Of a stretch of DNA of 64,000 nucleotides, positions 1 to 64,000 are shown piece after piece. The notes below the pieces were generated by a model that saw only the letters and a program-made list of their open reading frames with translations, was not told where the DNA came from and did no database searches. How positions within the stretch are numbered: the stretch's first letter is position 1; each line of letters begins with the position of its first letter. The position numbers and the translations under genes were made by a program. The stretch is from contig NC_088296.1 in the NCBI RefSeq assembly GCF_032854445.1, positions 8,902,706 to 8,966,705 of the forward strand, read 5' to 3'. The DNA is from Liolophura sinensis (taxonomy: Eukaryota > Mollusca > Polyplacophora > Chitonida > Chitonidae).

Positions 1-135
1 GCCTTGGGGGAAACTACTGACCATCTTCAGGTTGCTGGAAGACCTTCCCACATATGGCCACGAGTTGGGCTTGAACTTATAGCGAACATATTGGTGTGAA
101 GCTCCTGGGTCGCTAACCAACTAGGCCACAGATGA
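1..135 (-). mobile_element. SINE family A, partial, cut by window edge
   Basis: Read on the minus strand this begins with a tRNA-like head (gtggcctagttggttagcg) and a degenerate B-box region, then runs into the body (cttcccacatatggcc, caggttgctggaagacc). The 3' tail lies outside the window. It matches the complete family A copies at 22.9, 25.5 and 52.0 kb. Confidence 0.75.
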
Positions 136-1107
136 CCCCTAGGCAAAATAAGTTCAAAAAGGCGATCTTTGATAGACCATTCAGTTCAGCGTCTGGTTAT
201 GTTATCTGCAATCTATGGATTATCTACTGACAGAGTAACTCGTGTTTTTTTTTTTTCCAGCAGAATCTATGGGATGTTTTAATGTTACGGCTAGACTGCC
301 AGAGCTACCCATAAACGGACTTTGTAAAGACAAGGGTGTTGGCTGTGTTTGTCGCCTACCCGCTGCTCAGCTGTTCAATGTGAGAAGAACTCGTTCACTG
401 AAATGACATCATTCTACACATCAGAGCAACCACATCTCAACCAAAGCACCTACTGACTTAACAAGATCTCCCACTCTATTTACGGTACCATGGTTTGTGA
501 TTGTTTTCCCCCTTCGATTATTGTGTATTTTTTATGACTCACAGAGCTATTTCTGCTGCGGGACACATGGTCAAACACGTGCCCACCACAGCGCCGGGAC
601 TAGCTTGATTCATCCTCACACGGAGAACCTTGTCATTATTCAGCAAGTTTGAAATTTTACGGCGATTCGATGGCTCTATCACAATCCTTGCTTGTTGAAA
701 CCGTCTCCCCATGCTGTGCTGTTTGACGCGAGTATGTGAAAAGTGAAGCGCCCTCTGTCGGGTAATTCAAGCTTTTTTTTTTTAAATTTAGAACAGTGTT
801 TATCTTCGAACGCGGACTGGCGGACGCTGATTTCAAACCCATAAAGCAAATGAGAAGCTCTCTAACGTTTGCTTGACATTATTGTCATCACCTGTAAATT
901 TTTTTTACAGAAATCTTGGAGAACGCCGAGGTTCCTGGGGTTACGGCGATGAGGCAGGAATTAGTGATCTCAGAAAACGAAAACGAAAATGTTATATATG
1001 TGTATATATACGTGTACATCGGGTAAGCATGTATAACTTTCTTTTTAACATGATCAGCGCAAACACGGATATGAGCTGGCAAGTATAAACGTCGCCTTCC
1101 ACACGGC
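136..1107. other. no gene recognised
   Basis: Apart from T-runs near 246-258 and 772-783 nothing is recognisable. Open frames here are short, overlap on both strands, and carry no motif or splice context. Confidence 0.5.
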
Positions 1108-1190
1108 CGTACGTGGGAAAGGCTTGCCAGCAACCTGCGGTTTCCTCCCACTATACTGATAGCCGCCGTCGTATAAGTGAAATAACCTTA
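1108..1190 (+). mobile_element. SINE family A fragment, internally deleted
   Basis: It carries the family A body (cgtacgtgggaaaggcttgcc, agcaacctgcgg) joined directly to the late part (tttcctcccactatactg, gccgccgtcgtataagtgaaa). The gggttcccc/gggctctg middle section is missing, as is the AAAT tail. Confidence 0.7.
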
Positions 1191-1349
1191 CTCCAATATC
1201 ATTCCTGTTGCACCACGTTGCAACCTGGAGTGAAAATCTCGCGAACAGTGATCTCGTGTTGCACTTTGGCATTCGAAACGACGTTCTCGTGTGGGACCAA
1301 CACGCCTGCAGGGATTCGAGTACCGGTACAGTCTTTGTGTTCACGATGT

Positions 1350-1350
<1 letters not shown>

Positions 1351-1389
<39 letters not shown>
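1351..1389. repeat. (TA)n microsatellite
   Basis: An uninterrupted TA dinucleotide run of nearly 40 bases. It produces meaningless Tyr-Ile open frames on both strands. Confidence 0.95.
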
Positions 1390-1390
<1 letters not shown>

Positions 1391-2490
1391 TCATCTTTAT
1401 ATATCATACATAAGAAGTTATAAGCTTTTTGGAATGTACAAAATATTAATCACCGCACAACAGAAAGACAAATAAATCATAGAGGTAAGACCTAATTATA
1501 TATTTATGCATACGTCTAATAATCAGGCAAACTACGGGAAAGTAGGGAATTTCTTTACACAGGTAGGCTTAACTAGACGGCACTAGACCGAGAGTTAACA
1601 ATCTCCGCCAAAGTATATTTTACATACTCATCTCTCGGTCATAACAAAGTGACATCTTTTTTACTTTTTTTTTTTTTTTTTTGCATTTATGTCTTATCTC
1701 TTAATAGTGTAGAGTCGTTAAAAAAATTCATAGAAGAACACACTTATCCCAACCAAAATTAAGTTGACGTAGCCCAAGACCAACCTATGCACAACACTTC
1801 ATTCAAATCCCAGCATACCTATTTCCCATAAAATTGCTGACATATAGGCCTATAGTCAGACTGGCAAATAAACGCCGGCAAAAACATAACCTGCATTAAC
1901 TTGCGGAGGTAACAGAATCCAAAACGACCTACAGAACGTGCGAACATGTAAGACATTTGTTCTGATTCAACAACAAAAGCAGACGGATAATGCGGTAGTT
2001 CCAATGCAGTAAGTCATTCGTTAAAGGGGGGGTGGCGGTCACATTTAGTTGGACTCGTCCACATGGACACCTGTGGACTGGTGAGCTAAATATAGCGCAC
2101 CGCTCGGCAACCAATCGGCTGTTAGAATTATGTGGTGTGCTAAAATTCCAAACCTGGGTACTATACGGGGCAATGATGGCTACCGTTTTTATAACGGTTT
2201 GATTTATGGCTTACGTGAGGTTTATTAGTATAAGCATTGCCCGAGATAAAACGGTAAAGGGTCTTAACAAGTCGCCCGCATAGTTCTCTAGATGCTTTAT
2301 AGAAATGTCATAGCATGTGTCACAAGGCCTGTTCCTCGCGATTCCTTAAAAAATAAATTAGAAAAAAGTTACTTCACCTAGTTTCTAACTTGCCATATTG
2401 TACAGTCTGTTGTGCCTTGTTTCTATCACAGCTACATATCTTGTATTGGGTTTTCCTTATATGTGCATATATTCAAGTAGCAAAACGACC
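1390..2490. other. no gene recognised
   Basis: AT-rich unique-looking sequence with a T-run at about 1662-1682. No coding, RNA or repeat feature was supported. Confidence 0.5.
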
Positions 2491-2501
2491 TCTTCATAAA
2501 A

Positions 2502-2753
2502 TCGTGGCTCATTTGGTTAGCGAGCTAGCGCAGCGTAATGACCCAGGAGTTTCTCACCAATGCGGTCGCTGTGAGTTCAAGTCCAGCTCATGCTGTCTTC
2601 CTCTCCAGGCCTACGTTGGAAGATCTTCCAGCAACCTGCGGATGGTCGTGGGATTCCCCCTGGCTCTGCCCGGTTTCCACCCACCATAATGCTGGCTGCC
2701 GTCGTATAAGTGAAAGACTCTTCAGCAGGGCGTAAATATACCAATCAAATAAA
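2502..2753 (+). mobile_element. SINE family A, full length
   Basis: Complete copy: tRNA-like head (tcgtggctcatttggttagcg), B-box-like gtgagttcaagtcc, body with gcaacctgcggatggtcgtg, the tail core gtcgtataagtgaaa, and an AAAT end. An imperfect target-site duplication flanks it: tcttcataaa at 2491-2500 and tcttcatgaaa from 2754. This supports genuine retroposition. Confidence 0.88.
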
Positions 2754-2959
2754 TCTTCATGAAACCGCTTACCAGACGGACGTTATGCTGTGTAGTTTGA
2801 TTTGTAGGCAATTTATCAAACGTCAAACGAAGTGTATGATGACTAAGCTGTACAGTGTATTTATTGAAAAGTCGACTTGCTTTATTGGCGTTGAACACTG
2901 CACTCAGTAAGATTTTACTCAGTCATATGACGGAAGTGCGACTGATGATCGAAAGACTA

Positions 2960-3305
2960 ATTAACGGTGACCGTCGTTCAGTCGCTCGGTCACAAGAGAC
3001 GTGGGTTAAATCCCATGCCTGGTCAAGCCATTTTAACGATTCTCCATAATTCTCAGGAATTCTCGGAATAAAACGTCCACGGTGACCTCCCGTGCGTCTA
3101 ACATGAAGTTCACAGCAGACCACTCGTCTTCCGCCAATATGACATATGTCATGCGCGGAAAATCCTCCGAGTATAACTGACGTACATGTGATAGGTCGCT
3201 GGTTACCCCGTGGCACTCCGGTTTCCTCTACCCATAAAGATGACCAACTACCACGACGTATATATTACCGGTAAGTGAAAAAGTCTTGAGTATACGACGT
3301 TGAAC
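2960..3305 (+). mobile_element. SINE family F, degenerate
   Basis: The head has a B-box-like gtgggttaaatccc near 3002. The later part reads ggcactccggtttcctct and then a decayed copy of the shared tail (aagtgaaaaagtcttgagta, cgacgttgaaca). It resembles the copy at 42.8 kb more than family A. The boundaries are approximate. Confidence 0.55.
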
Positions 3306-3330
3306 AGTATCTACTAAATACGTAAATAAG

Positions 3331-3490
3331 AAAATAATTTAAACGATTGCGATCATTTCCATTTATAGAGTCAACTACCGCTCCCTGTCAGGTGCCCGAA
3401 AACACCACCGAATACGCGGGAGCTCGATTCGAACCTGGGACCTCACCGGTCAGCCGAGTTGATCGACTGCAGCCACACAAACGCTTTATG
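3331..3490 (-). mobile_element. tRNA-like SINE head, minus strand (weak)
   Basis: On the minus strand the segment contains ccaggttcgaatcgagc, which fits a Pol III B-box (GGTTCGAATC), preceded by an A-box-like tcaactcggctgaccgg. It does not fold convincingly as a tRNA gene, so a SINE head or decayed tRNA-derived element is more likely. Confidence 0.35.
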
Positions 3491-4190
3491 CTTTTAAAGA
3501 TCTCCTGATGTCAGATGTGTGCACATTTTGTTTTCGACCATATCTTGCTTCATGCTAAACAAAGAGCACCAATAAAGAGCTCGATATAAACCTCATGAAA
3601 TAGTGCACAAGACTTGCTTTGTATCATAGTTTATGACATTATGTTTAAAATTTAACTTGCACACTCTTGTTCGTGCCAGTGTCTTACTAGGCTGTGCGGT
3701 GTAATTAAGAGTTTAACCAGTGTATAGTTTTAATATGATCTGTATACTCTGTGTGTTTTGTGCTGATTATTTTGATGGCTGGGTTGTTGTGCTGTGCACA
3801 GTAGGGACAAAGATACAGTCAAACACAGATATGCACATTTTCTGACAAATCACATGTCAGGATAACCTCAAGTCAGCGTGAGTCCTAGTAATATGACTGG
3901 GCCTAATGACTAGGCCAAAAGTGAATACCCCGCTGCTTGAAGTGGCCTTACAAAGAACTCTGCTTTTATTCTTCACCGGTGTTTTACTTACAAAATAATG
4001 GGTAATGTGATAAGCAGGGATAGAAGAGCAAATTTCATGTTACCTTTCATTGGCGTCAAATGTCCTGAAACATTGCCACCATAACCCCAAAGGTTACAGT
4101 TACGCATGTGTCTTCTTGTGTGTCAGTTGTTAAACCTACGCCAGATAAGCTGACCGACCTGTTAACAATACGGGACTGTCGACACTTGAT
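3491..4190. other. no gene recognised
   Basis: Unique-looking AT-rich DNA leading into the minisatellites. No gene, RNA or repeat was supported. Confidence 0.5.
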
Positions 4191-4194
4191 TTTA

Positions 4195-4548
4195 CGGCAC
4201 ATCATTGTGAATTCTCTTTGTGCCTTGACTGCGTTCCTTTGTACCGTGATGTCTTTCATTCGTGCCTTGGCGTCGTCCTCTTTGTGCCCTGACATTGTCC
4301 CTTTATGCCGTGGCGTCGTCCCTTTGTGCTGTGGCGTCGGCCCTTTGTGCCGTGACATCGTTCCCTTATGCCGTGACATCGTCCATTTGGACGTGAAGTC
4401 GGCCCCTTATGTCGTGACGTCGTCCATTTGTGATGATTTGGACGTGATGTCGGCCCTTTTTGCCGTGGCAGCGGCCCTTTGTGCCGTGACATCGTCACTT
4501 TGTTCCGTGACGTCGTCTTCTTTGTGCCGTGACGTCGGCCCTTTGTGC
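4195..4548. repeat. 21-bp minisatellite, about 15 degenerate units
   Basis: Tandem units close to gtcgtccctttgtgccgtgac repeat every 21 bases with substitutions and one longer unit near 4420-4450. Because 21 is a multiple of three the array stays open in a + strand frame (182 codons from 4108) and on the minus strand. The translations are low-complexity repeats without family resemblance, so I read this as a non-coding array. Confidence 0.85.
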
Positions 4549-4639
4549 GTTGCTTCGAAAGGTGATGGCCAGATGGTGCTTATATTCAAATGTTCAAATA
4601 GACCTATACTACGACTGAGTGTGGTATGCCTGTGTATAT

Positions 4640-4932
4640 CTGTTATGACTGTGTGAAATACTTAAATATCTATTATGATTGTGTGGAATCCTTGTATGTA
4701 TATTATGACTGTTTTGAATCCTTGTATGTCTATTATGGCTGTTTGGAATCCTTGTTTGTCTATTATGACTGCATGGAATCCTTGTATGTCTATTATGATT
4801 GCATGGAATCCTTGTATGTCTATTATGATTGCGTGGAATCCTTGTTTGTCTATTACGGCTGCATGGAATCCTTGTATGTCTATTATGATTGCATGGAACA
4901 CTTGTATGTCTATTATAACTGCATGCGAAATA
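4640..4932. repeat. 30-bp minisatellite, about ten units
   Basis: Units close to gattgcatggaatccttg followed by tatgtctattat repeat every 30 bases. As 30 is divisible by three, three frames stay open; one + frame reads as repeats of DCMESLYVYY. There is no signal peptide, splice context or flanking coding sequence, so expression is not supported by sequence alone. Confidence 0.9.
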
Positions 4933-4951
4933 CTCAAAGTATATACAGGTG

Positions 4952-5985
4952 CACTAAAAATGCTACTTTGTTAAATTTTAACGGAGTTTAATTTGTTAAC
5001 AATCTTTAAACAAACTGTTTGTAAAAAGTAACAAAATAATCTGTTACTGACCGTATTCTGGGAATAGGAAAATAAATATGAATTGTAAACTATCTACTAT
5101 TGAAGCTGAAAATCAATCAGAAAACTAAATAAAGTTTTCAAACGGGAATTCTGTAATTCTAGAATTGTTATATGAAATGACTATAGATTCCCTTCTTCTT
5201 GAAATAAAGCAAAATAGCAGATTAAACAAATTCAACCGAGGATTTTACACAAATAAATGAATCAATAAAGTTTTGGCCATGTCACTCTTTTATTTTCCAG
5301 CCAAGCCAACAGATAGGTGACAGTACCGGAAAGGTCCAGGTTCATATACACAGTCACCCTTTCGCTTCACAAGGACTTCTAACCCAATGCTTTCGTCAGC
5401 TCAATACTATTACTCTTCAGTGCTGTCACAGCAATGGGCGAAGTTCTGGACTTTCTATTCAAATTCGATTTTATATTTAACGTGACAATTGTGCAGGGGT
5501 GCTCAACATGTTCCTCCCAATAGCAATAGCCAAGGATATGAGTGAAGGTCTTTCAGAGTAAGTAAGAGGCACAAGATGTGATAGATGTGAGCGTCATGTG
5601 TGACAGTGAACAAATCCAGTCGACAAATTAGTTTGATTCATTTCCAAATTACGTTGATTGTTCAGTTCTAGTTAGTTCAGTTAAAGAGAGTAGCTAACAA
5701 GTTTCTATGTTGAATTCATCACACTTCTTTGCTAATGTTAATAATGGACAGTTTTGTTAAATTAACAAATTACTTTGTATAATTTGTGGGAAGCAGTTTA
5801 TTATCCTGACAAACTAGTTTGTTAAAAGTTCACGTGGTAGTTTGTTAAATTAACACATTACCTCGTTAAATGAATTAACAAAGCAACTTTGTTAAAATTA
5901 ATTCAATAAAGTACTTTGTTGGCAACACAGAACAAAGTACTTGTTAAAAACTTTGTTAATAATAAAAAAGTAGTTTTTTTCAGTG
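4952..5985. mobile_element. candidate non-autonomous DNA transposon with inverted ends
   Basis: The left end (cactaaaaatgctactttg) and the reverse complement of the right end (cactgaaaaaaactacttt) match after small gaps. Both ends continue into TTGTTAA-rich sequence. No transposase frame lies inside. No clear target-site duplication was found, so the exact borders are uncertain. Confidence 0.45.
5909..5942. repeat. perfect 12-bp inverted repeat, 10-nt loop
   Basis: aagtactttgtt at 5909-5920 is the exact reverse complement of aacaaagtactt at 5931-5942, with ggcaacacag between. It lies near the right end of the candidate transposon and could be its subterminal structure. Confidence 0.8.
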
Positions 5986-8020
5986 TAGGCCTATTAGAAT
6001 AGGCGTGGAATCCACAAATATCTGTGTACTATGACCACTTATGTTGTATCCTGAAGTACGATTGCGTGTGTAATCCTCAAAGCCGCTTTGGGTAGTTTTC
6101 TTATTCTTTTTTAACTTCGTGTTCACCGGTTATAAAATACACTTCAAGGATTCTGAACCCTACTGGTGCGTTGACATCGTGTTTCGTCACAAAAGGCAGT
6201 CCAGAACACAAGTTATCCTTGCCAATCCACATGACTGGTTACATATGGACCCCCCAGCCCCCCCACAAAAAAAAAGATTCTTCTAAAAAAGGTATATATG
6301 ACCTGGATACCTATCAGTCTAGAACTGTGCAGTATTGCCTATACTCTGACGTTAAATACCAAGGTAGAATTAAAATAACAAGAGGCACGTGAGGCGTGTG
6401 TTTAATACATACAGGATGTGCCGTAACGACAAAAAGAGACTGACCCGGTCGCATTAGGAAACCGTAGATTGTCAGTCTGCCAATTTTAACATGACGTTGT
6501 ATATAGAATAGTAATTAAATAGGATTACATAATAACCTTCTGATTTATAGTCTTGGTTCGGTTTGGGTGTTAAATACGTTTTCTCAAATGTATACCTTTT
6601 CTATATTTGCCTTATAACGTTTTCTTCGTGTTATAGTGCCTTTTTGTGTTTCTTTCAAGCGGTCGCGCTACAGTGTGGCCATTGGTACAGCAATACTGAA
6701 TGCGTTCGTTGAAGATCATAAATTAAATAAATAAATAAATGATAGGTATAGCGGTATAGAACGATAAAAAATGAATATATCTTTCCTGTACACTTATGAG
6801 TAGGCAATAATTACTTTGCTTACATGTGATTTTTTTACGTAATTTGACTTAAAATTCTGTACAGATCATGTACTACGATACTTTATGGGGGATTCCAAGA
6901 GTAGAATGTCGTCTTCTTGAGTTCCTTGACAACACTAACCTGAACGCTGTCCCGAAAACGGATGGCTCCTATACCCAAATAAACACGGCAAAAATCCGCC
7001 CCACCGTCAGCAGGTCACGCGCTTGTCTGTGACAACGGGGATTCTATTAATATTATCCTTAGCTATTGAACAGGGATTTAGCCGTTATCCTTTAATTTAC
7101 TGACCCGCCTGTCGACTTTATTTGAATGTAAGTGAAATACAGACCTCCTCGACGTATTCGACTAGGGACCCAGTTTGTAGCCTATTCTCCGGCGTTCCAC
7201 GATAAATGACTATAGAGCAAATAAAATCGGGTGTAATAAATAGACGTAACCCGATGACGTTGGAGAATTTATACCGTTAGATTAAATACAGATTATGGAC
7301 AAATTACCTGCTGGAAAGCGATCAAATGAATTTGAGATTGCAGAAAGTTTTTTTTTTTCACGCGATGCTTGTGTTGCTTGGAAAGTGAAGTTGATTAATG
7401 TGGGCAAAGTAATAGTCTGTCAGAAAAGTGGGTCCAACTATGTTTGGCTCTGTGTTTATCTCATGTATGATATAGGATCGTTTTGACACATCGGTTTCGA
7501 ACTTTAAGCCAAAATTGAAATCCAAATTAAATTCTTAAATATATATAAATGCAATGTATAAAATTTTAACCATTGCTTCTGTCCTGTGCTACGTAGTAGC
7601 ATTTTAACCAGGTTTGGACATCCAATGTAAAGTGTCTGTTTTTTTCTTGTTTTGTTTTGTTTTGTGAAGAGGAGTACAGTTTTGGACTTTAGTCTAAAAT
7701 GCACAACTTAGTGAAAAAGACCGCTACGTCACCACGTTCCACTCTATTTATCACGACGCCTGGAACTTGTACAGTAAGTGTACATGCTATCAAATAGCAA
7801 GGTCCCAATGCATCGACGAAAACTAAGAAATAAATACCTGGTAACAGAACGGTGAATATGTAATGTGATGACAGTTTCCGATGAAAGAATAGGCGTGTTC
7901 ACAACATGGCAAGAACAGTAAATTACACAAGGAAATGAAGACTACAGAATTCACGCTGACTGGCTGTCATGGGAGACTAGATTTCCTTGGTGAAACGCTG
8001 CGACTTTGGTACATGTGTGT
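5986..8020. other. no gene recognised
   Basis: Contains a short (AAAT)n stretch at about 6722-6741 and otherwise no recognisable feature. Open frames up to 73 codons lack motifs. Confidence 0.5.
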
Positions 8021-8025
8021 GCATG

Positions 8026-8342
8026 CTTGGGGTTTAACGTCGTACTTTATCGACTTTTCAGTCATATGACGACGATCAGTTGCTAGGCGCGTGTATATAT
8101 ACATGCCGACAAAGTGCTGCCGCCACTCAGGTGTCATGACACCCTACCCTATCCAATCACATTATTATGACACTGCTAAACTTTTATACATACACATTTA
8201 ACAACCTCTAAGTGCTGAGCGCCAAGCAAGGCAGCAACAAGTACTATTTTTTAAAGTTTTTGGTATGACCCGATCTGGGTTTAATCCCGAGTCTCCCGAC
8301 TTCGAGGCTGACGCCCTGATTACTGGGCCACCGAAGCGGTCT
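8026..8342 (-). mobile_element. SINE family B
   Basis: On the minus strand it begins with a tRNA-like head (gaccgcttcggtggcccag), a B-box-like gggattaaacccag, and gtcataccaaa. It ends with the family B tail: gtcatatgactgaaaagtcg, then gtacgacgttaaaccccaag. The sequence is diverged but collinear with the copies at 10.6 and 29.9 kb. Confidence 0.75.
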
Positions 8343-8632
8343 GCAACTTTGGTCACAACTGAAAAAGTCTGCTATACCCAAAATTCAGCTTAGCCTGGAC
8401 TTTTTTTTTCATACCAGCCATTCAGAGGCGATCTTGTATCCCTTAACACATCCCCGTGGAATTCTACGGTGAAAACTTCCTGATTTAACAGTATTGTTGG
8501 ATTAGTGACAGATTATCATGTGACACAAACGAATATGATAAGTAGGCTTAATGTCAACGGTTTGAGAATAAGAAAACAACGAAAACGTCATTAGAGTTTA
8601 GAATTTAATCATGGCAGTGCCAGGAAGAAGGT

Positions 8633-8740
8633 CTATTTATTATTTATCTGACTGCTGTTTAACGCAAAACTCAAACAGTTTTCACTTATTCAACGGTGGT
8701 CTGTTTCATGGGTGAGGGAAACCGCTTTGCCCGTCATAAA
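8633..8740 (-). mobile_element. SINE family A, decayed 3' part
   Basis: Starts with a TTTATTATTTAT tail and continues through recognisable but mutated tail-core and body words (gctgtttaacgcaaaactc, ttttcacttattcaacgg, gagggaaaccg). Confidence 0.45.
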
Positions 8741-9198
8741 CCAAGTGCCTTTGTCACATCACTGACGAACATTCCCATTTGTGATGTACAAATATACCCA
8801 GAGCTATCTGGCGAGTGGACCCAAATAGATCTCCATGAACGTCAGGCTGTGCACACGGCTACGGGAGTGTCATTGACGAATGGGATAATCTATGACGAGC
8901 TACACAGTCGGCTCAAATGAAAGCCGAACGCTGTCTTCTGTGACGATGCAGAGCCTGTGTTCTTCACATATGTCTTATGAGCACGCGTACAACGATAATT
9001 ATGATGTAATAAAAGAAAGAACAAATGAGTTCACAGCTTTGGACCGTCTTGATACAGGCTGGAAGGAGTTTTACGAGTTCCCTGTTATTGTCACCAAGGC
9101 GCGACAAGCCGTGAGAGTGGTAAAGCGGACTCTACAAATTCTTATACGACTGCGTTCGAACAGAGAGATTATGCGAGTAGCATTTGCGCATGCCTAGT
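8741..9198. other. no gene recognised
   Basis: Two open frames of 74 and 101 codons overlap here. They show no domain, no signal peptide and no splice context that would make either credible. Confidence 0.45.
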
Positions 9199-9199
9199 A

Positions 9200-9372
9200 G
9201 CATTTTATTTATTTACTTGATTGGTGCTCTACGCCATACTCAAGAATTTTTCACCCACACGACGGCGACCAGCATTATAATGGAAGCAAACCTTGCAGAG
9301 TCCGTGGAAACCCACGGCCATCCGCAGGTTGGAGGCAGACATTTCCACCGGGGAGGAAGCCAGACAGTCTTA
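9200..9372 (-). mobile_element. SINE family A, 3' two thirds
   Basis: Minus-strand copy with a TTTATTTATT tail, cacacgacggcgaccagcat, cccacggccatccgcaggtt and a head-proximal end at gaggaagccaga. The tRNA-like head is missing, as expected of a 5' truncated retroposon. Confidence 0.8.
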
Positions 9373-10630
9373 TGAAGTGTTATAAACGATTAAATAGAAC
9401 AGGATATTGACGAAGTGCCGGTCAAATTTTATTGGCTGATACTTGTGTTTTCTTTACAAGTTCAGCATTTACGGTACAGCGATTATCAGTAAATGATGCT
9501 TCTGTACTGTTTTAGAACAATACTCCGCCATAAAAAGCGACGCCGTGGCAAAATTGCTCCTATGGTACGATATACTAAATACAAAGTAAACTGACAAAAC
9601 AAATGCTGAAGTTCAGGATAACATCAAAAATTCCGTCTACCAAGACAAGAAACATGGAAGTTTATCACCGTGGTGAAAATTGTGACTGTGAACAGAAATA
9701 CAAGCAAACATGACCAAGGTCTGGATCACATTTCCAGATTTACGTCAGAATTTGAAACGTTACCACAATGTTTAGTTTTCGGTAATGGAAGTTGAAATTT
9801 TGACACATTTGCCTTAAGATAACATTGATGAGGTGATCAAACTTTTTATTTACAAGGCTGAAAAATAAGTTCTAAAACCATTTTTCAAACTTTTGACTGG
9901 ATTTATGGAATCGGCCACTGCGTGGACATTAAATACCACTGTCGTATAAATCAAAATCTTGACACCTGTGTTCTTTCAACACACATAATAGTTTACATAT
10001 CCCCACCTGCTTGGCGGGAACAGAATTTGTCGTCCATAACAGAGGGAAATTCCGTAAACTTGGAGATTAAAAGTTGTGAAACGGTTGTCTTGAACGGGTT
10101 TTATCTGATCAGGTTTTATTAGAAGACACGCATGCTTTATCTGCTATGGTAATCCCGCGTGAGTCCGCCACTATAAAAAGTTAATACACCCGCCCCCCTA
10201 TTAGCACCTCGCTAATCCAAGACCCTCGGCTACTATCTCTTGAGACGTCCAGTTTGAGATAAGACTGACTTATGAACTGATCGTTATTAGACTTTCTCCG
10301 AGGGGTTGACCTCCTTGGACACAGGTGGTGGTACGATAGAACCATGCAGAGGTCTTATTGGTTGTTATAATATACACACAGCTTCATGCTTTAATCGTGT
10401 AATTGGGTTCACTGATAGCAACAAAAGACAGCTCCACGTAAATGTCAAACGCTAAACGAGCTGCTTGATCATCGGTTTTTATCAAGTGATTTAAAACTTT
10501 TATTTCGAATAAAATGCATGGTAGGCCCTTATACAATGGTAATGTGTGTGATATTTCATAATATAAATTAAAATCGTGCACAATTTTAATATTTAAACTT
10601 TATATTAATTTTTCTAGTTTATATATGGAT
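9373..10630. other. no gene recognised
   Basis: AT-rich DNA without an identifiable gene, RNA or repeat. Confidence 0.5.
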
Positions 10631-10631
10631 A

Positions 10632-10962
10632 GACTCTCCGCCTTGAAGTCGGGAGACCCTGGGATCAAACCCGGATCGGGTCATACCAAAGACTTTTATA
10701 ATGGTACTTGCTGCTGCTTTGCTTGGTGCTCAGGACCCAGAGGTTAGGACAAGGAAACATGACCGGCTGGCCTGGTATCAGTTGAATGTGACTGGGTCCG
10801 GTGTCATATCTGGTGTCTTCGGCATGACTCTTCAGTGGTGGCAGCATTTTACCAGCATGGACTTGCCCTGTCCCAAGAAGACACAATATGTGTACACACA
10901 CCTAATGACTCTTTGTCGCCATATGAATGAAAAATCGTGAAGTACGACTTTAAACCCCATGG
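10632..10962 (+). mobile_element. SINE family B
   Basis: Carries a partial tRNA-like head (ctccgccttgaagtcggga), a B-box-like gggatcaaacccgg, gggtcataccaaagac, the family body (gctgctttgcttggtgctca, gtgactgggtccggtgtcat) and the tail (catatgaatgaaaaatcg, gtacgactttaaacccca). It is the most complete plus-strand copy of family B here. Open frames on both strands across it are incidental. Confidence 0.8.
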
Positions 10963-11175
10963 AATCGTAAATACATTCAAGTACCTCGCTTAGTGAACGG
11001 TCCATGTTAAAAGATGAGATGGAAGTTACCAGCCCTCTGCCAGTTGAAGCAAATCTTGTAACTGGCTGCACAGTGGTGCCCTCTATACTTACTTGCGTAA
11101 AAATACCAACGATGATTATTCACGATCACTTGATTTGAGAATGAAATGGCTGGCATTGTTATTGGAGGAAGTAAG

Positions 11176-11253
11176 TATGTATGTATGCTTGGGGTTTTAC
11201 GTCTTAGTAACAGCCTTTCAGTCATATGACGAAGAGGGGTCCTTAGATGTCCT

Positions 11254-11289
<36 letters not shown>

Positions 11290-11525
11290 CACTACTATAT
11301 ATATATACAAGGACATCTAAGGACCCCTTTTATATAGCCGCCGGACTTTACACCCCACCCAGTCACATTATACTAACACCGGGCCAACGAGAGTTGCTTC
11401 CTTGCTCCAACCTCTCAGTGCCGAGCGCCAGGCGAGTCAGCAACTGGTAATATTTTTGAAGTCTTTGGTATGACCAGACACGGGTTTGATCCCTGGTCTC
11501 CCGACGTCGAATCGATGGAAGTAGA
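11176..11525 (-). mobile_element. SINE family B with internal palindrome
   Basis: Minus-strand copy: tail at 11178-11232 (gcttggggttttacgtc, cagtcatatgacga), body words gccgagcgccaggcgagtca, and the head B-box region gggtttgatccctgg near 11480. A TA-rich palindrome at 11235-11328 sits just inside the tail. Confidence 0.78.
11235..11328. repeat. long perfect inverted repeat with TA-rich centre
   Basis: The left arm (11235-11267, starting aggggtccttagatgtcctt) is the reverse complement of the right arm (11296-11328, ending aaggacatctaaggacccct). About 33 bases pair without mismatch around a TA-rich loop of about 28 bases. Confidence 0.9.
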
Positions 11526-12088
11526 CACAGGACAGTGCTCTTCCATCAATTACAAGATCTGCTTCCCTTCGAAAACGCAGCCCAATTTGACCGACCGACA
11601 GACAGACAAACAGACAGAGCGACTTACGAACAAGGCTAAGCTGAATATTCGGATGAGCTTTGTTTGATAAAGATAAAGAGCTCTCAAGTTGCAAAATGTA
11701 CGGAGATTTCTTTTTATGTAACAAAAATATACCAACAAATCTGAAAAGTGTCCACAATGGTCATTTTAACTGCGAAAAGAGAAAAAAACGTATGTGCTCC
11801 AAACTTCTCTGAGGTTCTTGTGTACTGCGCGATCTTATAGCTGATATATTGAAACTTAGAAAAGGACAAAGGCAACAATTAAAAGCACCACTAAAATGTG
11901 TTTTAGAATGCTAACTCTTTGTAACATTTTGAATCAATGATTAAATTATGTCACCTCCGCAAACTTGTGGCCAGAACAGGTTTAAACCATTGAACAATAT
12001 ATTTTCTTTGGAAATCATCCCTTTTAAGTTTCAAAGCAGAATTGAATGCATTTAAATATTTGAAATGCAAGATGACTCATCTTAATTC
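11526..12088. other. no gene; short GACA-rich tract
   Basis: A GACA/GACC-rich simple tract at about 11589-11622 is the only feature noted. Confidence 0.5.
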
Positions 12089-12181
12089 TTCTAAGTTTTA
12101 GAGTAGATATTCGTAGTGCTTCTAAGTTTTAGAGTAGATATTAGTAGTGTTTCTAAGTTTTAGAGTAGATATTAGTAGTGC
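12089..12181. repeat. 31-bp tandem repeat, three units
   Basis: ttctaagttttagagtagat followed by attagtagtgc occurs three times in a row with two or three substitutions in total. The low divergence suggests recent amplification. Confidence 0.92.
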
Positions 12182-13285
12182 TGAAAACAAAGAATTAGAT
12201 TTCTCTGCCATTAAGATATGAGTACATTGTTTATTAGATGGACTGACCATGTGAAATAAAAACGAAACTAAATATTCATGCTACAATTACATGTATACTG
12301 GCTAACAGGCGAAGACCAGGCGTTCTAAAAATGAGAAAAATTAAGGTATTTAAATCATATTTACTTGATTAGGTGTCAACACATAGAGAAGTAGATGAGG
12401 GAGGGGGAGTTGTATAGTAGGCAATCTCTCTGGCGTTGTGTGTGTGACTGTCTGGAAACACCATTTCCGGTTTGCCATAGTAAGCATTTTACCCCACGTT
12501 TAACGTTTCTAAATCTAAATTTTAAAAAAAATGCACTTACGATAGAGAGATCCCTGAGATTACCTTTTGTGCCAGTGGTTTTAAGTTTCTGTATGTCATA
12601 CCGCTTTCATCTTTGGCTGCTTGTCAGTTATTATGCAATGTCTCTAGGGATTCTTTAGTTCTCATTTGTTTGTTCTTGGTATGCCTCAAGACTATTATAT
12701 ATCATAAAAATCAATCATGCCTGAAATGCCACTTAGCTTTTCCTGGTATCTGATGTAAGCATGACATCAAGCTGATGGTTGCGGCAGTGAAAGTATATCA
12801 TGCATAGCACGGGTTATGTTTCCGTACACTAAAGACATGATAAAGCCGATAAGATGTAAAATAAAACTGTGACGGATTAGTCTTACCCTAACCTGAATCT
12901 ATACAGTGTACGGGAGCGTTTTCGTCGTGAACTCCAAATAAAGTTGTGCAAAATGTATGAAGAAATGTTTTCTAAACTAAAACTTACACATGTACACGCA
13001 TGCACACCACCCCACAGGCACCCACGCACCCAGAAAATACAAGTTTTGACTACAGCCTTGCTTTTAGCATTCTACAACAGTTACGGTTTCTTGAGTTAAA
13101 CACAAAATGGATTTTTAGTGTCCATTACGTATTTTCAGCATTCGAACCACCGGTTCAAATCCATGTGGCACCAATTGCAAGTTGAGAGCCATATTTGTAT
13201 ACTTCGCATAATCCTTCTTATCAAACGTTAATATTACTGCAGCCGATGAACTTGTCTCTGCCTCAAGTCTGCTTACATGTATTTC
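12182..13285. other. no gene recognised
   Basis: AT-rich DNA. An open frame of 87 codons at 12395 shows no domain or signal. Confidence 0.5.
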
Positions 13286-13289
13286 TGGC

Positions 13290-13410
13290 GCAGCTCCACC
13301 TCTAAGTCAGGAGATTTGCCACGTACCTAGTGAAGGGCGGTGGTTTCCGATGGTGGCACTCCGATATGTAATTCATGCATACACCTACCCGCCAAGGTAC
13401 ATAGTTGATG
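13290..13410 (+). mobile_element. SINE family F fragment
   Basis: tttgccacgtacctagtgaa and gggcggtggtttccgatgg parallel tttgacaggtacccagcgaa and gtcgatggtttacacc in the 42.8-kb copy. The tail core is absent. Confidence 0.45.
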
Positions 13411-13756
13411 ACACAGTTATTCGCCAAAAACACAAAGACGACGCAAGTGAATATAAGCTCTGGAGTTTATTAGCTATAGAAACTCTTTAACAGGGGCTTC
13501 AGTCATGGCGTCACTAACTGCGAGAAGTCATTTATATACAAGGATATGGCAGAAAAAAAGGAAATTGATGATACATCTGGATAATAAAACCAAATGTAAA
13601 AGGATATTCTGTCACCAATCAATGTTCCCTAAACTCTTCCCGTTTCTTGCTTTATATTTTGTATACACTCGGTTTCTACCGGTCCCGAAAGCACAGTTGC
13701 TATCAGTTGGGTTCAGTCACACCTAAGACTCTCTTGGCGTTCAGTATGAAAAGGAT

Positions 13757-13951
13757 AGTGCAACTACTGGTTGACCCCGTATCAGTATAAAGAATCTTGC
13801 CTTCGGTATGGCGTCTCAGTGAAGCAGGACCAAATAAAAGAGCTGTGGAAATCCGTCCTGCAACAAGGAGGCACATAACATGCATTTTAAGGATTCCTTC
13901 GTCGTCATATGACTGAAAAATTGTTTGGTACGACCTTAAACCCCAAGCACT
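13757..13951 (+). mobile_element. SINE family B, 3' part
   Basis: Contains ggtatggcgtctcagtgaag, gtcctgcaacaaggaggcac and the best-preserved family B tail in the window: gtcatatgactgaaaaattg, then gtacgaccttaaaccccaag. The head is missing. Confidence 0.8.
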
Positions 13952-15305
13952 CTCACTTAACATATCTGTATGTTATTTGCTGAAATACTTTGGTGTCCTT
14001 AGCCCATAAAACAACCACCATCACATCAGAGAAACATTTCTGGGTAAAAAGTTAAACTACAATAAAATAAATAAATAAATAAACAAATTAATAAATACAT
14101 TTATAAATAATGAAATGTACGACAAGTGATATTTTAAAAGGGAAATTTATTTCAAAATTACATCTCCGTTTTATGCGTACCTTCTCTTACTGGTCAGAAG
14201 GCTGTGGATATATCGTCAACGGTAATCTTATTAGCTAAGCACAACCGTCTTACTGTCCCCTTCTGGACTCACAGAATTCACTTGATATCAGTTGTCTTTA
14301 GCGACACGACCACAGGTTACTCCATCGGGAGAATAAGCGTCGCCGCCTTAGGAATATGGTTGTTTAAACACCCCCCCACACCTTCCCACCTTCCCTACCA
14401 AGAAATAGTTATGATTTTGTGTTTTATATCTTAACCTGCGTATTAAAAAATTAAAACCGTTTATTTCATGTACACTTTTTAATATTTTTTTTTAAAATGT
14501 TGCAAAAACAAGGTCGCCGAAGGACATTTCACAACCTCAAGTCAAAATTATTTTCGCAAAAACAAAGACATGCAACATTGCTATTTTAAAATTTTCTCAC
14601 AATAAAACCACAGAAAAAATAATAAGACATAAGAATAAGTGATTTGTGCATTTTATGATATCGTTTCTTGGATGCAGGGTCAGTCAGTGGTAGGATTCCA
14701 ATTGAGAATGTAGCGTGAAAACATCGCCACATACTGTGTGTATTGTCACATTCTGACTCACGTGAGTTGGAAGGAAAAATCATATAAAGGTCTAGTAAAA
14801 GGAGATATCTCTTCTTAGTATTTATTCTGCGCACGCTCTTCTTCCATCGTTACACCTTGTAATATATAACTAAATACAGTGACATCACAACCATTTAAAT
14901 GTAGTGCTACTGTCAACTCACGTGAAGTGTGACAGGTAATAAACTTCTTAATGACGTCATGGTTAAGCTCAATGACGTCACTGCCAAAGCCCGCAATGCA
15001 CGGTGGAATCTCAAGTGATTAACTGTTTTCGTTGGAGAGGACGAAATTCAGCCGGAGTGTTCCTCATTATTCCCTTAATAGAATAAGAGGTTCAGTGAGA
15101 GGGTTTGTCAGGTACTTGATTTGTGGTTTTACACTGTGCACTCCAGATTCATCCACCTACAAAACTGAGTGTCGTGTCATCATAAAACGAAAAACTCTTC
15201 AGCATTGCGTTAATCAGGATTCAAATAAACAGATATACATATTTCCATCATATACAATGTACGTGACCTTAGCATTTATCACCCACCCCCTGCCCCCAGA
15301 GATTA
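13952..15305. other. no gene; short (AAAT)n tract
   Basis: (AAAT)n at about 14064-14092 without an attached SINE body. Otherwise AT-rich sequence with only short open frames. Confidence 0.5.
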
Positions 15306-15309
15306 ACTC

Positions 15310-16560
15310 AAGTCTGTATCTTATACAGTGTCCGTAAAGAATTTGCGTTATTACGCATTTATCACAATGCTAGTAATCAACTATAGTATGTATCTTATCG
15401 TATACAGCGTCCGTAAAGAATTTGAGTTATTACGCATTTATCACAATGCTAGTAATCAACTAAAGTCTGTATCTTATCGTATAGTACCTGTACAGTTTTT
15501 GTCCTACTGTGTATTTATTACACTTCTAGGTGATCAACTAAGGTCTGTGTCTTGCCTGTACAGGATCTGTGTTACTGTCTAGTTATCACATTGCTATAGG
15601 TAATCAACTCGGTTCTGTGTCTTACCGTACCGTACACGTTGTTGTACAGTAGTTTATTACACTTCTAGTCATTAACTGAGGTCTGTAACTTACCACACAA
15701 TGCCTGTGCAGCATCTGCGTTCTTATGTATTTATCACATTCTTATTAATGAACATAAATCTGTTACTTAACGTGTATTGTCGGTGCAGCATTTGTGGTAA
15801 TGTATATTTATAACATTCCTAGTAATAAATTAAGGTCTATATTTTACCGCACATTGCTGGGTCAGCATTTGTGTTGCTGTATATTTATAACATTCCTAGT
15901 AATAAAATAAGGTCTGTATCTTACCGCACATTGTTGGGTCAGCATCTGTATTTATAACATTCCTAGTAATAAATTAAGGTCTGTACCTTACCGTAAACTG
16001 GCGGTGCAGCATTTGTATTACTGTATATTTATCACATTCCTTGTAAGAAACAGGGTTTGTATCTTACCGTACATTGCTGGGTCAGCATTTGTATTACTGT
16101 ATATTTATCACATTCCTTGTAAGAAATAGGGTTTGTATCTTACCGTACATTGCTGGGTCAGCATTTGTATTACTGTATATTTATCACATTCCTTGTAAGA
16201 AATAGGGTCTGTATCTTACCGTACATTGGCTGTACAGCATTTGTGTTACGGTATATTTATCACATTCCTTGTAAGAAATAGGGTCTGTATCTTACCGTAC
16301 ATTGGCTGTACAGCATTTGTGTTACGGTATATTTATCACATTCCTTGTAAGAAATAGGGTCTGTATCTTACCGTACATTGGCTGTACAGCATTTGTGTTA
16401 CGGTATATTTATCACATTCCTTGTAAGAAATAGGGTCTGTATCTTACCGTGCATTACTGGGTCAGCATTTGTGTTACTGTGTATTTATCACATTCCTAGT
16501 GATTAACGCAGGTCAGTATGTTGCCGTACATTGCCTGTACAGCATTTGCGTTACTATGGA
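15310..16560. repeat. 76-bp satellite array, about 16 units
   Basis: Units contain tcttaccgtacattgctggg, gtcagcatttgtattactg and tatttatcacattccttgta. The word tcttaccgt recurs at 16062, 16138, 16214, 16290, 16366 and 16442, exactly 76 bases apart. The units from about 16020 to 16480 are almost identical. Those toward 15.3 kb are much more diverged. Confidence 0.95.
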
Positions 16561-16856
16561 GATAGCCCATTGGCTACCATACATTTACAACACAAATTTG
16601 CTACAAGCTAAGCATACAAATCTTGTGTGATATACTGTACAGACAATACATTTATCATGGAAATGGACACCGCGAAATAAATACATTTTGTTTGTCTTGA
16701 GTGAGACTTCGTGACTTTGGGTTTTACAATAAAACGTGCTTAAACGGAGAGCTGAAACATAATCTGTGCTGAAGTTTAAAAAAAGTCAGCTCACATTGCC
16801 AATGGCCCGAGGTTTCGGTGATATATTCCCAATTAAAGGGAGCTGAAATTTTATTG
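16561..16856. other. no gene recognised
   Basis: Spacer between the satellite and the minus-strand open frame. Nothing recognisable. Confidence 0.5.
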
Positions 16857-17207
16857 TCACTTCGGGACACTAATATACCGTTCACAGGTGCAAAGAACCT
16901 GATACTGTAAGGCGGAGAATCGGCCCCAGAGAGGTACGATCAGGAAGTTCAAATTTCGAAGTCCCAGCACAATTGTGTTAATTTCGGAATAATACGTACA
17001 AAACTCGGCCGATTCTCTCATGAAAGTTATAATGCCATAAAAGAGATGGTTGCTTAGTAATAACCCTCCAAAAATGCACTCTCGATCAAAAAATGCCAAT
17101 GTTTCGTTCAAACGAGGCACTGTGTTTTGAGTTTGCAGTATGAAGATCAACGTTAACCAGAAAATTTTTGATGAAAGCTTCATGAGTGTATCTCTACGTG
17201 CTCTCAT
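16857..17207 (-). CDS. unrecognised open frame, possible small secreted protein
   Basis: A 116-codon minus-strand frame outside any repeat. Starting from the second Met (residue 9, MKLSSKIFWLTLIFILQTQ) it has a Lys-containing start, a hydrophobic run (IFWLTLIFIL) and then a polar stretch, which resembles a signal peptide. There is no known domain and no convincing upstream exon or promoter. It is one of the longer non-repetitive frames of the first 45 kb, but a chance frame remains likely. Confidence 0.18.
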   Translation of the reverse strand: MRARRDTLMKLSSKIFWLTLIFILQTQNTVPRLNETLAFFDRECIFGGLLLSNHLFYGIITFMRESAEFCTYYSEINTIVLGLRNLNFLIVPLWGRFSALQYQVLCTCERYISVPK

Positions 17208-18104
17208 AGTTTCGTTTTCGTTAACGTTTGTATTCTTATGTAAAACATAAACTTTATAATGTGATCAGTTTTGTCATATTTTAGCAAGTTTAAAATCTAT
17301 ATTTCTTCCCTGATCCGTCAGACATCCACCACAGTACAGTGGATTAACGACGTTCCTGCGGAGAACAGATCGGAATTTGAAGCTTTGTGACTCTTTTTCA
17401 TTCTTTGGAAGCATACTTTTGTGTGAGTAAAGATGAAGGCCATCTTGCTTAAAATAAGTGTTATTACAAATTAGAATAGATAAGCTATGGTATTACTTAA
17501 GATTTGGCAACTGTAGCGAGATCATACGTGAATCAAGGTTGAGAGCACATATTGTCCTCTGGCTATTATCAGGATTAACAGGTTATGCGTACCCGCTGTA
17601 TGAGGCTGAAAGTTACATTTGCTATGTATTTATGTAACTGATTTGTACATAACTGTGTGCTCAAGTATTTTTCAGAAAGTTACATTTCTGGCGATTTTCA
17701 TAAGTCTACAGTGTCTACTGCAAAAAAAAAACAAGATATTCCAGTGTGACTGGAGCCGGCTACAATTTTATCGCCTCAGTGCACGTCTGGAGCTCTACAA
17801 GCCGCATTTATGCCATATAACAGGAAAAGAAGAGTAAAAAAAAAAGAGCTGTAAAAAGAAGTAGCGTTACGACTGTGTCAGCAGCTGTCTCTTACAGCCA
17901 TAGTCAGTTTTGCTACTGGATCTGCACAGGTTCTTGCACTGGGGTCGAATCTCCGCCTTACCATTCAAGGTCCTTTACGCTGGTTTACATACAATTGTCC
18001 CTTAGCGCCAGTCTGATGTCGTTCATGTGAATGCAAAGCTGGGGCATTTAATCCGGTTTATTTGCCACTGCTAGCGACCTGGCTTTAAGCCATTTTCAAG
18101 GTAT
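17208..18104. other. no gene recognised
   Basis: AT-rich sequence without recognisable features. Confidence 0.5.
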
Positions 18105-18462
18105 TGAAAGGTATTGGTGTGGACAATAGGGAGTGGTGTGGACAATAGTTGTTGGTGTGGGCAACGAGCGGTGGTGGTGTGGGCAGTGAGCGGTGGCTTG
18201 GACAATAACGGATGGTTTGGACAATAAGCAGTGGCTTGGACAATAAGCGATGGTGTGAACAATAGGTGATGGTGTGGACAATAAGAGGTGGTGTGAACAA
18301 TAGGTGATGGTGTGGACAGTAGGCGGTGGTGTGGACAATAGGCGATGGTGTGAACAATATACGATCGTGTGAACAAAAGGCGGTAGGCGGTGGTGTGGAC
18401 AATAGGCGGTGGTGTGGACAATAAGCGGTGGCTTGAACAATTAACGGTGGTGTGGACAATAT
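18105..18462. repeat. 19-bp minisatellite, about 19 units
   Basis: Units near gcggtggtgtggacaatag repeat every 19 bases with frequent substitutions. Since 19 is not a multiple of three, three units give a 57-base cycle, and all three minus-strand frames read as His/Pro/Tyr-rich repeats. None looks like a real protein. Confidence 0.9.
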
Positions 18463-18539
18463 ACCAATGGAAAATCACACAGCCTAACATGAAGACAACG
18501 TATTTTCCACCAATGTGGCGTGCATATCTTCGTCCCATC

Positions 18540-18620
18540 ACTTTATCAGTGACTTGCTGAAGGTGGCTGGTTTACTTTACGCACCTTTCTTCCACCCATA
18601 AAATTGACCTCCTATTGTGC
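18540..18620 (+). mobile_element. possible SINE family F remnant
   Basis: aggtggctggtttactttac and tccacccataaaattgacct recall the late body of family F. The copy is short and decayed. Confidence 0.3.
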
Positions 18621-19370
18621 AATAGCGAATTTTGTTTTGGTTACGAGGGTTTTTTGATGGATTGTTTCCAAACCATTTTACAGGTATCAGTATGTATTAC
18701 GACTTGGATGGCGGCTTGTAATGTTACATAATGTGAAATCAGTCGTGGCCTATAAGTCTAGTACACTGAACCAGACACTCCACGGATGCATCGACAGTGT
18801 TGTTTATAAAGACAGGGGTGGAGAGGGGGTGGGGTCTAAAATTTTGTAATGGCGTGTGCCCGTCCGAAATTTTACGCTAAAGACGGAACTTATTTTTAGA
18901 CCGCCACGAGAAAAGATTTTGATTTATCTAAAAATAATAATAAATCAATAAAACAAATAAGTAAATGAATAAATTACAAAAAAGCTTTCCTTGGCTATGT
19001 TAGCTGACAAACATTGAAAACTAAAGTGCAGAAGACAAACTATACGCTGTGCACAGTTTACAGAAATCAGTGACAGACTGGGGAGAGAATTTCAAAAGAC
19101 ACACCATTTAAGAGGGGGAGCCAAGGCCTTATACAAGGGTAAGGAATTCTTACCAGAAAATCAATGATCAGACACTCCAAATGTCGTGAAGAAATTAAGG
19201 CCTTCCTATTTTATTCGTAAATAACGTCACCTTTTTGAGAATGTAATCCAGACATGTGATATGAAGGGTAGTTTATAGATTTACTCAGTTTTGCGAACGC
19301 TGGTCCGGGACTCCATGACATCATTATGCGTGAAAAGATTGAGTAAAAGTTAATTTCGAACCATTTACAC
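18621..19370. other. no gene recognised
   Basis: Contains an AAT/AAAT-rich stretch at about 18925-18975. Otherwise nothing recognisable. Confidence 0.5.
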
Positions 19371-19374
19371 GTGG

Positions 19375-19740
19375 CTTTACCAATAGTTGCACATATCAAG
19401 ACAAATGATTAACAGTTTGTCAATGGACGTGTTTTCCTATACAATGATCAAAAGCTTTACTAACAGGCGTATTTTCCTATACAAATGATGTAAGCTTTAC
19501 CAATAGAGATATTTCCCTAGACTAATGACCAAGGCTTTACCTATAGACGTATTTTCCGGAACAAATGATCAAGGCTTTACCAACAAACGTATTTTCTCGC
19601 AGACAAATAATTAAATCTTTGCCACTTTAGGCATATAAGAAAGACAACTGATCAAAAATTCACCAATAAATTTGTACGTGTAGACAGATAGTCAAGGGTT
19701 TATACCTGTTTATGTATATACCCAGACAAGATATCAATTT
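19375..19740. repeat. 40-bp minisatellite, first block
   Basis: gctttac recurs at 19454, 19494, 19534 and 19574, exactly 40 bases apart. Typical unit words are gctttaccaatagacgtatt and acaaatgatcaag. Units decay toward 19.7 kb. Confidence 0.88.
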
Positions 19741-19744
19741 TTAA

Positions 19745-20160
19745 CCAATAATAGCTATAATACTAGAAATAATAATAATAAAATAATTATTATAATTATA
19801 ATAATTCTTTATTTCAGACAAAATAGTCCAGATCACACATTAACGGAGAAAAACAGATATAAAGATGTATAGCTTTCTTGACATGTATAAATACAAAGTA
19901 AGGTATTACCTCTGGCGATAAAGCGTCCTCCGCTAGTTAGCCAGGAGGCCTGACGTAAAGAATAAGACAGACGTGACTGAAGTACATAGAACCACATTGT
20001 TATAGGGGTCAAGTGTACATTTAAAACCGTATACAGATTTTATTTTACCTTACCGAAGGCGTGTATGCGATTAACCTCAAATATGTTACTAACGCTACAT
20101 CTATATCTGCAATAAAGAAGCCATCGTAAAATATTATTGTATATAGCTCTTATCTAGTCG
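19745..20160. other. sequence interrupting two minisatellite blocks
   Basis: Begins with an AAT/ATT-rich stretch at 19755-19812 and continues as non-repetitive DNA. It separates two blocks of related tandem units. Confidence 0.5.
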
Positions 20161-20161
20161 C

Positions 20162-20452
20162 ACATTGATTTATATATGTATATACCAAGACAAAAGATCA
20201 CTTTTTACCAATATCTGCATATATCACGATAAAAGATCCATTTTTCTACCAGTATATATACATGTATGTACTAAGATAACATATCATTTTTTTTACCAAT
20301 ATGTGTATATACCAAGATAAAAGATCTTTTTTTTACCAATATTTGCTTATACCGAGATAAAAGATCAATTTTTTACCAATAAATGTACATACCAAAATGA
20401 CTGTTCAGGGTTTTAACAATACATGTGTAAACCAAGACAAATGGTTAAGGCG
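20162..20452. repeat. about 42-bp minisatellite, second block
   Basis: Units such as ttttaccaatatgtgtatat and accaagataaaagatc repeat at roughly 42 bases. The order of words (taccaata, gta, ata-cc-agacaaa-gatca) is the same as in the 19.4-kb block, so the two blocks are probably related. Confidence 0.78.
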
Positions 20453-21788
20453 CCGGCCACTTCACAAATCTTCTTAAAATCGGTAGTTAGCTGCGGCAAC
20501 AGATCAAAAGTTTGCTTAGTCTCTCCGTCGGGTAGGTCAGTTTGGTTCTAACGAGGGGTTTGAGTTCAATGTGACTTTAATGTAGAATGTGACAGCCATT
20601 GTGTTTTGTATTCTTGAGCATGATACCACGCTGGCCTTACATTTTTATGTTTTGAGGGCACATTACTTACGGAAAGTAAGTAACGAGAAACTGGAGTTTC
20701 GTGATTACAGCTCCAAAAATTATACCATTGCGTTTCAGAACTCTATTTTCCATAGATGAAGCACACAATTACGAAATTTCGGTACATTTTAATTTTGGCC
20801 CATTTCGTTGAAAGCCCATGACATGCCGACTGATATCTATTATTTTACAACAATGGCACTGAAACCTGTGAATTTCCTTTGTACAGTCGGAGTAGCCCCA
20901 TTTCCCAATTCGGTTACAGGATTTTAACTATTATCCGCGAATGCGATTGAATGCGGTTGTACTGATCTGAGGAGATTAGCATGAGAGCGGGGTCTAAGAG
21001 CATTCTTGGATACCTGATAGCCCAACCCTTTAAATGCACCACCTATTCAGGGCAATGGTGCCGGTCAACCCGATTTAGGGGTATTTTAGGACGCCATGCA
21101 TTGTTACGCTAATACATTTAAAGTCCGCCCAGGAATGGGCACAGGTCAGCGTCTTGTATACGCAAGTCCAATCGCGCGACTCCTCTCTTTTTTTCTCACG
21201 GGTGTTACTAAATTCCAACTGTCATTTTCAAGTGGCCAAAAAGCGGCAGCACAATGAACAATTCAAACAGATCCCTGGCCGTGAACAATTCAAGACAAGA
21301 GGGGGACCGTCATAAAAGCACAGCTTCGCTTTATTTATGATGTCCAGACCTCACTGTCTGAGGCGTTACATGCCGAATTTTTGCCCCTTCATGAAAACTT
21401 TAAATCATCGTTTCTCTGTTGTTTGCCGGGGTTTTTGTGACAACAGCATGACAGTCAATTAATGCATTTAAACACGAACCAACAATCGGCGAAAGGTAAC
21501 GAAATGTTTCCAAATGTTCATGTATATATTGTAAACAGTGTTGAAATAAAGCGTATCAGTGTCTTAATGTATGTATCTGTAGCTACCCCTTCAAGATGTA
21601 GAAGAGTCTGCAAAATAGACAGCTCTTAGTTTTATTAACGACGACATTTCGGCCTTGGGATTAGTGCCGTTCTCAGCTGTGAAACAACACTCAGTCTGGT
21701 TTCTTAAATGTTACCTGAATGTTACGTATACTCAATTCTACTATCCATGCTCACCCCACACGTGGTATAAAATGTCAGAAATGTCGGG
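20453..21788. other. no gene; possible retroelement end near 21.6 kb
   Basis: The segment 21601-21690 contains acgacgacatttcggccttg and gtgccgttctcagctg. From memory this resembles the termini of some Penelope-like or other retroelements. Nothing else is recognisable. Confidence 0.3.
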
Positions 21789-21790
21789 GA

Positions 21791-22049
21791 TTCCGTGGCC
21801 GAAATGGTTAGCGTGAAAGCACGGCGCAATGACACAGGAGTCTCTCAGCAATGCGGTCGCTGTGAGTTCAAGTCGAGCTCATGTGGGGGTTCCTCTCCGG
21901 TCGTACATGGTAATGGTTTGTCAGCAAACTAAGTATGGCCGTGGGTTTTCCACGGATTCTGCCCGGTTTCCTTAAACCATGATGCTGATATCCGTCGTAT
22001 AAATGAAACATTTCTGAGCACGGCGTAAAACAGCAATCAAGTAAATAAA
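21791..22049 (+). mobile_element. SINE family A, full length
   Basis: Head ttccgtggccgaaatggtta, caatgcggtcgctgtgagtt, body with tccggtcgtacatggtaatg, late part gatatccgtcgtataaatga, and an (AAAT)-type tail. It is more diverged than the 22.9-kb copy. Confidence 0.87.
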
Positions 22050-22204
22050 TTTGATTGCTGTTACTTTGTATATCAGCAAAAGTAACAGCCAAAGAACATT
22101 GCACGTTCTTTCGCACTTGAGAACAATATTAGTATATATACCAAAACTGAGCCTTGTGTAGAACCTTACTTAGGAATTTCAGACTTACACCATTCCACCT
22201 AGTT

Positions 22205-22400
22205 TTAAAGATAGTGGAAACCGAACGTCTTGGGTGTAAAAACCTTCTGACACGAGGCTGTAGCAGGAAGCTTTGCGACCTCCCTGGTATAAAGTGACTG
22301 GCGCTTGCAGAAAGTCAGCCCTGTAACCACGTGAGCCAACGAGGGTTCAGACAGCTTGGCACGGGAGTATCGAGTTCGAACTCTTTCATCACTGAAAATA
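22205..22400 (-). mobile_element. tRNA-like SINE head, minus strand (family D-like, weak)
   Basis: On the minus strand ctcgttggctcacgtggtta is very close to ctcgttggctcagatggtta in the family D copy ending at 26497, and fits a Pol III A-box. The body beyond the head is not obviously shared. Confidence 0.35.
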
Positions 22401-22865
22401 GGAAAGTCAAACTGTATCACGTGGACTTGTCAAAAAGGTTAGGCAACAATTTTTAGATCTCAATGACTTAAACATGTGTATCTGAAAATGTGTTATAAAA
22501 AGTAATTTAGGGTGGAGGATTGATAGAGATCAATGATAATCTGAATGTTTGTGAACTTTACAAAGGAAAGAGGTGGTATCTGTGTCTCTTTAAACGAGTG
22601 AGACAGGTAGTCAGTAAATTAATGTCAACAAAGGTTGCCTAACATTTACATGACACCGTGGAACTGTTTTTACCTTTGATGACAAAAGAGTTTTAACTCG
22701 AAACTCCCCTATTCACAGATAAGACTTGAAAATGTCAGATATTAGGATAGGCTACCTATATGTGATAAGTTTGTGTCAGATTTACAATTAATATTTCTTA
22801 ATGTGAATAAAATCCATTTTCATATGATAAATCCACGTTTTTCCTCATATAGAATATACGCTGTG
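22401..22865. other. no gene recognised
   Basis: AT-rich sequence without recognisable features. Confidence 0.5.
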
Positions 22866-22877
22866 TTAAAATTACTA

Positions 22878-23146
22878 AGGCGGGGCCTCTGTGACTCAGT
22901 CGGTTAGCGCACTAGCGCAGCGTAATTACCCAGAAGCCTCTCACCAATGCGGTCGCTGTGAGTTCAAGTCCAGCTCATGCTGGCTTCCTCTCCGGCCGTA
23001 AGTGGGAAGGTCTGCCAGCAACCTGCGAATGGTCATGGGTTCCCTCGGGCTGTGTCCGGTTTCCTCCCACCATAATGCTGGCCGCCGTCGTATAAGTGAA
23101 GTATTCTTGAACGCGGCGTAAAACACCAATCAAATAAATAAATAAA
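22878..23146 (+). mobile_element. SINE family A, full length with perfect TSD
   Basis: Complete copy from the tRNA-like head (gcctctgtgactcagtcggt) to the AAAT tail. A perfect 12-bp duplication, ttaaaattacta, flanks it at 22866-22877 and 23147-23158. This defines both ends and is good evidence for target-primed retroposition. Confidence 0.95.
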
Positions 23147-23158
23147 TTAAAATTACTA

Positions 23159-24310
23159 GGCTTAAACTTATTATTGCTATCAACCCAACCTTAGCATTGC
23201 ATTTGCACGCAACCTGAAGAGGTATTACACAAATTACTTTACTGAGCATGTATACTGAAATGTCTTTCTTTCTTTACACTCCTTAAAGTGTATAGCATTC
23301 GAGTTTTTGAGCTATTTGAATAATATCGCAAAGCCTCGCGATAACTGTTTTGTGTTAATACATTTTGTATTTTCCCCTTTTTAAATCCCGCATTATCCAG
23401 CCTATCGACACCCTGATACCCTTTTTATTTCAGTGCTCGGATTTAAAACGCACGCCTCTCGGTATTAAACCTCTGTCTGATAAAATTTTAGATTGTGTAG
23501 GCGTATGCCTAGAGTCCAAAGGAAATTGTACCGTTGGGAGTTACCAACTAAGGCTCACAAAGCGTTAAAACACATAGAGGCTCAATAAACAAAAAGTTAA
23601 ACAGTTGTTTGATCTTTTGTCCGTATTTCCATTTTATACTGCGTTGCTATTAGCTCACAAGTTCTCGGAAGTACTGCATGCTTATGGTTATTGAGGTCAT
23701 GAGATATGTAGGGGTCAGACGGGACAAAATACTACGTGTTCCCGCAAAGAATTTGTACACTGTATCCAGGCGACCCCATTTTCTGCTGTGGCGCGTGGCT
23801 AAGTAAGGTACGAGCACAATTCACCACGTGCTCGTATGTTCTTACATGCACATATCTAGGTAAGTAAGTATAAAGAGACTCCGGGGACAGTAATATAACG
23901 GCATTTGGCGTGCGCGCAGGTGTCGTGTGTGTAGACAGTACAGGTATATGAAGGCCGGAGGCATGCAGGTGGAGTGGCTAACTAAGAAAGACTAGGTTAG
24001 GTAAGTACATCTATCTGTTTATAATCAATTATCCAAATTATCCTGACACCGGTAAACATCAACTGCAGCTTATCGTTACAAATAGTACGTAATTTTTATC
24101 TTTAGCTTTTTTCTTCTTGTTCCGCTGCATCATTGCTTATAGTGATGCAAGTACGACCACATTGTTACCAAATGACAGAATGAATTAAATAAAGAGTATT
24201 AAATGCCCTACCGGAATTGAAATCTAAGTGACATTTACCGATCATTTTGTTTTCATGCGTAAACAATGTGTTAATTTATAGTTCAAACATATCAACATCC
24301 CCACCTTCCA
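23159..24310. other. no gene recognised
   Basis: No coding, RNA or repeat feature was supported. Confidence 0.5.
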
Positions 24311-24311
24311 A

Positions 24312-24328
24312 AGAGAGAGAGAGAGAGA
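24312..24328. repeat. (AG)n microsatellite
   Basis: Short uninterrupted AG run. Confidence 0.9.
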
Positions 24329-24417
24329 TGAATAAAAGTGTTCGATGAATAAAAGTTTTTCGATGCCATTGAATGAAACGCATTGACTCTAATGGGAGAA
24401 TTACACTTAACGCTTAT

Positions 24418-24547
24418 GGGCTCGGTTGCACGAAGCGGTCTGAACGTTACGTTCATTTAACTACTACGGCAACCAGTACTATAGGCATAACGTCAACATG
24501 GTAGTTACGAGCTCGTAACGTTGAGAGAGTTTTGTGAAACTGGGCCC
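24418..24547. mobile_element. candidate short MITE with inverted ends
   Basis: The left end gggctcggttgcacgaa pairs with the right end tttgtgaaactgggccc with a few mismatches. The inner sequence carries inverted AACGTTACG words near both ends (gaacgttacgttc and cgtaacgttg). A target-site duplication was not found. Confidence 0.5.
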
Positions 24548-24694
24548 TGCACTTTCTTTTTCACTAAATTTCAGACTATTGTACAATAAGAGTTCACAAC
24601 AACCTGAACAAATAATGTGCCTATTAAGAGGATGAATTACACTGTGTTTTATGACCATGGCCTATCACCATATAAGGAGCATGTTAAGTTTGTT

Positions 24695-24784
24695 TTACTT
24701 CCCTCATCATGCTGGCCGCCGTCGTATAAGTCAAATATTCTTGAGTCCGGCGTAAAACAACAATAAAATAAAACATTAAATAAA
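24695..24784 (+). mobile_element. SINE family A, 3' fragment
   Basis: Contains tcatgctggccgccgtcgta, taagtcaaatattcttgag, cggcgtaaaac and an AAAT-rich end. Confidence 0.8.
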
Positions 24785-25136
24785 TTTAACTTTCTGTAAT
24801 AGGTTGCAGGTTTCATAATGTAAAAAGTAGTCGTTCCACGCAATTCCAGTGGAGCAAACTATCTCCTAATCTACACATATGTAAAGGTTTGTGCGCCGTC
24901 TTAACCAATGAAAATGAAGCCTTGTATATCTGAACTGGCTCTAAGTGAAATATGTATGGATGTGACGTGGTCTATTCTATAGCTCTTGCGCGAAACACGA
25001 CACGATGCCCTCTTGTATTCGGGGTGTCGAGTTGAAAGTATAATTTATGTTTTGTGTGTTGTTTATCAGTAGTGGACTTTAATACTCTGGACTCTGTGGT
25101 ACAGATGTCTCCAGGGTAGTGCGTGAGCGAGAATAG
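24785..25136. other. no gene recognised
   Basis: Nothing recognisable beyond the flanking SINE pieces. Confidence 0.5.
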
Positions 25137-25292
25137 CTTGGGTCGTTCTTGCTTATTCTTAATTTGATGGCACGCTAAGCCACATCGCACCCGCGTGTGT
25201 TTAAGTAAAAGATATATACGATTAAAAGTCACCGAGCTGTTGAACTTCGACACGTGGTTTATCCAAACAGCCTCAACAAGGAACAAAAGTAG
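25137..25292 (-). mobile_element. dispersed repeat family D, copy 1
   Basis: Shares an ordered set of words with 26262-26430: atatatacgattaaaagtc, ttgaacttcgacacg, gtttatccaaacagcct. The copies are clearly homologous but diverged. The minus strand is given because copy 2 has a tRNA-like head on that strand. Confidence 0.6.
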
Positions 25293-25513
25293 CAATTATA
25301 TGTATTTACCATCACACCGCTGGGTGCAAAAAATATGAATTTTTATATGTGATATTTGTCTGACTCATGCGCATGCCCAACTTGACCCAAATATCCTGTA
25401 GGTTGGCCAATCGGACTGAGACGCTTAAATAATTCCTTGACAGGTCTGTTATAAGACTTTCTAGGCCTATACTCTCGAGGTGACAAAAATTAATTTATTT
25501 CATGCGTGCAATT
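25293..25513. other. no gene recognised
   Basis: Spacer without recognisable features. Confidence 0.5.
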
Positions 25514-25526
25514 ATTTATGGAGCTG

Positions 25527-25769
25527 GGCGCCTCCATGGCCGAGGTGGTTAGCGTGCCTTCACGGTGCGATGATCCAGGAGCCTCTCACAATGCGGTGGC
25601 TGTGAGTTCAAGTCGAACTTATGCTGGATTCCTCTCAGGCCATAAGTGGGAAGGTCTGTCAGCACGCGGATGCCCGTAGGTTTCCCCCCGGGCTCTACCC
25701 GGTAATGCTCGAATAAGTGTAATCCTCTTGAGCACGGCTGATACACAAGTCAAATATATAAATAAATGA
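25527..25769 (+). mobile_element. SINE family A, full length with TSD
   Basis: Head gcctccatggccgaggtggt, caatgcggtggctgtgagtt, and a shortened late region before the AAAT tail. The flanks atttatggagctg (25514-25526) and atttatgcagctg (25770-25782) form a 13-bp duplication with one mismatch. Confidence 0.92.
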
Positions 25770-25847
25770 ATTTATGCAGCTGTGTGTCTCTGAAAATCGC
25801 GATCGAATTTGTTCATCTCCTCTCTTGCATGGATTTAGGCCCTGTTT

Positions 25848-25930
25848 CACCGGTTACGTGTGACCATTTGTCAGCTACCACACTGTCGTCGCAGCTCTGG
25901 TGTCACTCTCTGTACTGTACATCTTAATTT
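25848..25930 (+). repeat. dispersed repeat family C, copy 1
   Basis: Contains acgtgtgaccatttgtcagc, taccacactgtcgtcgcagc and tctctgtactgtacatct. Four further copies exist at 27.9, 51.8, 56.9 (minus) and 57.4 kb. Confidence 0.75.
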
Positions 25931-26036
25931 CATTATTAATGCCGATGCCTGTTCGCCTATTGGATAAATCATAGCAGATTCTGGGTGGACATCTCTCACA
26001 CACCCTGTTTTACATTACAAAGTTATGTACAGTACT

Positions 26037-26145
26037 CATGATACGTGTGATGAGATGAGAGCCAGACTTGAAAACGTAATACGTGTGATGATAACAAGAC
26101 TTGAAAACGTGATAGGTGTGATGAGAACGAGACTTGAAAACGTGT
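26037..26145. repeat. about 35-bp tandem repeat, three units
   Basis: Units contain acgtgtgatgagaacgagac and ttgaaaacgtg. The three copies differ by small indels and a few substitutions. Confidence 0.85.
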
Positions 26146-26249
26146 ATTTTTAGATGACGTTCTGAAGACGCCCTTTTTATGTGTTTTCACTTTTATTTAT
26201 CTTTTGTTTCGTTCTTCAAACGTTTTAAGTGAGAACTTTTCCGTTATAT

Positions 26250-26497
26250 GACAGCGATCAGATTAATGGGCGGTTTCTAACACACATTTTCGTTTATCCT
26301 CAATTTGTTGACACGGTAAGCAACATCTCACTCGCGTGCATGTATGCGAGTAAAACATATATACGATTACAAATCTCCGGAGCGTTGACCTCCGACACGA
26401 AGTTTATCCAAATAGCCTTAAAATCAAGAGGGAGTAGGTCAAGATCATTATAATAATCAACAAACCGGCGCTGTAACCATCTGAGCCAACGAGGTGG
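26250..26497 (-). mobile_element. family D SINE, copy 2 with tRNA-like head
   Basis: Read on the minus strand it starts ctcgttggctcagatggtta, a good A-box context, continues cagcgccggtttg, and then contains the family D body shared with 25137-25292. The B-box is not obvious and the 3' end is uncertain. Confidence 0.55.
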
Positions 26498-26582
26498 CTG
26501 CCAAACGTGACTGTTATATATTACCTGCGCATGTTAAACAAATTGTATGATATTAACTCCTGGGCATGAATATGCAACAACT

Positions 26583-26672
26583 ATTCTATTCTGTTCGATA
26601 TTATTCTGTTATATTGTATTCTATTCTGTTCGATATTATTCTGTCATATTGTATTCTATTCTGTTCTGTTCT
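26583..26672. repeat. about 36-bp tandem repeat of TATTCTGT-rich units
   Basis: ctattctattctgttcgata and ttattctgt repeat in tandem with small changes, ending in a CTGTT run. Confidence 0.85.
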
Positions 26673-27260
26673 TTATTCATATAGCTTTATTCACCTTTGA
26701 CCTGCCAGTTACGCAAAGCAAGACACTGAATAATAGGGTAGCCCTGGTAATACTATAATATCCGTTATCCTTTCAGACAAACCACAACATTTGTACGTTA
26801 TGTGTGTAGTTATATTTGCTCAGTTTTATTTGTTACAGAACCCAAGGCACTGGCTAACTCAGTGATTGATTGACTGATAGGCTGACATACCGCAGACAGC
26901 CATTTTCAAATTACGTCAAATAAATCCCTGGTAGCAGACCTAACCAATGGCGGGTTGCTTACTAAACTTGACTGATTTTCCAGCATCAGTTAGCGACCAG
27001 TTTGCTGTCACAGAGCAATGCCTCTGTCTTGTCTTGACCTTTTTGTCAGACATCTGCGAAAGAATATCGTGTCATGTTTGTCTAGTAGTTGGTGCGTCTA
27101 ATTGCCGCTGTTTAATTAGCCTCACATTTGGGGCAAAATTAGCCAATACCTTTGCAGTATCATCACTGGGGCGTGACTACGTCTCCTGAATGTGACAGCT
27201 CCTTTTATTGACAAGATTTGTGTGTGGGCAGGGTGCGGGGGGTAGTGGTGGTGGGTAGAG
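26673..27260. other. no gene recognised
   Basis: An 80-codon open frame at 26947 has no recognisable domain. It is followed by a G-rich tract with a G-run near 27262-27276. Confidence 0.45.
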
Positions 27261-27276
27261 GCGGGGGGGGGGGGGG

Positions 27277-27940
27277 ATAAGGAGTTTGGGCGTGTGAATA
27301 TAATCTTGCGCAACAAAATCCCGATATGTATATAGCGCTTGGGATCGCCGAGGCGTGGAAATAATGGCCTTCTCACCCGCCTTATCAGTGCAGGAGAGGA
27401 AAAATAGTCCCTCGATTCTGCACAGTGACTGTTCCGTGTTCGTGGGTCATGAACGACTGTTATTTGGTGTGCCAGGATTTCTCTGCCTGCTTAGTATTTC
27501 ACTATGGATGGTAGCACGGCATGCTGTATTATTCTGTCGCATTCTAACCTCATTGGGTTACTGCTCTCATGTCACACAGTATTCTAAATTACATCAGGAA
27601 AAAAAATACTATTTGGTTATTTCGCAATGCTTTATTCTGTAATGTAGTATTCTGAAAACTGCCTATTTTCAATACAACTGGTACACAAACTCATCTAAAA
27701 TGAGCGAGAGGGGAGGCGAGCTATGTGCACTATGTACATCAATGTACACTAAGGATAGGATAATTGGGATATTAAATCCCAGTTAAGTTTTGTCAGATGA
27801 CTACTAATTGGCAATGACGCCACTTGAATGCATATTATAAATGACCACCAGTGTTCACTATTAGTAAACTCTTTATTCTCACTTGGAATAAAAAGCTAAC
27901 TATGGTAAACGGATAAGAGACCGTTATTCAACGTTCACGT
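27277..27940. other. no gene recognised
   Basis: A 95-codon frame at 27355 overlaps no motif or splice pattern. Nothing else is supported. Confidence 0.45.
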
Positions 27941-27941
27941 G

Positions 27942-28020
27942 TGACAATTGGCCAACTATCACACTGTCGTCGATATTCTGATGTCTCTCTCTATGCAGTA
28001 TGTCTCTAATTGTATCGTCA
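27942..28020 (+). repeat. dispersed repeat family C, copy 2
   Basis: cacgtgtgacaattggccaa, ctatcacactgtcgtcgata and ctctctatgcagtatgtctc align with copy 1 at 25.85 kb. Confidence 0.72.
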
Positions 28021-28285
28021 AAGATGACAGATTGACAACGCAGTTACTTCTGGGCTTGGCAGGCAGGATAGCATGACACGAGGAGCACTGGTCACCCATG
28101 TGTTAGTGAAGAATGTTGATAAGCTGGGCTCCTCATTTGGTGTCTTTGGATTTGCGTTCCAGTGAGGCGGCATATTTAATATTTTGATCACTCAGAACGA
28201 TTTCCATACCATACAAATTAGCGCGGTTATAATGGTTAAGACGTTCTTGTTTATTCTTTAGCGACGTTAATCTAAATATTGCTCT

Positions 28286-28376
28286 TTGCCCGGTTTCCTC
28301 CCTCCACAATGCTGGTTGCCGCCGTATAAGTGAAATATTCTTGAGTACGGCGTAAAACACCAATCAATAAATAAAA
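28286..28376 (+). mobile_element. SINE family A, 3' fragment
   Basis: tgcccggtttcctccctcca, gccgccgtataagtgaaata, gagtacggcgtaaaacacca and an AAAT tail. Confidence 0.85.
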
Positions 28377-29935
28377 TATATCAAAATTTGATATCCATGT
28401 TACCCCGGTCAAGTTATCTTACTAAGATTTAAAAGTAACTATTTAAAGCAAAGCAAACTTATCCCAAACAAGTAGATCAGACAAGCTATGGGATAATAGG
28501 CAAGACCATTTCAAAGAGGAGGTACAAAGATATAAACACTGCCCGAAACAATACACAAATTTATTCTAGTCCAATCAACTAGAACACACAAAGAAAAAAT
28601 TTTCTAAATCATGATTCGAACCTGCTCTCATCTAGATGGAATGATGTACTGGACAAAGAGCAAGCAATGACATTATTACATTTTGTGTGTGTGTGTACAT
28701 ATTACCATACGTTTTCAGCATATCCGTCATACATGAATAGTATAAAACCACGCGAATGTAAGGTCGGTGAAATTTACTACACAAAATCTCAAAAACCCCT
28801 AAGTTTCTGATTCACTACAATCGTCAAATGTTGCACAAACTTTATTACCTTCCGAATCTGGACGGCGAAGAAGCTATAACAACAAAATCTCTATACACGT
28901 GACCTGTTTTAACGCAGATTCAAGTATGGGTGAAAAAAAAGTCGTGTTCGTACGTCGGTTGGTCATATGTATGAATGTATGTATCTTGTAGCTCAGTAAG
29001 TTAAATACGATCTACGTTTTGCTCAAATCACCTATGGACCCCCCCCCCCAAAAAAAAATATGACCGATGCAGGACCACTTTCTAGCGCGCATGAGCATTT
29101 ATGAAATGCACTCTACGACCAAAACCCAAAAATAAGACTGACCTTAACTTCAAGAACAAAAATAACACCGTCCTCCGAGTCTTTTGCCCTAGCTAAAAAT
29201 TACGGGCAATCTTTAATAATAAGTAAAGTGCGGTTACACATACGAGAGTTGTCCGATGGCGTTCCCTTATAAAGTACATACAAAACAGCTTGTCTTATCA
29301 ATCAAAGATTTGACAGTAAGTCCACAGTCAATTTCCACCGCGTCATACAGAAAGTTAAAACGCATGCCTTAGCTGAGGGTGGGGCGGTTAGACTTCGAAT
29401 GGAAGTCTCTCAGCCACATGTTTAGCATAGCCCACTCACCCCCTCCCCTCACCCCTCCCTCCCCTTATACAAATTTATCCACAGGCCACAAAGTCAAGCC
29501 AGAAAATAACATGATCAATTAAGGAGGTAATTTAGGCGGCACGAATTTCAACTCCCAGCTCAATTTGTTCCTGCCCGTCGGGCTCCTGGGACGGATTGCT
29601 TCGACCACCTGTGTTTAAGACCCACCGATAATAGTCTATTTAAGACTCCCACTGCACGCTTTGCGTTCCGTAGTGAGCTTTGGAATAAGCTTAGGGTCAA
29701 AGAACGAAGATTAATAATTCGTTGTATGTTTAACAGGACGTAACGAAAACTGCAATGCAAATTTGTCACCAAGTTTTGTGGTTTGATTACAGGCTATTCG
29801 TACAAGTTCATTAAAAGCGTCTCTCATTTTCTCGCGATATTGGATATCTATTTTTCAGTCTGGCAAGATTTCGAATATGCAGCAAGCAACAACAGACGTT
29901 TGTTCTGGAAATTACGGTTACATGATTTGTATTCA
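28377..29935. other. no gene recognised
   Basis: Includes a short GT run at 28686-28696, a C-run at 29041-29049 and a C/T-rich tract at about 29434-29466. No gene or repeat family was recognised. Confidence 0.5.
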
Positions 29936-29937
29936 CT

Positions 29938-30222
29938 TCCAGTAACTCGACCAAGTCATACCAAAGACTTAAAAAATGTCACTTATTTCTGCCGCGCTTG
30001 GCGTTCAGCGACGATGGTTAGAGCAAGGACACTGCAAGCCTCGTTGACCTGGTGTCAGTATATTATGACTGGGTGGCCGTTGGGTCTGGTGTGTTCAGTA
30101 TGATACACTGCAGAGGGGGCAGCTCATTGTCGGCATGGACTCGCCTGGCCTGCCATAAGGGAAACAACTTTTACGCTGGTTATATGGCTAAAACATCGTT
30201 AAGTACAACATACAACCTCAAG
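29938..30222 (+). mobile_element. SINE family B, head missing
   Basis: Contains agtcataccaaagac, gccgcgcttggcgttcagcg, cagtatattatgactgggtg, gtcggcatggactcgcctgg and a decayed tail (atatggctaaaacatcgtta, gtacaacatacaacctcaag). Collinear with the 10.6-kb copy. Confidence 0.75.
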
Positions 30223-30910
30223 TACATGTACATTTAGATACATTTTAAACTGTACAGCAATTTTAACGCCGTAAAAATTCTGTTGCCACGTGGTCTTGCT
30301 GAAACATCAATTTCACAAACACGAACTATGATTTTGTATATAGTGGTATATAGTATTCGAGATTTTGAATGCATAACTTAATCTGCTTTCAAAGGTGGCA
30401 CATGTTCAAGAAAACAATGTACACCGTAGGTAAATTTCTGATGTACATGCAACAACAATGTGAAACAGCATACTGTAAACCCAGTAGCAGAGTTCAAACT
30501 TATGCCTATTGCATTGTTTCTGATGAATATATTCCAGCATGTACACATTCGTCGTCGTTGCTGGTACAAACAACCATGGCATTTAAAACATTGTTCAACA
30601 CATTTGTGTGATATCCGTCTCAGAGAAGTATAATATCTCGTGACCAAATTGTGGACAAGTTTTTGTAATATGTATGGTATAAATTATTATCCCTTGGTGA
30701 ACTCTGTCGCGGGTACAACACCTTTATCCTAGTTCCGATCTGACTGCAATAAAACCTTGTACTCTTAAGCTGTATTGCTTCTCGAATGTAAGTCAGTTGG
30801 GGTATTAAATTTCAGATATTTTAAAAATTCTCGCTAACGCATGACTGGGACATAAATTAGAATCAGACGAATACACCGTAGCTGGTTAAGCAAATAAATA
30901 ATACCACAAA
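30223..30910. other. no gene recognised
   Basis: Overlapping open frames on both strands near 30.4-30.6 kb have no domain content. Confidence 0.5.
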
Positions 30911-31330
30911 GTGTTCAAGTCACATTTTTTGGATGACGATTTACATATGCATGTGCATTGTCTCAGTCAGAATATAATAATCATCATGCAGTTGGATGGT
31001 ATTTCTTCAAACAGTTGCTATCGGAAAGTCTTCCATAGAACATATAGCGAAGAAGTGTTCAAATTTCCAACAGTTGAATATGCAGACGACATTATAGTAC
31101 TTACTCGGCCCAAACAGTCGTTTGAGACACCTGGGAGAGCGAACAATCTGTGTGATTTAACACAAAGAGCTTCTAACGGGTTTTCTCCAGTAAGCCCATT
31201 GTGTTACCCCTGCCCCCCTACCCCCCACCCACACCCGAAACGCACACATCTGCAAAACCGCCAAAGGTACATTGCTTCGGACCAGTCCGTCAAGGTTGAC
31301 TGCACAGGGACGTGTGCTGAAACACCGTGA
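30911..31330 (+). pseudogene. open frame with a YADD motif, possible retroelement scrap
   Basis: This 139-codon frame includes VEYADDIIVL at about 31073-31102. YADD flanked by hydrophobic residues is the catalytic motif of many reverse transcriptases. No other reverse transcriptase block was seen upstream or downstream, and the frame turns into a Pro/His-rich stretch. It may be a small LINE relic or coincidence. Confidence 0.2.
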
Positions 31331-32425
31331 GCTCGCTATATTCCACTCTGGCCCCCAACCCTTCTACAACCCAAAGAAACCATTTGAGGAATTTGAAGCA
31401 ACTGCCCACGTCATTACTGAATAGCGAGCAGTTGACCTGGAAGTTGCATGGCGCATGACTCGAGGTTTGTCCATCGGTGAGGATATGGATAAAATCAATT
31501 TGACATCTACATGAAATCCTGAATAACCTACTTTGGTTAAGTTTATTTCCTCGAGATCATTACGTTTGTTGTTTTCGGGAATACGACGTAAAATATCTAA
31601 GAAGGTGTTTATTTCATACTATAACATGGCTTCCGCAGGACATCGAATGACGAAAATTTCGCTGAAGAAAGAGAATTACAAGTACATCTAGTTCATAACA
31701 GTTTCTGAGCATTTAACCAGTGTGTTCAGGACAGGGAAGTAATGGCACCCCTGTTATCAGCTTATTGAACGGAGTCTGTGCCTATGGTCAAGGTTTCTAA
31801 ACGCAGAACCAGTGGATTGCCTTAGTAATGAACAAGCTGAAAAACAATCGCCAATAGACAAGTCAATAGACGTGAAACGAAGCTGTTTCAAATACAAGGG
31901 CTCAATATTACAGCTGATGTCAAAAATGCTTTCTTTCTTGAATGGAAGCAACACTTTCCTAAATTTTGTATGACAGACAACGTATGATGTGACCAGCACA
32001 CTAGGTGTTTACCAGGAGGTTTCGAGGTCAGCACGTGAGTATAGCTGTAGGGAAGTAATCCTTTATTTTAGGTACACTATGTTCAAATGTTGAGTATTGT
32101 TTTCAGGGTTATAATTAATATGTTACAGAAGGTATTCTATAAGGGTACTTTATACAAGTACATGAATCGGTACGGGAGGTCACTGAATCATTCCCTTGTT
32201 TTAACTTGTTAGTTAACCGTTTTGGTTGCTTTTAAAAACTAGGTTGCTGTTACATTGTTGAGTGACAGGAGTGACGTCAGTTCATTGACAATGGATATAT
32301 GAGATGTGCATCAATACATGACCAACTCAGGCCTTGCCTTAGGAGCTTTCCTTCATGTTGTACACGGCTCTAAGTATATGTGATGTGGACCACACCGGAT
32401 TTGAACTTGTATCTTCATGTCTCAG
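31331..32425. other. no gene recognised
   Basis: AT-rich DNA without supported features. Confidence 0.5.
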
Positions 32426-32426
32426 T

Positions 32427-32518
32427 AGGTCCCACCATAATGTTGGCCGCCGTCGTATAAGTGAAATATTCTTACGGCGTTGTACGGCGCAAAACACCAA
32501 TGAAATAAATAAATAAAT
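32427..32518 (+). mobile_element. SINE family A, 3' fragment
   Basis: cccaccataatgttggccgc, gtcgtataagtgaaatattc, a small internal duplication (acggcgttgtacggcg) and a tail of AAAT units. Confidence 0.85.
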
Positions 32519-33129
32519 ATTTTGGTAGCAGAATCCCTATGCACTGAACAAAAACGAAATACCAAATCGCGACTGATAATATATTTAGTCCATAACTGTT
32601 TAGCAATAAGTGAAGTTCAGCAGTCCATGGAGAAGTTTTCGTACGTGTAGCCTTATGTGTTGTGTTCAGCCCGGCTAGCGCTTAGCTTGTGTTGCAATGC
32701 ATCAGTACCTTACCATTCGAACAGATGTCCATTACGATAGACATATACGCCGTCGTTAGAGTTGGCTGGCGAACAGAATTTAGAGCGCAATCTCCTGCCA
32801 TTTAAGCAGCTTTGGGGGAGGGGGATGGGGGGGGGGGGCACCTAGATGCGTACACATGTCGCATGTAGGCTACAATTATACGTTCAAATCGCAAAGCATT
32901 TGGCAGAGCAAATAGCAACAATCGAAGCGTAACCGACATGACGGATTTATAAAATTCTTCACCTGAACAAAAAAAGTAACGGACTCAATTTTATCAGGGG
33001 GACACCTTATCCTTGTTTATTGCTTATAGAATCACGCGGGCTTCTCAAATATCAGTCAGTATGTATGCCTGCATTTGCTTTATTTGATTGTTTGCGGCAC
33101 AAGATTTTTAGCTATATAAATATAATAAA
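32519..33129. other. no gene; G-rich tract
   Basis: A G-rich tract lies at about 32814-32839. Nothing else is recognised. Confidence 0.5.
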
Positions 33130-33380
33130 AGCCTTCAGTGTTTTTTTTTTTCGAACCACACAAGTTTAGCTGTCCACTGCCGAATGCCTCGCTGATTATA
33201 ATAAGTCAAGACGCTTTTCATGTAAGGTTTATTGAGACAAGGCTCACCAAAAACCTCGCGAACAGTGAGATAGCGTGTATATAGGCACACATTTCCTGTC
33301 CATGACGGGATTGCCTCAACACCTCCCCGTGCCCTAGCGAGTGAAAAACAAGCGCCTATAACCACTCAGCCGCGACCACC
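33130..33380 (-). mobile_element. possible tRNA-derived SINE, minus strand
   Basis: On the minus strand the start gtggtcgcggctgagtggtt is A-box-like, followed by ataggcgcttg. A matching second copy was not found in this window, so this is a weak call. Confidence 0.3.
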
Positions 33381-33663
33381 CACTTCCCCTTCCCAATGCA
33401 ATATTAAGTACAAAAGAACCACAACAGGGAAAAAAGACTGTTTGTATACGGATGCACGTCGCATTTGCCAGTTAAATGGAGGATAGATGAATCTTGTGGA
33501 ATGTCTGTGGAAAACATATGAATATATGATAAATTACAAGGTTTATTCTCCATGCCGCGTAAGGTTAACATATTGTGAAATGTGCAACAATTATTGAAAC
33601 ACATCCGCGAATAGCAGTGAATCAGTTAAACTACATTTCATCAGTTTGGGCGGTTTCTAATTG

Positions 33664-34730
33664 ATTCCGCTTAACCAAGCCCGCAGACTGAGTAAGGGAA
33701 CATTTTGTTTGACACAAGGTTAAGGCAGCCCTCACAATCCATCCATCCAGCCATCAATCCAGCCAGCCATCCATCCAGTCATCCGGCCATTCATCCACCC
33801 AGCCAGCTATTAATTCATCCAGCCATCAATCCAGCCAGCTATCCATCCAGCCATCCGACCATTCATCCACCCAGTCAGCCAGCTATTAATCCATCCAGCC
33901 ATCAATCCAGCCAGCTATCCATCCAGCCATCCGACCACTCATCCACCCAGTCAGCCAGCTATTAATCCATTCAGCCACCAATCCAGCCAGCTATCCATCC
34001 AGCCATCCGGCCATTCATCCACCCAGCCAGCCAGCCAGCTATTAATCCACCCAGCCAGCCAGCCAGCTATTAATCCATCTAGCCATCAATCCAGCAAGCC
34101 ATCCACTCAGCTATCCATCCAGCCATCCAGCCGACCAGCCATCCATCAATCCAAACAGGGTTGCTAGGTGATTTTCCATGCATAATCATATGCGTTAAGT
34201 TCTAGAACTCTACAAGAGGCCTACATGGTTAGATAGTTCGCTGGAATTTCAACAAAGGGTTTTCTGTTCAGCTATAACGGCATGTGAACCGTTAGGGCGA
34301 AACCCGCTTTATTGTAGATGGATATGTATATACTCTCCAGACACTAGAGTGAATGAGACCACTGGCATACTGTACCTTGCCAACAGACCGTATTCCCTCC
34401 CAGGCCCCAACTGAACGAGGGCAAGCAGGGGTATGGGCGGGTGAGGTTGGGAGGGAGAGAGGGGAAATGGACCGGTAAAATGCAACTTAAAGTGTGTGGA
34501 GGCATTCAACAGGCGTCAGGTGTATGAAAAAAGTTTCTTGTTTGCTAGACTCCGAATTGAGCCATTCGCTGTAGATATACAGAAGATATTGTCAAGGATA
34601 ATAGGTTGCTTTCGGGGGCGTTTTGCTGAATGGCCTTGAATACGCTGCAAAATGAAATGGACTGTTGATTTCCACTGTTCTGTGAAACGAATGAAAAGTT
34701 AGTGTAAAAAGTTTTTCATGCATTTCCAAG
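33664..34730. repeat. left copy of a near-identical 1-kb segment next to a gap
   Basis: Begins attccgcttaaccaagcccg and ends ttcatgcatttccaag exactly at the N run. The same sequence, with small indels and substitutions, forms 34931-35877. It includes the CCATCCAGCCAT minisatellite and a unique part with two AT-rich and one C-rich block. Confidence 0.95.
33738..34155. repeat. ATCC/CAGC minisatellite, left copy
   Basis: Built from atccatccagccatcaatcc, agccagctattaatccat and related words in tandem. It yields Ser/His/Pro-rich open frames without biological support. Confidence 0.92.
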
Positions 34731-34930
34731 NNNNNNNNNNNNNNNNNNNNNNNNNNNNNNNNNNNNNNNNNNNNNNNNNNNNNNNNNNNNNNNNNNNNNN
34801 NNNNNNNNNNNNNNNNNNNNNNNNNNNNNNNNNNNNNNNNNNNNNNNNNNNNNNNNNNNNNNNNNNNNNNNNNNNNNNNNNNNNNNNNNNNNNNNNNNNN
34901 NNNNNNNNNNNNNNNNNNNNNNNNNNNNNN
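34731..34930. other. assembly gap, 200 N
   Basis: Exactly 200 undetermined bases, a typical placeholder for a gap of unknown size. Frames crossing it are meaningless. Confidence 0.99.
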
Positions 34931-35877
34931 ATTCCGCTTAACCAAGCCCGCAGACTGAGTAAGGGAACATTTTGTTTGACACAAGGTTAAGGCCAGCTAT
35001 CCATCCAGCCGTCCGGCCATTCATCCACCCCAGCCAGCTATTAATCCATTCAGCCATCAATCCAGCCAGCTATTCATCCAGCCATCCGACCACTCATCCA
35101 CCCAGTCAGCCAGCTATTAATCCATTCAGCCATCAATCCAGCCAGCTATCCATCCAGCCATCCGGCCATTCATCCATCCATCCATCCAGCCAGCCAGCTA
35201 TTAATCCATCCAGCCATCAATCCAGCAAGCCATCCACCCAGCTATCCATCCAGCCATCCATTCAGCCTTCCAGCCCGACCAGCCACCCCATCAATCCAAA
35301 CAGGGTTGCTTGGTGATTTTTCCATGCATAATCATATGCGTTAAGTTCTAGAACTCAACAAGAGGCCTACATGGTTAGATAGTTCGCTGGAATTTCAACA
35401 AAGGGTTTTCTGTTCAGCTATAACGGCATGTGAACCGTTAGGCGAAACCCGCTTTATTGTAGATGTATATGTATATACTCCCCCAGACACTAGGGTGATT
35501 GAGACCACTGGCATACTGTACCTTGCCAACAGACCGTATTCCCTCCCAGGCCCCAACTGAACTAGGGCAAGCAGGGGTATGAGCGGGTGAGGTTGGGAGG
35601 GAGAGAGGGGAAATGGACCGGTAAAATGCAACTTAAAGTGTGTGGAGGCATTTCAACAGGCGTCAGGTGTATGAAAAAAGTTTCTTGTTTGCTAGACTCC
35701 GAATTGAGCCATTCGCTATAGATTTACCAGAGATATTGTCAAGGATAATAGGTTGCTTTCTGGGCGTTTTGCTGAATGGCCCTTGAATACGCTGCAAAAT
35801 GAAATGGGACTGTTGATTTCCACTGTTCTGTGAAACGAATGAAAAGTTAGTGTAAAAGTTTTTCATGCATTTCCAAG
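34931..35877. repeat. right copy of the near-identical 1-kb segment
   Basis: Starts at the first base after the gap with attccgcttaaccaagcccg and runs to ttcatgcatttccaag at 35877, then continues into unique sequence. Its minisatellite is shorter than in the left copy, and scattered one-base indels separate the two. Confidence 0.95.
34993..35300. repeat. ATCC/CAGC minisatellite, right copy
   Basis: Same array type as 33738-34155 with fewer units. Confidence 0.92.
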
Positions 35878-36395
35878 TAATGCTACTTCGCAATAGCGGC
35901 TATCAAAAACCTAATCGGGGATAAATATGCGAGTTAAAACCGTGTCAAACTTGTGGTATAAATAGCGAAACGATCATCCCCTTGGTCTCATGGCTATTCG
36001 GTGCACTTGCACCCAGATATGGAGAGGGCGACAGTCTAATACCTCATCAGTTAGTGATCTGTTAATAAAGTAGGCGCTAATTAATGCCCCTTATGAGTGA
36101 TATGATAATTTGACGTTGGGTAATATAAGGTATTAGATAATATGATGCACTGTAATAAGCGTGTTATACGATGAAGCATTACAAAATTCGTAGTTTCAAG
36201 CTGTGAAGCACCGTACAGTAGTGGCAAGCATTAAAATATGAAATATGGCGAAGGCGTCAGACAAAATAAATAAATATATAATTAGTAAATATATAATAGA
36301 TAGATAAATATCGTAAAAAAAGATACTCGTAAAATGTGACAATATAAAGCACGATAGCATTTATTTGTTTAAGTGTTGCTAATTTAATGCGGTAA
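35878..36395. other. no gene recognised
   Basis: Unique AT-rich DNA following the duplicated segment, with an AAAT/ATAT-rich stretch near 36266-36310. Confidence 0.5.
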
Positions 36396-36396
36396 T

Positions 36397-36508
36397 CGAA
36401 AATATTTCACTTATATGACGTGACAAGCACTATATTTTTGGGAGGAAAACGGACAGAGCCCGACGCAAACGCACGACCATCCGCAGAACAGCACGTAGGT
36501 AAGAAGTG
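36397..36508 (-). mobile_element. SINE family A fragment, decayed
   Basis: Minus-strand words aaaatatttcacttatatga, gggaggaaaacggacagagc, acgaccatccgcagaac and gcacgtaggtaag follow the family A order. Confidence 0.6.
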
Positions 36509-38328
36509 TGTAATAATAAGATTGAACTTAAAACATTTAAGAAAATGTATAAATCACAAGACCTGGATTTGAATCATGTGAATTTGTCTCTTCAGGTCTG
36601 CAGATTATAAAACCATACCACCCGTTCAAATAAGGAAAGAATGTTCGTTTCTTTTTTCGAAAGAAGAAAAACTGAATGTCTTGATACAGTCATAAAACAG
36701 TCACTTTTGACAAAATTTTTTTTTTTATAAAAACATGTGATTTCAGAGATATGCATCCACCATAGGTTATCGTGGATCTTATTAATGGGAAGTATACTGT
36801 ATGTACCCTATCCTTTACATAGGGTCTTGCTATCTCAGTGTTATCTTACAACATCGTGCAAAGGATCTCACTTTGCAACGACGAGTCTTTACCTGGCAAT
36901 GAGAAATAAAAGCACCGTTAGGCCAGTAAACCATGCACCGCTGGCATTATCAATGTAGAGGGTGTTGTGACATTTGACGTTGCATGCACACTCTTGGCGT
37001 ATATCATTTTTACTTCAGTTTTGAAAAAAAGCCCAAAACGTTACCTTAACAAGGTAAATTAGCTCAAATCGCTAACATCTACCTGGCTGGGGCGAGCTCG
37101 TGCGAGAGGGTCAAGTTTCAATCTTCAAGCCCACAACCCACTTTCGCCTTATACCATGGCCCCTTTAAGTGCCATCGCATTGCGGTGGCTGGGCCTGGGG
37201 AATCAGCTCCCAGAGCAGAGAGAGCCGATTTCTTGTATTACAGGTATCTGTTGCCTATTGTGGGGGTAGGGGTAATGAAGGTAGTAGGGGATGAATACGG
37301 GGATCATTTACTCGTCCCACATGGACCTTTGGGCAGGGTAAAGGTTCACAAAGCATTGGGGGACATAAAGTACTCTTAAACACAGGCGTGACAATGTCTA
37401 CCACAGCCGCGTTAGGGAACATAATGAAGTACACCTCCGTCCTATCTACAATGCTCTTGGACTGAAATCCCTATCATGGGGATCAATATAGTATCTAGCA
37501 CACAAGCTGTGTCAAAGTCTGAAATATATATATAAGATTTTGAAAAAAAACCCCTCACAAACCAAAGTTCATGTTCACATGTTCAATTTCTCCAATATAC
37601 ACATACACTGCCCAAAAATGCTGAGGGTGTATCAGTTCCTTTTTATATTTCTGGAAACTGCGACATGAATATGAAGTACAATTTAGCATGATGTAGCATA
37701 CAAGAGAGTCTAACTCAACTCAACTCAACTCGAATACATGTGTTTTATCCATATTTTTGTATGGTGTAACCCGTTGTGCGGTATAAAACAAACATATAGT
37801 GTGTCCGACAATTGCAGATGCAGGCATCCACATCCACAAAATCCTGATATGACCTGCGGCTCAAAGGTATTCAATGGAATCTGATCAGAGGGTGGACGAA
37901 AAAGTGGGGGAAAAAACATAGAAAGACACAAAAGTCGGTACAATTAACGTCTAGGGCTAAAATATCAGATTTTCATGAATGTATAAACTACTTACAAAAC
38001 ACTGTAGAATGACGCATACAATCTTCACCTGATTCTAACTGTACAGTTTTGAATTGGATATCGTCTGTATAGAATATCATTTCCCCTGCCAACGTCACTG
38101 GAAGCTAATGACTGCTTTTTCTGCCCTGATAAATATCCAGCTTTATTCACTATTTTTGTCTTTTTTTGTTGTACATAATTCTTTGAGAACCAGTGCTTTA
38201 GGCTGTTTTGGAAACTGGTCCTTTGGTTATCCACTCAGAGGGCCCCTTTCCACGAGTTAGAAGTTGTACATGCATGTATAAACGAATTAGTCGGACCTGA
38301 CGCTTGGACACCTCTCATTCCAGCCCTC

Positions 38329-38359
<31 letters not shown>

Positions 38360-41188
38360 CACGCTATATGTATCAGTATTGCCAGTTTCTAATCTGACCC
38401 GGATGTGCCAGTTCTGAATGTGATTCAGATCTGCACTAAGGTATCGTTATTTGAAAGCTGTGTTTTTTTTAATCAGTAGCCGCAATCTCAGGTTTAGCGA
38501 ATCAGCTCTTTTGTATGACATTGCGACATCTGAACAAGCAGTGCACTGATTTTTAAAAATTTTGCAGACATCCATTTACATCTGACACAGTGGGGAAAGT
38601 TTAAGATAATATAACCGGAACCATTTTGGAATCCCCCCTTCTTTTTTACTTGAATACGGAGACGCTATTCGAGTGTAGCGAATTAGTAGGCGACATATCC
38701 AATTCAAAGTTCACGTTGTCAACTGAGAAATCAATATCCAGAGTTTAAACGAGACGGAAATTTGAAATGTTTGCATTTGAGCCAGTAATGGCCAATGTAA
38801 TGTACTTTTCTTACTTTAAGTTACATTATTTTATATGTCAGTATAATGAACCGCTGGATTAAGTCGGGTACTGACATTAGTCTGCGTCAGAGCCCTTCAT
38901 AAACCAATACTTGCATTCGATAAAATGAAACTATTCTTAAGTTCTGCGTGTTGTGGTTGAATTTGTCTAATAACTTTCAACCACTCGTTTATTGAAAGCA
39001 AAATACAATGAAACTCAAAAAAAAACCCTTTTTTTTTCTTCTTGGAAAGCTATACTTTTGCATGTCTACGTTTGCGAGAGAGTGATGGGGCAAGAGGAGT
39101 TCGGATGGGCAGGTAATGCGCTCAGTTTCGTATCCAGGCACTTAAGAATTTTTAATTCTACCAACAGTGCCCGAGGAGACAAGAACATCAGCCTAAGCGA
39201 AGTCAAATCCATATACAAAGACGCGCTAATGCGTTAATGGTCGACAAGTTTATTATCGCTGGACCGCACAAACAGGTCTAACCTTGATTTTATTGGATAA
39301 TATTGCACCTGGCTAATCGACGTAAATATGACTGCGTGCCTACTTCAATATCCAGTGAAATGTTATAACTGTTCGCGCATGCCATAAAACCTTGTGTCAA
39401 CAAGTTAGTCTTTTCATCCGAGGTCGAGATAGGTTAAAAGTTTACTTATGTCCACCCCGTATTATTGAAAGGTAATCGAACAACCGTCAGTGGATTTGTC
39501 TCCACTCTCTACCAGCGGCCTACCTTTTAAGAACATTTTGATCTGGAGGGCTTTTTTGCGGCGGACCTTACAAACGCCTGTTCACTATCAGCGATGGGTA
39601 AACACTAGAGTGTGTGTAGGTAGACTTAAGCAATGATTTAATATTGTTTACAGATTGTAAAATGACTGTGGGAAAAACTGACTTGCGTCTGGTGAGAGCT
39701 TGTTAAATTATTGTACACTACAGGCAAAGGGCGACGTGGCTAAACAGTCTGTCGTCTTGTCTCATTTCATGTCAACGCGTTTTTAACGAAAAGACAAAAA
39801 GCGGAGGGCAGAGCACTAGTGAATTGGTAGTGCAGACCAACGCTATTGGCGTTATTGGCCTGCGCCTAACGTCCTTGTTCACTAAGTGCATAGTTTGGAC
39901 GCGTACACTTTAACACATCTTCCCACTTCGAACCGAACCCAGTGTCAACACCACAACATGGGTTTGGCGACCCCTCTCACATTAAGCTCGATAGTTGAGC
40001 AGATAAACACATTTTCTTATCTCAAGAGACTGGTTTGCTCAAAATCCATTTACCTTGATACGAATTATTTTAACATTTGACACCCGCTGCGGGACTTCTT
40101 CTCCACGTCGTGCGTGGCCAGAAAGCTGTTTGGGGATTATCATTACTTTCACTCGAATATACACGATAATTTCCGCAATAAACAAACTGGGACTTTCGAC
40201 GTGCACCCAATCATCCGTGTACATCTGCCAACAATCTCCTATTAATGACTAATCACTTTTGAAACTGTATAGAAAGCCGAACGCATTCCAGGGGCGGAGG
40301 AACATTGAAGCGGTGGACTGGGCGGGAGAGGGGTGTTGGGGTGATAGTATACGGATGTATTCCGCTAACGCCTACGATTTCACACCTTCCGTTAATCCGG
40401 GCATTAGTAACAGCTTAGCAAAAACAAGGGAAATGGGTACAATCCACTTAAACCTGCTGAGGTAGGCTGTGAGCGAATTCCGTCAATCGGGAAAGAAATT
40501 CTGCCAGGAAATTGAATAAACACTGTTCCTATTCCTATTTTGACACAAACGGAACAAGAACTACAAACCATGTGGAGGGCTGGCATGACAGATTGACAGA
40601 CCTTAAAATGAAATCTGAGCAACCAGTGATTGATGTAATGCGATATGCTGATTCGGTATCACACATTCTTGCTATATAAATGTGATATTCAACATCGTCT
40701 GTTAAACATTACTGCATTGTTGGTATATATTCAGTCACATTGTCTAAAATGTTACTTATTTAAAAAAGAAATAAATGGTACAATAAAATGTATTCGGTTT
40801 GTTTGGGTTTTGCACATAGTAGACATATATGACATAATAGATATGTCTGTCAATCTGTAGATCTACACCCCTACCCATTAACCACATGCGGCAGTAATTA
40901 AAATTAATCATACCAGCTTATAGCACATCGGGGGTCGTAGGCGTTAGCGGAATAAACCAGTATACGTCGTTACCTACTAATTAATGGGGGAAGGGAGTTG
41001 GCGACAATGGCATTGTCCCCGTGACAATTGGCCTTAATGACAAAACAGACGTTTATACTTGGAAAAAGATATATCTGCAACATGTATTTGGTTTTGAATG
41101 ACGTACCTGTGTACAGGTACTATAACTTTTACGCTCTATTTGAGTATTAAAGTTTATTCCGATGAACACACCCATCACCACCCCACAC
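36509..41188. other. 4.7 kb without recognisable gene or transposon
   Basis: Only simple repeats stand out: a short AACTC pentamer run at 37711-37731 and a C-run followed by CA repeats at about 38327-38360. Open frames reach 81 codons but show no domain, and no exon pair with compatible splice sites was convincing. Confidence 0.5.
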
Positions 41189-41189
41189 T

Positions 41190-41870
41190 CAACCGTCCAT
41201 CGTCTATCAACCTGCCTGATTAGCCACTAAATTATCCAGCCAATACCTAATTAGCCATTGAATTATCCAACCACTACCTAATTAATCACTGAATCATTCA
41301 ACCACTAATTAATTAGCCCTTGAATCATCCAACCACTACCTAATTAGCCACTGAATCACCCAACTACCTTATTAAACACTGAATCATCCAACTACCTAAT
41401 AAGCCACTGAATCATTCAACCACAAATTAATTAGCCACTGAATCATCCAGTCACTACCTAATTAACCACTGAATCATCCAACTACCTAATTAGCCACGGA
41501 GTCATCCAACTACCTAATAAGCCACTGAATCATACAACCACTAATTAATTTGCCATTGAATCATCCAACGACTACCTAATTAACCACTGAATCATCCAAC
41601 TACCTTATTAGCCACTGAATCATATAACCACTAATTAATTTGCCATTGAATCATCCAACCACTACCTATTTAGCCACTGAATCATCCAACGACTACCTAA
41701 TACGCCACTAAATCATTCAACCACTAATTAATTTGTCATCGAATCATCCAAGGACTAATAATTACCATTGAATCATCCAACGACTACCTAATTAACCACT
41801 GAATCATCCAACCACTACCTAGTCAACCACTAAATCATCCAACAACTACAACTTAGCCTCTCTCGTTGAG
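41190..41870. repeat. about 30-bp minisatellite, more than 20 units
   Basis: Words such as ccactgaatcatccaactac, ctaattagccattgaatcat and caaccactacctaatta alternate with unit lengths of roughly 27-32 bases. Two or three unit types are interspersed rather than one uniform period. Confidence 0.9.
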
Positions 41871-42788
41871 TCACTACATGTACCACCCAACCGCTAGACC
41901 AACCAACCAACAAAACACTATCATGAAGTCATTCTCCAAATCAATGGCACTGCATTTTTTTTCTAAATACACAATAATTTTCGGTGGTTCGAAAATAAAA
42001 TCCATAACAAAGATGAAGCCTATTACTGCATCAGTAACAATAACTGCAACCGATCAACATGAAGGCAGACGAACATATACAGCATTTTTCATTTATATTC
42101 CATTTTTCTGTGTTTGCTTTAATATCTATACATGACTCTTGTGGAGCTCTAAAATCATATATGTCAATATCCCCTGCTAACACAATTGGTGGAGCGGATA
42201 TGACATCTATCCGGCCAGACTGTGTTTGAAGTTAAACTGTTTATGTCAAGGTATATTCTCATCTACTAGCCAAATCATATTGTAAAATTGTATTCGTCCC
42301 TCATAAAATGCCCAAAGGACAATAAAATGAAAATTCAGTAGATCTATCGCACATCCCGTTCACGAGATGTTTGTTTCCATGTCCAGCCAACAATTTGTTA
42401 AGGTTCATCTTCACTCTAACATACATTCCAGTTATTTTCAAACTTTGTGTACGGTGAACCTATAACATGCAAGTAAGAAGATATGTTTTAAATTCAGGAG
42501 ATCAGACGCATATTCGGATATTTCTGTCTTTGTCCAATTAACCATTTGGTTAAGGTCAACGTTTAATCCAGTCTTCTCGTCAAATTTTTGTCATATTAAG
42601 ATATTCTGAAGTATTCTAAATGCAGCACGCCAATTACCTTAACGGAGTCTTCATTTAACTTCGTGTTAAGGACATTTTATTGATTTATCAACCCTTCAAA
42701 ATTCTGATGGTACAATATATAATGTCACGGCTTTTTTACTACAAATTATTAATCCACTACCATTGATGGGATTTGTGTCGTCTATATC
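41871..42788. other. no gene recognised
   Basis: AT-rich DNA. An 89-codon frame at 41866 has no domain. Confidence 0.5.
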
Positions 42789-42789
42789 G

Positions 42790-43010
42790 GGCCTACCTGA
42801 CTCAGATAGTTAAAGCGCTTTTTCGCTGCAACTGTCAAGCGTGTGTGACCAGTGAGGTCGAGTGTTCGAATCCAAGGGCTTTAACTCAAGAGGTTTGACA
42901 GGTACCCAGCGAAAGTCGATGGTTTACACCGGTTCTTCTCCACCCACACCTGCTCGCCGTCATATAAGTGAACAATTTTTCAGCAAAGCCTTAGAAATAA
43001 AATCAAACAC
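42790..43010 (+). mobile_element. SINE family F
   Basis: The head has an A-box-like ctgactcagatagttaaagc and a very good Pol III B-box, gtgttcgaatcca, near 42863. The body (gacaggtacccagcgaaagt, ggtttacaccggttcttctc) leads to the shared tail (gccgtcatataagtgaacaa). It is the best family F copy here. Confidence 0.7.
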
Positions 43011-45562
43011 ATGAAAATAGATGTATCGTGTACCGATCTAGGCGTCGAAACAGGCATCCGTATACGAGTTCTCAGGGTTATTGATCACTAAATCGATTTC
43101 CAAAATAACACAAACCACGAAAGGACTAAGAAAGCAGATAAAGTAAGAAATGTGGATGTATTAATAAAAAGAGAAGCTGTCAACAGTTTCGAAAAATGAA
43201 AGGACGATGTGAGGAATATTCCACGAAAATGAAATAACCCAGTATCAAAATCATATATGACGTTAGTTCATAAAGTTTTAATTAGTTAAAATATGCATTA
43301 AAAATAATAATTGTGACTGTTCGAATATCGAGGACGACTATTTTGTTCGGCACGATGGTGTACGGTAATAACCTAAATGATGGCGTCTTCAAAAAACTCA
43401 TCAGCGATTCAGAGTGAATCCACCCCGACGACAATCTGGGGGCTGGGCTTGGAAATTGACTCAGGTGAATTAAAAAAAGCGTTCCAATGCATAAATTAAA
43501 GGAGCTAATTTCATGGTAAGTTTAAACCTCATTAGGAGAGAATTTCAAATGAAGCTCCCACGTTCACACCAGGGCACATTTTAAAGGGATATTCACTCTG
43601 CGCGATATAAATGAATTCAGTGGAAAGAAATTTATAGACACTGTCTAAATGGTGCTTGGCGAAAGCAAGAAAGACGTGCATGGCGCCATTTTCTGTATCC
43701 GAAAGCCTGACAAAACCTATGTGACGTAATTATCTTGCAACAGCTAACGATTCGAAGATTTTTTTCACAGATACATAAAAATTTTTGTCATAATATTGTA
43801 TTATACATCCGGGGGTCACATAAATTGTGGAAATTTTTCTGCGTAAAAGTTATTCATCCTTATGCAAATTAGCCCTCTCTGATGTGCCGCGATATCGAAA
43901 TCAAATTTTGCTTCTCTGTATTTAACGGCAGTCTCAGTCAAATGCATGCATACGTAGTCCTTCTCATATATGTATTATCATGTTGCAATCATATAGGCAA
44001 TATACGATTAAGCATGATCTATTTGCTTAGCTGATGTGCAAATCTTTGGAATTTGGAGTCATAAAATCATAAATTCTTCATTCTGCGCCCACTTCAAATG
44101 TTAAAATCGCCATCATATCATTCATTCATTGCTGAGGTTAGCAATAGTTGCTGTGCATAAAGAAATACAACTTACCTATGATGGCATGCAGTTAGCAATC
44201 CGTCCAAATAACTGTCTGTTTTACCATCAATTGAGTTTCGCTTTTCTGAATGATCTTGGTATTTGCCTAATAAGTACAGAAAACAACCTCTGCCATTCAG
44301 CAAGAATAACCCTTTACTGATGCCGAAACGGTAGCTTTTTTACTTATCAGCTGTGAACAATATTATGTGTTTCCCACACGTATCGTTTGTCATAAGGGTG
44401 AACCTTTTGAGTATTTCTGGCTTTAAATTTTTGTCATCGCGCCATACTCTAGTGTCTTACGATACAATGGATGCGCAGGGCCGTGTTTCCTGCCTTGCAT
44501 TGAACCGGGGATGGGGACGGTAACGTGATACATCGTCTATTCATATTTTTCACCTGACTACGTAAACAGGAAACGCAGCCTTATTATACTGGAGCAGGAA
44601 GGATCAGAAAAGACAAACACTTTTCATCCAGATATACCCTCTATAATTCGTCTGATTACTACATTTATGGTATTGGACACTGTTCACAAATGATCCACTA
44701 ACCGCTTCTTAATGTCATTCTCCATATAAACCGTTATACCTAGACTCAGCTTGATTTCCCGGTCTTCGAAGTCCGATTTCTTTCAGTGAGCAACTCTTAA
44801 TAAAAGTTGTTTATTTCCTTGTTTAGTTTATTTAATAAATCGTTTATTTTTTTGTAAGTGAATCAGTTTTTTTTATCTCCTATGTTCCTTATTTTTTTAT
44901 ACGTTGTACGCAGGAAATAAATTTACATGACGTAGAACTAGTTTTCAAGCATAGGAAACAGCCAGTTAATTTTAGTTAAATTCCACCTGGTTTTAAAAAA
45001 AATCACGGTTGGTGGAGAAAATTCTCACCCAGCAAAGGTTGGGTTCGAACACGCGTCCCAGTGGTTGACGAGCTAGATATTTGAAGCATTTTCGTTTGCG
45101 CAAATCTTCAAACGGGCATGTCTCAATACGTACTGTGCTCACAAAAAGATTTTTGGTTTGTCTGGGTTTGTAATTGGCATGGTTAACTATTTTACGTGTA
45201 TGATCATAAAATCACTAAAACCTATCAGAAAGAGGAATCGAACATGACAATAATATCAATAGGAGTCTTGTTGTTAAAAACAAACATATCAACAGGAGTC
45301 TTGTGAATACGAGAAGGCATAGATGGCGTGTATAGAGTTAAAGGTTAAGGAGAGTTTCTTAGTTCCTCCATGTAAGCAACAAATAAAATGCGAAATGATC
45401 ATGCACATGTTATGATAGCATCTACCTAGACCACTGACGTGTAACTAATTTGCAAATTAATAGAGAGAGAGATGTGGTTATGAAATTATAATTTTACCTT
45501 CAGAGGTAGAGATTTTAAACTTTTCGACTTACATTAGGTCAAAATCTTTTTTCCTCTTTCAG
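43011..45562. other. upstream region of the gene, no promoter recognised
   Basis: The first modelled exon opens after a splice acceptor, so at least one further 5' untranslated exon and the promoter should lie upstream, here or further away. No TATA box, CpG island or other start signal can be assigned with confidence. A weak tRNA-like B-box (gggttcgaaca) lies near 45040. Confidence 0.4.
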
Positions 45563-45991
45563 AAACTTTTGATATAACGTCGTATGGAATCATCTGACAA
45601 GTCCAAGAAAGTCCGGTTGTCGTCTAGTAACATCCTCACTTACAGAAGAGATGAACGCGGAGTAATACAATGGGACTGCTTTCAAGCGCCAGATTCAGCA
45701 AAGCAGACGACAGGCGACTTCGACGAACCGGATGGAGACGCCGCAAGCGTGTTCACGACACAACAGTCAGTTCCTACTGGCCAGAATGACAGCTGCAGAC
45801 GTTCTGTTAAATCACTGAATAATTTCTACCCGGGGACCGGAAATTTGTACCAGTTTCAAGATCGCACTCTGCTGACAGGAAGTGTGGAAACAAATCACCC
45901 ACTACTGCAAGGGTGTGGGATGACAGGAGATTTCCCGCCATGTGCAGCCACAGGAAGTTCTGCTTCACCCCTTAACGACTCTGAAGTGAAG
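45563..45991 (+). CDS. exon 1 of modelled gene (start codon)
   Basis: The acceptor tttttcctctttcag precedes base 45563. The ATG at 45584 follows an in-frame TAA at 45575-45577, so translation cannot start upstream within this exon. The 136 codons end with ...NDSEVK at a gtaaac donor, phase 0. The start of the protein is rich in Ser and charged residues (MESSDKSKKVRLSSSNIL). Confidence 0.8.
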
Positions 45992-46604
45992 GTAAACAAA
46001 CGTTGTGACATTTACCACGTGTCTGTTCACAAGCACCGGATATGAAAATCAATAATCTGGCAAAACAAACAAAATCATGTCTGGCTTACACCGTGATAAT
46101 ATCTTCAGTTAACAGGTAAAGAATTAGCCTTGCATACCATGTTCTTGTTTGGTGGATACGAAAAAAAAACAATCCATTATCAGCTAAAAAAAAAACGTGC
46201 ATGAATCATGTTTTTTTTATGTCAGTCTTGCAGTGAAACAAGTGACTTGATATGCATTTTCTTTTGCACCTGGGATAGGCTCACACAATACTTATAGAGC
46301 TATAAGTATATCCTTGTGCTTATTCCTTTCTCCCACAATTTAAAAAAAAAAAATTATCTTCCGGCTCTGGAATTGCGCCTGAAGTGTAAATTTATTCATA
46401 TGAGTAAACATTCGTTAAAGACATGCACTAACTAAGCACATGAATAATCAAAAGTCAAAACAGCAGTGCAGTAGTGAAAAAAATAATACCCATTTACGCG
46501 GATCTAAGTACAGGATCTTTGTTTTGCTTAAAAAGGGTATTTCCTCACTGGTTTAATGATTTATTATATATTTATGTATTTCATGTATTTCATGTATGTA
46601 TGTT

Positions 46605-46636
<32 letters not shown>

Positions 46637-49600
46637 TGTATGTATGTATGTATGTATGTATGTATGTATGTATGTATGTATGTATGTATGTATGTATGTA
46701 TGTATGTATGTATGATGTGTGTAATTATTTAGTCTTCAATCACAGATTTGTGGGAATGCAGGGAACATGTCCGTTAAGTTCTTATCTATTGTATGTGTTT
46801 ATTTATGTATTTATTTTGCACTCTCAGGTTTGTGTGAATGCAGAGCGCATGTCTGATGCAACCGGATGCTTCCCCTCGCATTACTCGCCGTTAACTCCAC
46901 CGGCGACTCCAAAGAAAAGTCACAGAGTTCTGCGGCAAGGTGAAGGTCAAGGAACTTGTCAAGTTCAAGGTTTTTCATGCCACAAGCCCCAAACACCAAG
47001 AGATGGATCAAAGTTTTCGTTTCCGGTAAGTGTTATTTTTATTCTGTTTATATTTGGCAGGAAAGAAGGGCTTCCGTTTAATTATTTATTTTTTTTTTTT
47101 TGTTGGCCTGAAAACCGGTGATCATGCACGTTTCACTTCTCCTACAGCTGTCTGATAAATGAGTGGGGGAAACAGAGATTACTTTGCTAATTGCATGATG
47201 TGTAGATTATTTCCTTTGGTGATTGATCCGCTGGGTTGATGGCAAGTTTGAGCTCGAATACGTAGAGACGACCCAAAATGCATGCGCAGTGGATCATTTA
47301 GGGAATTTTGTTAAGGGGAAGATGAGGGGAGGAGGTGGGGAGGAGAAATGGTGCTCAGACTTCAGGTGACTTTTATAACAGTTCGATTTCTTTTTGCATC
47401 CTTACTATACCTAACGTAATTACGTTTTTTTTTTTGGTATAGTATTCATGACTGTTTTAAAACAGACCTTATATATGCGCTTCGGTGGCAATTATTTATT
47501 TATATTTGCTTGGTGTTTTACGCCTTACTAAAAATATTTCAAATACACGACGGCTGTCAGCATTATGATGGGAGAAACCGGGCAGAGCCCGGGAGAAACC
47601 CATTAGCATTTACACGCTGATGGAAGTCCATCCCAAGTACGGGCGAGGAGGAAGCCAACATGAGCATGAGCTCACAGCGACCGAAATGGTGGTAAGCTCC
47701 TGGGTATTGCTCCGAATTGTCGTCCTAACCCACAACGCCACGCACCCCCCAACCCCGCCACGCACCTCATCTCCCGCCCTGGTCCCTCAACTCCTGCCCT
47801 GGTCCCTCCCAGCCTCGTATGGCAGGATGACGGATAATATATGAAGGTTGAATCAGATGGTTATATTTTATGAATCCATCTACACAGTGGGCTACAATGA
47901 AGCCCGGACTGGACCGTGGCCTAGAGATCAGTGAAATAATCAAACAATGAATGTATTTCGCCACCTGGAATAAACTATCAATACTCGAGTAGTACAGGAT
48001 AATTTTTCGTGTGATAAAATCAAGTGTTCCACATCGCCTAGATGACAGTCTGTAAAAAATTCTAAATTTAAAGAAAATGTTAGCTATGTGCATATTTTCT
48101 CTTTATGATGAGAATCCAGAAAATAACACGGCATCTTTCTTAATTCTAAAATTTGGCGTATTTCCCTATGTAGAACATTTTTAATACACCTTTGGGGCCT
48201 AAACTAATTCGGCCGTCTCCTGAGTAATTTGTTGTTGTTTCCTGTTTTTACCATGAACTTACCAAACTGGTTATTTGATAATACAAATGTAATAATGCAA
48301 ATGTAATAATGCAAGTGTATGGTCAAATAACAATTTGACAGTTTAGATGTCATTACGTGGGAAAAAATGTGTCCCATTTCCCTTCTCTGTGAAATTGGGA
48401 GTTTCATAGAACAGACATTTCAGCTTGAAACTGTAACATGTCCGCCTAACCCGGATAGCGCAAAGAAATTTATTTATTTATTTCATCGTGTGTTTTACGC
48501 CGTGCTCAAGAATATTTCACTTATACGACGGCGGCCTGCATTATGGTGGGACAAACCTGATCAAAAATCACTCATGGTGTAAAGTTTTGTTGTATTCTGT
48601 ACCAGTGGGTGTTCCACTCGTATTTGCTTGCAGACGAAATTGGACCACACCTACCTTTTCATGTATATCGTTACCTCTTCAGGTGAACATTAAATAATAC
48701 TTGATTCGAGGGCCTGGTTCATAATTGTGCCAGACAGAGTCCATCGTTTATTGAGAGAAAAACGACGTTGTCAATCATTGGACAATTACGGCGAATACGA
48801 CGGGTCGATATCTTTGTTTGAAATACTGATTCGTGTGTTTCCGGCAAACACACGATGGCATTAAGCCAATTGAAGTGAATGCGATACCTTCGCCGTTTTG
48901 TTCTCCCGCCCTGTAACGTGGTTTCTTGCTCTTGAACTTGTGACAGCTATCAGCTAAATCAACACGTAACTACAAATCGAGGGTATGGGATCAATAAACA
49001 CTGTCAAAAAGACACCGGGCAGAACACGGCACCTCACAAAGCGAGATCCATTTGGGGTGTTTGTAGTATGATATTACTCGTTCAGACGGCCGGCCTTTCC
49101 GATTACACCTTCGTTGAAGGAATCAAGGCAAATCCAACTTGTATCCCATGTGCAAGTACCTATCACAGCTTACGTGGGAAGGTCTGTCAGCAACCTGAGG
49201 ATGGTCGTGAGTTTCCCCCGGTCTCTGCCCGGTTCCCTTCCACCATAATGATGGCCGCCGTCGTATAAGTGAAATATTATTGTGCAACATCAGACAAATA
49301 AATAAATTTCACAGCTTAACCCAGGACTGGAGGCTGTTTTGATATCATCGGTGCATTTATACGAAGAGTGACAATAAATGCGTAACCGAGGTACCTTTGT
49401 ACTTTTTCTTGTTTCATATCATGATGTTTTGCATAGAACAAATACGCACCTTTGCAATGTCTTAACTACGTACTGGATTTGACGCATCGGCCGCTGCACA
49501 CGTATCTCTTTCACGTATCATTGAAAACTAACGACAACCTCTACTACCCTCAGTTAACTACCTTCTCCTACAGTTATACGCACGTGTAAATATTCTTTTC

Positions 49601-52225
49601 ATGTATAGGTACGATTTTATTTATGAAAGGGGTCGTTGGGAATTTGACTTTAGATTTTGTTTCCTCGATTCAGGGACCGAACTTTAATTTGAAAACTTTT
49701 GGACACGCTTTATTTATTTTAACGGTGTTTTTCACCGTACTCAAGAATATTTCATTTATACGACGACCAGTATTATGGCGGAAGGAAACCAGGCAGAACC
49801 CGGGGAAACCCACGACCATCCGCAGGTTGCTGTCAGACCTTCCCACTTACGGCCGGAGAGGAAGCCAGCATGAGCTGGACATGAAGGAGGAATAAGGATG
49901 TGGTTTTGACAATTGCATGCATTTGCTAAACCTTGAACAGAAAAATCCCACTGTGAGGACTTTGGGACTTTGAACGACTATTATATTTTTAGAAAGCTGG
50001 ATAGAAAAGAGGGGAAAAAAGAGAGAAACGTGTAGACAAAAATATTGATACAATGTGGACAGATATTTGCTATTATGGAGGAAAATGTCCTTAAATGATG
50101 CGCCACATTTCCTAACCACCATTCTCCCATGACGACGTGTGTGCAAGGCGAGTTACTTGTACAGAAAAGATCTTCAACAGATCAGGAACAGTTATTTAAT
50201 ACATGTGTGAGCTTTACAACAGCACTGCTTAAATAAATTGTTCACGTTCACACTGGTTATAAGCCCTGGGTAATTCTGTATCCACGTTTTATTCGTTCAA
50301 GGATTGTACATCGCACAATTTACCCATTAAATAAGGCACTGTTACCAGGGGCCAGTTGCTAATACGAGACGTTGAACAAAGAAAGGTCCACTGAAATCCA
50401 ATTGGCCGTCAACTCTTATGTCTGCCTGCGCTATTATACCGGGCGCTGATCTCTATTTATCAATTACCAGTCATTCTTTGATGTAGGCCGTTTGGGGCAG
50501 ACAAGGCACTCGTGTAAGACTCAGAAATACACCGCATTCGATGAGATACTTCATCCGTGTCTTCAAAACACAATGGATCTGTCCTTATAGATGATAGTCA
50601 GCTGCTCAAAATTTATTCCTTTTATACGGAGAAAAAAAAGGAAGAAAGAACTATTGTTTAGCACTTAATAGAGGTAGGCCCCTTGAAGAATTAAATGTAA
50701 ATAATTAGTAAAAAAAATGGGGTCATTTCGCTCCAAAATCTTTAACGTTCAAGAAAATGACCTCGGCCAAAAAATTAAATTATTTCTTAAAACAGTTGTG
50801 TTCCTTTAACAAAGAAGTTAACGGGACTTATGTGGTTTTCATAAGATACAGAGCAAGGACATACCTGATCCGGAAAACACCCTATGAATACCCCAGACGT
50901 AACTTAACACCTTAATTTTGCAAACAAGCCCGGGTTAAGAGTATCTCCTTTCCGTACACCGTTATTCGATTATACAGTGTGTTCAGTCTACCAGCATGAG
51001 ACTGTCATCAGGAACTATTTGTCATGTGATAAATCATTACGGTATCTTTTTGTCCGCTGTTTTGTCCGCGGGACTACGTGCTGGGGGGATGGAGTAAAGG
51101 CCATTTAGTACTAAAACGTCTCCGAATATATAAGCGTAGGTTTATGAAGTTTCGTCTGTAGTCGCTGTGAGCATTTATAACCAAACCCGTCCCGCCACAC
51201 GCCCTCCAACCTCCTTCCCTGTTTGCTGGTCAAAGGTTTTGTTTATAAAGAGTTCCATCAGCTGGGAAGCCTGTAATTACTGTCAACTTCTTAAAATCCT
51301 ATTTCAGTCATCCCGGTATCAAAGAAATATTCAATCATTGCCGAACGACCAAAGTAGAAATTCACATTAAATAACATCGCAGGAGGTAATGACCTCGAAA
51401 TATTCGACAGTGCTTTTAATAAAAAATCCGGGATAAAGACTAAACTGGAACGTATACATGTTGAGTAATGTGAACCCCAAAAAATAAATAAATAATAGAT
51501 AAATTAATGTGGCACGTGGCGTGTAACTGTTGAAGTCAAGCAGGATGTTACTAGGCTGTTTTGTCACTTAAAGCTCGTACAGACATATAGTGTCGAACAT
51601 CACCTAAAAGTCTGCTGCCATCACACGAAATCCCTTTTTTAATTTTACACTTTTTATGCATTAGAGAGATTTTCACCTAATTCTGCTCAGGCATGCTGAA
51701 CATATTGTTACTACATGTACTTAGTAGTACGTTACGTTTTTACATGAACAATCAGAACAAACCCGTAAGTGAGGTAAACTGAAAAGAGCCTATATTTCAC
51801 AGGTTGCGCGTGCGCAAATATGCCAGCTATTACACCGTCGTCACTGCCCTGGCTTTACTCTTTATACTGTACGTCTTAATACTATCCCATAAGGCTATCA
51901 TAGGCTAATATGATCATTAACATGGTTACAGATGCTGTGACAGACATACATTTACGTTGTATGGCGTCCGCCTTCAAGTTGTTAGACATGAGATCAAACC
52001 CGGGTGGTCAATTGATTAGCGCGCTATCGCAGCGTAATGACCCAGGAGCCTCTCACCAATGCCGTCGCTGTGAGTTCAAGTCCAGCTCATGCTAGATTCC
52101 TCTCCGGTCGTACGTGGGAAAGTCTTCCAGCAACCTGCGGATGATCGTGGGTTTCCACCCACCATAATGCTGGCCGCCGTCGTATAAGGGAAATATTCTT
52201 GAGTAAGGCGTAAAACACCAATTAA

Positions 52226-52273
<48 letters not shown>

Positions 52274-55200
52274 ACCCGGGTGGGATGATACCATTATCAC
52301 GTAAGACATTAAAACTGGTACTACTCTCAACACTGAGAGGCCAGAGCAATGAAACGGGACTGGTTTACCCGGTATCGGTATAATGTCACTGTTTGGGGTG
52401 TCATGTCTAGTGTGTTAGCATGATACTTCAATGATACTGACAGCAGCACTTTTAACTGGCATGGATTTCACCCAGCCTCAAGAAAACACAGCATACTGAC
52501 AGACACCTAATCACTCACATGAGTGAAATATTGTTTAGAACTATAAGAGAACCCAGTTAAGAATACACATATACATACACTGGAGACTACTTCTCTCTCA
52601 CATCTTACCGTATTTACATACTTCCTTATTTTATTATGTCTTACATGTTTCTTTTAGGGGTCTTATAGGTTATTCGGAAATGGATCTTTTCGATTATGGG
52701 CTAAGTTGGAACGCCGCTGCATGTCCTACGAATGGCAGATACGTATGAGGGACATCAAATTTAGATCAGCTCAGTTTATATATTTATTTGATTGGCGTTT
52801 TACGCCGTACTCAAGAATATTTCACTTATACGACGGCGGCCATTATTATGGTGGGAGGAAACCTGGCAGAGCCCAGGGGAAGCTCACGACCATTCGAAGG
52901 TAGCTTAGGCCACAAATGGAGTCCAATATTTCAGTGCGCATGTCGCTAAACAAATCCCACACCAACAAAAAACCTTTTAAAACTCTTTATAAGTAAATGT
53001 GCTGTTACTTTCTTCAGAGAGACGTTAAAGGCACCAGTGAGACCAACTATGCGGATATATTCACATCTACCGTTATATCTTCCCTGAGATTTTTGTGCGG
53101 TCCACCTGTACCACGTACAGTGACCTTGGAATTCCAAAATTCTAAAAGGAAATGTATTGAGAACCAAGCTCATGGTCGTCTTTAGTCTGATTACTCTAAA
53201 TCGCCAAATAATTGCCTCAATTTCTCCGCTGCTTTACCATTGATGTGCTAATCGGGTGGTCACGGCAAAAGGGTCGGTTGCCTATTAACCCCCTATTATA
53301 CAGAGAAAGGGCCCTTTATCCGGGTTCCATGCCCCGCTTTCCCTTTTTTTAGTTAGGTGTACCCCAGGGTTGAGCCCACTCAATTGAGGGGGCAAGATTA
53401 GCCTATGGCCTTCAACCTAAGAGATCAGCACCAGTGAATTGAAAGGCTACAAAGAATCCAGTTTCAAACGCGAACTTTCACACGGGCGTTTAAAAAGGTC
53501 CACTCCCTGGATTCCCCTTGACCGAATTCGCCATAAATCAGTTGATACATGTATAACCAGCGATTCCACGGGCCTTTTTCTAAAAAAATAACATATTTAG
53601 ATAATGTTCCGTGGCGTCGTTTGTTAACTGTGAACGATGTGGCCGTTATCCTGAATGGTAGTTTTATTTAGAGCCTCATAAATACATAAGTACACTGTGA
53701 AAAAAAATGAAATCAAAACGCACTAATATCAAAACTCTCCATGCAAACAGCACTGGCGAGATTGTCAGAGTCATATGCCTTTGCACTACACTTGAGCGTC
53801 TATACAATACTATAGTTTGTTTAAAATGTTTTTTTTTTTTGCTAGACCGTTATCAAACAAATCAAAAAGTCCACATCATGAAAGATGAAAGAAAACTAAA
53901 TGTACCAAGATTAAAAACTCGCTAAGTGTTTAAACCATGCAGGCTTTGGTTGAATTCCGCTACAGTGAGCTATACTTGCGTTGTAATGGCGCTATGTTAT
54001 TTAAAGCATGCAATCTTTCGTTAAATTCTGCTACAGTCAGCTATATTTACGTTGTAATGGAGCACTTTCCCAAACTATGTATTGTTTAGAGTGTTTTTTT
54101 TATTGCTTTGGCTTATGTTTAACGCTATATGTTTTAGATTATTCCATTTTTTGTGAGCGGAAGAATACAATCTGAACGTCAAGACAACCATTCTTATACC
54201 AATCACATTTCAAACTCGTACATGTATTCAGTGATTTATACCGTTCGCAGATCGAATACAGATATACTTATCGGGCTTTGTTTGCAACTTTTCATAAAAG
54301 CACCATGCATGTTTGATGCAATAAACTCTAATGCTAATAACATGTTATCTCATATGTAGCACTGGCTTTTGAACTATATTTATCTTATGTAACATATTCG
54401 AGCCCGGTTTCCTCCAACCATATTGCTGGAAACCGTCGTATGAGTACGGCGTAAATATACCAATAAAACAACTCACATATATTTAACCACAGAATAATCA
54501 CTGTTCATGTCACGTGACTGGAAGACGTCATTTCTTTTTCTCCACTTGAATACAATGAATATGGAAAGGGTGAAAATTTTGAACTACGTCATTCGCCGTT
54601 AAGTTAAATGGCGAAGAAAATTTATTTATTTACTGATTTCATTGAAGTTTTACGCCGTACTCAAGAATGTTTGACTTATACGATAGTGACCAGCATTATG
54701 AAGGGAAGAAACATGGGAAAGCAATGGGGAAACGTACGACTATCCGGAGGTTGCTGACATACCTTCCCACGTACGACCGGAGAGAAAGCTAGCTGGACTT
54801 GAACTAACCTGAAATTGTAGATGCGTTTCGTTTTTATTGTGAAGTTTTATTGTAGAGTTTTTTACCTGGTCATTTTTGCATTTAGTAAGAAGATGAGATA
54901 TTACTTGTTCACGAGGGAACAATATTGACGATTTATTTAAGCGCTTAACCCTCCCCTCTCCCCAAATAATGCATTACCTATCTGACGTCATTATTTGCTC
55001 GGGGAACGATTTCTAACAATCAAGCTAATTATTTATTGTCTTTACGAATGATTTTTTGTGATTTACGTCACATGTTACTCTCTTCCTCTTACAGGACAGC
55101 GTCGCCTCTGCACAGAAATGGTCATGCCCGCCCTCACCGAGGACTATCAACTCGCCGGAACTAGCCGCTGAAGCCGCTGTCTCGGGTCAGCGGAAAGAAA

Positions 55201-58200
55201 ACGTCAGTCTTATCTCCCCTTGTCCGCCAGGAGCAGGCTACACGCCGAAGTCCCCGGTTGTTTTGTTCCAGTTTGACAGCAATGTGGATGAAACGATACT
55301 CAAGAGAATCATCAAGAAATTTAACGACGGTAAAATATCTTCTAAATTTTTTAATATACCAGCGTATATGGATAAGACTACATAGGACCCACACATTGTG
55401 TTTAAGTCAGGCAGTATTAGGAATATGTAACATTAGTAGCGAGCCGCTACAGACATAAACCCGTTTTATGAATTATTTTATTAGTTTATTACTTTTTTAA
55501 CTTATGTATTTGCTCGTTGGTTAACGACATACTAAAGCATTTTAAATTATACGATTGCTATTAGTTTTATTCGCGGAAGGAAACTGAATACCAGGCGTAA
55601 TCCACCGACCTTTGGCAAGTTACTGACCTTCTTTTCCACTTATGATGCACACATATGCAACCTATGTTGTATATTTCTCTTTTAATTTGAAACAGAAGCA
55701 TATACCGAAATAGTGTCTGAAGCGACGCAAAACCCTAAGCACATGGCGAAACTTACTGACGTATAAACAATAGAGACCTCACTAAGGCGTGAAACACCGG
55801 TTAATGAGTCAATATTAAATACACCAGTTTGTCTGACAATCTGTTTTATCACGTGCACATTAGTATTAATGATTATTTCCTGATGAAAACTAAAATGGCG
55901 GAAGCTTTTCAACGTGTAGGGTTAAAACAAGTCGCAATCGATTAGTCGGGCGTAACCATAGAAACACTAGTGCATCGGTATGCTGAATCGATTCAAGAAT
56001 CTGCTTACCTGAAAAGGTATGGAGCAGCCGCCTGTTCACACAGGTAGAATCCTTATTAAAGCGTGTGACAGGACATTCCTGTACCTGCAAAACTAACGAC
56101 GTTTGATTCGTACATATAGCTCTCTGCTTCGTACAAATGACTATCGTTATATTACAAGACTAGTGTTTGCTGAACACCGCACAGGTAGGTAGGTTTGTCT
56201 GTTCATTAATATTTGCACCTGCAGAATGCATTATTCAGCGGCAGCGGGCCAAAAACAGAGGAATTATCCTTGGCTATACCGGAACGCGAAGGAGTAGACA
56301 AACGCGTACACATACGCATGGGCTCTCATGTGGAAATTGATTCAACCTGAATACATCCTGAAACAGGCTCTCTCCACTGCATTGGCAGACAGGTTAAAAC
56401 GTCTGCCTTTAAATCAGGAGACGTGGATTACATCACATTAGACTGACGGCATAAAATTACAATATTGCTACTTTCTTAATTAGCGCTTAACTTCAGGCTA
56501 TATGACAAGTATATCCTGGTTTTAGAGGTCTGGGGATACCGGGACCTGTTTGGCTTAATGCCTCCTGCCAAGATGTGCAACTTATACAATGCCTTAATGG
56601 TGCCTTCGTGGCTCAGTTGGTTAGCACACTAGCGTAGCGTAATGATCCAAGAGCCTCTCACCAATGCAGTCGCTGTGAGTTCAAGTCCAGCTCATGCGAG
56701 CTTCCCCTTCGGCTGTACGTTGGAATGTCTACGAGCAATCTGCGAATGGTCGAAGGCTGTACCCGGTTTCCTCCCACCATAATGTTGGCCGCCGTCATAT
56801 AAGTGAAATATTCTTTAGTACGGTGTAAAACACCAATCCACTAAAAATGAAATAAATACAGTACCTTAAACTATGATCAGTACCGGTATATCATAAGGCT
56901 TGCAGTACAGAGAGCAAAACCAGAGCAGTGACGACAGTGTTGTAGTTGGCAAATGGTCACACGTACAGTATATAGCAGGTGAAATACGGCGTCTTTCCAA
57001 TTTACCCTTGATAAGGTTTCATTCTATCTGTAAATGATTTAATGTGGAGAGAACATAACAATTGCATGAAGTTCAAATGAAATATTTCGAAAAATTACTC
57101 ACAAATGTGGTCTTCAATTTTTTTTCGATGAATTCCTCAAGCAAGTCCAGGGACACTTTGCATAGTTTTAATTTGTCTATATATTGTATGTGATGGCAAT
57201 AGACATACGGCATTTTGGGTGGTTCTCATCCAGTCACGTCTAATAATAGTAACTGATATGGATATTCTGCATGCACTGCATCTTATCTTTTCTACCTTAT
57301 TCGTCTTAACTCATAATGATGGGGGTGGGGTGGGGGGTGGGGTGGAGGAGCGTATATACTACTACTGTCCAAGCATCCACATGTTCACATGCACAATTAG
57401 AATAAAACCCAAAGTGAGGTAAATTGACATATGGCCAGATATTACACTGTCGTCGCTGCCAAGGTTTTACTCTCCATGCTGTAGTCAACCAATTTTCCAA
57501 CCGCAAGTCTTTTACAGCTGAAATCTTAGACTGGAATGAACAAAAATACAACTAATTAATAAACAAATGTCGTTGATAGAGCATTTCACTATGCCTCGAC
57601 AATGGCGTTCCCGTGAACCTATTGAAACTCGATCGTGATTAAAGCTAAGCAATGCCAGAATAGTGGATTATTTATAATATGTTGTTGTCAGGAAAATATA
57701 AGGCTTGTAAGTTACTTATCCCTTTGGTTATACGGTGCTTCTCGCATATAAGTCATTACGCTTACACTTTTTAATGGCTGCGGAAGTAAAGCATGTCTCT
57801 TCTTTTAGAAATGTCAGAAAACATGAATACTTTTTGACCTTTTTTTCATTCTTTCTTTTTTTTTTGTAGATGTGGCGAAGGAAGCGGATGAAATAAAACC
57901 TATAACTCTCCAGGATCCACCGAAAATCCAAACAAAAGAAGAAACAAGTCCGATGGAGCGACAATGCAATTGAGGCTAACGAACAAGGGGAGATCACCGC
58001 ACCAGACGTTGCCTGTATGGAAGAGCAAGAGGAACAATCTGCAGAATCCAACCACGAAGGTCATACTGTCCCATTATTAATAGATGGAAGTACGACGGGA
58101 CCACCTTTGCACAATAAGGAGGATTTGATACTCAGACCAGGTGTTGGGTATTCGGAAGAAGTTTCTCTTCAACCGGGATCATGCTACGATGATTATATAG

Positions 58201-61200
58201 AAACGTGGCACAAGCAAAAATCAGTTGGAGCGAGGGGGGTCGATGTCTCTAACGTGTACACGCATCAGAATTCTTCCGATGAGTCTGACGATGGATCTCC
58301 ACCTCAACATCCTCATCTCGACGGAAGGAAATCCCCATCTATAGGAGAGGACGGCTGCTTTCCGTCCACAACATTTGTGGGACCTGCTGCCGTGTCAGCG
58401 GCCTTCAATCGTACCAAAAATGCCCACGTAACTGCAATGATGTTGCTGAGTCAGCAAAATTTCCAGAATCGTCTATTACAAACTGCTGGATTCGCATCGA
58501 AAGTGCACCAGGAGATACACAATCAAGGGAAACACCACAGACAAACGTCACCAGCGTCAAAGACGTCGCCTACTTATCGGGATAGCCAGTCGCATTTCCC
58601 AGACCGTTTGAATCCCCTTCCTGCATCGCCCTCGCTTCGTTTTTCATCAACTGCAATACAATCATCAGTGTCAGATGATTCTCAAGTTCCGTTCTTTCAA
58701 TTTCCACCGCCGTCTCCTTCACCGAAGTCGGCGTTTCTACGTCCGACAGATTCACCGTCGTCACTAAAATCACTGTCATGTTTTCGTTTCCCACCTACCT
58801 CACTATCTGACAGAAAGATCAGCTCGCCGTTTCGAGTTCCACCAAGCTTACCCTCCCACACGGAGCAGCTATCATTTTCTCACCACGAATCATCACCTTT
58901 TACTCGCCACAACAGATCATCGGGCAACGAAGACTCCCGAAGTTATACTTCGGCTCACGAATCGTCAGTTATTCCTCCCTGGAATTTCCCTGGACACCGG
59001 GATAACCAGAAATCCAAATTCCCACGAAGCACACTGCCACCCAAAGAGAATCCTTGGCGATTTCCAATATCACAGAATGTAAGTATATGCTATGATCCCA
59101 CGCGACGAAGGTTGTTCAGTCAAAACCAGACCCATCATTATGTTTGGCATAAACTACATTCTCAGCTGAGATATGCCCTTTCCTTTATCGGGATATCCTG
59201 TGACACGCAGGATTAGGTCAGTGGTGTAAACAAAGCAAGTTTCTTTTATATTCTTTTGATGTGCACTCGACCATTCATATTCCCTGAATATCTATCGTTT
59301 GTGAAAAAAATCTAAGGAAATAGCTAGTATTCATATTCTTTTGCAGTCTCTCCAATTGAAACTCCTGTAAGTGCAGCTATTGTTTTCTTTTTTTGTTTCA
59401 GCCACAGCAGTCGTCAATCGAACCAAGGGAGACAACTTTGCTCAACACAAATTCGAGTCCAGGGGAAGCAAGAAGGCGTCTCTTTTGCTCAACACCCGGG
59501 TTATCTTCTCGATCAGGTATTTGATAAACTAAGATAAAACAGATGAAAATGTCTGCGTCAAAGTTCTGAAATTACCTAAATAATTCGATACTTCGTGTCA
59601 AGTCGTGCTCAAATTTCCACTGACATAAGGAGAGGCAAGGTGAGTTTGTGGACATAAAAAATATGGAGTGTATGTAGTCTTTCATAGTTTAGTTTAGCTT
59701 CGACATGTGTAGCATGTTTCGATCAGTGGAATGCCAGGGCGAAGCACATGATGAGACCATTCAGAGAAGACGTGCTATGGGATTTCTTTGAATGACCGAG
59801 TTAAGACTAACCTGTAGGTTGGTGGAACTGGCTGCAAAGAAGAGATGGTCTGTAGCGAAATGGAAAAGAACCGTCAATATGTCAAAAAAAAAAAAACGCC
59901 TAGGGCAATTCCAGCGTTTACATATTAGAGACATATATCATATGTGAATCATTTTTCTTTTTCATGCAGAGTCTGATGTTGACGACGCCCTGACGTGCAC
60001 CATTCTCAACTATCTGGTCAAAAAGAACATTCTCACCCCGGAAGATTCAGCGCGCCTGCGCCAAAACGCAAGGGGAAGTAATCAGACATTTCCGGATTTA
60101 GGGCGCACATGTAGCACGCCTACGAAGTACGATCAAAGGCAGTATTCGGGCACAAACAACCACGTTGCGTCCGAACAGGACATGCAGGCTATTGAAGACG
60201 AGCGCATCCGAATCCTGCGGCAAAGAGGACACTCGGTGGGAGAAATTGAGGACACTTTACTTGCGAGATCTGTTGATCTTTTGCGCTCTCCCTGCTTTCA
60301 ACGCAGTCACAGCTTGCCGGTGCCGCCATCACCTAAGAAGGGGTTAGTGCAGGGTAGAGACGCATGCAGAAAGAGGCGAAGAGGTGAGGCTACAGGCTTT
60401 TAAATGACCAGCCCTCCATAGATGTACAAAGTGTAGACATAATGTCATTATGAGATTCTTGAAAACATTACCTAAAACATAAGTTTAAAGAAATATTTTT
60501 CCCCCGTAGATCCGGATCTCAGAGGCACGTTGTTATTGTGTTTAAACATTAAAAGTAAAAGGGGTTCTACAAATAATTTAGGTTTCTCTTTCAGATATTT
60601 TTTTATTTCTAATGCTGGGGTATTCCTTTTGCATTAATATTAGGAGCATCGATTGTCTTACGTTCGCACCTACTGAGATGAAATTGTATTCAAGCGCATT
60701 GTTTTCGAACGTTGTATTTTTAAAGCAACAATTGCTTCCACTTTGTCACACAACTTAAAAACTAAAATTCTATTTGATTGACACTTTCTTCTTTATATAA
60801 TCAATTTTTTTTATCTTACATCTTCTTTAACAGGTAACATCGATATTCGGGTCGAATGTGAAGAAGTTACGCAACATAAACGTCAACTAGCAGAGGATAT
60901 GACCAGTCTGGAACAGCCAAGAGGAAGTCCGTCTTGCTTCTGCGCCGAAGTGGAGGATCAGATTCTTCAAATGACACGTGAAGCCTACACAAACATCCGT
61001 CGCCATGACGACACACCGGAAGCCTTTGAACGGTTCGAAAACGAGGTTCAGCAAACGAATATTAATATCACGGATGCACTGTGTATTCTGAGGACTTTGA
61101 AACAACTGTGTAGTCATGGTAGAACGATCGAACAGATTTACCCCGGAAGTATTGTGTTTAGAATAAACTGTCCATCAAAGAGTGCTTTATTAGAACTGTG

Positions 61201-63964
61201 GAGATGGTACCAAACCGGAGAACTACTTGATCTCTTGCAGCAAGGTCTAGTCACAGATGGTGTTTTGTTGGCCTTCAGTGCTGAAGAAATTCGACTGAAT
61301 GTCACCATTGAGAACTCGGATTTCCAGAACTGCTTGGAGGAACTCGGTATGGTACTTCTTTCAATTATTTGGGGAATTAGTTGCAAACCTAAAGAAAACT
61401 TGCCATTCTGTCTTACTATTTTTAATAAATCTAGAAATGTCTGTAGATGTACTAGAAGCTGGGACAAAAACACTAATGGGGCCTCCTGGCTCAGTGGTTT
61501 AGCGTGCTGGCGAAGCGTAATGACCCAAGAACCTCTCATCAATGCGGTCGCCGTGAGTTCAAGTCCAGCTCATGCTGGCTTCCTCTCCAGCCATAAGTGG
61601 GAAGGTCTGCCAGCAACCTGCGAAAGGTCGTGTGTTTGCCCCGGACTCTGCCCGGTTTCCTCTCACCATAATGCCGTCTTATAAGTGAAATATTCTTGAG
61701 TTCGGCGTAAAACACCAATGAAATAAATGAAACAAATCAATGAAAAACATTAAAGAAGCATAGCATACAATTTGTGGTATCCTATATATCTTAAGTTCAC
61801 CTCAAGATGACATACTTTTTGCGGGATTTTACAACCATTAAGAAGTTTTGGGCTTATTTTAGCATGTATTGTTCTTATGGAAAACAGTTTTAAAGCGAAG
61901 GATTTCTTTGATGATAATTTTGATTAAAAAAAGTTTTTAAGTTTTTTAGTTTTGTTGGTTTCAGAGTTTGTAGAAGGCGTGGACTTTTCAGAACCATCCC
62001 AAAACAAGGTAGGTTTTAGTATCTAATGCACATACAAAGGTCGGCTTCAACGATATAAAACATATCATTCTCCAACATAAAGTAGTAGCGGTTGTGCTTG
62101 TGAACTACCCCTTTGCTTAGTTAACGAAATTGTCCAGAAACAGGAAATAAACTTGAACATAGTACGTGGACCAACGTGATTGGACCAGCGCGATTGGACC
62201 GACGTGATTGGACCGACGCCATTGGGCCAGCGTAATTGGACCAGCGTGATTGGACCAGCTTGGTCCAATCCCCCGTAATCTGAACATGGCTATAATTGTT
62301 ACAGTGATCTCTTATTTCCTCTATTATGGACATGCGCATATCATGTATCTTTTGAAATGGAGATCACTACAAATATTCCTTATATACTCTTATAAGACGT
62401 AATATCACATATTACCACCAATCCCATTATGGCGGACATAAAAATATTCGACGGAGAGTTTTGTTTAGAGAAAAGCATCAAACGTTGGAACATGCAAGAA
62501 ATAGTGTGAATACATGTTTTTGATATTCTTGTATGACGCTTGGATAAAATGATAATCTATCCGAGCCTGTATACATTTTCCAACTGAAAGGGCTGCATAA
62601 ACACATCTATGGGTGGCAGAGATTTTATATCATTTATTTGTTTCATTGGTGTTTTACGCCCTACTCGAGAATATTTCACTTATACGACGGCGGCCAGTAT
62701 TATTGTGGGAGGAGACCGGGCAGAGCTCTGGGGAAACCCACGACCATCTGCATGTTGCTGGAAGACCTTCCCACGCACGGCTTGAGAGGAAGCCAGCATG
62801 AACTGAGATTTGAAATACAACTTTTCTTACCAGGGAAATGAATTTACTCCTCATAATGTGTACTTATTTACTTTAGTCTACCTCAAGACATTTCATATAT
62901 TGCAGGGATATGGTTTATTTCTAGCAGTTAGGCAATGTCAAGTGGAATCCATTACCACCTTGCAAGATCGACCTAATCAGAAGAATATCCTCTCTTTATT
63001 TTAGATGGTGATGGAGCAGAACAATGAAAATGCACCCAAACCCGGACACCTGACACCAAAGAAGAGTCGGTGCCAAAACCCCGAAGAGAACTACACGCCA
63101 CGCGATCTCAGACGCTCTAACGACCTCCAAGACATCCCCAGTGCTGCATCGCCAGTGTCCCAAACCCCAATGTCTCCCATACGCATCGCACTACAGGACT
63201 GGGAGCTAAGTAGTCCTGCTTCTCGACCAATTCCAAACCTGCCCAGGTATCAGCCAAGAGTTCCACGGCCACTGACGTCATCGTCATCCAAGCCTATGGT
63301 CGATGTGAACGTCGTCAGAGAGCATACTTCTGAATTCCTCGTCCTCAGGGAACCGTACCATTCACTTTCTCCAAGCCGGAAAGCTTTCCAAGAGTTGTAA
63401 GTTAATTTTATTTATTTATTTGATTGGTATTTTACGCCGTACTCGAGAATATTCCACTTATGCAACGGCGACCAACATTATGGTGGGAGGAGACCGGGTA
63501 GAGCCCGGGCGAAACACACGACCGTCCGTGTAGGTTAATTAGACCATTACGGATACCTCCATGGCCAAGCAGTTAGCTTGCGAGCACAGCACAATGACTA
63601 CGAAGCCTCTCTCCAATGTGATCAGTGTGCGCTTCCTCTTGTGTCTCTGGTTGTTTGAGATGGTGATATCTATATTATTGATCGTGGGGTGGATGTTTGA
63701 CTTGCGCATGCCGTAGCGGTTTGTGACCGTATATTGGTGATTTTGTTCTTGCCTCTCTTACCTACTAATTTTTTTGGCACCGTTTGCAGCATATACCGCT
63801 TCACAAACTATGAATTTGACTATTTTAAGAATATGTTTTATAATCTTCTCAAAAATAATACATCGTCCCTTACACTTGTTTAAATTCTTTTATTCTGATT
63901 AAATACTGATTAAGCCTGATAAAATACTTGTTTTTGCATTTTCAGAAATTTTAGCTCACGCTAG
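45584..63964 (+). CDS. Ser/Pro-rich protein with TRADD-like N-terminal fold; ten exons, one frameshift
   Basis: Coding parts: 45584-45991, 46828-47025, 55095-55329, 57870-59078, 59402-59516, 59970-60383, 60834-61346, 61965-62008, 63005-63396, 63946-63964. All introns are GT-AG with pyrimidine-rich acceptors, and phases agree at every junction. The coding sum is 3547 bases, one more than a multiple of three, because of an apparent extra base in exon 4. Without it the product has about 1181 residues. Most of it is Ser/Pro/Thr-rich with many SP and TP pairs, so probably disordered and phosphorylated by proline-directed kinases. Residues about 724-751 look helical (LNYLVKKNILTPEDSARL). Residues about 964-1030 (GSIVFRINC, LLELWRWYQTGELLDLLQQ, EIRLNVTIE) match my memory of TRADD-like N-terminal domains of invertebrate immune and death adaptors. 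That domain call is inference. No death, TIR or RING domain was seen. The overall family is unrecognised. Confidence 0.8.
46608..46714. repeat. (ATGT)n microsatellite in intron 1
   Basis: About 26 uninterrupted ATGT units ending 113 bases before exon 2. The apparent Met-Tyr-Val-Cys reading frame through it is an artefact. Confidence 0.97.
46828..47025 (+). CDS. exon 2 of modelled gene
   Basis: Acceptor ttttgcactctcag, donor gtaagtg. 66 codons, phase 0 at both ends. It carries the SP/TP cluster HYSPLTPPATPKKSHRVL. A long ATGT microsatellite lies about 110 bases upstream of the acceptor. Confidence 0.8.
47493..47720 (-). mobile_element. SINE family A in intron 2
   Basis: Minus-strand copy with ATTTATTTATA tail, gttttacgccttac, acacgacggctgtcagcatt and gggcagagcccgggagaaac, and a head region ctcacagcgaccgaaatggt. 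Antisense to the gene. Confidence 0.82.
47721..48467. other. intron 2 sequence, no other feature
   Basis: Contains a short ATAATGCAAATGTA duplication near 48280-48316. No exon candidate was seen. Confidence 0.5.
48468..48560 (-). mobile_element. SINE family A, 3' fragment in intron 2
   Basis: TTTATTTATTTATTT tail, ttttacgccgtgctcaagaa, tatacgacggcggcctgcat. The copy stops soon after the tail region. Confidence 0.85.
48561..49157. other. intron 2 sequence, no other feature
   Basis: No repeat or exon recognised. Confidence 0.5.
49160..49308 (+). mobile_element. SINE family A, 5' truncated, in intron 2
   Basis: cttacgtgggaaggtctgtc, agcaacctgaggatggtcgt, gccgccgtcgtataagtgaa and an AAAT tail. 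Sense orientation. Confidence 0.87.
49309..49706. other. intron 2 sequence, no other feature
   Basis: No repeat or exon recognised. Confidence 0.5.
49709..49882 (-). mobile_element. SINE family A, headless, in intron 2
   Basis: Tail tttatttatttt, ttcaccgtactcaagaatat, acgaccatccgcaggttgct and ggagaggaagccagcatgag. The head is missing. Confidence 0.87.
49883..51740. other. intron 2 sequence, no other feature
   Basis: AT-rich with short open frames only. No exon with good splice sites or repeat family identified. Confidence 0.5.
51795..51882 (+). repeat. dispersed repeat family C, copy 3
   Basis: gccagctattacaccgtcgt, cactgccctggctttactct and ttatactgtacgtcttaata match the other copies. Upstream words (aacccgtaagtgaggtaaac) are shared with the 57.4-kb copy, so the repeat extends further left. 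Confidence 0.75.
51945..52555 (+). mobile_element. SINE family B, split by a family A insertion
   Basis: The head (gcgtccgccttcaagttgtt, gagatcaaacccgggtgg) is at 51965-52007. The body resumes at 52284 (gatgataccattatc, ggtatcggtataatgtcact, gcatggatttcacccagcct) and ends in a decayed tail near 52540 (atgagtgaaatattg). The inserted SINE occupies 52008-52271. Confidence 0.85.
52008..52271 (+). mobile_element. SINE family A nested in family B, with 12-bp TSD
   Basis: Begins within the tRNA-like head region (tcaattgattagcgcgctat) and ends in a long run of AAAT units. The duplicated target aaacccgggtgg is at 51996-52007 and 52272-52283. Confidence 0.95.
52776..52905 (-). mobile_element. SINE family A, 3' half, in intron 2
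   Basis: tatttatttgattggcgttt, acgccgtactcaagaatatt, cttatacgacggcggccatt and gagcccaggggaagctcacg. Confidence 0.87.
52906..53934. other. intron 2 sequence with one possible cryptic exon
   Basis: After the acceptor-like ctgttactttcttcag a frame in the phase of exon 2 stays open from 53018 to a TAG near 53185. No good donor follows. The rest has no recognisable feature. Confidence 0.3.
53935..54066. repeat. about 66-bp tandem duplication, two units
   Basis: gctacagtgagctatacttg, then cgttgtaatgg, and gctacagtcagctatattta, then cgttgtaatgg, lie about 66 bases apart, flanked by similar catgcaggct and catgcaatct words. Confidence 0.85.
54067..54401. other. intron 2 sequence, no other feature
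   Basis: A 68-codon open frame at 54153 has no domain. Nothing else recognised. Confidence 0.5.
54402..54469 (+). mobile_element. SINE family A, short 3' fragment
   Basis: gcccggtttcctccaaccat, ccgtcgtatgagtacggcgt and an AATAAAA end. About 20 bases of the tail core are deleted. Confidence 0.7.
54618..54806 (-). mobile_element. SINE family A, headless, in intron 2
   Basis: AATTTATTTATTTA tail, gaagttttacgccgtactca, gactatccggaggttgctga and cttcccacgtacgaccggag. Confidence 0.85.
55095..55329 (+). CDS. exon 3 of modelled gene
   Basis: Acceptor ctcttcctcttacag, donor gtaaaat. It reads in phase from exon 2 (DSVASAQKWSCPPSPRT ...) to VVLFQFDSNVDETILKRII and ends with one base of a split codon. 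It follows an 8-kb intron. Clean phase agreement supports the exon although it is short. Confidence 0.8.
55495..55650 (-). mobile_element. SINE family A, strongly decayed, in intron 3
   Basis: acgacatactaaagcatttt, aaattatacgattgctatta, gaaggaaactgaataccag and aatccaccgacctttggcaa follow the family order with many changes. Confidence 0.45.
55651..56595. other. intron 3 sequence, no other feature
   Basis: No exon or repeat recognised. Confidence 0.5.
56600..56855 (+). mobile_element. SINE family A, full length, in intron 3
   Basis: ggtgccttcgtggctcagtt, ggttagcacactagcgtagc, caatgcagtcgctgtgagtt, gccgccgtcatataagtgaa and an A-rich tail. A body segment is shortened. Confidence 0.88.
56908..56982 (-). 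repeat. dispersed repeat family C, copy 4
   Basis: Minus-strand copy: aaccagagcagtgacgacag, tgttgtagttggcaaatggt and cacacgtacagtatatag are the complement of the family core. Confidence 0.75.
56983..57386. other. intron 3 sequence; G/T-rich tract
   Basis: A GGGGTGGGGT-type tract is at 57320-57347. Nothing else recognised. Confidence 0.5.
57387..57486 (+). repeat. dispersed repeat family C, copy 5
   Basis: aataaaacccaaagtgaggt, gccagatattacactgtcgt, cgctgccaaggttttactct. It shares left-hand sequence with copy 3. Confidence 0.72.
57870..59078 (+). CDS. exon 4 of modelled gene, with apparent frameshift
   Basis: The acceptor is very strong (T-run then gtag), the donor is gtaagtat. The frame continued from exon 3 runs to a TGA at 57971-57973. 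The long frame (354 codons from the ATG at 58017 to the donor) is in another register and is open only from about 57906. One extra base between about 57906 and 57971 would explain both. The rest is Ser/Pro-rich with a PPPSPSPKSAF-like stretch and repeated SPF motifs. Confidence 0.75.
59402..59516 (+). CDS. exon 5 of modelled gene
   Basis: Acceptor ttttttgtttcag, donor gtatttg. It reads PQQSSIEPRETTLLNTN...RRRLFCSTPGLSSRS in phase 0 and ends with one split-codon base. Confidence 0.8.
59970..60383 (+). CDS. exon 6 of modelled gene, helical segment
   Basis: Acceptor tttttcatgcag, donor gtgagg. The start (DVDDALTCTILNYLVKKN) and the later RIRILRQRGHSVGEIEDTLL look like short helices. The end is basic (CRKRRR) and could be a nuclear localisation signal. 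Phase 1 at both ends. Confidence 0.82.
60834..61346 (+). CDS. exon 7 of modelled gene, TRADD-like N-terminal fold
   Basis: Acceptor atcttctttaacag, donor gtatgg. It encodes an acidic helical region and then, from about 61145, the alternating strand-helix-strand pattern GSIVFRINC / SALLELWRWYQTGELLDL / EIRLNVTIENSDFQNCLEEL. Conserved-looking positions are the W in the first helix, the G-E-L turn and the hydrophobic alternation of the last strand. The frame runs on by chance into an intronic SINE to 61684, but the donor at 61347 ends the exon. Confidence 0.83.
61477..61742 (+). mobile_element. SINE family A, full length, in intron 7
   Basis: Head gggcctcctggctcagtggt, ggttcctc-type body and an A-rich tail. 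The flanks aaaaacactaa (61466-61476) and aaaaacattaa (61743-61753) form an 11-bp duplication with one mismatch. It sits 130 bases downstream of the exon 7 donor in sense orientation. Confidence 0.92.
61965..62008 (+). CDS. exon 8 of modelled gene (44 bases)
   Basis: Acceptor ttttgttggtttcag, donor gtaggt. It completes the split codon and encodes EFVEGVDFSEPSQNK, ending in phase 0. Being short, it is easy for gene finders to miss; the phases on both sides require it or a substitute. Confidence 0.7.
62167..62262. repeat. 14-bp minisatellite in intron 8
   Basis: Six to seven units of gaccagcgtgattg with substitutions at a few fixed positions. Frames through it are artefacts. Confidence 0.93.
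62263..62629. other. intron 8 sequence, no other feature
   Basis: No repeat or exon recognised. Confidence 0.5.
62630..62807 (-). mobile_element. SINE family A, headless, in intron 8
   Basis: tttatttgtttcattggtgt, tatacgacggcggccagtat, gaccatctgcatgttgctgg and gagaggaagccagcatgaac. Confidence 0.88.
63005..63396 (+). CDS. exon 9 of modelled gene
   Basis: Acceptor ctctttattttag, donor gtaagtt. 130 codons, again Ser/Pro-rich (HLTPKKSRCQ, SPVSQTPMSPIRIALQDWEL), ending with two bases of a split codon. Without splicing the frame would stop at a TAA at 63398-63400. Confidence 0.8.
63408..63530 (-). mobile_element. SINE family A, 3' half, in intron 9
   Basis: tttatttatttatttgattg, ttttacgccgtactcgagaa, ggtgggaggagaccgggtag and acacgaccgtccgtgt. 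It starts only about 12 bases after the exon 9 donor. Confidence 0.85.
63553..63632 (+). mobile_element. SINE family A, head only, in intron 9
   Basis: tacctccatggccaagcagt, tagcttgcgagcacagcaca and cctctctccaatgtgatcag are the tRNA-like head in plus orientation. It is adjacent to the minus-strand 3' half at 63408-63530. Confidence 0.65.
63946..63964 (+). CDS. exon 10, stop codon
   Basis: Acceptor tttttgcattttcag. It completes a Leu codon and adds NFSSR before TAG at 63962-63964. The 3' untranslated region and polyadenylation signal are beyond the window. Ending at the exon 9 read-through stop is the alternative. Confidence 0.6.
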
Positions 63965-64000
63965 AAAATGGCCCTGGATCTCATTGCTGATGTCAGCTGT

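Follow-up and report, generated by a model that had tools for sequence, protein, structure and literature searches.

Results

Gene structure and reading frame

A ten-exon gene lies on the + strand between positions 45584 and 63964 of the window, by which we mean the whole 64,000-nucleotide stretch of Liolophura sinensis DNA that was analysed. All of its exon borders are GT-AG. With exon 4 taken as 58084-59078, the joined exons give one frame of 1110 codons, running from the ATG at 45584 to the TAG at 63962-63964 with no internal stop. The coding part of exon 1 (45584-45991; exit phase 0) begins at this ATG in its best frame by held-out codon score, and a good acceptor at 45563, before the ATG, suggests a UTR exon upstream of exon 1. 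Exon 2 (46828-47025; phase 0/0; with TPPATPKK) and exon 3 (55095-55329; phase 0/1) are SP/TP-rich, while exon 4 holds a large Ser/Pro-rich region in an open run at 57906-59213, and exon 5 (59402-59516; phase 0/1) is Ser-rich. Exon 6 (59970-60383; phase 1/1) and exon 7 (60834-61346) carry the recognisable modules described below. They are followed by the short exon 8 (61965-62008; 44 bases; phase 1/0), by exon 9 (63005-63396; phase 0/2), which encodes an SP/TP-rich tail, and by exon 10 (63946-63964; entry phase 2), which supplies the final residues and the stop codon.

The open run over exon 4 comprises 436 codons, against a longest run of 237 (mean 158.5) in 200 simulated first-order Markov windows of 64 kb, and is thus far beyond chance. 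Based on held-out codon usage, the frame used here was the best of three in all eight exons tested (1-3 and 5-9), with the narrowest margin in exon 8 (0.7 vs 0.4). In exon 4 past 58084 it scored best in two of three segments; at 58401-58700, a stop-containing other frame outscored it (19.1 vs 2.8). The ten-exon gene is real, and it is probably working.

Two acceptors compete for the start of exon 4. On a crude scale, the acceptor at 58084 scores 0.2 and that at 57870 scores 9.6, the latter being among the best of the region. The phase of exon 3 also fits 57870, from which the frame continues for 33 codons before a stop at 57971; the phases of the whole gene agree only with 58084. The agreement of phases across ten exons reported in the first-pass annotation is thus borne out in that a single 1110-codon frame with both ends right exists, but it depends on the weak acceptor. 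The alternative 5' part of the exon (57870-58083) nevertheless looks coding. Its segments 57872-57970 and 57972-58083 both score as coding, in different frames, their codon scores being equalled or exceeded by 53 of 1642 and 11 of 1274 open intronic stretches of the same length, respectively, and the codon score peaks when the frame change is placed at 57959-57971. Either exon 4 begins at 58084, or it begins at 57870 and its frame changes within about 57923-57971. In the latter case the change is possibly an assembly error, an allele or a lesion, and a change near 57970 could indicate a damaged gene. A crude scan for cassette exons yielded a single weak candidate for intron 2 (49674-49724) and none in intron 3 that reconciles acceptor 57870 with the long frame. 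The long frame of the exon 4 region also contains KQVRW, which fits the PP1-docking pattern; we make no claim for this motif because the frame is uncertain where it sits and it is missing if exon 4 starts at 58084.

The TRADD-N domain of exon 7

Residues 88-142 of exon 7 match PF20694 (TRADD-like_N) with an E value of 4.9e-7 and 29.9 bits (cut-off 23.7; 31.5 bits in the genome-wide search), in agreement with the earlier recognition of a TRADD-like segment here. The conserved GS at 61145-61150 opens the core of the domain at residue 893 of 1110, which also places it in the last fifth of the protein, as had been noted. This GS aligns with the GS of the DEDD gene of the same genome and with that of a paralogue at C2:25.11 Mb (C2 being the window's contig). 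In TRADD-N domains a tiny residue followed by Ser (uS) is described for the turn before strand 3 (PMC8195603), and the GS of exon 7 has this form.

Several comparisons relate the domain to DEDD. Exon 7 is 33% identical over 61 residues to a working copy of the human DEDD C-terminal segment that itself scores 55.7 bits with PF20694 (pairwise E 2e-8; none of 1000 shuffles as good). An hhalign comparison of the exon 7 and DEDD profiles, built from only three and two sequences, gave a probability of 94.1 and an E value of 1.2e-7. Against the TRADD-N exon of DEDD from its own genome, exon 7 has 13 of 37 residues identical, with 1 of 2000 shuffles as good. The part of exon 7 before the GS is not significantly similar to DEDD (580 of 2000 shuffles as good; with the segment cut smaller, 247 and 54 of 1000), while the corresponding part of the C2:25.11 Mb paralogue is (9 of 2000). 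This stretch forms a long insert compared with DEDD. It carries the pattern CxC...LQM..AY.NIRR.D....FE.F...QTN at about residues 33-95 of exon 7 (60836-61345), conserved in all three relatives on C2.

No TRADD chain in the PDB was matched up to E 10, either by exon 7 alone or by a three-sequence profile; PF13820 was not listed for exon 7 by Pfam up to E 1, and NCBIfam gave no relevant match. Since exon 7 matches DEDD and no TRADD chain, the results support placing its domain, within the TRADD-N superfamily, in the DEDD/DEDD2 branch and not beside TRADD. The resemblance to the TRADD N-terminal domain proposed in the first-pass annotation consequently stands at the level of the superfamily, but the nearest relatives lie in the DEDD branch.

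For the RRM-like alpha/beta fold expected of the TRADD-N superfamily, AlphaFold models made without an alignment were too poor to use (pLDDT 44.7 for the whole of exon 7 and 52.8 for its C-terminal 111 residues), and the latter model gave no Foldseek match at E <= 0.001. Among viral contigs, three stretches fitted the exon 7 pattern and none was confirmed; among bacterial and archaeal genomes, none of 144 such stretches was confirmed, and phages gave no match. PF20694 was found in none of the search tool's 14 unspecified control genomes.

Relatives in the same genome

The window's own genome (609 Mb) was searched for further copies; the resulting counts are lower bounds, and introns can interrupt the domain. 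In a six-frame search (6 candidates scored), PF20694 exceeded its cut-off at three places: the window itself, C1:94.2545 Mb and C7:13.911 Mb. At the C1 locus (C1:94254503-94257816), a TRADD-N exon (52.4 bits) lies downstream of a DED exon (52.1 bits) and is identical to the working copy of the human DEDD segment at 77 of 85 residues. Judged by these two domains, the locus is the true DEDD orthologue; it evolves very slowly beside the fast window gene. At C7:13910812-13910997, a long open frame encodes a TRADD-N domain that also matches PF20694; its 95.8 bits with PF13820 identify the locus as NCOA6.

Exon 7 itself found three places including its own, all on C2 (6 candidates, all 6 scored). 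The closest, at C2:25.1103-25.1107 Mb, is 48% identical (E 2.6e-35) and reaches 24.6 bits with PF20694 when scanned directly. Some 10 kb further upstream, and on that strand too, an exon encodes a complete CARD (PF00619, 51.7 bits), the two exons spanning C2:25.110-25.121 Mb. The CARD exon ends in a basic run, and the phases of the CARD and TRADD-N exons are those of window exons 6 and 7. Among PDB chains, a designed protein (E 0.0043) comes closest to this CARD, followed by human CARD8 (E 0.0072). Strand, distance, phase and shared order argue for one gene, and the phases and shared order speak against assigning the CARD to a different gene. No other exon of the window gene has a clear match in C2:25.095-25.145 Mb (best E 0.10). 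Between exon 7 and this paralogue pN is 0.37 and pS, which is saturated, 0.75; the duplication is therefore old and exon 7 has been constrained.

The third place, C2:22.6968-22.6970 Mb, matches exon 7 at 45% identity, with the alignment confined to residues 32-95 (E 2.2e-11). Conservation there covers the first half of the domain and the open frame stops before the GS core, with no further significant exon 7 match in the surrounding 50 kb. This relative could be a relic; alternatively, it could encode a protein that uses that half alone. Just upstream of it, within C2:22692958-22697050, are open frames that by eye seem rich in SP.

The intron before strand 1 is in phase 1 in DEDD of this genome, in the window gene and in the C2:25.11 Mb paralogue, and a by-eye alignment on a shared DIR brings the DEDD intron within three residues of that of the window gene. 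The window gene is thus a further lineage, neither DEDD itself, NCOA6 nor TRADD.

A probable diverged CARD and a basic cluster in exon 6

Pfam gives CARD for exon 6 with an E value of 0.024 and 15.1 bits, below its cut-off of 23.9. A helix 2-3-like part lies at 59978-60064 and a helix 4-6-like part at about 60185-60286; helix 1 was not found, and there is an insertion after helix 3. Compared with the paralogue CARD, exon 6 without its basic tail was equalled by 7 of 2000 shuffles. The helix 2-3 part, a segment chosen after the Pfam hint, was equalled by none of 2000, and the helix 4-6 part by 52 of 2000. For exons 1, 2, 3, 4, 7 and 9, between 389 and 1658 of 2000 shuffles were as good. A BLASTP comparison of exon 6 with the CARD of the paralogue was not significant (10.8 bits, E 7.5). 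At its end, exon 6 encodes the basic run RKRRR (residues 784-788). Because its phase, position and basic ending are those of the paralogue CARD exon, and because the sequences are partly alike, exon 6 quite likely encodes a diverged CARD. The first-pass annotation saw no death domain in the protein; Pfam indeed lists none in the gene pieces, but exon 6 looks like a diverged member of the death fold. No DED (PF01335) appeared in the window pieces in Pfam scans up to E 1 or E 0.5.

SP/TP-rich arms

Outside exon 7, the pieces of the protein (968 residues, with exon 4 counted from 57972) contain 33 SP/TP pairs, compared with 19.3 +/- 3.7 in shuffled sequences, none of 2000 of which had as many. 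The earlier description of the remainder as SP/TP-rich was therefore accurate. The pairs occur in an N-terminal, disordered-looking arm of about 650 residues and in the tail after the TRADD-N domain. Such an excess points to proline-directed kinases. Pfam scans of the gene pieces listed no effector or receptor domain.

Discussion

The gene structure, the TRADD-N homology, the kinship to DEDD and to the CARD-linked paralogous exon, and the enrichment in SP/TP pairs are all directly supported. Based on these features, the gene is an atypical relative of an already known protein family and not something new in kind. Like DEDD and DEDD2, it carries the TRADD-N domain within its C-terminal half; ahead of the domain come a basic cluster and, directly preceding strand 1, an intron in phase 1, and a death-fold module lies N-terminal to the domain. 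It differs from them in that no DED was detected and a CARD-type exon occupies that place, in its SP/TP-rich arm and tail, and in the long insert before the GS; moreover, the same genome keeps a separate DEDD on C1. The paralogue at C2:25.110-25.121 Mb shares the order of a CARD exon with a basic end followed by a TRADD-N exon, in the same phases, but its CARD is complete.

NCOA6, a large nuclear protein, likewise has one TRADD-N domain, but Pfam models that domain separately, as PF13820. TRADD belongs to the same superfamily by Pfam name and according to PMC8195603, but its own domain is N-terminal and is accompanied by a C-terminal death domain (PMC8195603). A position away from the N-terminus is described as usual in the superfamily (PMC8195603). 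For Aplysia, PMC9334734 reports that a TRADD orthologue was not identified.

The death-fold partner in the DEDD/DEDD2 branch is usually a DED (PMC8195603), and a CARD version of this branch is a variant worth recording. The main text of PMC8195603 names CARD three times, in general passages, and describes no CARD-TRADD-N protein of this branch; its figures or source tables may list one.

On balance, we consider it probable that the gene encodes a DEDD-branch TRADD-N protein with a CARD-type module in the place of the DED, acting as a phosphorylation-regulated, DEDD-like nuclear adaptor. The predicted layout would run from the SP/TP-rich arm through the diverged CARD of exon 6, the RKRRR cluster and the TRADD-N domain of exon 7 to the SP/TP-rich tail. 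TRADD-N domains, in which a Ser in the turn between strands 2 and 3 is conserved, have been proposed to act as switches between the parts on either side of them (PMC8195603). Both cell death and cell-cycle control have been connected with DEDD, which is able to move between the nucleus and the cytosol and interacts with HSC70 and Rb proteins (PMC6599020). The switch proposal, the shuttling of DEDD and the SP/TP excess lead us to favour an adaptor set by phosphorylation, the last step being inferred. By analogy with DEDD, the protein would be nuclear or shuttling, with RKRRR as a putative import signal and the TRADD-N domain as a protein-binding switch. Proline-directed kinases of the CDK/MAPK type, acting on the arms, might then set the timing and place of binding. 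The altered CARD has perhaps lost homotypic assembly and may serve as a docking surface only. Nuclear location, phosphorylation, partners and pathway are thus predictions for this protein. The first-pass suggestion of an uncharacterised, phosphorylation-regulated adaptor is a reasonable one.

It is rather unlikely that the gene instead encodes an immune-type TRADD-N protein from a marine-invertebrate repertoire, with the long SP/TP-rich arm as its variable part. In the DEDD2 clade of invertebrates the death-fold and TRADD-N parts are constant and the flanks vary (PMC8195603), a pattern that the window gene fits, and exon 7 has related copies on C2 with differing neighbours. However, only three places exceed the PF20694 cut-off, to which the CARD paralogue (24.6 bits) may be added, and these counts, which are lower bounds, show no expansion on the scale of the 14-16 DEDD2-clade copies described for Crassostrea (PMC8195603); the lack of effector or receptor domains in the Pfam scans points the same way.

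A further reading, that of a decaying or broken paralogue with a worn CARD and a frame change in exon 4, has a still smaller chance of being right. If the acceptor is 57870, the 5' part of exon 4 does hold coding-looking stretches in different frames, and the CARD of exon 6 is without helix 1. Against this reading, the frame is open elsewhere in the exons, exon 4 has an acceptor that keeps it, and exon 7 has been constrained. We think it very improbable that two genes have been wrongly joined, an SP/TP-rich one (exons 1-5) and a short CARD/TRADD-N one (exons 6-10). The clear match of exon 7 alone around the C2:25.11 Mb paralogue would suit such a division, but the end of exon 5 and the start of exon 6 agree in phase 1, exon 6 starts mid-codon behind a good acceptor, and the third locus on C2 also has SP-rich-looking frames, by eye, just upstream.

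Beyond the favoured reading of a DEDD-like nuclear adaptor, we hold it possible, though short of probable, that the window gene belongs to a separate CARD-basic cluster-TRADD-N family. Such a family would be sister to DEDD and would have arisen by exchange of a DED exon for a CARD exon ahead of the shared phase-1 boundary, and a single contig would carry three of its members or relics. One of them would have grown phosphorylatable arms while its CARD eroded, becoming a kinase-controlled nuclear scaffold. If this is true, a CARD-for-DED paralogue family beside a true DEDD would show which core is constant, namely the basic cluster and the TRADD-N domain, and would offer an invertebrate system for testing the core of the DEDD layout.

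Repeats around the gene

A tRNA-like SINE of about 240 bases occurs at 61481-61720 and in 19 further pieces, making 20 in the 64 kb, and its head looks A-box- and B-box-like by eye. Several pieces lie in introns of the gene, and the listed exons are free of overlap with any of them. In one genome search, this SINE accounted for about 130 of the 132 matches. Upstream of the gene there are few open frames of at least 110 codons, many of them inside tandem arrays. The large arrays, whose repeat units measure 12-228 bases, are found at 4216-4938, 15728-16555, 18115-18461, 33737-35283 and 41215-41849, and one array adjoins a run of N.
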